Below, one piece after another: positions 1 to 50,982 of a stretch of DNA of 50,982 nucleotides. The translations under genes and the position numbers were made by a program. The notes beneath the pieces were generated by a model that was not told the origin of the DNA, searched no databases, and saw nothing but the letters and a program-made list of their open reading frames with translations. The stretch covers positions 1 through 50,982 of the forward strand of contig JAKDNL010000004.1 of NCBI GenBank assembly GCA_030451825.1. Reading direction: 5' to 3'. Position 1 is the first letter of the stretch, and every line of letters starts with the position of its first letter. The DNA comes from Pseudonocardia sp. Lineage in GTDB: Bacteria; Actinomycetota; Actinomycetes; Mycobacteriales; Pseudonocardiaceae.

Positions 1-39
1 TTCGTAGGATCGACCCCGTCACCGAGAAGGGACACTGAC

Positions 40-909
40 ATGGACTTCACCGAGGACACCGCCGTCGCGGCAGTCAAGGACACCATCGCGCCCGATACCG
101 ACCCCCGGCTGGCCGAGCTCGTCGGCGGTCTCGTAGACCACCTGCACGCCTACGTCCGCGAGGTCCGGCCCACGGTCGAGGAGTGGACCGCCGCGATCGA
201 GTTCCTCACCGCCGTCGGGCAGAAGTGCGACGACACCCGCCAGGAGTTCGTCCTGCTCTCCGACGTGCTCGGGGTGTCGATGCTGGTCGAGACGATCAAC
301 GGCCAGGACACCGGGACCGAGAGCACGGTGCTCGGCCCATTCCACATGACCGAGAGCCCGCGCCGGGAGATCCGCGACAGCATCGACGAGCTGACCGGCG
401 GCCGGGACTGCGTGGTGGAGCTGCGGGTGCTCGGCGCCGACGACACCCCGCTGCCCGGCGCCGAGGTCGACATCTGGCAGGCCACCGCCGAGGGGTTCTA
501 CGACGTCCAGCAGCCGGACGTGCAGCCCGCCGGGAACGGCCGCGGGCTCTTCAGTGCCGATGACGACGGTCGCGTCTGGTTCCGCACGGTCGTGCCCAGC
601 CACTACCCGGTCCCCACCGACGGGCCGGTGGGCGACCTGCTCGGCGCCCTCGGCCGGCACGCCTTCCGACCGGCGCACGTGCACGTGCTCGCGACCGCGG
701 ACGGCCACCGGGAACTGACCACGCACCTGTTCGTCGCGGGCAGCAGCTACATCGACTCGGACGCCGTCTTCGCGGTCAAGAAGAGCCTGATCGTCGACTT
801 CGAGCGGATCGAGGATCCGGAGGTCGCCGCGCGCTACGGCCTCGACGCCGGGTTCCGGCTCGCCCGGTACGACGTCGTGCTCGACCCGGCACGGGTGGAT
901 GTGGCCTGA
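40..909 (+). CDS. Intradiol ring-cleavage dioxygenase, likely hydroxyquinol 1,2-dioxygenase
   Basis: 289 aa ORF; dioxygenase N-terminal helical domain (TRQEFVLLSDVLGVSMLVETIN) followed by intradiol core (TESTVLGPFH, PGAEVDIWQATAEGFYDVQ, HVHVLATADGHRELTTHLF); adjacent maleylacetate reductase. Confidence 0.88.
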   Translation: MDFTEDTAVAAVKDTIAPDTDPRLAELVGGLVDHLHAYVREVRPTVEEWTAAIEFLTAVGQKCDDTRQEFVLLSDVLGVSMLVETINGQDTGTESTVLGPFHMTESPRREIRDSIDELTGGRDCVVELRVLGADDTPLPGAEVDIWQATAEGFYDVQQPDVQPAGNGRGLFSADDDGRVWFRTVVPSHYPVPTDGPVGDLLGALGRHAFRPAHVHVLATADGHRELTTHLFVAGSSYIDSDAVFAVKKSLIVDFERIEDPEVAARYGLDAGFRLARYDVVLDPARVDVA

Positions 910-910
910 G

Positions 911-2035
911 ATGTGGACCGACTTCCGCTACCAGGCTCAGCCGATGCGCGTCGTGTTCGGGGCCGGACGCTCATCCGAGATCGGCGACGAGCTCGACCAC
1001 CTCGGACTGGAACGCGTGCTGGTGCTCGCCACCCCCGAGCAGCGCGCTCTCGCCGAACGGGTGGCGGACTCGCTCGGCTCCCGCGCGGCCGGCGTGCATG
1101 CCCACGCCCGGATGCACGTCCCCCGGGAGACCGCGGACGCCGCCGCGGACGAGGCCCGCTCGCAGCGGGCGGACGGCTGCGTCGCGGTGGGTGGTGGCTC
1201 CACCATCGGGCTCGGCAAGGCCGTCGCGCTGCGGCACGGCCTCCCGATCATCGCCGTGCCGACCACCTACGCCGGCTCGGAGATGACACCGGTCTGGGGG
1301 ATGACCGAGAACGGCGTCAAGACCACCGGCCGGGACCCGGCGGTGCTGCCCCGCAGCGTGATCTACGACCCCGACCTGACCCGGTCACTGCCCCCGGAGC
1401 TCGCGGTGACCAGCGCCGTCAACGCGCTCGCACACGCCGTCGAGGCCCTGTACGCGCCGGACGCGTCACCGATCATCTCGCTGATGGCCGAGGAAGGAGC
1501 GCGGGCGATCGTCGCCGCGCTCCCCGGACTCACCGGCGACGACGACGCGGCCCGCGCCGGGGCGCTCTACGGATCCTGGCTGTGCGGCGCGGTACTCGGC
1601 GCGACCACGATGTCGCTGCACCACAAGCTGTGCCACGTGCTCGGCGGGACCTTCGACCTGCCGCACGCCGCGGTGCACACCGTCGTCCTGCCGCACGTCG
1701 TCGCCGTCAACGCCCCCGCCGCGGCGCCGATGGCCGCCGCGCTGTCCCGGGTCCTCGGGTCGGACACACCCGCCACCGCGCTGTGGGAGCTCACCGGCCG
1801 GCTCGGTGCCCCCACGTCGCTGGGCGAGCTGGGTTTCGCCGAGACGGACGTCGCCCGGGTGGTCGAGGCCGTGGCCTCGGCGCCCTACGCCAACCCGGCG
1901 GAGGTCCCTGGCGAGGCGATCCGATCCCTGCTCGTGCGCGCCCAGCAGGGTGAGCCCCCGGACGAACGGGCCGTCGCCGCGCCGGGGACGCTCAGCCCCG
2001 CGCGCCCGGCCCCGTCGTCAAGGTACGAGCGATGA
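911..2035 (+). CDS. Maleylacetate reductase (iron-containing alcohol dehydrogenase family)
   Basis: MWTDFRYQAQPMRVVFGAG start; VAVGGGSTIGLGKAVAL, IIAVPTTYAGSEMTPVWG and HHKLCHVLGGTFDLPHAAVHTVVLPHV motifs; directly follows the intradiol dioxygenase. Confidence 0.9.
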   Translation: MWTDFRYQAQPMRVVFGAGRSSEIGDELDHLGLERVLVLATPEQRALAERVADSLGSRAAGVHAHARMHVPRETADAAADEARSQRADGCVAVGGGSTIGLGKAVALRHGLPIIAVPTTYAGSEMTPVWGMTENGVKTTGRDPAVLPRSVIYDPDLTRSLPPELAVTSAVNALAHAVEALYAPDASPIISLMAEEGARAIVAALPGLTGDDDAARAGALYGSWLCGAVLGATTMSLHHKLCHVLGGTFDLPHAAVHTVVLPHVVAVNAPAAAPMAAALSRVLGSDTPATALWELTGRLGAPTSLGELGFAETDVARVVEAVASAPYANPAEVPGEAIRSLLVRAQQGEPPDERAVAAPGTLSPARPAPSSRYER

Positions 2036-3191
2036 CATTGCGCTGCACCTCGTTCGTGCCCTCGCCGATCTCGAGGATCTTCGCGTCGGCGTAGAACCGG
2101 GAGATCTCCGATTCGCGGATGTAGCCGTATCCGCCGTGGATCTGGACCGAGTCCCGCGCGCAGCGGTTGGCCACCTCGGAGGCGTAGAGCTTCGCCATCG
2201 CGGCCGCCTGGGCGTAGGGGCGACCGCTGTCGGCCAGCCACGCGGCGCGGTAGACCAGCGCACGCGCGGCCTCCACCTCGGTGGCCATGTCGGCGAGCTT
2301 GTGCCCGACGGCCTGGAAGTCACCGATCCTGCGACCGAACTGCTCGCGCTCGGTCGAGTGCCGCACGGCCATCTCCAGCGCCGCCGACGCGAGCGAGAGC
2401 GCGAGCGCGGCGACGCTGATCCGTCCCGGATCCAGGACCTGCATGAACTGCTTGAGCCCGTTGCCGTCGTCACCGATGAGGTGGTCGTCGGGAATCCAGC
2501 AGTCGGTGAAGACCAGCTCCCGGGTGTCACAGGCGTGCCACCCGAGCTTGCGCAGGCGCCGCCCCTTCTCGTAGCCGGCGGTGCCATCGGGCACGAAGAA
2601 GGTGCCGAACCGCTTGCCGCCGGCGCCGCCCCCGCCGTTCCCGCCGTCAGCGCCGTCCGCGCCGTCGTCGGTGACGGCGAGCAGCGTGACGCCGAGGCTC
2701 ATGTCCGTCCCGGCGGTGGTGATGAACATCTTCGTACCGTTGATCAGCCATCCGCCGTCGGCGCGGACCGCCCTGGTCCGGATGCCCCGGGCGTCCGAGC
2801 CGGCGGTCGGCTCGGGCAGCCCCACGGCCCCGCGATGGGTTGCGGCGGCCCCCGGGGCGCGCCAGCGTTGGGTCTGCTCCTCGGTACCGAACGTCGCCAG
2901 CGGCAGCGAGGCGATCGTCGAGTGGGCGTTCCAGCCCGACGCGAGCGACTGGTCGGCCCGCCCGATCTCCTCCATCGCCGCGACGTAGGCCACGAAGCCC
3001 GCGTCGCCGCCGCCGTAGCGCTCCTCGACGAGCATGCCCATCAGGCCGAGCTCGCCCATCTTCTTGTAGGTCCCGGTCGGGACGTGCTCGGTCTCCGACC
3101 ACTCGGCCGCGTAGGGCCGGATCTCGCGGTCGGCGAAGTCCCGGCACATCCGCTGTAGCGCCCTGGTCTCGTCGGGAAGATCAAAATCCAT
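1992..3191 (-). CDS. Acyl-CoA dehydrogenase
   Basis: 399 aa; MDFDLPDETRALQRMCRDFADREI, GLPEPTAGSDARG, QIHGGYGYIRESEISRFYADAKILEIGEGTNEVQRNVIAR. Confidence 0.92.
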   Translation of the reverse strand: MDFDLPDETRALQRMCRDFADREIRPYAAEWSETEHVPTGTYKKMGELGLMGMLVEERYGGGDAGFVAYVAAMEEIGRADQSLASGWNAHSTIASLPLATFGTEEQTQRWRAPGAAATHRGAVGLPEPTAGSDARGIRTRAVRADGGWLINGTKMFITTAGTDMSLGVTLLAVTDDGADGADGGNGGGGAGGKRFGTFFVPDGTAGYEKGRRLRKLGWHACDTRELVFTDCWIPDDHLIGDDGNGLKQFMQVLDPGRISVAALALSLASAALEMAVRHSTEREQFGRRIGDFQAVGHKLADMATEVEAARALVYRAAWLADSGRPYAQAAAMAKLYASEVANRCARDSVQIHGGYGYIRESEISRFYADAKILEIGEGTNEVQRNVIARTLTTGPGARG

Positions 3192-3244
3192 GTCGGCTGT
3201 CCTTCGGGGTGTTCGGCAACGCGCGGTGTGAGCGGCGGGCGCCG

Positions 3245-4042
3245 TCAGCGGGAGGCGTCCGGAGGGGGCTGGCCGAACCGGGCCTTGCCGGGGCCGTCCT
3301 GCAGGAACGAGCGCATGCCGGCGTCGCGGTCGCGCGTCGCGAACAGCCCGGCGATCAGTGACCGCTCGAGGGCGAGCCCGACCTCCAGCGGCCCGTCCGA
3401 GCCCTTGTCGACCGCGAGCTTGATCGCCTGCAGCGCGAACTGGGGACCGGCAGCCAGCTCCCGGGCGAAGCGCTGAGCCTCCTGCAACGCGGTACCGGCC
3501 GGCACCACGCGGTCGACCAGCCCGATCGCGGCGGCCTCGTCGGGCCGTACGCGGCGCCCGGTCATCAACAGCTCCTTCGTTCGCGAGGGGCCCACCAGCC
3601 GCGCGAGCCGCTGCGTGCCACCGGAGCCCGGGAGGATCCCCAGCAGGACCTCGGGCTGGGCGAGCGACGCACGGTCGCCGGCGATCCGGTGGTCCGCGCA
3701 GAGCGCGAGCTCCAGCCCGCCACCGAGCGCGTGCCCCTCGATCGCGGCGATCACCGGCATCGGCAGCGCCGCCACCTCGGTGAACGTGCGCTGCAGCGCG
3801 CGGTTCCAGCTCCAGATCTCCTCGAACCCCATGGCCGCAAGGCCCTCGACGTCGGCGCCCGCGGCGAACGCCCGCTCGCTGCCGGTCACGACGACGGCGT
3901 GCACGTCCTCGGCGACCGCGAGGCGGCCGACCGTGCGGGCCAGTGCCTCCCGCATCTCGGTGTCGATGACGTTCAGGGGCGGGTTGTCGAGGCGCAGGGT
4001 GGCCACCCGGTCCTCGATGTCGAGCAGTACCCGTTCGCCCAC
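3245..4042 (-). CDS. Enoyl-CoA hydratase/isomerase family protein
   Basis: 265 aa; crotonase motifs AFAAGADVEGLA, PVIAAIEGHALGGGLELALCADHRIAG, ILPGSGGTQRLARLVG. Confidence 0.92.
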   Translation of the reverse strand: MGERVLLDIEDRVATLRLDNPPLNVIDTEMREALARTVGRLAVAEDVHAVVVTGSERAFAAGADVEGLAAMGFEEIWSWNRALQRTFTEVAALPMPVIAAIEGHALGGGLELALCADHRIAGDRASLAQPEVLLGILPGSGGTQRLARLVGPSRTKELLMTGRRVRPDEAAAIGLVDRVVPAGTALQEAQRFARELAAGPQFALQAIKLAVDKGSDGPLEVGLALERSLIAGLFATRDRDAGMRSFLQDGPGKARFGQPPPDASR

Positions 4043-4125
4043 GACCTCGACCGTCCTCTCGTTCGTCCCGGCGCCCCGCGCTCGGGGCCTTGTGAACAGC
4101 CGCGGCCCGGGCTTAGGCTCGGCAC

Positions 4126-4156
4126 CGTTTCATAGAACGATTGGTACACGAAACCC
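4126..4156. promoter_or_regulatory. Candidate TetR-type operator, copy A
   Basis: CGTTTCATAGAACGATTGGTACACGAAACCC; its reverse complement matches 10233-10263 over 31 positions without gaps; lies in a divergent promoter. Confidence 0.6.
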
Positions 4157-4232
4157 GTGGCGGCCACAAGCGCGCCCGGCGGATCCGCGGGATCCCGCCG
4201 AAACGGTTCTTCCGACCCGCACAGGAGGTGCG

Positions 4233-5770
4233 ATGCCCGACCCGGTCCTCAACCTCGCCACCGTCCTGGACCACAACACCGCACGGCGGCCCCGCCAGGT
4301 CGTCCTCACCCATGGCGAGAACCGGCTGACCAACCAGGAGCTCAGCGAGCGGGTGCACGCCCTGGCGGCCGGGCTCCGCGAGACCGGCGTGGGCCGCGGG
4401 GACGTCGTCGCGATCCTGCTCACAACCACGTCGAGTTCCTCGAGACGGTGCTCGCGATCAGCCGTCTCGGCGCCGTGGCGCTCCCGCTGAACTTCCGGTT
4501 GGCCGCCCAGGAGTGGGCCTACATCCTCGGCAACTCCGAGGCCTGCGCCCTGGTGACCGAATCGGAGTTCCGGCCCGCCGTGGAACCGGTCCTCGACGGT
4601 CTCCCGGCCCTGCGTACGAGGCTGCTGCTCGACGGCGCGCGAGACGGCTGGCTGGGCTACCAGGATCTTCTCGACTCCCACCGCGGAGCCCGGGTCCCGG
4701 TCGCGGAGACCCGCGCCGACGACCTGCACCGGCTGATGTACACCTCCGGCACGACATCGCGGCCCAAGGGCGTGCAGATCACCCACGCAAACGTGGCGTG
4801 GAAGAACTTCGCCCACATCGTCGAGTTCGGACTGAACCGCGACGACAGGACACTGATCTGCGGCCCGCTCTATCACGTGGGGGGCCTCGACCTACCGGGG
4901 ACGGGCACCTGGCAGGCGGGCGGCGAGATCGTCCTGCTCCGGCGCTTCGACGCCGCCGAGGTTCTCGACACGATCGAGCGCGAGCGGCCGACGGTCGTAT
5001 GGCTCGCGCCGGCGATGATGATCGCGATCCTGCAGCTGCCCGGCGCCTCCGCCCGGGACCTGAGCTCGGTGCGGTTGATCATCGGTGGCGGCGAGAAGAT
5101 GCCCGAGCCGCTCGTCCGGCGGGTGCTCGACACCTTCCCCGGCGTGTGGTTCGCCGACGCCTACGGGCTGACCGAGACCGTGTCCGGCGACACCGTCAAC
5201 GACGCCGACCACATGCTCGACAAGGTCGGCTCCGTCGGCCGGCCGGTCGCGCACCTGGAGATCCGGATCGTGGCCGACGACGGCACGGCCGCCGGGCCGG
5301 ACGAGGTCGGTGAGATCGCCCTGCGCGGCCCCAAGGTCACCTCGGGCTACTGGCGCGACGCCGAGGCGACCGCGCGTTCGTGGCGTGACGGGTGGTTCCA
5401 CACCGGTGACGTGGGCCGGCTCGATGACGACGGATTCCTCTACGTGGAGGACCGCAAGAAGGACATGATCGTCTCGGGTGGCGAGAACATCGCCACGCCC
5501 GAGGTCGAACGTGTGCTGTTCGAGCACCCCGACATCGTCGAGGCCGCGGTCGTCGGCATGCCGCACGAACGCTGGGGTGAGGTCCCGCGTGCCTTCGTCG
5601 TCCTGCGGCCCGGGTCCGAGCCCGATCCGGACGGGCTCGGCTCCTTCTGCCGCGAGCGGCTGGCGCGGTTCAAGGTGCCGGCCGAGTTCGTCGTCGTGCC
5701 CGAGCTCCCCCGGACACCGTCCGGCAAGGTGCTCAAACGGGACCTGCGAGAACTGCCGGTGGCGCCATGA
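4233..5770 (+). pseudogene. Acyl-CoA synthetase (AMP-forming), interrupted by an apparent single-base frameshift near 4421
   Basis: ATG 4233 after AGGAGG; MPDPVLNLATVLDHNTARRPRQVVLTHGENRLTNQELSERVHALAAGLRETGVGRGDVVAILL continues in another frame as NHVEFLETVLAISRLGAVALPLNFRL... to 5770; YTSGTTSRPKGV and GWFHTGDVGRLDDDGFLYVEDRKKDMIVSGGENI motifs. Confidence 0.82.
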
Positions 5771-6530
5771 ACTCCCTCCCGTCCTTCGACCTGACCGGCC
5801 GCACCGTGTGGGTGACCGGCGCCGGGAAGGGACTCGGTCGTGCCGTCGCCACGGCCATGGCACACGCCGGCGCCCGGGTGGCCGTCACCGCGCGCACCTC
5901 CGAGGACCTCGAGAAGCTCGCGACCGAGCTCGCCGAGGTGACCACCGTCGACGTCGTGCCGGCGTCGGTGGACGATGCGGACGCCGTCGACGCCGTGGCC
6001 GCGACGATCCTCGATCGCTCCGGACGCATCGACGGCGTGGTCAACGCCGCGGGCATCAGCCCGGTGTTCGTCCGCAGCGAGCGCTCTCCGACGCCGACTG
6101 GCAGCGGGTCCTGCGGGTCAACCTCGACGGCACGTTCCACGTCTGCCGGGCCGCCGGCCGGGCGATGCTCGAGCAGGGCTCGGGCTCGATCGTCAACGTC
6201 ACCTCGGTGCACGCGGAGGTCGGCGCCGAGCGGATCGCGGCCTACGCAGCCAGCAAGGGTGCGATCACCGCGCTCAGCAGGAGCCTCGCCGTGGAGTGGG
6301 CCGATCGCGGCGTCCGGGTCAACTGCCTGGCGCCGGGCTACGTGCCGACCGACCTCAGCAGCGGCCTGCTCGACTCACCGCGCGGCGAGGGGATCAGGGC
6401 CCGGATCCCGATGGGGCGGACCGGTGTCCCGCACGAGGTCGCCGGCGCCGCGGTCTTCCTCGTCAGCGACGCCGCCGGGTACACGACCGGCTCCACGATC
6501 ACGACCGACGGCGGATGGACCGCGTGGTGA
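5767..6530 (+). pseudogene. Short-chain dehydrogenase/reductase, interrupted by an apparent single-base frameshift near 6083
   Basis: MNSLPSFDLTGRTVWVTGAGKGLGRAVA...GVVNAAGISPVFVRSER then other frame LSDADWQRVLRVNLDGTFHVCRAAGRAMLEQGSGSIVNVTSVHAEVGAERIAAYAASKGAI... Confidence 0.8.
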
Positions 6531-6568
6531 CCCACCCGCCCGCATCCGCCGATCCAGGAAGGACAGAC

Positions 6569-8563
6569 GTGACAGCAGCACAGGCACCGGCGCGCGCGGA
6601 AGAGGCGGCGAGCGCGGACGAGTTGTCCGAGATGTACCGGAGGATGCGCCGCATCCGCCGGTTCGAGCAACGCGCGTCCGAGCTGTACAAGCAGACAGAG
6701 ATTCCCGGCTTCCTGCACCTGTCCATCGGGCAGGAGGCGACCGCCGTGGGTGCGTGCTGGCATCTCGTCGAGCGCGACGGCATCACCTCGACCCACCGCG
6801 GCCACGGGCACTGTCTGGCCAAGGGGCTCGACAGCGCGTCGATGTTCGCCGAGCTCATGGGCAAGGAGACGGGGACCTGCCAGGGCCGTGGCGGGTCCAT
6901 GCACATCGCCGACCCGTCGCTGGGGATCTACGGCGCGAACGGCATCGTGGGCGCGGGGCTGCCGATCGCGGTGGGCGCCGCGACCGCGGCCCAGCTCCGC
7001 GAGACCGGCGGCGTCGTGGTCGCCTTCTTCGGCGACGGCGCCGTCGCGCAGGGGATGTTCCACGAGTCGGTGAACCTCGCGGCGGTGTGGGACCTGCCCG
7101 TCGTGTTCTTCTGCGAGAACAACCACTACGCCGAGTTCTCGCACGCCACCGAGCAGCACCGCGCGCCGCTCTCGGCGCGCGCCGCGGGCTACGGCATCGG
7201 CTACGAGCACGTCGACGGCAACGACGTGTCCGCGGTCGCGGGCCTGATGGCCGACGTGACCGAGCGGCTGCGCAACGGCGCCGGCCCGGTCCTGGTGGAG
7301 GCCGAGACCTACCGGTGGCACGGTCACTACGAGGGCGACCCGGAGCGCTACCGCACGCCGGACGAGGTGGCGGGCTGGAAGGACCGCGACCCGCTCGTCG
7401 TCGCCCGCACGGCCCTCACCGCGCGGGGGGTGCCGGGCTCCGCGCTGGACGGGATCGACGCGGAGATCGAGTCCGAGATCGCGAACGGCATCTCCGCCGC
7501 CCGTGCCGCCTCCGAACCCGCCCCGTCGACGCTGCGGGACTTCGTCACCGCGCCCCGCGAGATCGTCCCGGAGCCCGCGGAGGCGGACGGGGAGATCTTC
7601 CGAACGATGGACGCGGTGCGGACCGCGCTCGACCACGAGCTGGCCGCCGACCCGGACGTCTTCGTCGCCGGTATCGACGTCGCCGCGGGCGGCGGGGTGT
7701 TCGCGCTGACCCGGGGGCTCGCCGAGGCCTACCCGGGCCGGGTACGGGACACCCCGATCTCGGAGACGGCCATCGTCGGCACCGCGGTCGGCTCGGCGAT
7801 GGCCGGCATGCGCCCGGTCGTCGAGCTCATGTACTTCGACTTCATCGGGGTCTGCCTGGACCAGCTGCTCAACCAGGCGGCGAAGCTCGGGTTCATGACG
7901 GGCGGTGCGGCACGCATGCCGCTCGTTGTCCGGACGCAGTTCGGAGCCGGGAAGTCCTCGGGCAGCCAGCACTCGCAGAGCCTCGAGGCGCTCCTGGCGC
8001 ACATCCCCGGGCTCACGGTCGTCATGCCGTCGAACCCCGCCGACACCTACGGCCTGCTCCGCGCGGCGATCCGCGACCCCAACCCGGTCGTGTTCGTGGA
8101 GAACCGGCTGACCTACGGCAGGAAGGGCCCACGCCCGCCCGAGGATCACTTGGTCCCGCTCGGCAAGGCGAAGGTCGCCCGGCCCGGCTCCGACGTCACG
8201 ATCGTCTCGTACTCCCGGATGCTGACCGAGTGCCTGGCCGCGGCCGAGACGCTCGCCGACGACGGCGTCGACGCCGAGGTGATCGACCTGCGGACCGTGG
8301 TGCCGTGGGACCGGGAGACGGTGCTCGCGTCACTGGCGAAGACGCACCGCCTGATCGTCGCGCACGAGGGGGTCCAGGACTTCGGCGTCGGAGCCGAGAT
8401 CGCCGCGATGGCCGCCGACGAGGGTTTCTGGCACCTCGACGCGCCGGTGGTGCGCGTGGCACCGCCGGCGATGCCCGCGCCCTATGCGCCATCGCTGGAA
8501 CGGGAGTGGTTGCCGGACCGGGAGACCGTCGCGGCCGCGGCCCGCCGGGTCTGTTCGGCATGA
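6569..8563 (+). CDS. 2-oxoacid dehydrogenase E1, fused alpha and beta subunits (pyruvate/acetoin/branched-chain type)
   Basis: GTG start after AGGAAGGAC; E1-alpha (FLHLSIGQEATAVG, GRGGSMHIADPSLGIYGANGIVGAGLPIAVG, FFGDGAVAQGMFHESVNLAAVW) followed in frame by E1-beta (ISETAIVGTAVGSAMAGMRPVVELMYFDF). Confidence 0.9.
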   Translation: MTAAQAPARAEEAASADELSEMYRRMRRIRRFEQRASELYKQTEIPGFLHLSIGQEATAVGACWHLVERDGITSTHRGHGHCLAKGLDSASMFAELMGKETGTCQGRGGSMHIADPSLGIYGANGIVGAGLPIAVGAATAAQLRETGGVVVAFFGDGAVAQGMFHESVNLAAVWDLPVVFFCENNHYAEFSHATEQHRAPLSARAAGYGIGYEHVDGNDVSAVAGLMADVTERLRNGAGPVLVEAETYRWHGHYEGDPERYRTPDEVAGWKDRDPLVVARTALTARGVPGSALDGIDAEIESEIANGISAARAASEPAPSTLRDFVTAPREIVPEPAEADGEIFRTMDAVRTALDHELAADPDVFVAGIDVAAGGGVFALTRGLAEAYPGRVRDTPISETAIVGTAVGSAMAGMRPVVELMYFDFIGVCLDQLLNQAAKLGFMTGGAARMPLVVRTQFGAGKSSGSQHSQSLEALLAHIPGLTVVMPSNPADTYGLLRAAIRDPNPVVFVENRLTYGRKGPRPPEDHLVPLGKAKVARPGSDVTIVSYSRMLTECLAAAETLADDGVDAEVIDLRTVVPWDRETVLASLAKTHRLIVAHEGVQDFGVGAEIAAMAADEGFWHLDAPVVRVAPPAMPAPYAPSLEREWLPDRETVAAAARRVCSA

Positions 8564-9434
8564 GCGCGGCGAGCCCGACCGCGCCGGCCACCGCGGAACC
8601 GGCCGCGCGGACGGCCCCCGTTGCCGCTCGGCAGCCCGCCCCGGTCCCGAGCCGCACGCGGACCGACGGCCGGTCGTGGGCGAGCCGCTCGCCAGGGCCC
8701 TGGCCCGCGAGCGCGGCCTGGACATCCACGACGTCGTGCCGGGGCCCGACGGCGCCGTACGTGCGGCGCAGGTGACGAACGCTGGCCACGCCATCCGGCA
8801 GGTGGCTCCGCCGGGCACCGGCACCAGCGTGGCCGGGTCCGTCCACCTGCTCGTCGCGGACGCCGACGTGACCGGGCTGGAGCGGGCACTGGCATCCGGC
8901 TCAGCCGATCCCGCCGCGCGGGAGGGCGCCGAGCCGTCGCTGTTCGCCGCCGTCACGCAGCTCGTCGTCCAGAGTCTGCGGCGCTGCCCGGGTGTGCACG
9001 CGGACGACGTCTCCGTCCCGGTTCACCTGTCCGTGCTGAGGGAGGACGACATGTGGAGCGAGGTACCCGACGCGGGTTCGCTCAGCTTCGCCGGGCTCCT
9101 GCGGGCGCTGGGCACCCGCACACCGGCGCCGACGCCCGATGCCGGCCTCGTGGTGATCGACTCCGATTCGACCGGCATCGCACTGGAGCTGATGTCGCCG
9201 CCGGCGGGCGCGCGGGCCGCGCTGACGGTCGGTGGGGTGCAGCGGAGCGTCTCGGTGGTGACGACGGACGGCGCGGAGGGCATCGCCGTCCGGTCGGTGA
9301 TCCGGCTCGGCCTCTCCCTCGACGCGTCGTGTGTCGGCCGGGCCGACGCCGCCGCGTTCCTGCGTGACCTGGTGTCGCGGCTCGCCGGCACGACGGCGTC
9401 GGAGCTCGGTTTCCCGGTCGCGGCTACGGCGTGA
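8560..9434 (+). pseudogene. Degenerate dihydrolipoamide acyltransferase (E2)-like protein; possible frameshift before 8676 or GTG start at 8676
   Basis: Peripheral-subunit-binding-like segment VGEPLARALARERGLDIHDVVPGPDGAVRAAQV and E2 catalytic-like C-terminus; ATG at 8560 overlaps the E1 stop but is in a different frame from the conserved part; no lipoyl domain; HxxxDG motif absent. Confidence 0.65.
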
Positions 9435-9449
9435 ACGGTGGTGGGCGGC

Positions 9450-10211
9450 TCACGGCGCGGCGTAACCGCCGTCCACCACGAACTCGGCCCCGGTGGTCCA
9501 CCGGGAGTCCGTACCCGCGAGATAGGAGAACGCACCGACGAGATCCTCGGGCTTGCCGAGCCCGAGCGGATGGCGCGCGGTCAGCGACGGCAGGGCACCT
9601 TCGGGGATGTCGGCGGTCATGGCGGACTCGAAGGTTCCGGGGCACACGCAGTTCACCCGGATCCGTTCCTTCGCGTACTCGACCGCCGCCACCTTGGTCA
9701 GGTGGATCACGGCCGCCTTCGCCGCGCAGTACGGCGCCGCGTACGGCCAGGCCGTCAGGCCGGACACCGAGGCGGTGTTGATGATCGAGCCACCGCCGTC
9801 CTGCTTGCGCATCACCCGCACGGCGGCGGTCGTCCCGTGGACCGTCCCCATGAAGGTGACTTTGAGCTGGCGTTCCCACTCCTCCGGCGGCTGGTTGTGG
9901 ATCCGGCCGCTGGACGACAGGACGCCGGCGTTGTTGATCAGAACGTCGAGCTGCCCGAACCGGTCGACGGTGGCCGCCACCGCCTCGTCGACGGCGGCGG
10001 CGTCGGACACGTCGACCACCCGGGTGAGTACCTGGGAGCCCGAGTCCTTCACCGCCGAGGCGGTCGCGTCGAGCCGCTCGGCCGAGAGGTCACAGAGGAC
10101 CAGATCGGTCGCCCCCTCCCCCGCCAGCCGTTCGGCCACCGCCGTGCCGAGCGCACCGGCGGCTCCGGTGATCAGCACGACGCGCGAGCGCGCGTTCTCC
10201 GAGCTCGTCAT
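9450..10211 (-). CDS. SDR family oxidoreductase
   Basis: MTSSENARSRVVLITGAAGALGTAVAERL, INNAGVLSS, YCAAKAAVIHLTKVAAVEYAKERIRVNCVCPG. Confidence 0.9.
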   Translation of the reverse strand: MTSSENARSRVVLITGAAGALGTAVAERLAGEGATDLVLCDLSAERLDATASAVKDSGSQVLTRVVDVSDAAAVDEAVAATVDRFGQLDVLINNAGVLSSSGRIHNQPPEEWERQLKVTFMGTVHGTTAAVRVMRKQDGGGSIINTASVSGLTAWPYAAPYCAAKAAVIHLTKVAAVEYAKERIRVNCVCPGTFESAMTADIPEGALPSLTARHPLGLGKPEDLVGAFSYLAGTDSRWTTGAEFVVDGGYAAP

Positions 10212-10232
10212 CAGTCCATCGCCTCTTCGCGA

Positions 10233-10263
10233 GAGTTTCTTGTACCGGCTGTTCTGTAAAACC
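10233..10263. promoter_or_regulatory. Candidate TetR-type operator, copy B
   Basis: GAGTTTCTTGTACCGGCTGTTCTGTAAAACC just upstream of the minus-strand SDR; shared 31-bp pattern with 4126-4156. Confidence 0.6.
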
Positions 10264-10626
10264 CTAATCCCACGGGCCGCCGCAGTCGAGGGCACGGCGC
10301 GAAGTAACCCCTCACCCGCCCAGCCGCACCTGCACCGTCGCCTCGCAGGCCACCTCGTCGTCGGAGCGCCGCAGGAGCAGCCCGCCCATGAAGGGGCCGC
10401 TGACCAGCTTCGGGAGCATTTTGCCGGTCGTCGTGTACAGCGTGGTCCTGTCGCTGGTGGGGACGAGGGCACTGCTGGCGATCTCCGAGCGGCGGGCGCG
10501 GGACGAGGAGTCCGTCGCCGTGTCGTCGGCCTGACGGCGGCGACGCGGCTACGGTCGGCGCCCTCCCACCCGGGTAGCATCGCCGAGGACGCCACCGACA
10601 TCGACCACCAGAGCCGGGAGGAGCAG

Positions 10627-11328
10627 ATGCCCCGGCCACCCGGTCACGGGAGCGGATTCGAACCGCGCCGCCAGGAGATCATCAGCATCTCGGCGGCGCT
10701 GTTCGCGCGTCGCGGGTACGCGGCCACCAGCATCACCGACATCTGCGAGGCGGTCGGCCTGGCGCGCGGAGCCTTGTACTACTACATCGGCTCCAAGGAG
10801 AAACTTCTCGTCGAGATCCAGGAAGCCGTGCTGGGCCCGCTGCTCACGATGGCCAGGCCGATCGTCGAGGCTCCGACGTCGCCCGCCGTCCGGATGCGGC
10901 TGTTGTCCGAGGTTCTGCTGGCCACGATCGTCCGACGGCTCGACCACATCTGGGTCTACGAGCACGACTACCGCCAGCTGTCGCCGACGAACCGCGAGGC
11001 GGTCGTCGCCCGGCGCCGCGCGTTCGAGTCGATCGTGGTCGACCTCCTCTCAGCGGCGGTCGAGGCCGGCCAGTTCAGGCCGATCGACCTCCAGCTCGGC
11101 ATGCTGCAGTTCCTGAACCTGCACAACCACACCTACCAGTGGATCCGGTCCGACGGCCGTTGGTCGGTGTCCCGCCTCTCGGCCGAGTACTGCAGTACCC
11201 TCTTCCGCGCCTTCGCCGCGGACGGCTTCGATCCGTCCCGGGTCGAGGAGGACACCGATCGGTTCCGCCGGGAGCATCCGGAGTTCGATCTCGAGCCGCA
11301 GCCGGCGAGCACCCTCGACCCGGCCTGA
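10627..11328 (+). CDS. TetR family transcriptional regulator
   Basis: ISAALFARRGYAATSITDICEAVGLARGALYYYIGSKEKLLVEI N-terminal helix-turn-helix. Confidence 0.93.
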   Translation: MPRPPGHGSGFEPRRQEIISISAALFARRGYAATSITDICEAVGLARGALYYYIGSKEKLLVEIQEAVLGPLLTMARPIVEAPTSPAVRMRLLSEVLLATIVRRLDHIWVYEHDYRQLSPTNREAVVARRRAFESIVVDLLSAAVEAGQFRPIDLQLGMLQFLNLHNHTYQWIRSDGRWSVSRLSAEYCSTLFRAFAADGFDPSRVEEDTDRFRREHPEFDLEPQPASTLDPA

Positions 11329-11423
11329 TTCCGCTGGTCGCGACGGAGGAGACCGCAGCCGCCCGACGCCGGGACGAAGGGAAGTCGGATGCGCCGGGGC
11401 CGGGCCGGTGGAACGGTCTCACC

Positions 11424-11759
11424 GTGGACTCCCCGGTGGCACGCTCGCCCGCCACGACCTGGCGGATCGGCCTTGCCGGCGGGCCCCTCATGGCGGTGAC
11501 GTTCGGCATGGTGCGCTATGCCTACGGCCTCACCCTGCCCGCCATCCGCACCGATCTGGTGCTCTCCGACCTCGTCCTCGGACTGATCGCCAGCGGCACG
11601 TTCCTCGGCTTCCTCGTCGCTCTGCTGCTGTCGACCCCCCTGTCGGCGAAGGCCGGTCCGCGGGCGTCCACGACACTCGGCGGCCTGGTGTGGCCGGTCG
11701 CTGGACCGGCGGCCTCGTCCAGCGTCTGCGCTCCGCCCCGGTCGCAGCCGTCTCGCTAG
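11424..11759 (+). pseudogene. Truncated MFS transporter remnant
   Basis: PLMAVTFGMVRYAYGLTLPAIRTDLVLSDLVLGLIASGTFLGFLVALLLSTPL resembles the N-terminal helices of an MFS protein, then degenerates and stops. Confidence 0.6.
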
Positions 11760-11959
11760 TGGTCGCGCGCCCGAAAGTACGCCGATGAATCGGATGGCCG
11801 CGGACACGGATGGCGTGATCGACGCAACCGCACATACCTGCTGGTCACCGGACATATGGCGGACCTGTTGTGCGGTGGCATCACGGTGTGTGCGGTGGCC
11901 CATCGACAGCGCCGAACCTGCGCCGCGGCTCAGGGGCCGCGCTGTACTACCGTGACCGG

Positions 11960-13183
11960 GTGTCGACCACGCGACCAGCCCAGGCCTGGATCGACGCCGG
12001 TGCCGGGGTGGCGGGCGACATGCTTCTCGGCGCCCTGCTCGACGCGGGAGCAGATCTCGACGCCGTCCGCTCCGCGGTGTCGGCCGTCGTCCCCGGAGAG
12101 GTCACGGTAGAGGCGGAGCCGGTGCACCGGGCAACTCTGCGCGCGACGCGGGCCCGGGTACGCAGCGTCGTTGCGGACCATCCACACCGGTCCTGGGCGA
12201 CGATCCGGCGGCTCCTCGACGACGCCGACCTCGCACCGGACATCCGAGCGCGGTCGGTTCGCGTGTTCTCCCTGCTCGCCGAGGCGGAGGGCCGGGTGCA
12301 CGGGGTTCCCGTGGACCATGTGGAGTTCCACGAGGTCGGCTCCTGGGATTCCATCGCCGACGTCGTCGGCACCTGTGCCGCGGTAGCCGATCTGGGGCTC
12401 GCCTCGATCACCGCCGGGCCGGTCGCACTCGGCTCGGGCCGTGCACGGTCCGCGCACGGCGAGATCCCGGTGCCGGTCCCCGCCGTTCTCGAGTTGGCCA
12501 GGGGCTGGCGGGTCACGACGGGCGGGGACGGCGAGCTGGCCACACCGACCGGGATGGCGCTGGTCCGCGGCCTGGCCGGGGCGTGCGGCCCACTCCCGGA
12601 GATGTGCGTCGACGGGGTCGGGATCGGGGCCGGGACCCGCGACGTCGACGGCCGCCCGAACGTCGTCCGGGTCGTGATCGGGGCCGGCGCTCCGGTGACC
12701 GGTGGGTCGACGGTGCAGGGGATGGTCGTCCTGGAGGCCAACGTGGACGACCTGGATCCGCGGGTCTGGCCGTCGGTGCTGCAGGCACTGCTCGACCACG
12801 GTGCGGCCGACGCCTGGCTGGTCCCGATCCTGATGAAGAAGGGGCGACCGGCCCACACCCTCCGGGTGCTGGGCCACGCCGACCACGCGGCCGAGCTGCG
12901 TGCCCTCGTGCTCGGGTCGACCTCCACACTCGGAGTCCGCCAGTCCGAGGTGTCCCGGTTCGCGCTGGACCGGGCATGGCGCAACGTGGCGGTACTCGGC
13001 GCCGACGTCCGGATCAAGCTGGGCCTGCAGGACGGCGCGATCGTGCACGCCGAACCCGAGTTCGACGACGTCGCGCAACTGGCCGGTAGCCGCGGGCTCC
13101 CGGTCCGCCAGGTCCTCGACGCGGCGTCGGCCGCCGCTGACACCGCCGGTCTGCGGCCGGGCGAGTACCCGGGGCCGGCCTGA
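11960..13183 (+). CDS. larC: LarC, nickel insertion protein for NPN cofactor maturation
   Basis: AWIDAGAGVAGDMLLGALLDAGA, VDHVEFHEVGSWDSIADVVG, ELATPTGMALVRGLA, VVLEANVDDLDPRVWPSVLQALLDHGAADAWLVPILMKKGRPAHTLRV; single uninterrupted ORF. Confidence 0.92.
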   Translation: MSTTRPAQAWIDAGAGVAGDMLLGALLDAGADLDAVRSAVSAVVPGEVTVEAEPVHRATLRATRARVRSVVADHPHRSWATIRRLLDDADLAPDIRARSVRVFSLLAEAEGRVHGVPVDHVEFHEVGSWDSIADVVGTCAAVADLGLASITAGPVALGSGRARSAHGEIPVPVPAVLELARGWRVTTGGDGELATPTGMALVRGLAGACGPLPEMCVDGVGIGAGTRDVDGRPNVVRVVIGAGAPVTGGSTVQGMVVLEANVDDLDPRVWPSVLQALLDHGAADAWLVPILMKKGRPAHTLRVLGHADHAAELRALVLGSTSTLGVRQSEVSRFALDRAWRNVAVLGADVRIKLGLQDGAIVHAEPEFDDVAQLAGSRGLPVRQVLDAASAAADTAGLRPGEYPGPA

Positions 13184-13185
13184 GT

Positions 13186-13863
13186 TCAGGTCGGAGCGGC
13201 GATCTGGGCGGCGAGGTGGCCGGCACCGTAGCCGTTGTCGATGTTGACGACGGCGACGCCGGGCGCGCAGGAGTTGAGCATCGTCAGGAGAGCGGCCACG
13301 CCGCCGAACGCGGCCCCGTACCCGACCGAGGTCGGCACGGCGACGACGGGCGCGGTTACCAGTCCGGCCACCACCGTGGGGAGGGCCCCGTCCATGCCGG
13401 CGGCGACGACGATCGCCCGGGCCGCGCACAGGTGGTCGAGTTGGGCGACGATGCGGTGCAGCCCCGCCACCCCGACGTCGACGATCAGTTCGGTCCGCCG
13501 GCCGAGGTGTGTGACGGTCAGCGCCGCCTCACGGGCGACCGGCAGGTCCGAGGTGCCGGCCGCGAGCACGACGACCAGGCCCCCGGTCGGTTCGGGCGGG
13601 GCCGGTGGCCAGGCCAGCAACCGGCACTCTTCGGCGTGGACAGCGTCCGGAAGGACGGCGAGCACCGCGGCGGCGTGCTCCGGGGGCGCGCGGGTGAACA
13701 GCGTCCGGAGCCCGCGCTCGCCGATCTCCGCCGCGATCGCGCGGACCTGCTCGGGGGTCTTGCCCTCGCAGAAGACCGCCTCGCCGTACCCGCGGCGGCG
13801 CGCTCGGTCCGTGTCGAGCCGGGCGAACTCCTCGAGCGGATCCGGCGGGTTCTCATCCGGCAC
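13186..13863 (-). CDS. larB: LarB, NPN precursor carboxylase/hydrolase (AIR-carboxylase-like)
   Basis: GYGEAVFCEGKTPEQV, VVLAAGTSDLPVAREAALT, VVAAGMDGALPTVVAGLVTAPVVAVPTSVGYGAAFGGVAALLTMLNSCAPGVAVVNIDNGYGAG. Confidence 0.93.
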   Translation of the reverse strand: MPDENPPDPLEEFARLDTDRARRRGYGEAVFCEGKTPEQVRAIAAEIGERGLRTLFTRAPPEHAAAVLAVLPDAVHAEECRLLAWPPAPPEPTGGLVVVLAAGTSDLPVAREAALTVTHLGRRTELIVDVGVAGLHRIVAQLDHLCAARAIVVAAGMDGALPTVVAGLVTAPVVAVPTSVGYGAAFGGVAALLTMLNSCAPGVAVVNIDNGYGAGHLAAQIAAPT

Positions 13864-14752
13864 AGCGGCCGCCGTCGATCAAGGGCAGGGTGAACGCCCC
13901 GGGCTGAAGTCCCGCGAGGTCCACGGACACGAACCGGAACCCGGCCCCCCGAACCGCGTCGAGAACGGCCTTCCGCCGCTCCCCCGTCGCCTCGGCGATC
14001 CGGTCGGCCGGCAGCTCGACGCGCGCGACGTCGCCGTGGTGGCGCACCCGGCAGTCGGGGAAGCCGAGCCGGTGCAGGGCGCGCTCGGACCGCTCGATCT
14101 CCGACATCTTCTCGGGTGTCACCTGCTCGAAGTGCGGGATCCGCGACGCGAGGCAGGGGGCGGCCGGCTTGTCGGCGCTGGGCAGGTTCATGGCCCGCGC
14201 GATGCGGCGCACGGCAGCCTTGTCGATGCCGGCCGCGGCGAGCGGGCGGAGCACACCGTGCTCGGTGGCCGCTCGCGCGCCGGGCCGGTCTCGCCGGACG
14301 ATGTCGTCGGCATTCTCCCCGTAGGCCACGGCGTCGAGCTCGTAGCGGTCGAGCACCTCCTCCTCGATGGTGGTGAACAGGGTGTCGCGGCAGTGGAAGC
14401 AGCGATCGGGTCCGTTCGCGCGGTAGGCCGCGCGCTCGGTCTCGGCGGTCGGTACCTCGACGACGGGTACCCCGACGAAGGCTGCGACGTCGTGCGCCGC
14501 CGCGCGCTCCTCGGCCGCGAGGCTCGGCGAGACGCCGACCAGGGCCAGCACCCGTCCGCGGCCGAGCGTGTCGGTGGCCAGGGCCAGCAGGGTCGACGAG
14601 TCGACGCCTCCGGACAGCGCCACCCCCACCCGCCGGTGCTCGGCAAGCTCTCTGGCGACGTGGCCCACCGCCGCCCGCTCGTCGTCCGACAGCGCACCGG
14701 ACCACGCGGTGGCGGTCGAGCGGGTGGTCGTCATGGCCTCCTCCTTCATCAC
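13853..14752 (-). CDS. larE: LarE, ATP-dependent sulfur transferase for NPN synthesis
   Basis: VALSGGVDSSTLLALA PP-loop; GPDRCFHCRDTLF; YGENADDI; PAAPCLASRIP; overlaps larB; exact start uncertain (14752 or 14734). Confidence 0.93.
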   Translation of the reverse strand: MMKEEAMTTTRSTATAWSGALSDDERAAVGHVARELAEHRRVGVALSGGVDSSTLLALATDTLGRGRVLALVGVSPSLAAEERAAAHDVAAFVGVPVVEVPTAETERAAYRANGPDRCFHCRDTLFTTIEEEVLDRYELDAVAYGENADDIVRRDRPGARAATEHGVLRPLAAAGIDKAAVRRIARAMNLPSADKPAAPCLASRIPHFEQVTPEKMSEIERSERALHRLGFPDCRVRHHGDVARVELPADRIAEATGERRKAVLDAVRGAGFRFVSVDLAGLQPGAFTLPLIDGGRCAG

Positions 14753-14779
14753 ATCGGATCCGGATCAATCCGCAAACGA

Positions 14780-16189
14780 TCAGACGACCGGGCTCTCGCC
14801 CGCGACGACCTCGTTCCGCGCGGTCGATCGCCGGGCCCGGGTCTCCTCGATCATCGTGGCGAAGACCGACTCGGTGAGCGGGTAGGCGAGGAAGACGGCG
14901 ACCCCGATCAGGATGAACGCCGCCGGGACGAATCCGGCGGTCGCCGCGATCCAGCCCAGGGCCTCGCCGGACTGCGCCGGCGCGTTGGCCACGTACCCGC
15001 CGAAGCCGATGGCATAGGCGGCGGCCGCGCCGCCGACCGCCTGACCGAGCTTGCGGGTGAACGAGAACATCGCGTACGTCGTGCCCTCGGTCCGGACGCC
15101 GGTACGCCACTCCCCGTACTCGACGGTGTCCGCCTCCAGCGCCCACATGAGGGTGTTGACCCCGGCCATCGAGACGCCCATCAGCGCGAACCCGATGATC
15201 GCGACCACCGGGACCGTGGGTGGGGCGAGCGAGATGACCACACCGGCCAGGACACCGAGCAGACCGAAACCGATGAACCCGCGCTTCTTCCCGACGGTGC
15301 GCACCAGACGGGGGATGAAGGGCGCGACGACGAAGATCGCGCCCGCACCCAGGATCGTCAGCAGGATGATGTAGTTGGCGTTGCCGAGCACATCGCGGGC
15401 GTAGTAGGCCTGCACGGTCTGCAGCGTGAACATGCCGCAGAGGAACGCCAGCGACGACAGGCAGAGCATGATCAGCGGCCGGTTGCTGCGCAACGTCCGC
15501 AGGCTCTGCCGCAGGCTGACGTGGGCGACGGTGCGGGCGACCTGCTCCGTCGACGTCCGGAACAGGAACAGATAGAGCCCGACGCCCAGCACGGTGAACA
15601 CGACCGTGGTCACCAGCAGCGACTGCTGGAAGCCGGCCGGATCACCGCGGAAGCGCTGGATCTGCGGGGCGACCACCAGGGCGAGCAGGATGATCGTGAG
15701 CGCGGTGCCGATCATGCGGAAGCTCGCGAGCGAACCGCGCTCCTCGGGCTGCTGCGTCATCGCCGAGGCCAGAGATCCGTACGGGATGTTGACCAGGCTG
15801 TAGGCCAGGCCCAGGGCGCCGTAGGTCAGGTAGGCGAGCAGCAGGGCGGTGCCGCCGTCGGCGAGCCCGGGCAGCGTGAAGGTCGCGACCGAGAGCAGCA
15901 TCAGCGGGACGCCGCCGAAGAGGAAGAAGGGCCGGAACTTGCCCCAGCGGCTCATGGTCCGATCGACCATCCGCCCGGCGAAGAGGTCCGCGAACGCGTC
16001 CCAGATCCGGATGACCAGGAAGAGGGTGCCGGCGGCGGCGGCGCTGATCCCGACGACGTCGGTGTAGTAGATCAGCAGGAACATCGAGGTCATCGAGAAC
16101 GCGAGGTTGTTCGCGGCGTCGCCCGCCGCGTATCCGAGGTACTGGGGCAGGCGCAGGCGCACTGCCCCGGCCGCATCACTGAGGCTCAT
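14780..16189 (-). CDS. GPH-family glycoside/hexuronide:cation symporter
   Basis: YLGYAAGDAANNLAFSMTSMFLLIYYTDVVGISAAAAGTLFLVIRIWDAFADLFAGRMVDRTMSRWGKFRPFFL, about 12 hydrophobic segments; adjacent to beta-glucuronidase. Confidence 0.9.
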   Translation of the reverse strand: MSLSDAAGAVRLRLPQYLGYAAGDAANNLAFSMTSMFLLIYYTDVVGISAAAAGTLFLVIRIWDAFADLFAGRMVDRTMSRWGKFRPFFLFGGVPLMLLSVATFTLPGLADGGTALLLAYLTYGALGLAYSLVNIPYGSLASAMTQQPEERGSLASFRMIGTALTIILLALVVAPQIQRFRGDPAGFQQSLLVTTVVFTVLGVGLYLFLFRTSTEQVARTVAHVSLRQSLRTLRSNRPLIMLCLSSLAFLCGMFTLQTVQAYYARDVLGNANYIILLTILGAGAIFVVAPFIPRLVRTVGKKRGFIGFGLLGVLAGVVISLAPPTVPVVAIIGFALMGVSMAGVNTLMWALEADTVEYGEWRTGVRTEGTTYAMFSFTRKLGQAVGGAAAAYAIGFGGYVANAPAQSGEALGWIAATAGFVPAAFILIGVAVFLAYPLTESVFATMIEETRARRSTARNEVVAGESPVV

Positions 16190-16209
16190 GGTGGCCGGCT
16201 CCTTGGCCG

Positions 16210-18027
16210 TCAGGCCTGATCGGGCCGGGACGGCGCGGACGGGGCCGCGAGGTCGCGGCGCCAGCGGCGGCGCAGGGCGAACGCGGCGCCCTTCGGGGCA
16301 CGGTCGCGGGTGAACACGCCCTTCTTGTTGCCGCCCACACGCATGGCCCCCGGAGTGGTGGCGAAGTCGGCGAAGTTCCAGACGTGCTCGCCCACGACGG
16401 CGTCGACGCGGTCGAACACGCGGTGGTTCATGTCCAGGTAGGCGACCTGGTACTCCTCGCTCCAGGGCTGCGGGTCCACCGCATGCATCCCGGGGAGGGT
16501 GTCGGCGCCGTACTCGGTGACGATGATCGGCTTGCCCTCGCCGGCCCAGGCGCGCAGCTCCTCGTCCCACGCCTGCTCCGCGGCCTCCAGGTCCCCGGCG
16601 TGGACGTACCACCCGTAGTACCGGTTGAGCATCAGCACGTCGGCGAAGCGCGAGACCCGGCACTTGCCGTGCGGGGCGAGCATCACGTTCACGAAGCCGG
16701 CGGGCCGGGTCGGGTCCGCCTCGCGCACGACGTCGAACAGCGGCCGGAAGTAGTGCTCAGCCTCCTCGGTGTCGGATTCGGGCTCGTTGGCGATGGACCA
16801 GAGGACGACGCTCGGGTGGTTCTTGTCCCGGGCGACGAGCTCGCGGATCGCCTGCGCGTGGACGCGCTGTGTCTCGTCGTTGATCGTGTCCTCGGAGAAG
16901 GTCTGGTAGCCCTGGCCACCGAAGATGCCGCCGCCGAGCCCCATGTTGAGGCCGACGGCCGCGGTCTCGTCGATCACGACGATGCCGTTGCGGTCGGCGT
17001 GGTCGAGGACGTCCTCCGAGTACGGGTAGTGCGAGGTGCGCAGCGAGTTCGCGCCGATCCACCCCAGCAGGGCGAAATCCTGCACCAGCAGGGCGTCGTT
17101 GTGCCCCTTGCCCAGGCCGGGGTGGTCCTCGTGCATCCCGAAGCCGGTGAATCGGAACGGCTCACCGTTGATCAGGAACTCGGTGCCGCGGACCTCGACG
17201 GTCCGGACGCCGACGGACTGGTGGTAGCTGTCGACGACCTCTCCGGCATGGTCGAGAAGCTGCAGCTCCAGGTCGTAGAGGTAGCCGTCGCCTGGCGCCC
17301 AGGGGTGCACCGGGTCGACGGCGATCGTGGCGTCGGTCCCGGACGCTCGGCCGACCTCGATGCCGTCGGCGTCGCGGAGCACGGCGCGCGCATCGAGGCC
17401 GTCGGCGGCGACGGCCGAGGCCGTGTAGCGCACGGTTCCGGCCGTTCCGTCGAGCGCGGTGACCACGGTGACGTCGTCGAGGTGGGCGACCGGGGTGGCC
17501 GAGAGCCAGACGCTGCGGTGGATCCCGGCGTAGTTGAAGAAGTCGTGCCAGTAGCGCTGCCGCGGCCCGACGGCGGTCTGTTCGATGACGCCGGGCGGGA
17601 TCGTCCGGAAGCTCAGCCGGTTGTCGACGCAGACGGTGAGACGGACCTCGTCCCCGGGCTGCACCAGCTCGCTGACGTCGGCCTCGAAGGGCGTGTACCC
17701 GCCCTCGTGCGACACGACCGCGGTGTCGCCCACCCACACCGTCGCCCGGTGCGTCGCCGACTCGAGGTGCACGGCGATGCGCCGGCCCGACCAGCCACGG
17801 GGGATCCGGACCGTGCGCTGATACCACACCTCACCGGAGTGGTCACGCACGCCGGCGTCGGCCAGCAGGTCGTTGTAGCTGGCGGGCACGGCCATCTGCA
17901 CCCCGCCGGCCAGCGGCGCGGCGAACCACCGCTCCTCGCGGCCGACACCCTCGGTGTCGACGCGGAACGACCACAGGCCGTCGAGCGACTTGCGTTCCCG
18001 GGTCCGGGTGTCCTGTGGGCGAAGCAT
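16210..18027 (-). CDS. uidA: Beta-glucuronidase (GH2)
   Basis: MLRPQDTRTRERKSLDGLWSFRVD, RTSHYPYSEDVLDHADRNGIVVIDE, VVLWSIANEPES (acid/base Glu), PIIVTEYGADT (nucleophile Glu). Confidence 0.92.
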   Translation of the reverse strand: MLRPQDTRTRERKSLDGLWSFRVDTEGVGREERWFAAPLAGGVQMAVPASYNDLLADAGVRDHSGEVWYQRTVRIPRGWSGRRIAVHLESATHRATVWVGDTAVVSHEGGYTPFEADVSELVQPGDEVRLTVCVDNRLSFRTIPPGVIEQTAVGPRQRYWHDFFNYAGIHRSVWLSATPVAHLDDVTVVTALDGTAGTVRYTASAVAADGLDARAVLRDADGIEVGRASGTDATIAVDPVHPWAPGDGYLYDLELQLLDHAGEVVDSYHQSVGVRTVEVRGTEFLINGEPFRFTGFGMHEDHPGLGKGHNDALLVQDFALLGWIGANSLRTSHYPYSEDVLDHADRNGIVVIDETAAVGLNMGLGGGIFGGQGYQTFSEDTINDETQRVHAQAIRELVARDKNHPSVVLWSIANEPESDTEEAEHYFRPLFDVVREADPTRPAGFVNVMLAPHGKCRVSRFADVLMLNRYYGWYVHAGDLEAAEQAWDEELRAWAGEGKPIIVTEYGADTLPGMHAVDPQPWSEEYQVAYLDMNHRVFDRVDAVVGEHVWNFADFATTPGAMRVGGNKKGVFTRDRAPKGAAFALRRRWRRDLAAPSAPSRPDQA

Positions 18028-18116
18028 CGCGACTCCTTCGTCGTCGTGGCAGCCGTTCCGGCGCGGGCCGGCGGATCGGTGGTTCCGGCACATTGAGGCA
18101 AGCGCGCCGATGCCCC

Positions 18117-18130
18117 GGCAATTCGTTGCC
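18117..18130. promoter_or_regulatory. Candidate LacI-family operator, copy 1: GGCAATTCGTTGCC
   Basis: Perfect GGCAA/TTGCC arms with 4-nt spacer in the uidA/lacI divergent intergenic region; same arms and spacing at 20477. Confidence 0.72.
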
Positions 18131-18159
18131 ACCAGTTGCCCCGCCGTTAGGCTGCACCG

Positions 18160-19173
18160 GTGGCGGACCGCCCGACCATCTACGACGTCGCGCGCTCCGC
18201 CGGGGTGGCCCCGTCCACGGTCTCGCGCGCCCTCGCCCGCCCCGGACGGGTCAGCGCCGGCACCGCCGAGCGCGTCCGCGCCGCCGCCGCGGAGCTCGGC
18301 TACCGGGCGCTCCCCCAGGCCAGGGCGGCGTCCACGGCCGCGACCGGCATGATCGCGCTGGTCATCTCCGACATCACGAACCCGTTCGGCTTCGAGATCA
18401 TCCGCGGGGCCGAGCACGCCGCATCCGACGCCGGCTACACGATGATCCTCTCCGACGCGCAGGAGTCGGGTACCCGGGAACGCACGCTCGTCGAGCGGGC
18501 GATGCCGAGCGTGGACGGGATCGTGCTGGCGAGCTCCCGGATGTCGGACTCCACGATCCGCATGATGGCAAAGCAGAAGCCGACGGTCGTCCTCAATCGC
18601 GCCGTGCTCGACGTGCCGAGCGTGGTCACCGACAACCGCCGCGGCGCCGCCGCAGCGGTCGAGCACCTGCGCGAGCTCGGCCACGACGCGGTCTCCTATC
18701 TCGCCGGTCCGGAGGCGTCCTGGGCCGACGGCACGAGATGGAAGGCGGTGCTCGAGGCGGCGCAGATCGCGGGCGTGCGCGCCCGGCGCGCCGGGCCGGC
18801 GGTCCCGACGGTCGACGGCGGTGTCGCGGCCGCCGCCGAGCTCGGCGACCCGCTGCCGACCGCCGTCGTCGCCTTCAACGACCAGGTCGCGATCGGGCTC
18901 GTCCGCGGCCTGCGCCGGCGCGGGGTGGACGTGCCCGGCGACGTCAGCGTCGTCGGTTTCGACGACATCATGCTGGCCCGCCTCGTCACACCGGAGCTCA
19001 CGACCGTGGCCGCGCCGCTGCGGACCATGGGCGGCGTCGCGGTCCGCAACCTGCTCGCCCAGATCGCCTCCTCCGGCGCGACGCCGGCCCGCTCGGCCGA
19101 GCTACCGGCCCAGCTGGTGGTGCGGGCCTCGACGGGGCCGCGACGCCGCCGGGTACGTCAGCGCAGCCGGTAG
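18160..19173 (+). CDS. LacI family transcriptional regulator
   Basis: GTG start; PTIYDVARSAGVAPSTVSRALARPGRVSAGTAERVRAAAAELGYR; periplasmic-binding-like domain. Confidence 0.94.
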   Translation: MADRPTIYDVARSAGVAPSTVSRALARPGRVSAGTAERVRAAAAELGYRALPQARAASTAATGMIALVISDITNPFGFEIIRGAEHAASDAGYTMILSDAQESGTRERTLVERAMPSVDGIVLASSRMSDSTIRMMAKQKPTVVLNRAVLDVPSVVTDNRRGAAAAVEHLRELGHDAVSYLAGPEASWADGTRWKAVLEAAQIAGVRARRAGPAVPTVDGGVAAAAELGDPLPTAVVAFNDQVAIGLVRGLRRRGVDVPGDVSVVGFDDIMLARLVTPELTTVAAPLRTMGGVAVRNLLAQIASSGATPARSAELPAQLVVRASTGPRRRRVRQRSR

Positions 19174-20423
19174 AGGACCTCCCCCGCCTGCGCGACGACC
19201 AGGGTGTCCGGATCGGCACGCTCGGCGTCGAGGTCGACCGCCGCCGGGTCGAGGTAGGACAGGTTCGCCGCCCGCACCACCTGCTCCGGGATCCCGGTGG
19301 CCAGGGTGACCCGCACCCGGCACCGCTCGCCGTGTTCGGCGTCGTAGGTGCCGGCTCCGCGCAGGTGGGTGGAGTGCGCGAGCACGCCCCACGGCAGGTG
19401 GGCGAACCGCTCCCACTGCGCCACGAAGTAGTCCCGGCAGTGGTAGCCGATCTCCTCGATCTCCGGGTGCATCGCCGAGATGGTCGTGATGTGCGGGGCG
19501 TAGAGGACGACCTCGCCGCCGTCGGCCACCACGGGTTCGAGCTTGTAGAAGCCCTTCGCGGCGGTCCAGATGTCCTCGTACTTGTCGGGCATGACCGACA
19601 CGACCCGCCGCACCGGCGCGTCCAGGTAGCGCACGTGCGCCCCGGCGGCCACCTCCGCCGCAGCTGCCCAGGCAGCCTCCGGGCTCCCGAACGCCACCGA
19701 GTGCAGCTCGTCCGACCCCGACCGCACGACCAGGCACAGCGCGTACCGCTGCACCGGCACCATCGCGGCCGCCTCGTCGATCAGGGCACGCACCGGGGTC
19801 GTCCCGCGGGTCCCGATGATCTCCACGCTGGAGATGAGGGCACCGAGCCAGTGCGACAGGTCGATGATCTCCGGCCCGGCGACCCCCGGGAAGAAGTACT
19901 TGTTCCCGCCGGAGAAGCCGGCGACCTCGTGCGGGAACACCGGGCCGACGACGAGCGCGACGTCTGCCTCCACGACGTGCCGGTTGAGCCGGACGTCGAC
20001 CGGGTGGTGCAGGCGCCCCCCGGAGAGCTCCGCAACCCGGGCGGCGGGGATCGTCCCCACCGACACCAGGGTCTCCGGGAGCCACCACTCGTGGTTGCGC
20101 ACCGTCATGCCCGGATAGGTCGACCCCAGGTCACCGTCGACGTAGCCGAGGTGGGCGGCCAGCCGGTCGTCGGCCATCGCCGCGTGGGTGCCCAGCGCCG
20201 TCAGCACCACCAGGCGGCTCGCCCGGCCGGCCAGCGACTCGTGGACCGCGGCGAGCAGCAGTGGAAGCGGACAGGTGCGGGTGCCGTCGGGCACCACGAC
20301 GCACACCGAGCGGCCCTCCACCTGGATCCCCGCGAGCTGCTCGCGGACGAAGGCCCGCACGTCGTCCGCGGAGAGCACCGTGTCGGCGGAGCCGAGGGAT
20401 GCACATTCTGCCGTGTCCGTCAC
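19158..20423 (-). CDS. LarA-family NPN-dependent racemase/epimerase homolog; predicted sugar-acid epimerase
   Basis: GTG start; VVPDGTRTCPLP, TALGTHAAM, FPHEVAGFSGGNKYFFPGVAGPEIIDLSHWLG, MPDKYEDIWTAAKGFYKL match the Arg, His, pincer-anchoring Lys, Ni-ligand His and Lys motifs of LarA. Confidence 0.85.
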   Translation of the reverse strand: MTDTAECASLGSADTVLSADDVRAFVREQLAGIQVEGRSVCVVVPDGTRTCPLPLLLAAVHESLAGRASRLVVLTALGTHAAMADDRLAAHLGYVDGDLGSTYPGMTVRNHEWWLPETLVSVGTIPAARVAELSGGRLHHPVDVRLNRHVVEADVALVVGPVFPHEVAGFSGGNKYFFPGVAGPEIIDLSHWLGALISSVEIIGTRGTTPVRALIDEAAAMVPVQRYALCLVVRSGSDELHSVAFGSPEAAWAAAAEVAAGAHVRYLDAPVRRVVSVMPDKYEDIWTAAKGFYKLEPVVADGGEVVLYAPHITTISAMHPEIEEIGYHCRDYFVAQWERFAHLPWGVLAHSTHLRGAGTYDAEHGERCRVRVTLATGIPEQVVRAANLSYLDPAAVDLDAERADPDTLVVAQAGEVLYRLR

Positions 20424-20476
20424 GCACCCCACGATCGAGCGGAGGGGCGGCGCAGGCAAGCCGCGCGGCAAGTCGT

Positions 20477-20490
20477 GGCAACCCGTTGCC
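20477..20490. promoter_or_regulatory. Candidate LacI-family operator, copy 2: GGCAACCCGTTGCC
   Basis: Same GGCAA-N4-TTGCC palindrome between divergent larA-like and uxaC genes; extra half-site GGCAA at 20467-20471. Confidence 0.72.
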
Positions 20491-20521
20491 CGACCGGACC
20501 CGGCTGCGGATCGTGACATCC

Positions 20522-21931
20522 ATGCCGGCACTGCAGCCCCATCCCGACCGCCTGCTCCCCGCCGACCCCGCGACGCGGGCGGTGGCCCGCCGGCTCTACG
20601 CCCTGGTGCGTGACCTGCCGATCCTGTCCCCGCACGGGCACGTCGACGCGGGCGTGCTGGAGCGCGACGAGCCCTTCGCCGACCCGGCGACGCTGCTGGT
20701 CACCCCCGACCACTACGTGACCCGGTTGCTGCACGCCTCGGGCGTGCCGCTGACCGAACTCGGCGTCGGAGCCGAGCCGCTCGATGAGCCGGGCGCGCGC
20801 CATGCCTGGCGCACCTTCTGCCGGCACTGGCCGGTGTTCCGGGGCACCCCCGTCCGGCACTGGATCGAGTCGGAGCTCGCGGAGATCTTCGGTGTCACCG
20901 AGCGGCCGGCCGACGGTACCGCCGACGCGATCTTCGACCAGGTGTCGGCGGCACTGGCCAAGGACGAGTTCCGGCCCCGGGCGCTGTTCCGGCAGTTCGG
21001 GATCGCGGTCCTGGCGACCACCGACGACCCGGCCGACGACCTCGCCGCGCACGCCGCCCTGCGCGCCGACACCTCCTGGGACCGGCGGGTCGTCCCCACC
21101 TTCCGGCCGGACCGCTACCTCGAGCCGGCGGCCGACGGGTGGGCCGCCGGCGTGGCCGCGCTGGGCCGGACCGCCGACGTCGACACCGGGACCTACGCCG
21201 GCTATCTCGCCGCGTTGGCGCGGCGCCGCCGGCACTTCGTCGAGCACGGCGCGACCTCGGCCGACCACAGCCACGCGGACGTGCGTACCGACCCCCTGGA
21301 CCCCTGCACCGCGGCCGACATCTACGCGCGGGCGCTGCGGGGCGAGGCATCCGCCGGCGAGTCGCTGGCGTTCCGGCGCCACATGCTTCTGGAGATGGCC
21401 CGCATGTCCACCGAGGACGGCCTGGTGATGACGCTGCACCCGGGCATCCGGCGCAACCACCACGGGCCGACGTTCCGGGCCTTCGGCCCCGACCGCGGCC
21501 ACGACATCCCGACCGGCATCGAGCTCACCGACGCGCTGCGCCCGCTGCTCGAGCGCTTCGGCACCCACCCCGGCTTCACGCTGGTCGTGTTCACCACCGA
21601 CGAGAGCGTGTTCTCCCGCCAGCTCGCCCCGCTCGCCGGGTTCTACCCGTCGGTCTACGTCGGCGCGCCGTGGTGGTTCCTCGACGCGCCCGACGCGATC
21701 CGCCGCTGGCGCGAGGCGGTCACCGAGACCACGGGCTTCACCCGCACCTCCGGGTTCGTCGACGACACCCGGGCGTTCTGCTCGATCCCGGCCCGCCACG
21801 ACATGTCGCGGCGCCTGGACGCCGGTCACCTGGCCAGGCTCGTCCTCGAGCACCGACTGGAGGAGGACGAAGCCGCCGAGACCGCGCTCGCCCTGGTGAC
21901 CGAGAACCCGCGACGGGCGTTCAAGCTGTGA
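20522..21931 (+). CDS. uxaC: Uronate isomerase (glucuronate isomerase)
   Basis: LPILSPHGHVDAGVL, FGIAVLATTDDPADDL, VVPTFRPDRYLEP, DHSHADVRTDPL, FVDDTRAFCSIPARHDMSRR. Confidence 0.93.
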   Translation: MPALQPHPDRLLPADPATRAVARRLYALVRDLPILSPHGHVDAGVLERDEPFADPATLLVTPDHYVTRLLHASGVPLTELGVGAEPLDEPGARHAWRTFCRHWPVFRGTPVRHWIESELAEIFGVTERPADGTADAIFDQVSAALAKDEFRPRALFRQFGIAVLATTDDPADDLAAHAALRADTSWDRRVVPTFRPDRYLEPAADGWAAGVAALGRTADVDTGTYAGYLAALARRRRHFVEHGATSADHSHADVRTDPLDPCTAADIYARALRGEASAGESLAFRRHMLLEMARMSTEDGLVMTLHPGIRRNHHGPTFRAFGPDRGHDIPTGIELTDALRPLLERFGTHPGFTLVVFTTDESVFSRQLAPLAGFYPSVYVGAPWWFLDAPDAIRRWREAVTETTGFTRTSGFVDDTRAFCSIPARHDMSRRLDAGHLARLVLEHRLEEDEAAETALALVTENPRRAFKL

Positions 21932-23304
21932 GCACCCAGCGCGCCGCACAGCGGCTGACCCGCTCGAGCGGACACGTCCGGCCCGCCGCTCCCGTCCGCA
22001 TCGTGCACCTGGGTCTCGGCAACTTCTTCCGCACCCACCAGGCCTGGTACACCGACCACGCCCCCGATCGCGAGGACTGGGGCATCGCCGCCTTCGGTGG
22101 CCGGGGCACCGAGCCCGCGCGGTCCCTCGCCGCCCAGGACGGCCTCTACACCCTGATCACCCGCGGGCCCGGGACACCGACCTTCGAGACGATCACCAGC
22201 GTGTCCGCCGCCCACGCGGCCACCGAACACGACCGGTTCCGCACCCTCGTCGCCACCGCCGCGGTGGCCGTCGTGACCCTCACCGTGACCGAGGCCGGCT
22301 ATCGGCGCGCACCGGACGGGACGCTCGACACCGCCGATCCCGCAGTCGCGGCCGACCTCGCCACCCTGCGGGCCGACCCGCAGGCGCCCGCGGCGACCGT
22401 CCCCGTGCGGCTCGCCGCCGGTCTCGCCGCGCGACGGGCGGCCGGCGCCGGACCGATCGCGATCGTGTCCTGCGACAACCTCGCCGGCAACGGACCGGCC
22501 ACCCGACGCGTGGTCCTCGACGCCGCCGAGCTGCTCGACCCGGCACTGGCCCGCTGGATCGACGACCAGGTCACGTTCCCCGCGACCATGGTCGACCGCA
22601 TCACGCCGCGCACCACCACCGACGACCTGGACCAGGTCCGGAACGACCACCACGTCGACGACCCGGTCCCGGTCGTCACCGAGCCCTTCTCCGAATGGGT
22701 AGTGGCCGACTCCTTCCCGGCGGGCCGGCCACGCTGGGAGGACGCCGGGGCCCGCCTCGTCGCCGACGTCGAGAACCACGAGGCGCGCAAGCTGCTGATG
22801 CTCAACGGCAGCCACTCGCTGCTCGCCTACGCAGGCCCGCTGCGCGGACACACCACCGTCGCCGACGCGATCGCCGATCCCGTCGTCCGCGGTTGGGTGG
22901 AACAATGGTGGGACGTCGCCGGCCGCCACGTCCCCGTCCCCGACCTCGGGGGCTACCGCGACCAACTGCTCGACCGGTTCGCCAACCCGGCCATGCGCCA
23001 CCTGCTGGGCCAGATCGCCGCGGACGGCTCGGAGAAGCTGCGGGTACGGACCGTTCCGGTCCTGCGCACCGAGCGACGCGCGGGAGAGCTCCCGGTCGGG
23101 GCGGTGCGCGTTCTCGCGGCATGGCTCCTGCACCTGCGGGGCACCGACGTCGCGGACCCCGCCCGCGACGCTCTCACCGCCGCAGCCCGAGGCGAGCTCC
23201 ATGCTGCGGCAGCGGGCGTCCTGGCGGTGCTCGACCGCGACCTCGCCGCCGACGCCGCCCTGGTCCGGGCCGTCGCCGGCGAAGCCGGACGGCTCGGGAC
23301 GTGA
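21928..23304 (+). CDS. Fructuronate reductase / mannitol dehydrogenase family protein
   Basis: GTG overlapping uxaC stop; VRIVHLGLGNFFRTHQAWYTD, VSCDNLAGNGPATRRVVLD, FPATMVDRITPRTTTDD, EARKLLMLNGSHSLLAYAG. Confidence 0.92.
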   Translation: MSTQRAAQRLTRSSGHVRPAAPVRIVHLGLGNFFRTHQAWYTDHAPDREDWGIAAFGGRGTEPARSLAAQDGLYTLITRGPGTPTFETITSVSAAHAATEHDRFRTLVATAAVAVVTLTVTEAGYRRAPDGTLDTADPAVAADLATLRADPQAPAATVPVRLAAGLAARRAAGAGPIAIVSCDNLAGNGPATRRVVLDAAELLDPALARWIDDQVTFPATMVDRITPRTTTDDLDQVRNDHHVDDPVPVVTEPFSEWVVADSFPAGRPRWEDAGARLVADVENHEARKLLMLNGSHSLLAYAGPLRGHTTVADAIADPVVRGWVEQWWDVAGRHVPVPDLGGYRDQLLDRFANPAMRHLLGQIAADGSEKLRVRTVPVLRTERRAGELPVGAVRVLAAWLLHLRGTDVADPARDALTAAARGELHAAAAGVLAVLDRDLAADAALVRAVAGEAGRLGT

Positions 23305-23362
23305 ACAACCTGGCTCGCGCCACCGTCGAGGGCATCGCCCTCCGTCGATCAGCGACCCGACC

Positions 23363-23443
23363 TCAGCGCGCCGGCCCGATACCCGCCGCGTCCCGCGCGG
23401 CCAGGTAGCCGAAGGTCAGTCCGGCCCCGACCTGGCACCCCGC
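23363..23443 (-). pseudogene. C-terminal remnant of an FAD-binding dehydrogenase (fumarate reductase/ketosteroid dehydrogenase-like)
   Basis: Minus-strand GCQVGAGLTFGYLAARDAAGIGPAR-stop resembles the GPALTFGYLAGRHAA C-terminus of this family. Confidence 0.45.
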
Positions 23444-23444
23444 A

Positions 23445-23696
23445 CGCGGCACCTCGGCCGTCGGCGGCGGGGTGATCTGGGCCCCCGGAAACCACCTCAT
23501 GGCCGAGGCCGGGTTCACCGACTCGGTCACCGACGCGCGGGCCTACCTGTCCGCCGGCAGCGACGGCCGGATGAGCGACGACGAGATCGACACCTACGTG
23601 CGGACGGCGCCCGAGGCCGTGCGGTTCCTGTGCTCGGCCCCTCAAGCCACCCGCGGGTCGCCTCGCATCCAGGCCCGGTCCTTGAGAGTCACCTGA
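23445..23696 (+). pseudogene. Internal remnant of an FAD-binding dehydrogenase on the opposite strand
   Basis: RGTSAVGGGVIWAPGNHLMAEAGFTDSVTDARAYLSAGSDGRMSDDEIDTYVRTAPEAVRFL, resembling the GGTSALSGGVIWIPNNHLM...DS..DA..YL...APEMVRFL segment. Confidence 0.5.
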
Positions 23697-23735
23697 CGCA
23701 GATGGGCACGTCGCCGTCGACTCGGTCGTAGCGCA

Positions 23736-24113
23736 TCATCGCGTCCTTCGTGGAGCGTGGCGGTGCCGTCGCATGCACCGCCACCCGGCCAGCTGACGGG
23801 CGCCGAACCAGCCCATGGCGAGTCCGAACCCGACGGTCCCCGCCGCGGGCCACCCCGTCACCTCACCGCCGAGCAACACCCCGAAGACCGCGATCGCCGC
23901 GCCGAGGCCCGCCACCGCGACGAACAAGGCGAAGCCTCGGCTGAAGCCCCGGGAGACCGGGCCGCTGCGCAGGTACTCCGCCAGGGTCTCGCCCTCTTCG
24001 TGTCCCAGGACCACCTGCTCGGCGCCGTGGAATCGGGCGCCGAGCAGCTGCCGGCGTTGCCGGAGGAGGAATCCCTCGGGGCGGCGGACGTGGTCGTGTT
24101 CCGTGGTGTACAT
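23736..24113 (-). CDS. Small hypothetical membrane protein (about two TM segments)
   Basis: MYTTEHDHVRRPEGFLLRQRRQLLGARF...GFALFVAVAGLGAAIAVFGVLLGGEVTGWPAAGTVGFGLAMGWFGARQL. Confidence 0.65.
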   Translation of the reverse strand: MYTTEHDHVRRPEGFLLRQRRQLLGARFHGAEQVVLGHEEGETLAEYLRSGPVSRGFSRGFALFVAVAGLGAAIAVFGVLLGGEVTGWPAAGTVGFGLAMGWFGARQLAGWRCMRRHRHAPRRTR

Positions 24114-24283
24114 GGTCGACTCCTCGGGTCGGCGGTCGGATCTCTCGGACGGTTCGACCGCTACGGCCGGTGCGAGGTTGTGATCCGAACGGGTGTATCG
24201 GGCCGGGCCGGCCACTCCCCTATCCGGTGATCGTGCTGATTGAATGCGTCCACTGGCTCAGCGACGGCACTCCGGGGGGACGG

Positions 24284-27200
24284 GTGACCACAGTCGATCG
24301 GGCGATCGCGGTCGCCGGGCGCGCGGGGCTGTTCGCGAGCGCGTGCGTGCGGGTCCGCGACCTGGGTGGGTTCGTTGTCGGCTCGGGCTTCCTCGTCGGA
24401 CCGGACATGGTCGCGACCTGCGCGCACGTCGTCGCCGAGGCGGTGGACGGTCGCGCGGACTCCCCGGAGCCGCCGACCGGCGAGGTCACGCTGGACTTCC
24501 CGGTACTCGGTGACGCCCCCGCCGCCCGCACGGCGCGGATCGCCCGCTGGTCGCCGATCGACGACGACGGCCGCGGGGACGTCGCGCTGCTCCGGCTGTC
24601 CGGGCCCGCCCCGGCGGGGGCTGTGATGCCACCGCTGCGCGGCGGCGACGAGTCCCGCTGGGACCACCGGTTCCGGGTCTTCGGCTTCCCCGAGGGCCAG
24701 GACGACGGGGTGTGGGCCACCGGCCGGATCCGTGGCGTCCAGGGCACCGGCTGGCTGCAGCTACAGGGCGCACCCGGGGACCATCCGGTGGTCGGCGGGT
24801 TCAGCGGCTCCCCGGTCTGGGACGACGACTCCGGCGCCGTGATCGGGATGACGGTCGCGGCGGACCGGCTGCCCGGCGTCACGACCGCCTACCTGATCCC
24901 GGTCGCCGACGTGCTCGGGCTGGACCCGGAGCTGCTGCCCTGCCCGTACCGGGGAGCCGAGCCGTTCGAGGAGGAGCACTCCGAGGTCTTCTTCGGCCGC
25001 GAACCGGAGCTGGCGCGGCTGCGCCAGGCACTGGCCGACGGACCGGTGGCCGCCGTCGCCGGACCGTCCGGTGCGGGCAAGTCCTCGTTGGTGCGGGCCG
25101 GTCTGCTCCCCGGGATGCGCCGGGGCAGGACGCCGATCGCCGAGGTCCGTGCCGACCCGCCGGAGCGTGTGCTCGAATCCCTGGCCGCAGCGGTGCTGCG
25201 CCTCACCGAGCCGGGGACCGCACCGGCCCGGTCGGCGCGGGAGGCGGCCCGGATCGGCGGGCTGCTGTCAGTCTCCGCGTCCCGGCCCGCCGGGATCGAC
25301 GAGCTGGCTGCCGCCCTGTCCGGGACGGGGCCGGCGCTCCTGGTGTTCGACCAGTTCGAGGAGCTGGTGGATGCCGCGCCGGACCGGGCCCGGGTGGTGC
25401 TGGATGTGCTCGCCGGGCTCGTCGGCGCGGGGGGCGCGGAGGGCGCTGCCGGGCTGCGGGTGGTGCTCACGGTACGTGCCCGAGCGCTGGAAGAGGTGCT
25501 CACCACGCGAACCGCGCGGCTGCTCGGGGCCGGGACAGTGCTGGTCGGATCACTCGATCCGGCCCGGCTGCGGGAGACCGTGGAGCGCCCCGCCGGGGTC
25601 GCCCCCGGCCTGCGGTTCGCGGACGGTCTGGTGGACCGGATCCTGGCCGACGCCGACCCCGATGCGGGGCCCGGTCAGCTTCCGCTCATCCAGGAGCTGC
25701 TGGTGCAGCTCTGGCACCGGCGCGACGGCGGCACCCTGACCTGGGACGCGTACCAGGACGCCGGCGGTGTGGCCGGGGCGCTCGCGCGGCACGCCGACCG
25801 TGCGGCCGCGGCGGTCGCCGTCGGCCCCGAGCCGGACCGGGAGCTGGACACACTGCTCGCCCGGCTGGTCGCGGTGGACCGGGACGGACGGGCGGCCCGT
25901 CGTGGTGTGCGGTACCGGGACCTGCCGGCACCGCAGCGGGCACTGGTGACCCCGCTCGCCGCCTACCGGCTCGTGACGGTGACCGGCCAGGGCGACGACG
26001 CCGTCGTCGAGACCGCACACCAGTCACTGGCCGAGCACTGGCCAAGGATGCGCCGGGTGATCGACGACGACCGGGACTTCCTGGCCTGGCGGACCGAGCT
26101 CGACGCCGCACGGCAGCGCTGGCTGGCCACCGGCCGGGACGACGACGCGCTGTTGCGCGGAGTCGCGTTGGCCGAGGCCGGTCGCCGGCAGGACCGGGCC
26201 GGCGAGCTCACCGGCGAGCAGACCGACTACCTGGATCGCAGCCGGGACCGGCGCCGCCGCGAGCTCCGGCGCCGCCGCGCCGGGATCGTCGCCCTCGCCC
26301 TCGCCCTGGTCGTCGCCGCGATCGTGTCGGTGGTGGCGGTCCGCAGCCGGGCCGACGCCGACGCCCGGGACGCGGCGGCCACCCTGGCGCGCGAGTCGGA
26401 CACCCGGGCCGGGGCCGACCCTGCCCTCGCCGCCGAGCTGGCCGCGACGGCGTGGCGCACGGCCCCGGACGAACCCACCGCGCACCAGGCGCTGGCGCGC
26501 CGGTACGGCGAACTGGCCGGGGTCGACGGCTACGTCGCACCCCTCGACAGCGCGGGCCGTACCGAGGTGTTCAGCGGTGGTTCGGGGGACGCCGCATCGT
26601 TGCTCGTGATCACAGAGGACCCGGGCGGGCAGCTCCGGTTCTCGCTGACCGGCGGAGCGCTCGGGCCACGGCCGCGACCGCACGACCCGCCGCCGGGCCG
26701 GCACGACAACGCGGTCCTGTCGGCGGACGGGCGGTGGGCCGCGCTGCACCGCCGGGACGGCGGCGTCGAGCTCGTCGACCTGGCCGCACCGCCGGGAACG
26801 GCGCCGGTCGAGCTCACCGGAGCGGGCCGGACCGGGTCGGTCCTGTTCACCCCGGACGCGACCCGCCTCGGCTGGGTCGAGCGGGACCCGACCGGAGCGA
26901 GCGCCACGGTCCGGGAACGGGACCTGCACTCCGGCGCGACCCGGACCCTGCCGTTGACGTTCGGGCCCGAGCCCGTGTCGGTCCAGCTGCTCGACGGTCC
27001 GGACCGGGCGCTGGTCCGGGTCGGCGAGGACGGACCGGCCCGGCTGGTCACGTCGAGCACCGGCGCTGTGCTCGACGGTGCACCACCCGGGGACTCGATC
27101 CTGGTCTCCGGCCCGACCCCGATGGTGGAGTCGTGCGGCGGCCCGGCGTCGGCACGCGTCCTGAGCCTGCGTCCGCTCGGCGGCGGCGCCACCCGCACGA

Positions 27201-28486
27201 TCCCGCTGTGGGGCCGGTCCTGCCACGACGCCCGGTTGAGCGGCGACGGGCGGTGGTCGCTGGTCGACGACACGCTGACCAGCGGGCAGCAGCGCTGGCG
27301 GGCGACCGAGGTCACGACCGGCCGGGTGGTCCAGTTCCACACACCCGAGCTGGACCCCCACGCGTGGTCCGACCGGCAGGCCGACGGGATCGCCCTGGTC
27401 GACACCGCCGACGGCCCGGTCGCCCTGGTCGCCGCCGGCTCGGCCGTGCTCCGGGTACCCACCGCGCCGGCCCACCCGGTCGGCGACGGCCAGGGGATGC
27501 TGGACCGTTTCCCGACCGAGGACCCGCCCGGGACGGTGGTCTCGGCCGACCCGCCGGACCTGGTGTCCGCCGACGCCCGCACCGGCCGGGAACTCGCCCG
27601 CCTGCCCGGCGTGCTGCACCGTGGGAGCGGCTGGATGTCGGGCGGGCCGGACCTGTGGACGCTGACCGGTGGCCCGGACGGCGGCTGGCTGCTGAGGGCC
27701 CACCGGACCGGGACGCTCGCCGAGCACCTGCGCATCCGGCCGCCCGGCGGACCGGTGGGACGGGCTGGTGTGAACGCCGCACTCGCCCGCCTACCGGACG
27801 GCCGGATCACCGGCATGGTCGCCCTGGTCGACGGGGTCCTGTCGGCGTGGGATCCACGGACCGGCACGCAGATCGGGGAGCCGCTGCCGGTGGCCCGCAC
27901 CCCGGACGACACGGCCTGGTACCGGGAGAACGGGTGGGTATCCGGGCGCCCGGGACACCCGGGCCAGGCGCTGGTCAGCGGGCCCGGTGGCCGGCTGGAG
28001 CTGTGGGACGTGCCGGGCCGCCGGATGCTGCGGGAGCTACCGGTACGGGCACCGTCGGCGCGGTCGGTGGCCGTGGACGCCGACCGGGTCGCCGTGGCCT
28101 CCGGCCGGCAGACGCTGGGCGTCTGGGACCTCGACACCGGCGCGGAGGTGGTGGACGACGTGCCGGTGCCCGCGCTGCGCCTGCTCGCCGGGTTCACCAC
28201 GGATGGCCTGCTGGTCGCGGCGTCCGAGGAGGTCGAGACCCGGATCCTGCTGCTCGATCCGGAGCGGAGGGCGGTGACCGCCACGCTGCCGGTGCACACC
28301 GCAGGCTCGATCCAGGTGGTCGGCCGCAATCTCCTCGTGGAGGGCACCACCGGCGCACTGCCACAGGTTCTGTCGACCGACCCCGCCATCTGGCAGGAGA
28401 CGGTCTGCCGGGCGCTCCCGGCGGAGCCGTCACCGGCCGCGCGGGCGGCGCTTCCGGATGCGGCGAGCCGGGAGCCCTGCGGGTGA
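24284..28486 (+). CDS. Trypsin-like peptidase - nSTAND NTPase - TM - beta-propeller-like protein
   Basis: Protease motifs MVATCAHVV (His), GDVALLRLS (Asp), GGFSGSPVWDDDSGAVIG (Ser); Walker A VAGPSGAGKSSLVRAGLLPGM; Walker B-like LLVFDQFEELVDA; TM GIVALALALVVAAIVSVVAV; repetitive WD40-like C-terminus. Confidence 0.85.
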   Translation: MTTVDRAIAVAGRAGLFASACVRVRDLGGFVVGSGFLVGPDMVATCAHVVAEAVDGRADSPEPPTGEVTLDFPVLGDAPAARTARIARWSPIDDDGRGDVALLRLSGPAPAGAVMPPLRGGDESRWDHRFRVFGFPEGQDDGVWATGRIRGVQGTGWLQLQGAPGDHPVVGGFSGSPVWDDDSGAVIGMTVAADRLPGVTTAYLIPVADVLGLDPELLPCPYRGAEPFEEEHSEVFFGREPELARLRQALADGPVAAVAGPSGAGKSSLVRAGLLPGMRRGRTPIAEVRADPPERVLESLAAAVLRLTEPGTAPARSAREAARIGGLLSVSASRPAGIDELAAALSGTGPALLVFDQFEELVDAAPDRARVVLDVLAGLVGAGGAEGAAGLRVVLTVRARALEEVLTTRTARLLGAGTVLVGSLDPARLRETVERPAGVAPGLRFADGLVDRILADADPDAGPGQLPLIQELLVQLWHRRDGGTLTWDAYQDAGGVAGALARHADRAAAAVAVGPEPDRELDTLLARLVAVDRDGRAARRGVRYRDLPAPQRALVTPLAAYRLVTVTGQGDDAVVETAHQSLAEHWPRMRRVIDDDRDFLAWRTELDAARQRWLATGRDDDALLRGVALAEAGRRQDRAGELTGEQTDYLDRSRDRRRRELRRRRAGIVALALALVVAAIVSVVAVRSRADADARDAAATLARESDTRAGADPALAAELAATAWRTAPDEPTAHQALARRYGELAGVDGYVAPLDSAGRTEVFSGGSGDAASLLVITEDPGGQLRFSLTGGALGPRPRPHDPPPGRHDNAVLSADGRWAALHRRDGGVELVDLAAPPGTAPVELTGAGRTGSVLFTPDATRLGWVERDPTGASATVRERDLHSGATRTLPLTFGPEPVSVQLLDGPDRALVRVGEDGPARLVTSSTGAVLDGAPPGDSILVSGPTPMVESCGGPASARVLSLRPLGGGATRTIPLWGRSCHDARLSGDGRWSLVDDTLTSGQQRWRATEVTTGRVVQFHTPELDPHAWSDRQADGIALVDTADGPVALVAAGSAVLRVPTAPAHPVGDGQGMLDRFPTEDPPGTVVSADPPDLVSADARTGRELARLPGVLHRGSGWMSGGPDLWTLTGGPDGGWLLRAHRTGTLAEHLRIRPPGGPVGRAGVNAALARLPDGRITGMVALVDGVLSAWDPRTGTQIGEPLPVARTPDDTAWYRENGWVSGRPGHPGQALVSGPGGRLELWDVPGRRMLRELPVRAPSARSVAVDADRVAVASGRQTLGVWDLDTGAEVVDDVPVPALRLLAGFTTDGLLVAASEEVETRILLLDPERRAVTATLPVHTAGSIQVVGRNLLVEGTTGALPQVLSTDPAIWQETVCRALPAEPSPAARAALPDAASREPCG

Positions 28487-28490
28487 CCCC

Positions 28491-28790
28491 TCAGCCCCGG
28501 GCGGCCCGGGAGCGGGCCTCCCGCAGCACCTCGGTGCACACCGCGACCCGATCCACCGGACCGTCCCCGGTGAGGCGGACCCTGGCCAGTGCCACGTGCA
28601 CCGCATCCTGCGCGAGATCACCACGCCCGGTCAGCAACGCCGCTCCGGCCAGCAAGGATCCACGCCCGCATGCACCCGGGGGGACGGGGCCACCTCCTCG
28701 TGCGGCTCCGTCCCCCCGGGGTCCGGACGCCGGTCTCCCGACGATCCCGGCGGCCAGGTCCCGCAGCGCCCGGCGCAGTTCGGCGCTCAT
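28491..28790 (-). CDS. Hypothetical 99 aa protein coupled to the sigma factor gene
   Basis: ATG overlaps the stop of the upstream sigma factor; MSAELRRALRDLAAGIVGR...GRGDLAQDAVHVALARVRLTGDGPVDRVAVCTEVLREARSRAARG. Confidence 0.5.
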   Translation of the reverse strand: MSAELRRALRDLAAGIVGRPASGPRGDGAARGGGPVPPGACGRGSLLAGAALLTGRGDLAQDAVHVALARVRLTGDGPVDRVAVCTEVLREARSRAARG

Positions 28791-29452
28791 GCCGCCCACC
28801 GGCTGCGCAGGTTCCGCAGTCCGTGGTGGGTGTAGCTCTTGACCGCTCCCGCGCTCACGCTCATCACCTGTGCTGCCTCCTCCACCGAGAGCTGCCACTG
28901 CAGCCGGAGGACGACCGCCTCCCGTTCCCTCGGGGAGAGCGCGCCGAGCGCCTCGGCGAGTGCCACCCGGTCGATCACCTGCCCGGCGACGTCCGGCGGC
29001 GCGTCACCGCCGGACGGCTCCGGCGCCGTGCCGTCGTCGCCGGCAGGGGCGCTGCGCTCCCGCTCGGTCATCAGCCGGCGCAGCTCGCGGTTGATCTCGT
29101 TGCGGGTGGCGGTCACCAGGTAGGCGACCGGGTTGTCCAGGTCCGCCGGATCCGGCGCGCGTCGCCAGACCCGTTCGTAGGACCGCTGGACCACGTCCTC
29201 GGCCCGGGCCCGGTCCCCGATCCGGCGCAGTGCGTACCGGAGCAGTCCGTCGTGCTGCTCGCGGTAGAGCCGATCGATCAGTCCGGCCAGTTCGTCACCG
29301 CGCCGGGCGACCCGGGAGGTGCGTCCGCCGCGCAGCGCGGCCGGCGAAGCACCCAGCAGGGTTCCCCGGCCGAGCCGGGCGAGCTCGCGGAGCCCGCCGG
29401 CCAGCGCCCGTCCCAGTGGATCGTCGAGCAGGTCGGTGCCCGTCGCTTCCAT
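28787..29452 (-). CDS. RNA polymerase sigma factor, sigma-70/ECF-like
   Basis: LYREQHDGLLRYALRRIGDRARAEDVVQRSYERVWRRAPDPADLDNPVAYLVTATRNEINRELRR and LSPREREAVVLRLQWQLSVEEAAQVMSVSAGAVKSYTHHGLRNLRSR. Confidence 0.9.
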   Translation of the reverse strand: MEATGTDLLDDPLGRALAGGLRELARLGRGTLLGASPAALRGGRTSRVARRGDELAGLIDRLYREQHDGLLRYALRRIGDRARAEDVVQRSYERVWRRAPDPADLDNPVAYLVTATRNEINRELRRLMTERERSAPAGDDGTAPEPSGGDAPPDVAGQVIDRVALAEALGALSPREREAVVLRLQWQLSVEEAAQVMSVSAGAVKSYTHHGLRNLRSRWAA

Positions 29453-29495
29453 CCTGATCTCCCCCTTCTCCGGTCCCGATGCGGTCCTGGTCGCC

Positions 29496-29557
29496 TCAGC
29501 ACGTGGGCCATCTCAGTACGTGGGCCATCTCAGTACGTAGGCCATCTCAGTACGTGG
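29496..29557. repeat. 17-bp tandem repeat, 3 full units plus partial fourth
   Basis: TCAGCACGTGGGCCATC / TCAGTACGTGGGCCATC / TCAGTACGTAGGCCATC / TCAGTACGTGG at 29496, 29513, 29530, 29547. Confidence 0.92.
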
Positions 29558-30678
29558 TCGTGTCGGCCCGCCAGTCCATCGGCGCCCGGGCTCCCGGGTG
29601 CGCCTTGCCCGGGTTGCCGGCCGTGGCGGTGAACACCACGGATTTGTGTGCCGCCAGCTCGAACGGACGCGCGCCCACCGGCGCACCGTTTGAGGGTCAC
29701 CCGCAGGGTGCCGCGCGCGTCGAAGTCCTCCGGGTTGGTCACCTTCACCCTGACCGAGCACGTGGGAGTCGTGCAGGGGCGCATCGCGCCGGGTTCCCAT
29801 GCGAGCTCGACCTCCGCCCGCTGGAACAGCCGGGTCATGTAGTCCGCTGCGGTGGTGCTGGCCGTCCGGGCGGCGTCGATCCCCGCCCGGGCCTCCGGCC
29901 CCGCCGGAACGACCCGCAGCGGGGTCGGGGCCGCGGAACCGTTGGTCTCCTGCACCGCCAGCAGCCGGGGGTCGTCGCCGTCGGAGACCAGCAGGTGCTT
30001 GGTGCTGCCCTCGAGCCGCCGGGCGGGACCGCCGTCGACCTGTTCGGGTTCACCCTCCTCGTACGGCGAGAAGCTCGACACCGTCGACCGCAGGCCCGGC
30101 GTGTCCAGATCCGCGGCCAGCGCAGCCGGCGCCAGCAGGTCGGAGTCCAGCCCGGTCACCTCGCCGGAGGGGTTCTTCACCCACCGCCCGCCCAGCCGGG
30201 CGGCCTTGTCCTCGGTCCGGTTGCCGTCGTCGTACCATCGGGACTCGGCCTTGAGCAGTTCGACCCCGTCGATCCGGGCGTACTCGGCGCGGACACCGTC
30301 CGGTCTGGTCAGCGTCCCGGCCATGTCACCGTTCCGGTCGACCGTCACGTCGATCGTCAGGTCCGGCGATCCGGTCGGGGTCACCTCTCCGCGATAACCG
30401 ATCAGTTCCCAATTGCGGAGGTCGTCGATGGCCGCGGAGACGGCCTCGGCCGGCTTCGGCCGGCTGCCGGGCCCGATCGACCACCACAGCAGGCCCCCGA
30501 CAGTCCCGAGGACCAGCAGCAGCACCGCGACAATCACCACGACGCGGCGGCGACCGCCGCCGGGCCGCACGGGATCGTCCGGGGCGCCACCGGGCGGTGC
30601 GGGGACGGAACCGCCCTCCACCGGAAACGTCTCCCACCCGGGTGGCGGGGCCTGCTGCGGGAACTGAGGGGTCGTCAT
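29547..30678 (-). CDS. Membrane-anchored protein, lipoprotein-like extracellular domain; apparent frameshift near 29690
   Basis: MTTPQFPQQAPPPGWETFPVEGG Pro-rich start, TM RRRVVVIVAVLLLVLGTVGGLLWWSIG, ectodomain; C-terminus APVGARPFELAAHKSVVFTATAGNPGKAHPGARAPMDWRADTTTY-stop reads well in a different frame. Confidence 0.65.
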
Positions 30679-30830
30679 CGCGGAGTCCTCCCGTGGCGGT
30701 GGCGGGACCCTCCCGCCTGCCGTCACCGACCCCCCTCGCCCACAAGCGGTGGGGGCTCTCCCGCGATACCACCCGATCGGCCCAACGACGGTCCTGCACA
30801 CCGGATCGCGCGCTGTGCCCGCCACTCTCG

Positions 30831-31640
30831 CTATCGCGACGTCGGCGCCAACAATGGTTTTCGACCGCGCGTGCAGATGAACTGGTAGAACCAGGCGCGG
30901 AACCGCGGGTCGAGCAGCAGATCACAGTAGCGTTCGAACTCGTCCGCAGTCACTCCGGCGGCCAACAATGGCGCTTCGATCTGCACGATGAGACTGCGGT
31001 GGTAAAGACACCCCGTGCCACCGCCGGTGCTGGTATGCGAGTGCTCGATAGCGTGGATGTCGACCAGTCCGGACGCGTCCATGTGGGCCTCGACCTGGTG
31101 GGCCCACTGTATGGATTGGCCCGCGGCCGCCCCGATGACGTGGTGCCCGATGTGCTGGATGCGGTCGAATGTCTCCATGTCGGCCCGACTCGCCGCGGAC
31201 AGCGCGTAAGGCAGACGGTCACCGTATTCGCCGATCACCAGCCACCCGCCCGGAGCGAGGGCCTCGACGAGGTCGTTCAAGATCTCCTCGCGCCGCGACA
31301 GGTGCAACAGCACCAAGCGGGCGTGAATCACGTCGAACGGGCCGCCGGAGGGGACGCCGTCGTTGATGTCATGCCGAAGGACCTCGACGCCGGGGCGCCC
31401 GACAAGGTGGTCGGTATCGACGTCGACCGCGACGACCCCGCCGGCCGGGCCGGTCCGCTCGGCGAGCCATCGCGCGATCGACCCATCGCCGGCGCCGATG
31501 TCCAGGCAGCGCCGGCCCGGTTGAATGCCGACCCCCTCGAGCACCTCTCTGGTAGGAGCGTCCAACAGCATCGGCAAGGAGCCGAGCTGCTCGCGCCCCG
31601 GCTCGGACGTGCTGTCGAGGATGTATTCCCTGCTGCTCAT
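30831..31640 (-). CDS. SAM-dependent methyltransferase
   Basis: GRRCLDIGAGDGSIARWLAERTGPAGGVVAVDVD motif I; PFDVIHARLVLLHLSRREEILNDLVEALAPGGWLVIGEY. Confidence 0.9.
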   Translation of the reverse strand: MSSREYILDSTSEPGREQLGSLPMLLDAPTREVLEGVGIQPGRRCLDIGAGDGSIARWLAERTGPAGGVVAVDVDTDHLVGRPGVEVLRHDINDGVPSGGPFDVIHARLVLLHLSRREEILNDLVEALAPGGWLVIGEYGDRLPYALSAASRADMETFDRIQHIGHHVIGAAAGQSIQWAHQVEAHMDASGLVDIHAIEHSHTSTGGGTGCLYHRSLIVQIEAPLLAAGVTADEFERYCDLLLDPRFRAWFYQFICTRGRKPLLAPTSR

Positions 31641-31756
31641 GTGCGACTCGCCCTCCCTCGGCGTCCCGCTTCCGTGCGGAGGTCACCTCACCCGGGGGCG
31701 ACGCTACGGGGCGTCGCTGTCCCCGCACTGACCTCACGCTGCGCCCGGTGCGGCAT

Positions 31757-31897
31757 CGGTGTTAGCAGGACACGCCCTGTACGAGTCGGTCGACGAGCGA
31801 GTCGACACAACCAGGAGTGAGCGGGCCGACGCCGAACAGGATGCGGAGGTACGGGGCCGAAATGTGGTCGATCACGTCAAGGACGGCAGGCGGGTTA
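31757..31897 (-). pseudogene. C-terminal remnant of a TetR family regulator
   Basis: SNPPAVLDVIDHISAPYLRILFGVGPLTPGCVDSLVDRLVQGVSC-stop with no helix-turn-helix upstream. Confidence 0.45.
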
Positions 31898-32091
31898 CTC
31901 CCGCGTCTACGACCGGCTCGACGACATCCTCACTGCCACCGCGGACCCCGAACAGTGCCGACGAACGTCACACGCGGCCAGCAGCGGGCAGGGTGACGAC
32001 GACCTACGGATTCGTGGTCTCCGCGATGACCGTGGCCGGCTCGGGGTGATCACCGATCTCGGCTGCGACATCCCGTGCTCGGTGGCAGCTC

Positions 32092-33204
32092 CTAGCCCGG
32101 CTGCACCGCGACGCGGTGGTGGATACCGAGATCGGGTAGGAGCGGGAAGGTGTGCCTCGCCAGGCCATCGAGGTCCTCGACGTAGTCGGGCACCATGACC
32201 ATCAGACCGTCGAGGTCGCCCTCGGTGATCGCTGTCGCGAGGCGACGGGCGAGCGTTTCATAGGAGCCGACCATCGTCCCGGGAAGCACGCAGCTCCGCT
32301 CCACGCCGCCGCTGAGCGACGTCGACGCGTCGCTGAGTGCGGCCCGGTTGCGGTTCTGCGAGTAGCCGGCCTCGATGTCGTCGAGGCACTCGAGGTCGAC
32401 CCCCGCGTTGAAGTGATCGAGCCTCGCATCTGCCTCCTCGTCGGTCGCGGCCGGGATGAGGCTCACGACACCGTAGGTAGCAAAGCCGTCGCGGCCGAGG
32501 TCGCGCGCGATTTCCTTGCCGCGCCGTGCGGTCTCGATCGCGGCCGGGTCGTCACCGGCGGAGATGAAGGCGACGTCGCAGTTCTCGGCCGCGAACCGGA
32601 ACCCGCGCGGTGAGGCTCCTGCGTTGATCAGCCGGGGCATGACCGCCGGCTTCGGCCCCATGGTGCCCTCGAGGGTCTCGAAGAACCTGCCCTTGTGATC
32701 GACGACCTCCTCGGTCCAGAGCCTCTTGACCACGGAGATCCACTCGTCGCCCATGTCGTAGCGCTCGTCGTGGGCGAGGTCGTCGTTCCACAGGCCGATG
32801 TGGGCGAGATCGAGGTAGCTGGGGCCGGTAACCACGTTGAGGCCGGCACGACCGGGCGCGATCTGGTCCATCGTCGCGACCATCTTGGCGATGGTCGCGG
32901 GTGGGAACACCGTCATGTGAGCCGTGCTGTACACCTTGATCTGCGCGGTCGCCTGGAGCAGAGCCGCGGATGTCGTCAGCGACTCGAGCACGTCGCCCCA
33001 GTGCTGTGAGGGGCCCTTGCGACCTCGCCAGATCGACGGGCTGAGGACGAAGTCGAATCCGATCGATTCGGCCGCCTGCACCACCCGGAGGACCCTGGCG
33101 TAGGACGCATCCTCCGCCGCCGGCGCGTTCACGGAGTGCACCCAGCCGTGACGTCCGACCGGGAGGAATACTCCGGTATCGATTTCCTTGGTCACTTCTT
33201 TCAT
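32092..33204 (-). CDS. RutA-like flavin-dependent monooxygenase (luciferase-like), paralog 1
   Basis: IDTGVFLPVGRHGWVHSVNAP, FDFVLSPSIWRGRKGPSQHWGDVLESLT, GRAGLNVVTGPSYLDLAHIGLWND, GTMVGSYETLARRL. Confidence 0.85.
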   Translation of the reverse strand: MKEVTKEIDTGVFLPVGRHGWVHSVNAPAAEDASYARVLRVVQAAESIGFDFVLSPSIWRGRKGPSQHWGDVLESLTTSAALLQATAQIKVYSTAHMTVFPPATIAKMVATMDQIAPGRAGLNVVTGPSYLDLAHIGLWNDDLAHDERYDMGDEWISVVKRLWTEEVVDHKGRFFETLEGTMGPKPAVMPRLINAGASPRGFRFAAENCDVAFISAGDDPAAIETARRGKEIARDLGRDGFATYGVVSLIPAATDEEADARLDHFNAGVDLECLDDIEAGYSQNRNRAALSDASTSLSGGVERSCVLPGTMVGSYETLARRLATAITEGDLDGLMVMVPDYVEDLDGLARHTFPLLPDLGIHHRVAVQPG

Positions 33205-33278
33205 CCTTCCGGGTCAGGTCGGGAGAGACGTGAACGCGGCGGCGGCCCGGCGGTCGGGCGGTCGATCGCTCGTGCCAG

Positions 33279-34379
33279 TCAGCGGCCGACAGTCGCGCCG
33301 TCCCGGCAGGTGATGCCGTGCTCGGCGAGCCGCGGAAGCACCTCCGCGGCGATGACGTCGAGGTCGGTGAGGTAATCGGGGACGATGAACATGAACCCGT
33401 CGATCCCGCCTTCGTTCACCATCGTCGCGAGCCGGCGGGCAAGTGTCTCCGGAGAGCCGACGAGCGAGCCGGGCGAGATCGCGCTGGTCTCGCCCGATGT
33501 GAACGTCGTGGACTCCTTGCTGACCTGTGTGGTGTTCGGGTTCCGCTCGTAACCGGCGGCGATGTCGGCCAGGCACTCGACGTCCACACCGGCGTCGAAA
33601 TGCTCGACGCGGCTGCGCGCGTCCTGGTCGGATTTCCCTGGGACCAGCACCGGCGCGGCAAAAATCTTCAGGGACGGATTACCCATGTCCTCTGCCATCT
33701 TCCGGCAGCGCGCGACCGTCTCCAGGGAAGCCAGGCTGTCGCTGCCGGTCACCAGCGCGACGTCGCAGTTCTCCGCGGCGAACCGGAAACCCCGCTGGGA
33801 CGCGCCGGCGTTGAGCAGCGGCGGCAACCGGGACGGCTTCGGCCCCATCGTCGCGTCGGCGGTCTCGAAGAACTTGCCGTGGTGCGTGACCGCGTCCTCG
33901 GTCCAGAGCCGTTTCGCCACCGCAACCCACTCTTCGGCCAGGTCGTAGCGCTCGTCGTGATCGAGCTCGCTGTTCCACAGGCCCACGTGTGCGAGGTCCA
34001 GGTAGCTCGACCCGGTGACCAGGTTGAGCCCGGTCCGCCCGGGTCCGATTTGGTCAAGTGTCGACATCATCTTCGCGATCGTCGCCGGCGGGAACACCGT
34101 CACGTGCACGGTGCCGTAGACACCGATCCGGCTCGTCGCCTGCAACAGGGCCGCTGTGGTCGTTATCGACTCGACGGAGTCCATCCAGTGCCGCGCCGGT
34201 CCCTTGCGCCCTCGCCAGATCCCCGGGCTCAACACGAAGTCGAAGCCGCCGGCCTCGGCGGCCTGCACGACCTGGAGGACGTGATCGAACGTACCGGGTG
34301 TGTCCGGTGCGTTGACCGAGTGGATCCAGCCGTTGCGGCCGGTCGGGATGAAGACTCCGGTCTCGATGCTTCTGTTCAT
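33279..34379 (-). CDS. RutA-like flavin-dependent monooxygenase (luciferase-like), paralog 2
   Basis: MNRSIETGVFIPTGRNGWIHSVNAP, FDFVLSPGIWRGRKGPARHWMDSVESI, GRTGLNLVTGSSYLDLAHVGLWN, GSLVGSPETLARRL. Confidence 0.85.
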   Translation of the reverse strand: MNRSIETGVFIPTGRNGWIHSVNAPDTPGTFDHVLQVVQAAEAGGFDFVLSPGIWRGRKGPARHWMDSVESITTTAALLQATSRIGVYGTVHVTVFPPATIAKMMSTLDQIGPGRTGLNLVTGSSYLDLAHVGLWNSELDHDERYDLAEEWVAVAKRLWTEDAVTHHGKFFETADATMGPKPSRLPPLLNAGASQRGFRFAAENCDVALVTGSDSLASLETVARCRKMAEDMGNPSLKIFAAPVLVPGKSDQDARSRVEHFDAGVDVECLADIAAGYERNPNTTQVSKESTTFTSGETSAISPGSLVGSPETLARRLATMVNEGGIDGFMFIVPDYLTDLDVIAAEVLPRLAEHGITCRDGATVGR

Positions 34380-34420
34380 GCTCGTCGTCCTTCCTCGGTT
34401 GTGCACCTCTGCCGCGGCCG

Positions 34421-34894
34421 TCACCGGTAACCGCCCCTGAAATAGAGGAGCGGTTCGCCGCCGCCCCGCTCCGGCGGCCCCGCCCCCTCGACGCGGCCGA
34501 TGACGATCAAGTGGTCACCGGCGGGGTGTTCGTCCTCGATCGTGCAGTCGAGCCACACGAGGCAGTCGTCGATGGCAGGGTTGCGCTTCGGCGTCCGGCT
34601 CCACCGCACCCCGGCCCACTTGTCCGCCCCGCTGCGGGAGAACTGGCTCGACAGCTCCTGTTGTGGCCGGGCGAGCACGTTCACCGCGAACCGTCCCGTC
34701 TCACGGATTCGCGGGTACGACGTCGAATCGTGCTTGACGCTGAAGGACACGAGCGGCGGATCCAGCGAGACGCTGTAGAACGACTGGCAGGTGAAGCCGA
34801 CGGGTTCGTCGCAATGCACGGACGCGATGATGGTGATGCCGGCCGCGTAGTGGCCCACGGTGTCCCGGAATGCGCGCGGGTCGATCGCCGTCAT
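34421..34894 (-). CDS. Flavin reductase (RutF/HpaC-like)
   Basis: FRDTVGHYAAGITIIASVHCDEPVGFTCQSFYSVSLDPPLVSFSVKHDSTSYPRIRETGRFAVNVL. Confidence 0.92.
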   Translation of the reverse strand: MTAIDPRAFRDTVGHYAAGITIIASVHCDEPVGFTCQSFYSVSLDPPLVSFSVKHDSTSYPRIRETGRFAVNVLARPQQELSSQFSRSGADKWAGVRWSRTPKRNPAIDDCLVWLDCTIEDEHPAGDHLIVIGRVEGAGPPERGGGEPLLYFRGGYR

Positions 34895-35436
34895 CGGCCG
34901 CTCGCCACCGGTTCGCCTGGCACCTGCGCGCCGACCTGCCCGAGTCGCGCCAGCGTCTCGCGGCAGCCGGCCGCCATGGCTGCGACGACCTCGTCCATCC
35001 GGTCCATCTCGGCCATGTCGAAGTACAGCCCCCGGCCGGGCACCACGGCTCCGAGCTCGGCCAGCAACGGCGCCAGGGTGAAGGTCGGCCCCATCGCGTG
35101 CCGGGGGCCCCCTCCCGTGAGCAGCGGAACGGCGATGACCCCGGCGAGCCCGTCGGACGGGTACCTGTCCAGGAACGCCTTGAGCAGACCGGTGTAAGTG
35201 GCCTTGTAGGTCGGTGAGGCGAAAACGACGACCTGGCTTGCCGCCACCGCGGCGTTGAGCCCGTCCAACTCCTCGTCCGGCCAGCTGTGAACCCGTCCTG
35301 CGTACTCCGCGAGATCAACGACGATCGTCTCATGCGGGATGCCGGCGACGAGCGCGTCGACGAATCCCTGCGCGATCCGACGCGTCCGGGACTCCGGTTT
35401 CGGATTACCGACGACGAGCGCGACCTGGAGTGTCAT
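34891..35436 (-). CDS. NADPH-dependent FMN reductase family protein
   Basis: LVVGNPKPESRTRRIAQGFVDAL, VVFASPTYKATYTGLLKAFLDRYP. Confidence 0.9.
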   Translation of the reverse strand: MTLQVALVVGNPKPESRTRRIAQGFVDALVAGIPHETIVVDLAEYAGRVHSWPDEELDGLNAAVAASQVVVFASPTYKATYTGLLKAFLDRYPSDGLAGVIAVPLLTGGGPRHAMGPTFTLAPLLAELGAVVPGRGLYFDMAEMDRMDEVVAAMAAGCRETLARLGQVGAQVPGEPVASGR

Positions 35437-35446
35437 GTCAATCCCC

Positions 35447-36202
35447 TCACGTGCGCGTTCCCACGGTGGTCGATCGATTCGTGCGGTCCGGCTGGTCCGG
35501 GTCGGCGGGAACGAATCGGATGGCTCCGGAACGCATGGGGACCAGCACCTCCGGGTGCGGCACCGCCAGCGTCAGCACGATCTCCGGGTCGGCGTCGGTC
35601 GTCCGGAAAAACACTTCGGTCTCCCCCGCACGCACGCCGTCCCCCGCGTCCGGCAGGCCGAACAGCTCCACGTGCTCGTAACGCCAGTGCTCGGCGTCGA
35701 TCCCGCTCACCTCCACACGGCGGACGGCCGGCGCCGTCCCTGCCTCGTCGAGGTACGGCAGCGGGAACAGCCGTCGCTCCTGCAGGCCGAAGAACACGCG
35801 GCCGGCGGGCGGAGCCGGGTGGACCGCCACGAAGTAGCCCATCGTGCCGTCGAGCCGCCGCCAGGAACCGGCCTGGGCGAAGGCCCGCTCGGCCCCCGGC
35901 TTCCCCCGCCATCGCTGGAGATCGGTAGCCCCGTCGTCCGTGGTGTAGGCGACCGACGCGACCCGCGGTGTGAGGTCGAAGGGGTTGCCGTGGGCGAACG
36001 ATCCCGGCGACAGCTCGCAGGCGATCTCCAGAAACCCGCCGCCGCGGATCGGGTGCAGCCGCGATCTCAGGCCCAGCGACGCCTCGACGGTGTCGTCCCT
36101 CATCGGGACACCGGCGTGCTCCAGTGCCTCGGAGACCGCGACCTGTTCGTCGATACCGGTGAGGATGATGACGTGGTCGACGGTGCGCTCGATGTGGCTC
36201 AT
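35447..36202 (-). CDS. VOC/glyoxalase-like domain protein
   Basis: RTVDHVIILTGIDEQVAVSEALEHAGV... GGGFLEIACEL; fold assignment only. Confidence 0.6.
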   Translation of the reverse strand: MSHIERTVDHVIILTGIDEQVAVSEALEHAGVPMRDDTVEASLGLRSRLHPIRGGGFLEIACELSPGSFAHGNPFDLTPRVASVAYTTDDGATDLQRWRGKPGAERAFAQAGSWRRLDGTMGYFVAVHPAPPAGRVFFGLQERRLFPLPYLDEAGTAPAVRRVEVSGIDAEHWRYEHVELFGLPDAGDGVRAGETEVFFRTTDADPEIVLTLAVPHPEVLVPMRSGAIRFVPADPDQPDRTNRSTTVGTRT

Positions 36203-37227
36203 CGGCCAACCTCCGTGGATCGGGCGATGAGGGCGACGGTCGAGCCTGCCGGGATCGCGTGGGTCGCCATCCCGTACGAGGTGCCGGGATACCACCAGCA
36301 GAATCCGGCGACCGGGCTGTGCAGCTGCTGCTGGACGTCCCCGAACACGTCGGTGATCTCCGCGAGCAGGGCGCCTTCCTCGAACGGCTCACCCGCGGGA
36401 TGCCTGATCCAGAGCAGCCCGGCGACCTCGCTCTCCAACGCGCCCCAGTACCGGTGTGTGCCGGGCAGTAGCGTCGGGTCAGTCGAGACGTCCGTGCCGC
36501 TGTCGACCATGTCCAGCGAGTGCAGCACGGAGAGCAGTCCCCGGCAGCCACGCGGTGCGTCGTCCATCGTCCGGGCGTGGACGAGCTCGACCATCAGGGC
36601 CGGGATGCCGCGTGCCAGCGCGGTGGCGGTCGGATAGACATCCGGCGGACCGAGCCAGGCCGGATGCGCCTCGGGGTTGCTCATGTCGACCGGTGTGACC
36701 CCGAAAGCCGCCGCCAGGTCGACGGTCGCCTTCCGGACGTCCTCGTCCCGCGCGTTCTCCAGGAACATCATCGACATCGGCGAGCTCGGCTCTAAGTTGC
36801 CGTGTAGGTCGATGTAGTAGTCGGCCCGTTCGAGCACGCTCCCGACGAGCGCGCCGAGCCGTTGGCTGGTCGATCCACCCGCCGGGGCGTCCCAGTAGAT
36901 CGGACCGGCCATGTTCATGCTGTCGACCGGGCTCAGGTAGCTGGCCGCCTCCACGGCGGGCAGGTTGACGGCCGGCACCACGATCACCGTGCCGCGCAGC
37001 TCCCCCGGATCGAGCGTGCGCACCAGCGTGAGCGCGGCACCGATTCCGACGACCTCGTTGCCGTGCACCGCCGCGGTGACGGCCAGCATCGGCCCCTCGG
37101 CCACTCCGTGGACGACGATCAGGGGCAGCTCGATCCGACGCCCGGCGGGCAACCGGACCTCCCCGAGCGTTCCGCGCCCGATCGTTCCCGGCTCGACCTG
37201 CAGGTCACCGTGTACGAACGCATTCAT
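36199..37227 (-). CDS. Succinylglutamate desuccinylase/aspartoacylase family protein
   Basis: LPLIVVHGVAEGPMLAVTAAVHGNEVVGIGAAL, YYIDLHGNLEPSSPMSM, HPAGEPFEEGALLAEI. Confidence 0.88.
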   Translation of the reverse strand: MNAFVHGDLQVEPGTIGRGTLGEVRLPAGRRIELPLIVVHGVAEGPMLAVTAAVHGNEVVGIGAALTLVRTLDPGELRGTVIVVPAVNLPAVEAASYLSPVDSMNMAGPIYWDAPAGGSTSQRLGALVGSVLERADYYIDLHGNLEPSSPMSMMFLENARDEDVRKATVDLAAAFGVTPVDMSNPEAHPAWLGPPDVYPTATALARGIPALMVELVHARTMDDAPRGCRGLLSVLHSLDMVDSGTDVSTDPTLLPGTHRYWGALESEVAGLLWIRHPAGEPFEEGALLAEITDVFGDVQQQLHSPVAGFCWWYPGTSYGMATHAIPAGSTVALIARSTEVGR

Positions 37228-38426
37228 CAGTTCTCCTCTCCTCCTGCGTGGGTCACGTCGTGTCCGGTGGCCAGGTCGACGGCGGTCGCCGCCAGTGCCC
37301 TGGCGCCCTGGACCATCGCCGCAAGTGCCTGCTCCCGGACACCGTGCTCAGCCGCCTCGTAGGAGTGGAACGGCGTTCCCGGCGGCCACGAGGCCACCGA
37401 CACCAGCGCGGCCGGAACGATCCGGCTGACGTCTCCGAAGTCGGTGGACGCCATCGCCCGCCACTCGGTGACGGTCTCGCCGAGGGCTTCCAGGTTCGCC
37501 CGGGCCACGGCTTCGACCCCGGGATCGCTGAGGACCGGCTCGGCGCTCGCGCCGAACTCGACCTCGACCGTCGTGTTGCTGGCCAGGGCGCCCGCCCGGG
37601 CACAGTCGATCACGCGCTCGACGACACGGTCGAGCTCGGCGAGGTCGCTCGATCGGACCCCATAGGTGCAGGTCGCCGACGCGGGGACGACGTTGTGGGC
37701 CGTGCCGGTGTGCACGGTGCCGTGGATCCGGACACCGTCGCGGACGAACTGCCGGAGCGCGTTGACGTTCTGGATCGTCAGCAGTGCGCCGTCGAGAGCG
37801 CTCGTTCCCTTCCACGGCTCGCTCGACGCGTGAGACGGGGTTCCGGTGAACCGGAAGTGCAGCTCCCGGTTGCCGGTGCTCTGCGTCATCACCGTCGTCT
37901 CGTCGTGGGCATGGAAGCTCAGCGCGTACTCGAGGCCGGTGAACGCCCCCGCCTCGATCATGGCTCGCTTGCCCGACAGGGTCTCCTCGGCGGGACAGCC
38001 GAAGACCACGACCGTGCCGGGCAGCCGGTCGGCCACGGCCGCCAGACCGAGGCCGGCCCCGATCACCGCCCCGGCGATCAGCTGGTGGCCGCAGCCGTGC
38101 CCGACCTCGGGCAGGGCGTCGTACTCGGCGAACAGGCCGATCCTCGGGCCCGGCGATGGCCGGTCCGACGTCGCGACGAAGCCGGTCGGGACGCCATCGA
38201 TCTCCTCGACTCGGAACCCGGCACCGGCCAGGGCCTCGACGCACCGGGTCCGGGACCGGTGCTCCGCTCCGCTCAGCTCAGGATCGCCGTGGATGTCGAC
38301 GGCGAGCGTGCGTGCCACGTCGGCGGTGGCCGCCACCCCCGCCAGCGCTGCTCGCTTGAGTGCGGCCCGCGCATCCGCGCTGAGGCCGCCGTCTTCGACT
38401 CGGCCAGGGGTCCGGATCTCCGACAC
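37227..38426 (-). CDS. M20 family amidohydrolase
   Basis: IGLFAEYDALPEVGHGCGHQLIAGAVIGAGLGL, VVFGCPAEETLSGKRAMIEAGAF, FHAHDETT, ASTDFGDVSRIVPA. Confidence 0.9.
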   Translation of the reverse strand: MSEIRTPGRVEDGGLSADARAALKRAALAGVAATADVARTLAVDIHGDPELSGAEHRSRTRCVEALAGAGFRVEEIDGVPTGFVATSDRPSPGPRIGLFAEYDALPEVGHGCGHQLIAGAVIGAGLGLAAVADRLPGTVVVFGCPAEETLSGKRAMIEAGAFTGLEYALSFHAHDETTVMTQSTGNRELHFRFTGTPSHASSEPWKGTSALDGALLTIQNVNALRQFVRDGVRIHGTVHTGTAHNVVPASATCTYGVRSSDLAELDRVVERVIDCARAGALASNTTVEVEFGASAEPVLSDPGVEAVARANLEALGETVTEWRAMASTDFGDVSRIVPAALVSVASWPPGTPFHSYEAAEHGVREQALAAMVQGARALAATAVDLATGHDVTHAGGEEN

Positions 38427-38509
38427 GACGCGATCTCCTTCTCGTAGCTCGACGACGAGCGGTCGCTGCTTCGGAGTAGTTAATACGTACAGTTAATATT
38501 TGACAAGGC

Positions 38510-38532
38510 TCTACTGCTGAAATTCCAGTAGA
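38510..38532. promoter_or_regulatory. Inverted repeat TCTACTG-N9-CAGTAGA, candidate MarR operator
   Basis: 7-bp perfect arms in the AT-rich divergent intergenic region upstream of the MarR gene. Confidence 0.5.
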
Positions 38533-38555
38533 TGATCTCAATATGCTACGTACAC

Positions 38556-39059
38556 ATGACAACTGATCAGTGCAAGGATGAGCTCATGGCGCTACCCGAC
38601 GACCGCGTCCCTCTGCAGCCGAGCGTGGCGGGGTTCGACATCCGGCAGCAGGCCCTGCCCTACTTGCTGCGACGTGCACACGCGCGAGCCGAGGCCCTCT
38701 TCGTGGAGATCATGTGCATCGACGACCTGACGCCACGCCAGATCACTATCCTGCTGGCGTGCGCCCAGACGCCCGGGGTGACCGTGAGCGAGCTGGCCGA
38801 CGAGGTCGCGGTCGATCTCAATACCACCTCACAGCTCGTGCGCAGGCTCATCGACAAGGGCCTGCTGGAACGCAGGCGTTCCTCCCGTGATGGCCGCGCC
38901 TGGGCGGTCCACATCACGGCCACGGGACAGGACGTGCTCAGCCGGGTGCTCCCGCACAACCAGGAGCTGATCGAGGAGATCATGCGGCCGCTGCCGCCCG
39001 AGTACCGGCCGCTGTTCGTGAAGTGCCTGCGCCTGATGCTCGACCTCGAACAACCCTGA
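38556..39059 (+). CDS. MarR family transcriptional regulator
   Basis: LTPRQITILLACAQTPGVTVSELADEVAVDLNTTSQLVRRLIDKGLLERRRSSRDGRAWAVHITATGQDVL. Confidence 0.92.
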   Translation: MTTDQCKDELMALPDDRVPLQPSVAGFDIRQQALPYLLRRAHARAEALFVEIMCIDDLTPRQITILLACAQTPGVTVSELADEVAVDLNTTSQLVRRLIDKGLLERRRSSRDGRAWAVHITATGQDVLSRVLPHNQELIEEIMRPLPPEYRPLFVKCLRLMLDLEQP

Positions 39060-39302
39060 GCTCAGATCGAGGGCGACCGCGCCGAGGTCGACGAGGCGTT
39101 AGGTCCTCTGGCCGGGTCTCGCCGGCCGCGAGCGCCCGACCCCCGGCACACCCGAGCATGGTCAACGGGACGTCACGGTAGTTCGATCTCGCAAGGACGA
39201 CCGTGGGGTGCCGTTGACCATGATGGCGAGTTCCACGCCAGTTTGGGCGTTCCTTGCGATGAGCAGGGTGACCCGTCGACCTGCACCGCGACGTCCTCGG
39301 GT

Positions 39303-40172
39303 TCATCGCGCCGTGCGTGACGGCGGGGAGTCGCCGAGCAGGTGGGCGATCAGCCGTGCCGGCGCGTCCTCCTGCAGCAGGTGCCCCGCGTCGTCGATCC
39401 AGTTCAGCGTCGAGTGCGGGATCCGCTCGTGCAGCCACGTGCCGTACTCGGGCGGCAGGATCCGGTCGTGGCGGCCCCACAGCAGCCGCACCGGGACGGT
39501 GATGTCGGCGAGCGAGGCCTCGTACGGGCGGGTGTCGGTCTCGGAGAGCTGGCGGTACTGCCGGTAGTAGGCCGCCTGCCCCTCGGCGCCGCGCCACGGG
39601 GCGAGGTAGGCCTCGAGGACATCCGGGAGAAGGCCCCGATGGCTGGCGTTCCCGATGTGGGCTGCGACGAGGGCCTCGTGGGCATATCCGGGCAGTGCGC
39701 CGAAGACCTCTGGGTGCTCCCGGATGAGCTGGAAGAGCCCCCGTTCCCAGCTCCCACCGCTGACGGCGTCGAAGATGGTGAGGTCCCGGTAGCGAGCCGA
39801 CTCGATCAGGTGCGCACGCAGCACGATCGCCCCGCCGATGTCGTTGGCGACCACGCTCGGCTCGTCCAGATCCCAGTGCTCGAGCAGCCGAGCGAAGCGT
39901 CGGGCCTGCGCCGCGAGTGTCAGGTCTTGACCCTCGTGCTTGTCCGATTGCCCGTAGCCGAGGTGGTCGAGCACGTAGACGGTGCGCGCCTGCGCGAGCG
40001 CGGGTGCGATGTCGCGCCACAGAAAGGAGGAGTAGGGAGTTCCGTGTACCAGGACCATCGGGGGCCCACCCTCGCCCAGCCGTGCCCAGCGCACGACACC
40101 GTCGTCGGTCTCGAACCTCTCCGGCAGTGCCCAGCTCACGCCGTCTTTCACAGGATGATCGGTATCCCGCAT
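39303..40172 (-). CDS. Alpha/beta hydrolase, haloalkane dehalogenase-like
   Basis: MVLVHGTPYSSFLWRDI, DHLGYGQSDK, VVANDIGGAIVLR (Asp at nucleophile elbow), LLWGRHDRILPPEYG, DDAGHLLQEDAP. Confidence 0.85.
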   Translation of the reverse strand: MRDTDHPVKDGVSWALPERFETDDGVVRWARLGEGGPPMVLVHGTPYSSFLWRDIAPALAQARTVYVLDHLGYGQSDKHEGQDLTLAAQARRFARLLEHWDLDEPSVVANDIGGAIVLRAHLIESARYRDLTIFDAVSGGSWERGLFQLIREHPEVFGALPGYAHEALVAAHIGNASHRGLLPDVLEAYLAPWRGAEGQAAYYRQYRQLSETDTRPYEASLADITVPVRLLWGRHDRILPPEYGTWLHERIPHSTLNWIDDAGHLLQEDAPARLIAHLLGDSPPSRTAR

Positions 40173-40262
40173 CGTGCAACCACCTCATATACTGCTCTGT
40201 GAAGTTGTCCCGGACACTAGGTACACAGGTCTGTGAGGTCACACGGAGGTGGCGTGGCCACC

Positions 40263-40988
40263 TCAGCCCGTGCGTAGAGCGATCGCGAGGTCTTCGCCCT
40301 CGAGGACGGTGAGCAGCCAGCCCGGGGCGGTGCCGAGATGGTCGAGGAACTCGGGTGCCCGTGCGGCGTTGTCGGCCACGACGACGGCACCTGCGCCGAG
40401 ACGAGACTCGAGCAGCTCGAACACCTCGAGGTACATGCCCTTGGCGCCGTCGAGGAAGAGCAGGTGCACGGCGTCGGGCAGGTCGCGGGCCAGGGTCTCT
40501 GTGGCGTCTCCTTCCCGGACCTCGACGATGCCGGTGAGCCCGGCGTCGGCGACCGACCGGCGCGTCGCCTCGACCTTGTTCGTCTCGTACTCGGTACCGA
40601 TCACGGTGCCGCCACCGTTGTCGAGCACGGCGGCACCGAGGTGGACGGTCGAGACGCCGAACGAGGTGCCGAACTCGACGACCGATGTGGCGCCGCGCAG
40701 GCGGGTGAGCTGGTACAGCAGCCTGCCGACGCTCGGCGTGACGGCCATGTAGGCGTTGCGCGCGCGGGCGAAGAACTCGCGATCGTCGTTGAAGGACTCG
40801 TCGCGGCCGTGCGGCGGCGGGTCGCCGCGTTCACGGCCCTTGGGTCCCTGGGGTCGTCCGCCACGGCTACGAGCCGCGCTGTCGAACATGGCGGCCAGGA
40901 CGTCGGACACCGGCGGGACGTCGAGGCTGCCGGTCGGGCGCGGTCGAGTCCCGGCGGGCCGGTTCTGATCGGATTCCTCGTGGTTCAA
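40263..40988 (-). CDS. Class I SAM-dependent O-methyltransferase
   Basis: VGRLLYQLTRLRGATSVVEFGTSFGVSTVHLGAAV, VIGTEYETNKVEATRRSVADAGL, LLFLDGAKGMYLEVFELLESRLGAGAVVVADN. Confidence 0.88.
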   Translation of the reverse strand: MNHEESDQNRPAGTRPRPTGSLDVPPVSDVLAAMFDSAARSRGGRPQGPKGRERGDPPPHGRDESFNDDREFFARARNAYMAVTPSVGRLLYQLTRLRGATSVVEFGTSFGVSTVHLGAAVLDNGGGTVIGTEYETNKVEATRRSVADAGLTGIVEVREGDATETLARDLPDAVHLLFLDGAKGMYLEVFELLESRLGAGAVVVADNAARAPEFLDHLGTAPGWLLTVLEGEDLAIALRTG

Positions 40989-40990
40989 AT

Positions 40991-41007
40991 GATTTTGTCA
41001 CAAGATC
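40991..41007. promoter_or_regulatory. Near-perfect palindrome GATTTTGTCACAAGATC, candidate MarR operator
   Basis: One mismatched pair; located between divergent O-methyltransferase and MarR genes. Confidence 0.55.
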
Positions 41008-41048
41008 AGATTGCCGCGGTGCCGGACCGGGCGCCATGAGAGGACGCT

Positions 41049-41576
41049 GTGAATGTTTCCGAGACGACCGCGGCCACCACGGCCGCCGTGGTCCGCGAGA
41101 CCGCCGAGAAGCTCGACGGTCTTCTGCCGGCCCTGCGGCGGGCATCGGTACGGGCCGTACGGGCACGGGAGGGGCTGCCCGCCCTGCCGGAGGCGCAGGT
41201 CGCCTTGCTGCAGACGCTCGCCGTGGCCGGCCCGCTCGCTCCCGCACACATCGCCGATCGGATGCACCTTGCCCGGCCCACGGTGAGCAACCTGGTCCGC
41301 GATCTCGTGACCGACGGGATGGTCGAACGTCGACGCTCCGCGACCGACGGTCGTTCGGCACTACTGGACCTCACCCCCCGGGCCCGCGCAGTGCTCGGCA
41401 CCTTCCGCGCGGGACACGGCCGGGCGCTCATCGATACCGTGAGTCGTCTGCCCGCGCCGGAACTCACGAAACTGCATGCCGCCCTTCCGGCCTTGGAACT
41501 CCTGCTCTCCGAGATCCTCGTCCAGGTCGACGACGGTGGCCCCTCGAGCTCCCCCCGTCACCAGCGGGACGGTTGA
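41049..41576 (+). CDS. MarR family transcriptional regulator
   Basis: LPEAQVALLQTLAVAGPLAPAHIADRMHLARPTVSNLVRDLVTDGMVERRRSATDGRSALLDLTPRARAVL. Confidence 0.92.
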   Translation: MNVSETTAATTAAVVRETAEKLDGLLPALRRASVRAVRAREGLPALPEAQVALLQTLAVAGPLAPAHIADRMHLARPTVSNLVRDLVTDGMVERRRSATDGRSALLDLTPRARAVLGTFRAGHGRALIDTVSRLPAPELTKLHAALPALELLLSEILVQVDDGGPSSSPRHQRDG

Positions 41577-41634
41577 CCTGCAGTTGCCCGGATCTTCACG
41601 GGTGTCCGCGCCGTCGTGGCCGCGGTGGAGACGG

Positions 41635-42834
41635 TCACCACTGCACCTCGACCCGCTGCGGGCCGCAGAACATCGGGCTCGCCACGTCGGTCCAGCCCGC
41701 CCCCGGCGCGAGCCGCAGCGCCGGCATCCGGTCGAGCAGCGCCGCGAGCGCGGTGGAGATCTCGATCCGGGACAGTTCGGCACCGAGGCACAGGTGGATC
41801 CCATAGCCGAACGCGACGTGCCGGCGGGCCGACGGCCGCCGGAGGTCGAACTCCGCGGCGTCCGGCCCGAACGCGGTCTCGTCGAGGTTCGCCGACTCGA
41901 TTCCGACGATCACCCGCTCGCCCGCCGTGACCTCCTCGCCGCCGACCGAGGCGCCCTCGCCCGCGGTGCGCAGCACCCAGCGGATCGCGGAGCCGTGTCG
42001 CAGTCCCTCCTCACGGACGCCGTCGAGCAGCGAGCGGTCGGCCAGTAACACCTCCCACCGGGTCCGGTCCGACAGCAGCCGGTACAGGGCCGAGCCGATC
42101 GTGTACGCGGTGCTCTCCAGCCCGGCCACGAACAGCTGCCAGGCGTGGAAGGCGACCTCCTGATCGGTCAACCGGCGGCCGCCCGCCGTGCCCAGTGCGA
42201 GCCGGGTGAGCAGGTCGTCCGGCGGATCGTCGTCGGCCCGGCGCGCGCGGGCGGCCAGGGTGAAGTACTCCTCCAGCCGGCGCCACGCATCGGTGTCGGT
42301 GAACGCCGCCGGCAGGATCGCGGTGATCGCGAGCGAGTGCGCGGTCAGCTCCGCGGCGTCCGCGGCCGGCACCCCCACCAGCCGTGCGATCACCCGCCCG
42401 GTGAGCGGCAGCGCGTAATCCCCCACAAGATCCGCCGGGCCGCCCGCCGGGAGCGCGTCGAGGAGCTCGTCGGCGTACTCCCGGATCCAGGGCGTGGCAT
42501 CGGTGATCGACGCCCGGGCGAAGCCAGGCCGGAGCAGCGCCCGCAGTGCGGTGTGCCCGGGCGGGTCGCTCTGCGTGATGAGATCGGGCGGAGCCGGGCC
42601 GTCGTTGTCCGCCTCCAGGACGAAGTTGCCCGCGTTGCTCAGGTGTTCGTGGGAGAGCAACGCCTCCCGCGCCGCGCCGTGCCCCGCGACGAAGCGGAGG
42701 CCGGAAGCCACCGTCGTCACGGGGCACCCGGTGGCCCGTACCGCGGCGAGCCCCCGCCGCACCTCGTCGACCTCACCGCCGGCCAACGGATCGAAAGCGG
42801 ATCCGGACGTCCGTACATTCTCGACACCGACCAT
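41635..42834 (-). CDS. Cytochrome P450
   Basis: DPPGHTALRALLRPGF, AGLESTAYTIG I-helix, EEGLR (ExxR), FGYGIHLCLGAELSRIE heme-binding Cys. Confidence 0.95.
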   Translation of the reverse strand: MVGVENVRTSGSAFDPLAGGEVDEVRRGLAAVRATGCPVTTVASGLRFVAGHGAAREALLSHEHLSNAGNFVLEADNDGPAPPDLITQSDPPGHTALRALLRPGFARASITDATPWIREYADELLDALPAGGPADLVGDYALPLTGRVIARLVGVPAADAAELTAHSLAITAILPAAFTDTDAWRRLEEYFTLAARARRADDDPPDDLLTRLALGTAGGRRLTDQEVAFHAWQLFVAGLESTAYTIGSALYRLLSDRTRWEVLLADRSLLDGVREEGLRHGSAIRWVLRTAGEGASVGGEEVTAGERVIVGIESANLDETAFGPDAAEFDLRRPSARRHVAFGYGIHLCLGAELSRIEISTALAALLDRMPALRLAPGAGWTDVASPMFCGPQRVEVQW

Positions 42835-42879
42835 CACGACGCTCCTCTGCGCAGGTGGACGTACTCGTTCGAGCGGGAA

Positions 42880-44112
42880 TCAGGCGAGCGGGAAGCGCTT
42901 GCCCAGCCATTCGGCGATCTCGGCGGCGGCCAGCTCGTTGCCGGTCGGCTCGCCGGGGGCGATCGCGGCACCGAAGTGCAGTCCGCGGGCCCGGAAGGTA
43001 GTGAGGTCCTCGGCGCCCAGCGCGGCGATCATGCGGGCCGAGTCGGCGGGGAACGCGGCCTGGTCCCCCGTCAGCTCGACGAACAGCGTCGGCGTCCTCA
43101 CGCCGGGTGCGCACCGCACGAAGTCCGCGTTCGAGCTGAGCCCGGACCACGTCGACAACCACGCCTCGGGCGTACTGAGCCGGCCGAACCCGACCTGGCC
43201 GAAGTCGATCAGATCCGGGCGCTTGCCGAACAGCGAACCGTAGGGCCGCTCGCTCGGATCCAGCGACAGGTCGACGTTGCGCGGGTCCGCGTCGGTACGG
43301 AACACCGTCATGATCGTCGGGGCCAGGCTGCGCCTGCGATCGGCCGCGGTGCCGCCGTCCTTGAACGCCGCCCTGGCCTCGCCGGTGCGGGCCAGAGCAT
43401 CCCGGGCCACGGCGTCGATCCGGGCGACCCGATCGTGCTGAGCCGCGCGATAACGCCCGAGGAACTCGGCGGAGTACGACGAGCTCGCCGGAGGCTCGGC
43501 GAAGCCGTTGGCCGAGCTCCACGGGTCCAGCTCGGGGACGACCGAGAGCGGGTCGGACTCGTCCGCGACCGACGGGTCGATGCAGGCGAGCAGCAGCTTC
43601 CCCTGCCCCGGATGCGGGGCGAGGAAGACCGCGCCGTCGGCCGGCGGCATCTCGGCGTCGGCGAGCCCGGTCGGCCGGCCCCCAGGGGTGGTGGCGACCC
43701 GGTCGGCGGGGGCGAGTCCGGCCTGCTCCAGGTAGTAGCCGAACAGCGTGCCGCCACCGGAGTGCCCGAGTGTGACGACCGTGTCGAACCCGGACCCGCG
43801 CAGGAACACCTGGCCGGCCGCGACATCGAGGAGGGCCTGCTCGTGCAGGAGGTTCAGGTCGTTGTTCACCGAGCGCGGATGCTGTGTCCACACCGCCGCC
43901 CCCGCCTGGAGCAACGGCGGAACCAGCGGGTGGTGCGTGACGTCCTGGCGCGGGTGCATCAGGCACACCACGCTCCGCGCGCCGGACACCGTGGCCAGCA
44001 CGCCGCGCACGGTCGCGCCGTCGGCGGTGGTCAGCTCGTGCACGCTCGTGACGGTCGACGGCGGCCGCTGCCCCGCAGCCAGGTAGCGGCCGGCGCCGAG
44101 GCCGGCGGTCAC
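42880..44112 (-). CDS. Alpha/beta hydrolase family protein
   Basis: SVVCLMHPRQDVTHHPLVPPLLQAGAAVWTQHPRSVNND, DTVVTLGHSGGGTLFGYYLEQAGL nucleophile elbow (GHSGGG). Confidence 0.8.
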   Translation of the reverse strand: MTAGLGAGRYLAAGQRPPSTVTSVHELTTADGATVRGVLATVSGARSVVCLMHPRQDVTHHPLVPPLLQAGAAVWTQHPRSVNNDLNLLHEQALLDVAAGQVFLRGSGFDTVVTLGHSGGGTLFGYYLEQAGLAPADRVATTPGGRPTGLADAEMPPADGAVFLAPHPGQGKLLLACIDPSVADESDPLSVVPELDPWSSANGFAEPPASSSYSAEFLGRYRAAQHDRVARIDAVARDALARTGEARAAFKDGGTAADRRRSLAPTIMTVFRTDADPRNVDLSLDPSERPYGSLFGKRPDLIDFGQVGFGRLSTPEAWLSTWSGLSSNADFVRCAPGVRTPTLFVELTGDQAAFPADSARMIAALGAEDLTTFRARGLHFGAAIAPGEPTGNELAAAEIAEWLGKRFPLA

Positions 44113-44357
44113 ACCGGCTCCACGCGCAGCGCGTCCTTGTCGTGCTGGGTGATTCGCCCGTCGCGCGCGACGCCGCCGATGCAGGAGTACCAGACCGCGT
44201 GCCGGCACCCGGTCGCGCGCCGGTCGATCACGATCGGGCCCTCGGCGCGGATCTCGAAGTACGGGCCGACCTTGTCTACGACCACCTCCGGGTCCTCGGC
44301 TGCGACCGTGGCGACCGTCGTGTTCTCCGGGACGTCGAGCACGTAGAGCCTGGTCAT
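44109..44357 (-). CDS. Small uncharacterised protein (82 aa) inside the P450 operon
   Basis: MTRLYVLDVPENTTVATVAAEDPEVVVDKVGPYFEIRAEGPIVIDRRATGCRHAVWYSCIGGVARDGRITQHDKDALRVEPV; 4-nt overlaps with both neighbours. Confidence 0.75.
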   Translation of the reverse strand: MTRLYVLDVPENTTVATVAAEDPEVVVDKVGPYFEIRAEGPIVIDRRATGCRHAVWYSCIGGVARDGRITQHDKDALRVEPV

Positions 44358-45025
44358 CGGGTCGCCGCCGCCCGGTCGGGGTCCGCCCGACCCGCCTGCT
44401 CCGCAGGCTGCCATCCCGGGGCCCGCTCGACGATCAGCTCGGCCTTGCGCGCCAGCAACTTGCCGAAGCTGGGCTCCGGCTCGCCGACGACGTCGAGCAG
44501 CGCGTCGATCGTCAGGTTCGCGTCGAGATCCTCCTGCGGGGTCACCGGGCGCATCGCGCGGGTGATCTCGAACATGTAGCCGTTCGGATCGTGGGTGTAG
44601 ATCGACTCGATCGTCTCGTGCTGGATCTGCATCTCCACCGGCCAGGCGCTCTCGTCGAGCCGGCGGCGGTACTCCAGCAGGTCCTCATCGGACTCCACGT
44701 GGATCGCCAGGTGCCGGGACCGGACGAAGTACTCCGGCACCTCGGCACCGAAGCGGGCGTAGACGTCGCCCTTCTCCCCCGCCTCGCCGCCGACGCTCCG
44801 GTCGGCGCCGAAGTAGTAGAAGAACGCGATCCGGTCGTCGTTGCCGATGTCGAAGAAGAAGTGGATGAAGTCGGGGTGGTTCTCCGGCCCCCAGCCGGCC
44901 GCGCAGATCGAGTGCACCACCGGGAATCCGAGGACGTCCCGGTAGAAGCGCACCGTTGCCGCCGGATCGAAGGTCGGGAACGCGACGTGGTCCACGCCCC
45001 GCACCCGGTGCTCGAGCTCCGTCAT
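44354..45025 (-). CDS. VOC family protein (glyoxalase/extradiol dioxygenase fold)
   Basis: VRGVDHVAFPTFDPAATVRFYRDVLGFPVVHS, HPDFIHFFFDIGNDDRIAFFYY, HLAIHVESDEDLLEYRRRL, YTHDPNGYMFEIT. Confidence 0.88.
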   Translation of the reverse strand: MTELEHRVRGVDHVAFPTFDPAATVRFYRDVLGFPVVHSICAAGWGPENHPDFIHFFFDIGNDDRIAFFYYFGADRSVGGEAGEKGDVYARFGAEVPEYFVRSRHLAIHVESDEDLLEYRRRLDESAWPVEMQIQHETIESIYTHDPNGYMFEITRAMRPVTPQEDLDANLTIDALLDVVGEPEPSFGKLLARKAELIVERAPGWQPAEQAGRADPDRAAATR

Positions 45026-45110
45026 GGGTGACTGCCTCCTCGCGTCGTGCATCGACTCGACCGTAAGCACTCTCAACGGTCCCGTCAACAGTTCTACGCA
45101 AGCGACGAAA

Positions 45111-45812
45111 TCACAGGTCGAGGACGCGCTCCAGGTGGTCGAGGTTCTGCCGCAGGAGCTTGACCGCCGCGGCCGGTCCCTCGCCGTCGGGCAGCTGGTC
45201 GTCCGGCCGGACCAGCGCGCCGACGGCCATGTCCACGAGCTGCTCGGTCACCGCCTCCGCGGTGTCCCGGCCGCCCGGCTGGAACCACCAGGCCACCCAG
45301 TTGCACATGCCGAGGACGCCGAGTGCCGCCACCCGGGCGTCGACCGGCCGGAACCGGCCGGACCGGACGCCGTCGTCGATCACCCCGGCGATCACCCGCA
45401 GGATGGTGCGGCGGCTCTTGTCGTAGGCGGCGGTCAGCTCGTCGGGCAGCTCGGCCTCGGACCGGATGAGCAGCCGGAACCGCTCCGGCTGGGTCGTGCG
45501 CCGCCCGACGATGATCTGCACGATGCCGCGCAGCTTCTGCACGGCGTCGAGCCCCTCCCCGCCGACGAGGGCGTCGATCTCGTCCAGCGGCCCGTCGGTG
45601 ACCTCGGTGACGAGCTTGGCGAGCAGCTCGTCCTTGCTCTTGACGTAGTAGTAGAGCGCCGGCCGGGTGATGCCGAGCGCGTCGGCGATGTCCTGCAGGC
45701 TGGTCCCGGCGAAGCCGCGCTCGGCGAAGAGCCGGGTGGCGTGCTCGTACAGCTCGTTCTCGACCAGCTCCCGGCGGGCGGTCGCCTTGCGTACCGGCTC
45801 AGATCCGCTCAT
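45111..45812 (-). CDS. TetR family transcriptional regulator
   Basis: LYEHATRLFAERGFAGTSLQDIADALGITRPALYYYVKSKDELLAKLV. Confidence 0.94.
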   Translation of the reverse strand: MSGSEPVRKATARRELVENELYEHATRLFAERGFAGTSLQDIADALGITRPALYYYVKSKDELLAKLVTEVTDGPLDEIDALVGGEGLDAVQKLRGIVQIIVGRRTTQPERFRLLIRSEAELPDELTAAYDKSRRTILRVIAGVIDDGVRSGRFRPVDARVAALGVLGMCNWVAWWFQPGGRDTAEAVTEQLVDMAVGALVRPDDQLPDGEGPAAAVKLLRQNLDHLERVLDL

Positions 45813-45825
45813 GGGGCAGATCGTG

Positions 45826-45885
45826 TCACGCCGTACCGACGGTCACGTTGGAGCTGGGGACGACCAATCCGATCCGGTGGGTCAT
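45826..45885 (-). pseudogene. 19-codon N-terminal relic of a maleate isomerase/Asp-Glu racemase-like gene
   Basis: MTHRIGLVVPSSNVTVGTA-stop; the start overlaps the stop of the AMP ligase; sequence matches the conserved N-terminus of the maleate cis-trans isomerase family. Confidence 0.6.
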
Positions 45886-47480
45886 CGGGCACTCATTTCC
45901 TCGGGTCCGATCCTGCGGGCGATGTCGGCGGCCAGGGCCTTCTTGTCCGTCTTGCCGACGAGGGTGCGGGGGATCTCGGCCAGGTGCTCGATCCGTTCCG
46001 GCCATTTGAAGGTGGCGACGCCGTGTGCCGCGAAGTGCTCCGCCACCTCGGGCAACGTCAGCGGGTCGCCATCGACGACGAGGTAGGCGCACGTCCGCTC
46101 GCCCAGCCGCGGATCCGGCATGGCGACGGCCGCGGCGCCGGTGATCCTCGGGTGGCGGAGCAGCACCAGCTCCACCTCCTCGGCGTTGATCTTCTCGCCG
46201 CCGCGGTTGATGAGGTCCTTGATCCGGCCCTCGATCGAGACGTAGCGCTGCCCCTCGATCGGCTGCGACGACGCCAGGTCGCCGGTCCGGTATAAGCCGT
46301 CCGAGGTGAAGGCTCGCGCGTTGTGCTCGGCCGCGTCGTAGTAGCCGCGCAGCGTGTAGGGCCCCCGGGCGCACAGCTCGCCGACCGCACCGGGCGGGAC
46401 CTCGGTCTCGGAGCCGGGCTCCAGGATCCGGATCTCGTCGTGCTCGGAGAGCGGGGTGCCGACCGTCGTCGCGCGGGCCGTGCGCGGCGCCCCTGGCCGG
46501 GTGGTGAGGAACAGCCCCTCCCCCATCCCGAACAGCTGCCCGGACCAGATCCCGCGGGCCTCCAGCCGGTCGAACAGCGACGGCGGAACCTTCGCCCCGG
46601 ACAGCACCACCTGGGTGATCGCCGCGGTGGCCGCAGGGAACCCCGGATGGTCGGCGGCCCGGTAGTGCCCGTGTCCGAGCAACACGTGCGTGGCGCCCTC
46701 CCGGGCGAGCAGCGGCAGGGACTCGTCAAGGTCGGGGGTGCCGAGCACCAGGCAGGCCCCGGCGCTGTGCGCGGCGTGCACCGCGCACACGATCCCGGCG
46801 TTGTGGATCACCGGGATCAGGTGCGCGACCCGGGTCTCCGGGGTCCAGCCCCAGGACCGGGCGTAGGCGGCGGCGTTGTACCAGTACTCGGCGTGCAGCC
46901 GCGGGATCACCTTGGGCACGCCGGTCGTGCCGCCGGAGAGCTGGTACACGGCGACGGCGTCCGGACCGATCCCGGCCTGGATCTCCTCGACCAGGCCGCG
47001 GGCACGGGCGGGGTCACCCTCGGGCAGCTCGCCGAGGACCAGCACCTGCCCGACGGCCTGCTCGCGGGCGAATCCGACGAGGTCGAACTTCCCGCCGCGC
47101 TCGACCAGGTGCGCCACCGCGCCGACCCGGCGGGCGATCTCGGAGATCTCGTGCGCACGGTGTGCCGCGAGGGTCGCGACCGGTACCAGCCCAGCCTTGA
47201 GCAGGCCGTACCAGCCCAGGACGGTGTCGAGCCGGTTCGTGACCTGGAGCAGCACCGGGTCCCCCGGCCGCAGGCCGAGGCCGGCGAGACCGGCGGCGAG
47301 CAGGTCGCTGCGGGAGTCCAGCTGGCGATAGGTGACCCGGCCGTCCAGCGCGACGACGGCGTCGCGGTCCGGGTGCTGCGACGCCACGGCGTGCAGCTCG
47401 TCGGCGATCGTGCGGGTGCCCCACAGCCCGGCCGACCGGTAGCGGTCGACGGCCTCCGGCGGATACGGGACGAGGCTCAC
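45882..47480 (-). CDS. AMP-dependent ligase, salicylyl/2,3-dihydroxybenzoyl-AMP ligase-like
   Basis: GTG start 47480; AVYQLSGGTTGVPKVIPRLHAEYWYNAAAYARSWGW, GQLFGMGEGLFLTTRPGAP, YRTGDLASSQPIEGQRYVSIEGRIKDLINRGGEKINAEEVELVLLRHP. Confidence 0.88.
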   Translation of the reverse strand: MSLVPYPPEAVDRYRSAGLWGTRTIADELHAVASQHPDRDAVVALDGRVTYRQLDSRSDLLAAGLAGLGLRPGDPVLLQVTNRLDTVLGWYGLLKAGLVPVATLAAHRAHEISEIARRVGAVAHLVERGGKFDLVGFAREQAVGQVLVLGELPEGDPARARGLVEEIQAGIGPDAVAVYQLSGGTTGVPKVIPRLHAEYWYNAAAYARSWGWTPETRVAHLIPVIHNAGIVCAVHAAHSAGACLVLGTPDLDESLPLLAREGATHVLLGHGHYRAADHPGFPAATAAITQVVLSGAKVPPSLFDRLEARGIWSGQLFGMGEGLFLTTRPGAPRTARATTVGTPLSEHDEIRILEPGSETEVPPGAVGELCARGPYTLRGYYDAAEHNARAFTSDGLYRTGDLASSQPIEGQRYVSIEGRIKDLINRGGEKINAEEVELVLLRHPRITGAAAVAMPDPRLGERTCAYLVVDGDPLTLPEVAEHFAAHGVATFKWPERIEHLAEIPRTLVGKTDKKALAADIARRIGPEEMSAR

Positions 47481-48994
47481 GCCGCCTCCCCGGTCAGTGA
47501 CACCAGGTCGGTCCGGCCGCTGACCAGGCCGGCGGCCAGGTCGTCGCGGAAGGTCGCGGAGCCCTCCACGACGACGAGCGCGCCGGTCTCCCGGCGGATC
47601 CGTTCGGCGACGTCGAGCCTGGTCAGCAGGGCAGCGCGGTCCGGCGGCCCGGTGATCCGGCACCCCGCGCCCCCACCCCGGCGAGCCTGCTCGACCAACG
47701 CGTCGCCCGCGTCCGACCACGGGTCGTCGACGCCGACATCGAGCGTGGCGAGCCCGTCGACGTCGACGGTGCGGTTCGGGAACCGCAGGTCGCCGTGGCT
47801 CAGGGGCCGGTCGAGCACCCAGTCCGTCGGATTCCCCGCCGACGCCGGGGCACCCGCGTACTGCTCCAGCGCCGCCGCGACGACCTCCGGTGCGGTGCCG
47901 GCCAGGCGGTCCAGCGGCACGTTCCCGGCACGCGACATGTAGGCCACCATCAGCCGCGCCGCGGGCAGGTCGAGGCGGGACGGGAACGACTCCCACCACA
48001 GCCTGCTGCGCCGGGACAGCTCCTGCATCCGTTCGACGGCAGGGCGGCGGACCTCCTCGTAGCGGGCGAACGCGGCACCGGTTCCCGGCTCGTCGCGCAG
48101 GGCCTCCACCAGGGCGATCGCGTCCTCCATCGCCAGCTTCGTGCCGGACCCGACGGAGAAGTGCGCGGTGTGCGCCGCGTCCCCGAGGAGCACCGTGTTC
48201 CGGTCCGACCAGCGGTCGCAGTGCACCGTACGGAACTGCAGCCACCGGGTGCGGTTGCCGATCAACGGGTTCCCGCGCAGCTGCTCGGCGAAGATCCGTT
48301 CGAGGAAGCGCAGCGAGACCTCGTCCGAGGCATCGGCCGGGGTCGCCGCGGTGGTGGCGTCGAACCCGGCCCGGCGCCAGGTCCGACCGTCGGTCTCGAT
48401 CAGGAACGTCGATCGGCCCCCGGAATAGGGGTACGCGTGCGTGACGAACACGCCGTGCTCGGTCTCGACCGGCGCGAACACCGCGTCGGGCAGCGTGATG
48501 TCGGTGGCGCACCAGAGGTAGAGCCCCCGGCCGACGTCGACCCGGCTGCCGAACGGCCCCGCCTCCCGGGTCGCGCTGCTGACGCCGTCCGCGGCGACCA
48601 CCACGTCGGCGTCGAGGTCCCCGGCCGCGCGCCGCCGGCCGAACTCCAGCGCCACGCCGGCCTTCTCGGCGTGCCGCGCCAGGATGGTCAGCAGCTCGGT
48701 GCGGGCCACGCCGATCAGCCGGTCGTTGCGGACCCGCACGCGGTCGTCGCCGACCTGCAGCGTCATGTCGTGCCGGAGCCCGGCCGCGGCCAGATCCCGC
48801 AGGGTGTCCGGGTCGGCGGCCTCCAGCCTGCGCTGCGTCCCGGCCGCGAGCCCGACGCCGAACCCGAAGGTGGTGTCCGGATCACCCTGCTCGTGGACGG
48901 TGACCTCGCAGGTCGGATGGGCGAGTTTCAGCAGGCGGGCAGCATAGAGCCCACCGGGCCCTCCGCCCAGCACCGCGACGCGACGTAGCTGCAT
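47477..48994 (-). CDS. FAD-dependent aromatic acyl-CoA monooxygenase, salicylyl-CoA 5-hydroxylase-like
   Basis: RRVAVLGGGPGGLYAARLLKLAHPTCEVTVHEQGDPDTTFGFGVGL, VVAADGVSSATRE, NTVLLGDAAHTAHFSVGSGTKLAMEDAIALVEAL; translationally coupled to the AMP ligase. Confidence 0.85.
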   Translation of the reverse strand: MQLRRVAVLGGGPGGLYAARLLKLAHPTCEVTVHEQGDPDTTFGFGVGLAAGTQRRLEAADPDTLRDLAAAGLRHDMTLQVGDDRVRVRNDRLIGVARTELLTILARHAEKAGVALEFGRRRAAGDLDADVVVAADGVSSATREAGPFGSRVDVGRGLYLWCATDITLPDAVFAPVETEHGVFVTHAYPYSGGRSTFLIETDGRTWRRAGFDATTAATPADASDEVSLRFLERIFAEQLRGNPLIGNRTRWLQFRTVHCDRWSDRNTVLLGDAAHTAHFSVGSGTKLAMEDAIALVEALRDEPGTGAAFARYEEVRRPAVERMQELSRRSRLWWESFPSRLDLPAARLMVAYMSRAGNVPLDRLAGTAPEVVAAALEQYAGAPASAGNPTDWVLDRPLSHGDLRFPNRTVDVDGLATLDVGVDDPWSDAGDALVEQARRGGGAGCRITGPPDRAALLTRLDVAERIRRETGALVVVEGSATFRDDLAAGLVSGRTDLVSLTGEAA

Positions 48995-49033
48995 CTCCTA
49001 CCTTCCACCAGAGGGGCGTTTGACTCAACCGTC

Positions 49034-49098
49034 GACTATTCGACGTTATCGGGCACCGGCTCGTCAACGTTGACTGCCGTCGCATGTGTTGAATAGTC
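49034..49098. promoter_or_regulatory. Inverted repeat GACTATTC...GAATAGTC flanking a 12-bp palindrome GTCAACGTTGAC
   Basis: GACTATTC 49034-49041, GTCAACGTTGAC 49063-49074, GAATAGTC 49091-49098, in the divergent promoter between 47477-48994(-) and 49141(+). Confidence 0.5.
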
Positions 49099-49140
49099 TA
49101 CGCGTCCGTCAGTCCCTCATTGCGCGAAGGAGCGCCAGCC

Positions 49141-50982
49141 ATGGCCTATGTCATCGGCGTGGACGTGGGCGGCACGTTCACCGACGCCGTACTCGACGAC
49201 GACGCCGGGACCGTGCTCGCCGCGAAGTCCCCGTCCACTCCACCGGACTATTCCCACGGTGTGCTCGACGTCCTCGGACTGCTGGCCGAGCAGCTCGGCA
49301 CGAGCCTGCCGGCGATGCTGGCGAAGACCCACCACATCGCGCACGGCACCACGTCGTCGCTGAACGCGCTGGTCATGGGCAACGTGCCGCCGGTCGGCTT
49401 CCTCACCACCAAGGGCCACCGGGACTCGATCTTCATCATGAACGTCGAGGGCCGGTACCTGGGCCGGTCCCCGCACGAGCTGCAGAACGTGCTGGGCCAG
49501 GACAAGGACCATGCGCTGCTGCCCAAGCGGCACGCGCTGGAGGTCACCGAGCGGATCGACCGGGACGGCACCGTCGTCGTCGCGCTCGACGAGCAGCAGG
49601 CCCGCGCCACGATCCGCTCCCTGATCGCGGACGGGGTCGAGGCCGTCGCCGTCTCACTGCTCTGGTCGTTCCGCAACCCGGTGCACGAGCAGCGGCTGCG
49701 CGAGCTGATCGCCGAGGAGGCCCCGGGCCTGTTCGTGGCGCTGTCGTCCGAGGTCAGCCCGCGGATCCGAGAGTTCGCCCGTAACGCCACGACGATCATG
49801 AGCACCCAGATCGGGCCGGGCCTGCGGGACTACCTGGGCGCGCTGGAGTCGTCGCTTCGGGACAACGGCCTCACCGGCCCGCTGCTGGTCATGCAGAGCA
49901 ACGGCGGCGCGGTGGCCGCGGCCGAGGCACCCGCCGCCGCGATCAGCACCGTCGGGTCGGTACTCACCGGTGGGGTGATCGGGTCGGTGGCGCTGGGCCG
50001 CCAGCTCGGCCACCGCAACATCATCTCCACCGACGTCGGCGGCACGACGTTCCTGGCTGGTCTGGTGGTGGACGGCGAGCCCGTCCGGGACACCACCACG
50101 GTGATCAACCACCACCCGATCAACGTGCCCACGCTGCGGGTGGACGCGATCGGCTCCGGCGGCGGCGCGATCGCCTGGCTGGACACCGGCGGCAACCTGC
50201 GGATCGGCCCGCGCAGCGCGCAAGCCGTCCCCGGCCCGGCCTGCTACGGGAACGGAGGCACCGAGCCCACCAACACCGATGCGAACCTGGTCCTCGGGAT
50301 CCTGCCGGAGCGCGGTCTGCTCGGCGGGCGCAAGCCGCTCTCGCTGGAGCTCGCTCGCGCCGCGATCGAGACCAGGATCGCCAAGCCGCTCGGCCTCTCG
50401 GTCGAGGAGGCCGCCGCCGCGATCCACACCGTGCAGAACGCGCAGACCGGTGACCTGCTGCGCAAGACCGTCGTCGAGTCCGGGCACGACCCGCGCAACT
50501 TCGTGATCTACGCCTTCGGCGGAGCCGGTCCCGCACACTGCGCCGGCTACGCCGCCGAGGTCGGCTGCGACGAGGTCGTGGTCCCGCTCGGACCGGTGGC
50601 GAGCGCGTTCTCGGCGTTCGGGCTGGCGTCCTCGGACATCGTGCTGGCCGCGGAGCTGTCCGACCCGACCGTGGTGCCGTTCGACCCGGCCCGCGCCGAG
50701 CGCAACTTCGCCGACCTGGAACGCCGCGTCCGCGACGGCCTGGAACGTCAGGGCGTGCACTTCGAGCAGGTGCTGCTACAGCGCGAGATCGATATGCGGT
50801 ACACGATGCAGTTGGCCGAGGTCACCGCCCCGGTCGCAGGCGGCCCGCTGGACATGCCCGCGATCGAGGCGGCCGCGGCCGCGTTCGAGAAGCGCTACGC
50901 CGAGCTGTTCGGCGTCGATGCCGGGTTCCGCGAGGCCGGCATCCAGGCGATCACCTTCCGGGTGCGCGCCACCGGGGTGCTT
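49141..50982 (+). CDS. Hydantoinase/oxoprolinase family protein, subunit A-like (incomplete at window edge)
   Basis: MAYVIGVDVGGTFTDAVLDDDAG, IAHGTTSSLNALV, TDVGGTTFLAGLV, YAFGGAGPAHCAGYAAEVG; open to the end of the window. Confidence 0.92.
   Translation, partial: MAYVIGVDVGGTFTDAVLDDDAGTVLAAKSPSTPPDYSHGVLDVLGLLAEQLGTSLPAMLAKTHHIAHGTTSSLNALVMGNVPPVGFLTTKGHRDSIFIMNVEGRYLGRSPHELQNVLGQDKDHALLPKRHALEVTERIDRDGTVVVALDEQQARATIRSLIADGVEAVAVSLLWSFRNPVHEQRLRELIAEEAPGLFVALSSEVSPRIREFARNATTIMSTQIGPGLRDYLGALESSLRDNGLTGPLLVMQSNGGAVAAAEAPAAAISTVGSVLTGGVIGSVALGRQLGHRNIISTDVGGTTFLAGLVVDGEPVRDTTTVINHHPINVPTLRVDAIGSGGGAIAWLDTGGNLRIGPRSAQAVPGPACYGNGGTEPTNTDANLVLGILPERGLLGGRKPLSLELARAAIETRIAKPLGLSVEEAAAAIHTVQNAQTGDLLRKTVVESGHDPRNFVIYAFGGAGPAHCAGYAAEVGCDEVVVPLGPVASAFSAFGLASSDIVLAAELSDPTVVPFDPARAERNFADLERRVRDGLERQGVHFEQVLLQREIDMRYTMQLAEVTAPVAGGPLDMPAIEAAAAAFEKRYAELFGVDAGFREAGIQAITFRVRATGVL

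Follow-up and report, generated by a model that had tools for sequence, protein, structure and literature searches.

Gene content and organisation of the locus

The window analysed is a stretch of 50,982 nucleotides from Pseudonocardia sp. (contig JAKDNL010000004.1 of assembly GCA_030451825.1, which is 94% complete with 8% contamination). Genes were assigned using Pfam and NCBIfam profile scores, and those of the cluster described here passed their family thresholds or nearly so. All nine genes named in the first-pass annotation were found intact at the coordinates it had given, the last of them, position 23304, being the end of the uxuB-like stop codon. The genes and two palindromes are:

11960..13183, plus strand: larC, coding for a fused LarC1-LarC2 protein, predicted nickel insertion for the NPN cofactor (TIGR00299 and NF052512 over cut-off; Pfam Ni_insertion)
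13186..13863, minus strand: larB, predicted NPN cofactor biosynthesis (NF033503, 271 bits, cut-off 175)
13853..14752, minus strand: larE, predicted sacrificial sulfur transferase (TIGR00268, 268 bits, cut-off 150)
14780..16219, minus strand: GPH-family glucuronide:cation symporter (NF007353, 521 bits against a cut-off of 528; TIGR00792 over cut-off)
16210..18051, minus strand: gusA, beta-glucuronidase of family GH2 (NF007538, 860 bits, cut-off 544), first gene of gusA-gph-larE-larB
18117..18130: palindrome GGCAATTCGTTGCC in the gusA/lacI gap, putative LacI operator
18160..19173, plus strand: LacI-family regulator gene (Pfam LacI and Peripla_BP_3), retained close to larA in 39 of the 80 relatives
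19158..20423, minus strand: larA (GntE-type), 421 residues, predicted D-mannonate/D-gluconate 2-epimerase (4NAR best by sequence and fold; signature residues)
20477..20490: palindrome GGCAACCCGTTGCC in the larA/uxaC gap, putative LacI operator, recurring in the larA/uxaC intergenic regions of relatives
20519..21931, plus strand: uxaC, glucuronate isomerase (NF002794, 535 bits, cut-off 387)
21928..23304, plus strand: uxuB-like gene, putative fructuronate reductase (Pfam Mannitol_dh N and C domains; NCBIfam matches below cut-off)

The LarC1 and LarC2 parts of the fused larC product scored 193 and 127 bits, both over cut-off. On the minus strand, gusA and the symporter gene overlap by 10 bp and larE and larB by 11 bp, with a 27-bp gap between the symporter gene and larE; on the plus strand, uxaC and the uxuB-like gene overlap by 4 bp. 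The larA/uxaC and gusA/lacI pairs are divergent and lie 95 bp and 108 bp apart, respectively, and the 3' ends of lacI and larA overlap by 16 bp. This packing suggests five transcripts, namely gusA-gph-larE-larB, larA alone, uxaC-uxuB, lacI, and larC facing larB. Judging from the spacing, larE and larB are probably co-transcribed with gusA and the symporter gene, which would link the nickel cofactor to the use of glucuronides. The best NCBIfam matches of the uxuB-like protein, a member of the mannitol dehydrogenase family, were D-arabinitol 4-dehydrogenase (260 bits) and fructuronate reductase (251 bits); as both lie far below cut-off, fructuronate is its presumed substrate from gene context, and the low scores count against the route proposed below.

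Putative operators and regulation

The 51-kb window contains the motif GGCAA-N4-TTGCC in exact form just twice, once in each divergent promoter region. When one mismatch was allowed, three matches were obtained compared with an average of 0.5 in shuffled sequences, a statistic that is no blind test, the two palindromes having first been spotted by eye; the relatives provide the better test. Of 39 divergent larA/uxaC gaps, one of them from the window itself, 14 contained an exact site and 22 a site with no more than one mismatch; for length-matched random stretches drawn from the same loci, the corresponding figures were 1.0% and 2.4%. The presence of the palindrome in both divergent promoter regions, together with its recurrence in relatives, implies a single LacI regulon covering both promoters, in which LacI would bind the palindromes.

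Identity of the LarA homologue

The window LarA was aligned to 4NAR and to LarA, for which the reference residues are D72, H108, H174 and K298 (catalytic) and R75, K184 and H200 (NPN binding). All seven are present, as D46, H80, H165 and K290 and as R49, K175 and H191. The protein scored 77 bits with Pfam Lar_N, over cut-off, and the cofactor genes that the LarA superfamily requires, larB, larC and larE, all lie in the window with products scoring over cut-off. A phmmer search against solved structures returned 4NAR with an E value of 4e-63 and all others, including lactate and malate racemases, at 4e-9 or worse. An AlphaFold model of the protein (pLDDT 88.9) matched 4NAR with a TM score of 0.88, the next structures, again lactate/malate racemases, reaching 0.73 or less. 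4NAR is GntE2 (LarAH20) of Thermotoga maritima, for which published work demonstrates that D-mannonate is epimerised to D-gluconate (PMC7583248).

The GntE signature was identified in the window LarA as a loop, E166-V167, after the catalytic histidine and as W286 in helix 11, with A289 preceding K290. E166, V167 and W286 are invariant in a 27-row alignment, and E-V and W are kept in all clade members sampled, whereas F-F/Y/V prevails at those substrate positions among the remaining LarA proteins of the class. A loop EV/S combined with the helix-11 tryptophan is the signature reported for groups 18-20. GntE2 has the loop glutamate, the tryptophan, the catalytic and NPN residues and a hexuronate gene context in common with the window LarA, but identity is about 33%, which counts against the route proposed below, and GntE2 differs in having E-S in the loop and glycine rather than alanine before the catalytic lysine. 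The clade member of genome G695 is at 51% identity. A phylogeny against characterised LarA clades, one of the checks set out in the first-pass annotation, placed the window LarA on the GntE side: GntE2, the group-18 proteins and the actinobacterial clade were separated from the lactate/malate racemases, subject to the program's warning of long branches. The closest characterised relative of the window LarA by sequence, fold and side of the tree is a GntE, 4NAR.

That the protein might be an ordinary lactate/malate racemase, standing beside a uronate cluster by chance, appears extremely improbable. Although it shares their superfamily (Lar_N), it scores 70-100 bits with the lactate/malate racemase models against cut-offs of 460-500 and lacks their substrate residues (for lactate racemase, NF033504, 70 bits against 460, with E-V in place of F-F in the loop); the larA/uxaC neighbourhood, moreover, is found repeatedly in many families. 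With regard to subgroup, the LarAH18 'putative hexonate epimerase' model (NF052594) gave 156 bits against a cut-off of 500, and the window LarA lies in a separate tree clade, even though LarAH18 has the same loop E-V and tryptophan; group 20 shows low identity. Since the other groups are eliminated and GntE1 (LarAH19, Corynebacterium glutamicum) is actinobacterial, the window LarA is likely to belong to group 19. GntE1, for which G2E activity has been reported (PMC7583248), would then be a member of the same group, and it too has a uronate-linked context.

Pathway content of the genome

The first-pass annotation had seen no mannonate dehydratase at the locus, and UxuA proved to be absent from the whole genome. 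T. maritima, which has UxuA, served as the control of this search. ManD, sought as the obvious escape from the absence of UxuA, was not found in the genome either (best E value 5e-9), and the Ashwell pathway (UxaC-UxuB-UxuA-KdgK-Eda) therefore lacks its mannonate dehydratase here. An incomplete assembly is an unlikely cause, as 14 of the 15 UxaC-bearing genomes with the LarA clade, this one included, are without both dehydratases. GntK, which a genome search had been advised to look for, is present outside the window; no gluconokinase was found within it. Of KDPG aldolase, the earlier statement that none is visible holds for the locus but not for the genome, where the gene occurs elsewhere in an edd-eda pair. 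The genome also encodes 6-phosphogluconate dehydrogenase (gnd), beside dnaN- and recF-like genes.

Distribution of the LarA clade and of mannonate dehydratase

A total of 375 genomes of the class were searched for UxaC, UxuA and the LarA-clade profile, and all UxaC-bearing genomes were also searched for ManD. The clade is discrete, its lowest member, a fragment, scoring 518 bits and the next LarA 89 bits. UxaC was found in 54 genomes and the GntE clade in 18, 15 of which have UxaC (Fisher 2e-11). A mannonate dehydratase (UxuA or ManD) was present in one of these 15 genomes compared with 36 of the 39 UxaC-bearing genomes without the clade (Fisher 3e-9), leaving three of the 39 with neither; the genomes are phylogenetically related, so these Fisher values overstate independence, and when collapsed to genera the contrast gave p = 5e-4. 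For UxuA alone it was weaker (0/15 against 11/39, p = 0.018), and the replacement result thus depends on counting ManD. Some members of the ManD family have a different activity or a low one. In 16 genomes ManD maps to within 15 kb of uxaC, as does UxuA in three, so the counts largely concern the same pathway.

In two genera (g54 and g70) the GntE and dehydratase states swap between species. In g54, the contig bearing uxaC, uxuB and gusA carries ManD in one species and larA in another; in the species without larA, ManD lies about 10 kb from uxaC and adjoins gusA. These distributions suggest that, in actinobacteria with UxaC, the LarA clade stands in for the usual mannonate dehydratase. The co-occurrence of GntE and ManD in one genome (G212) counts against the route.

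Neighbourhoods in related genomes

At 80 related actinobacterial loci, counted without the window locus and two further loci of the same genome and with some ending at contig ends, uxaC was found near larA in 42, uxuB in 48, lacI in 39, gusA in 21, the 6-phosphogluconate dehydrogenase gene in 16 and gntK in four, and uxuA in none. GntK (TIGR01313) scored over cut-off in only six of the 15 GntE- and UxaC-bearing genomes, which counts against the route and rejects this family as a universal partner. In three genomes without GntK (G072, G020 and G212), an FGGY gluconokinase-like gene scoring below the FGGY cut-off lies in or beside the cluster. Many larA genes stand alone with no uxaC within 10 kb, a further observation counting against the route; no informative neighbours were found at such loci in Kribbella and Amorphoplanes.

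A different substrate has been considered for the group: for group 19, Desguin et al. raised the possibility of a uronic or aldaric acid (PMC7583248). LarA would then epimerise glucuronate or fructuronate at C5, or else act on an aldarate, for example by turning glucarate into mannarate. In a uronate, C5 is the carbon alpha to the carboxylate, and GntE1 combines a uronate context with a very high KM for mannonate (PMC7583248), the latter also counting against the route proposed here. However, such activity leaves unexplained why clade genomes are without both dehydratases when nearly all other UxaC-bearing genomes have one, and why gnd and gluconokinase genes occur beside larA; moreover, the window cluster showed no aldarate gene. 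We regard this reading as very unlikely.

Proposed route and relation to known systems

The locus is best described, with good though not full confidence, as a glucuronide regulon under LacI control, with an NPN-dependent 2-epimerase in place of the mannonate dehydratase step. Glucuronides would enter the cell via the GPH symporter and GusA would release glucuronate, which UxaC would isomerise to fructuronate and the UxuB-like reductase would convert to D-mannonate. LarA, using the nickel-pincer cofactor built by LarC, LarB and LarE, would form D-gluconate from D-mannonate by inverting C2 through proton-coupled hydride transfer, and the gluconokinase encoded elsewhere would yield 6-phosphogluconate, the flux passing on to Edd-Eda or to 6-phosphogluconate dehydrogenase. 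The C2 epimerisation, UxuA bypass and gluconokinase feed put forward in the first-pass annotation are supported, on comparative evidence, by GntE2 as nearest characterised relative, the GntE signature, the dehydratase exclusion and the presence of gluconokinase, edd-eda and gnd. The first two steps are those of the Ashwell pathway, but the predicted route is without the UxuA/ManD step and joins central metabolism at 6-phosphogluconate, not KDG; T. maritima, in contrast to this genome, has a mannonate dehydratase (UxuA).

The reaction, the enzyme type and the pathway idea are already known; the glucuronide setting and the pattern of dehydratase replacement are new. Rodionova et al. (2012) are cited as having predicted a mannonate-to-gluconate route in Thermotoga, activity was demonstrated for GntE1 and GntE2 (Desguin et al., 2020; PMC7583248), and a Phytophthora enzyme was added by Urdiain-Arraiza et al. 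(2024). A literature search covering mainly papers outside the subscription literature found no paper joining lactate racemase, glucuronate and mannonate dehydratase. In view of the high KM for mannonate, Desguin et al. did not settle on a native substrate for actinobacterial GntE1 (PMC7583248); the near-exclusive choice that UxaC-bearing actinobacteria show between LarA clade and mannonate dehydratase points to mannonate, and the question becomes directly testable. The route would be a nickel-dependent one from glucuronides to 6-phosphogluconate, with access to NADPH and pentoses, and its genes are often annotated as lactate racemase.

The order of the last two steps might be reversed, mannonate being phosphorylated first and LarA epimerising 6-phosphomannonate to 6-phosphogluconate. 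This order was found in Lactobacillus suebicus extracts, with no gene identified (PMC6978723), and the actinobacterial LarA would then be the first gene for that orphan 6-phosphomannonate 2-epimerase activity. It is nevertheless unlikely, given that the characterised GntE enzymes use free D-mannonate (PMC7583248) and that E. coli GntK is cited as unable to use mannonate (PMC6978723). Beyond the actinobacteria, Saccharobesus encodes a group-18 LarA as a fusion with gluconokinase, followed downstream by larB, tagaturonate epimerase and gnd genes; the fusion is compatible with either order. In Alteromonadaceae, LarAH18 is partnered by GntK and LarB and has gnd or UxaC close by. The uxaC, gluconokinase, larA, larC and larB genes of Catenovulum adriaticum form one gene run.

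Putative hexonate epimerases of group 18

A single 589-aa gene joining a GntK-type gluconokinase to a group 18 LarA homologue (LarAH18) was found on the Saccharobesus litoralis plasmid NZ_CP026605.1 (locus L119:5446-7215), with scores of 185 bits for the gluconokinase part and 619 bits, above the cut-off, for the LarAH18 'putative hexonate epimerase' part. This fusion hints that the putative epimerases of group 18, a clade separate from the LarA of the window, make or use gluconate. Another group 18 putative hexonate epimerase was matched at 586 bits at locus L107, in genome G361. As UxaC and ManD are both present in this genome beside the group 18 epimerase, group 18 falls, in this case, outside the pattern whereby the larA clade and mannonate dehydratase rarely occur together in UxaC-encoding genomes.

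Other members of the larA clade

Solitary larA genes of the same clade as the window copy were observed at three Kribbella loci (L035, L072 and L080) and in Amorphoplanes auranticolor (L047), none of the four having a uronate gene within 10 kb; a flavin monooxygenase-like gene lies 3' of larA in all three Kribbella loci. In a genome of the window's own family, the larA-clade gene (L141, G597:C1:5134138-5135197) is broken across more than one reading frame, reflecting either a pseudogene or sequencing errors.

Other genes in the window

Directly upstream of larC, a truncated MFS transporter (11370-11756), covering the first ~75 of 364 positions of a YbfB-type profile, could indicate that the cluster is bounded here by an insertion or deletion. 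A gene for an intradiol dioxygenase and, after it, one for an iron-containing alcohol dehydrogenase (40-2032) perhaps encode hydroxyquinol and maleylacetate steps. The large protein encoded at 24230-28483 combines Trypsin_2 and nSTAND1 NTPase domains with a long C-terminal region, a domain make-up shared with some conflict or defence proteins, and a putative oxidative set of two luciferase-like monooxygenases adjoining a flavin reductase is located at 32092-34894.
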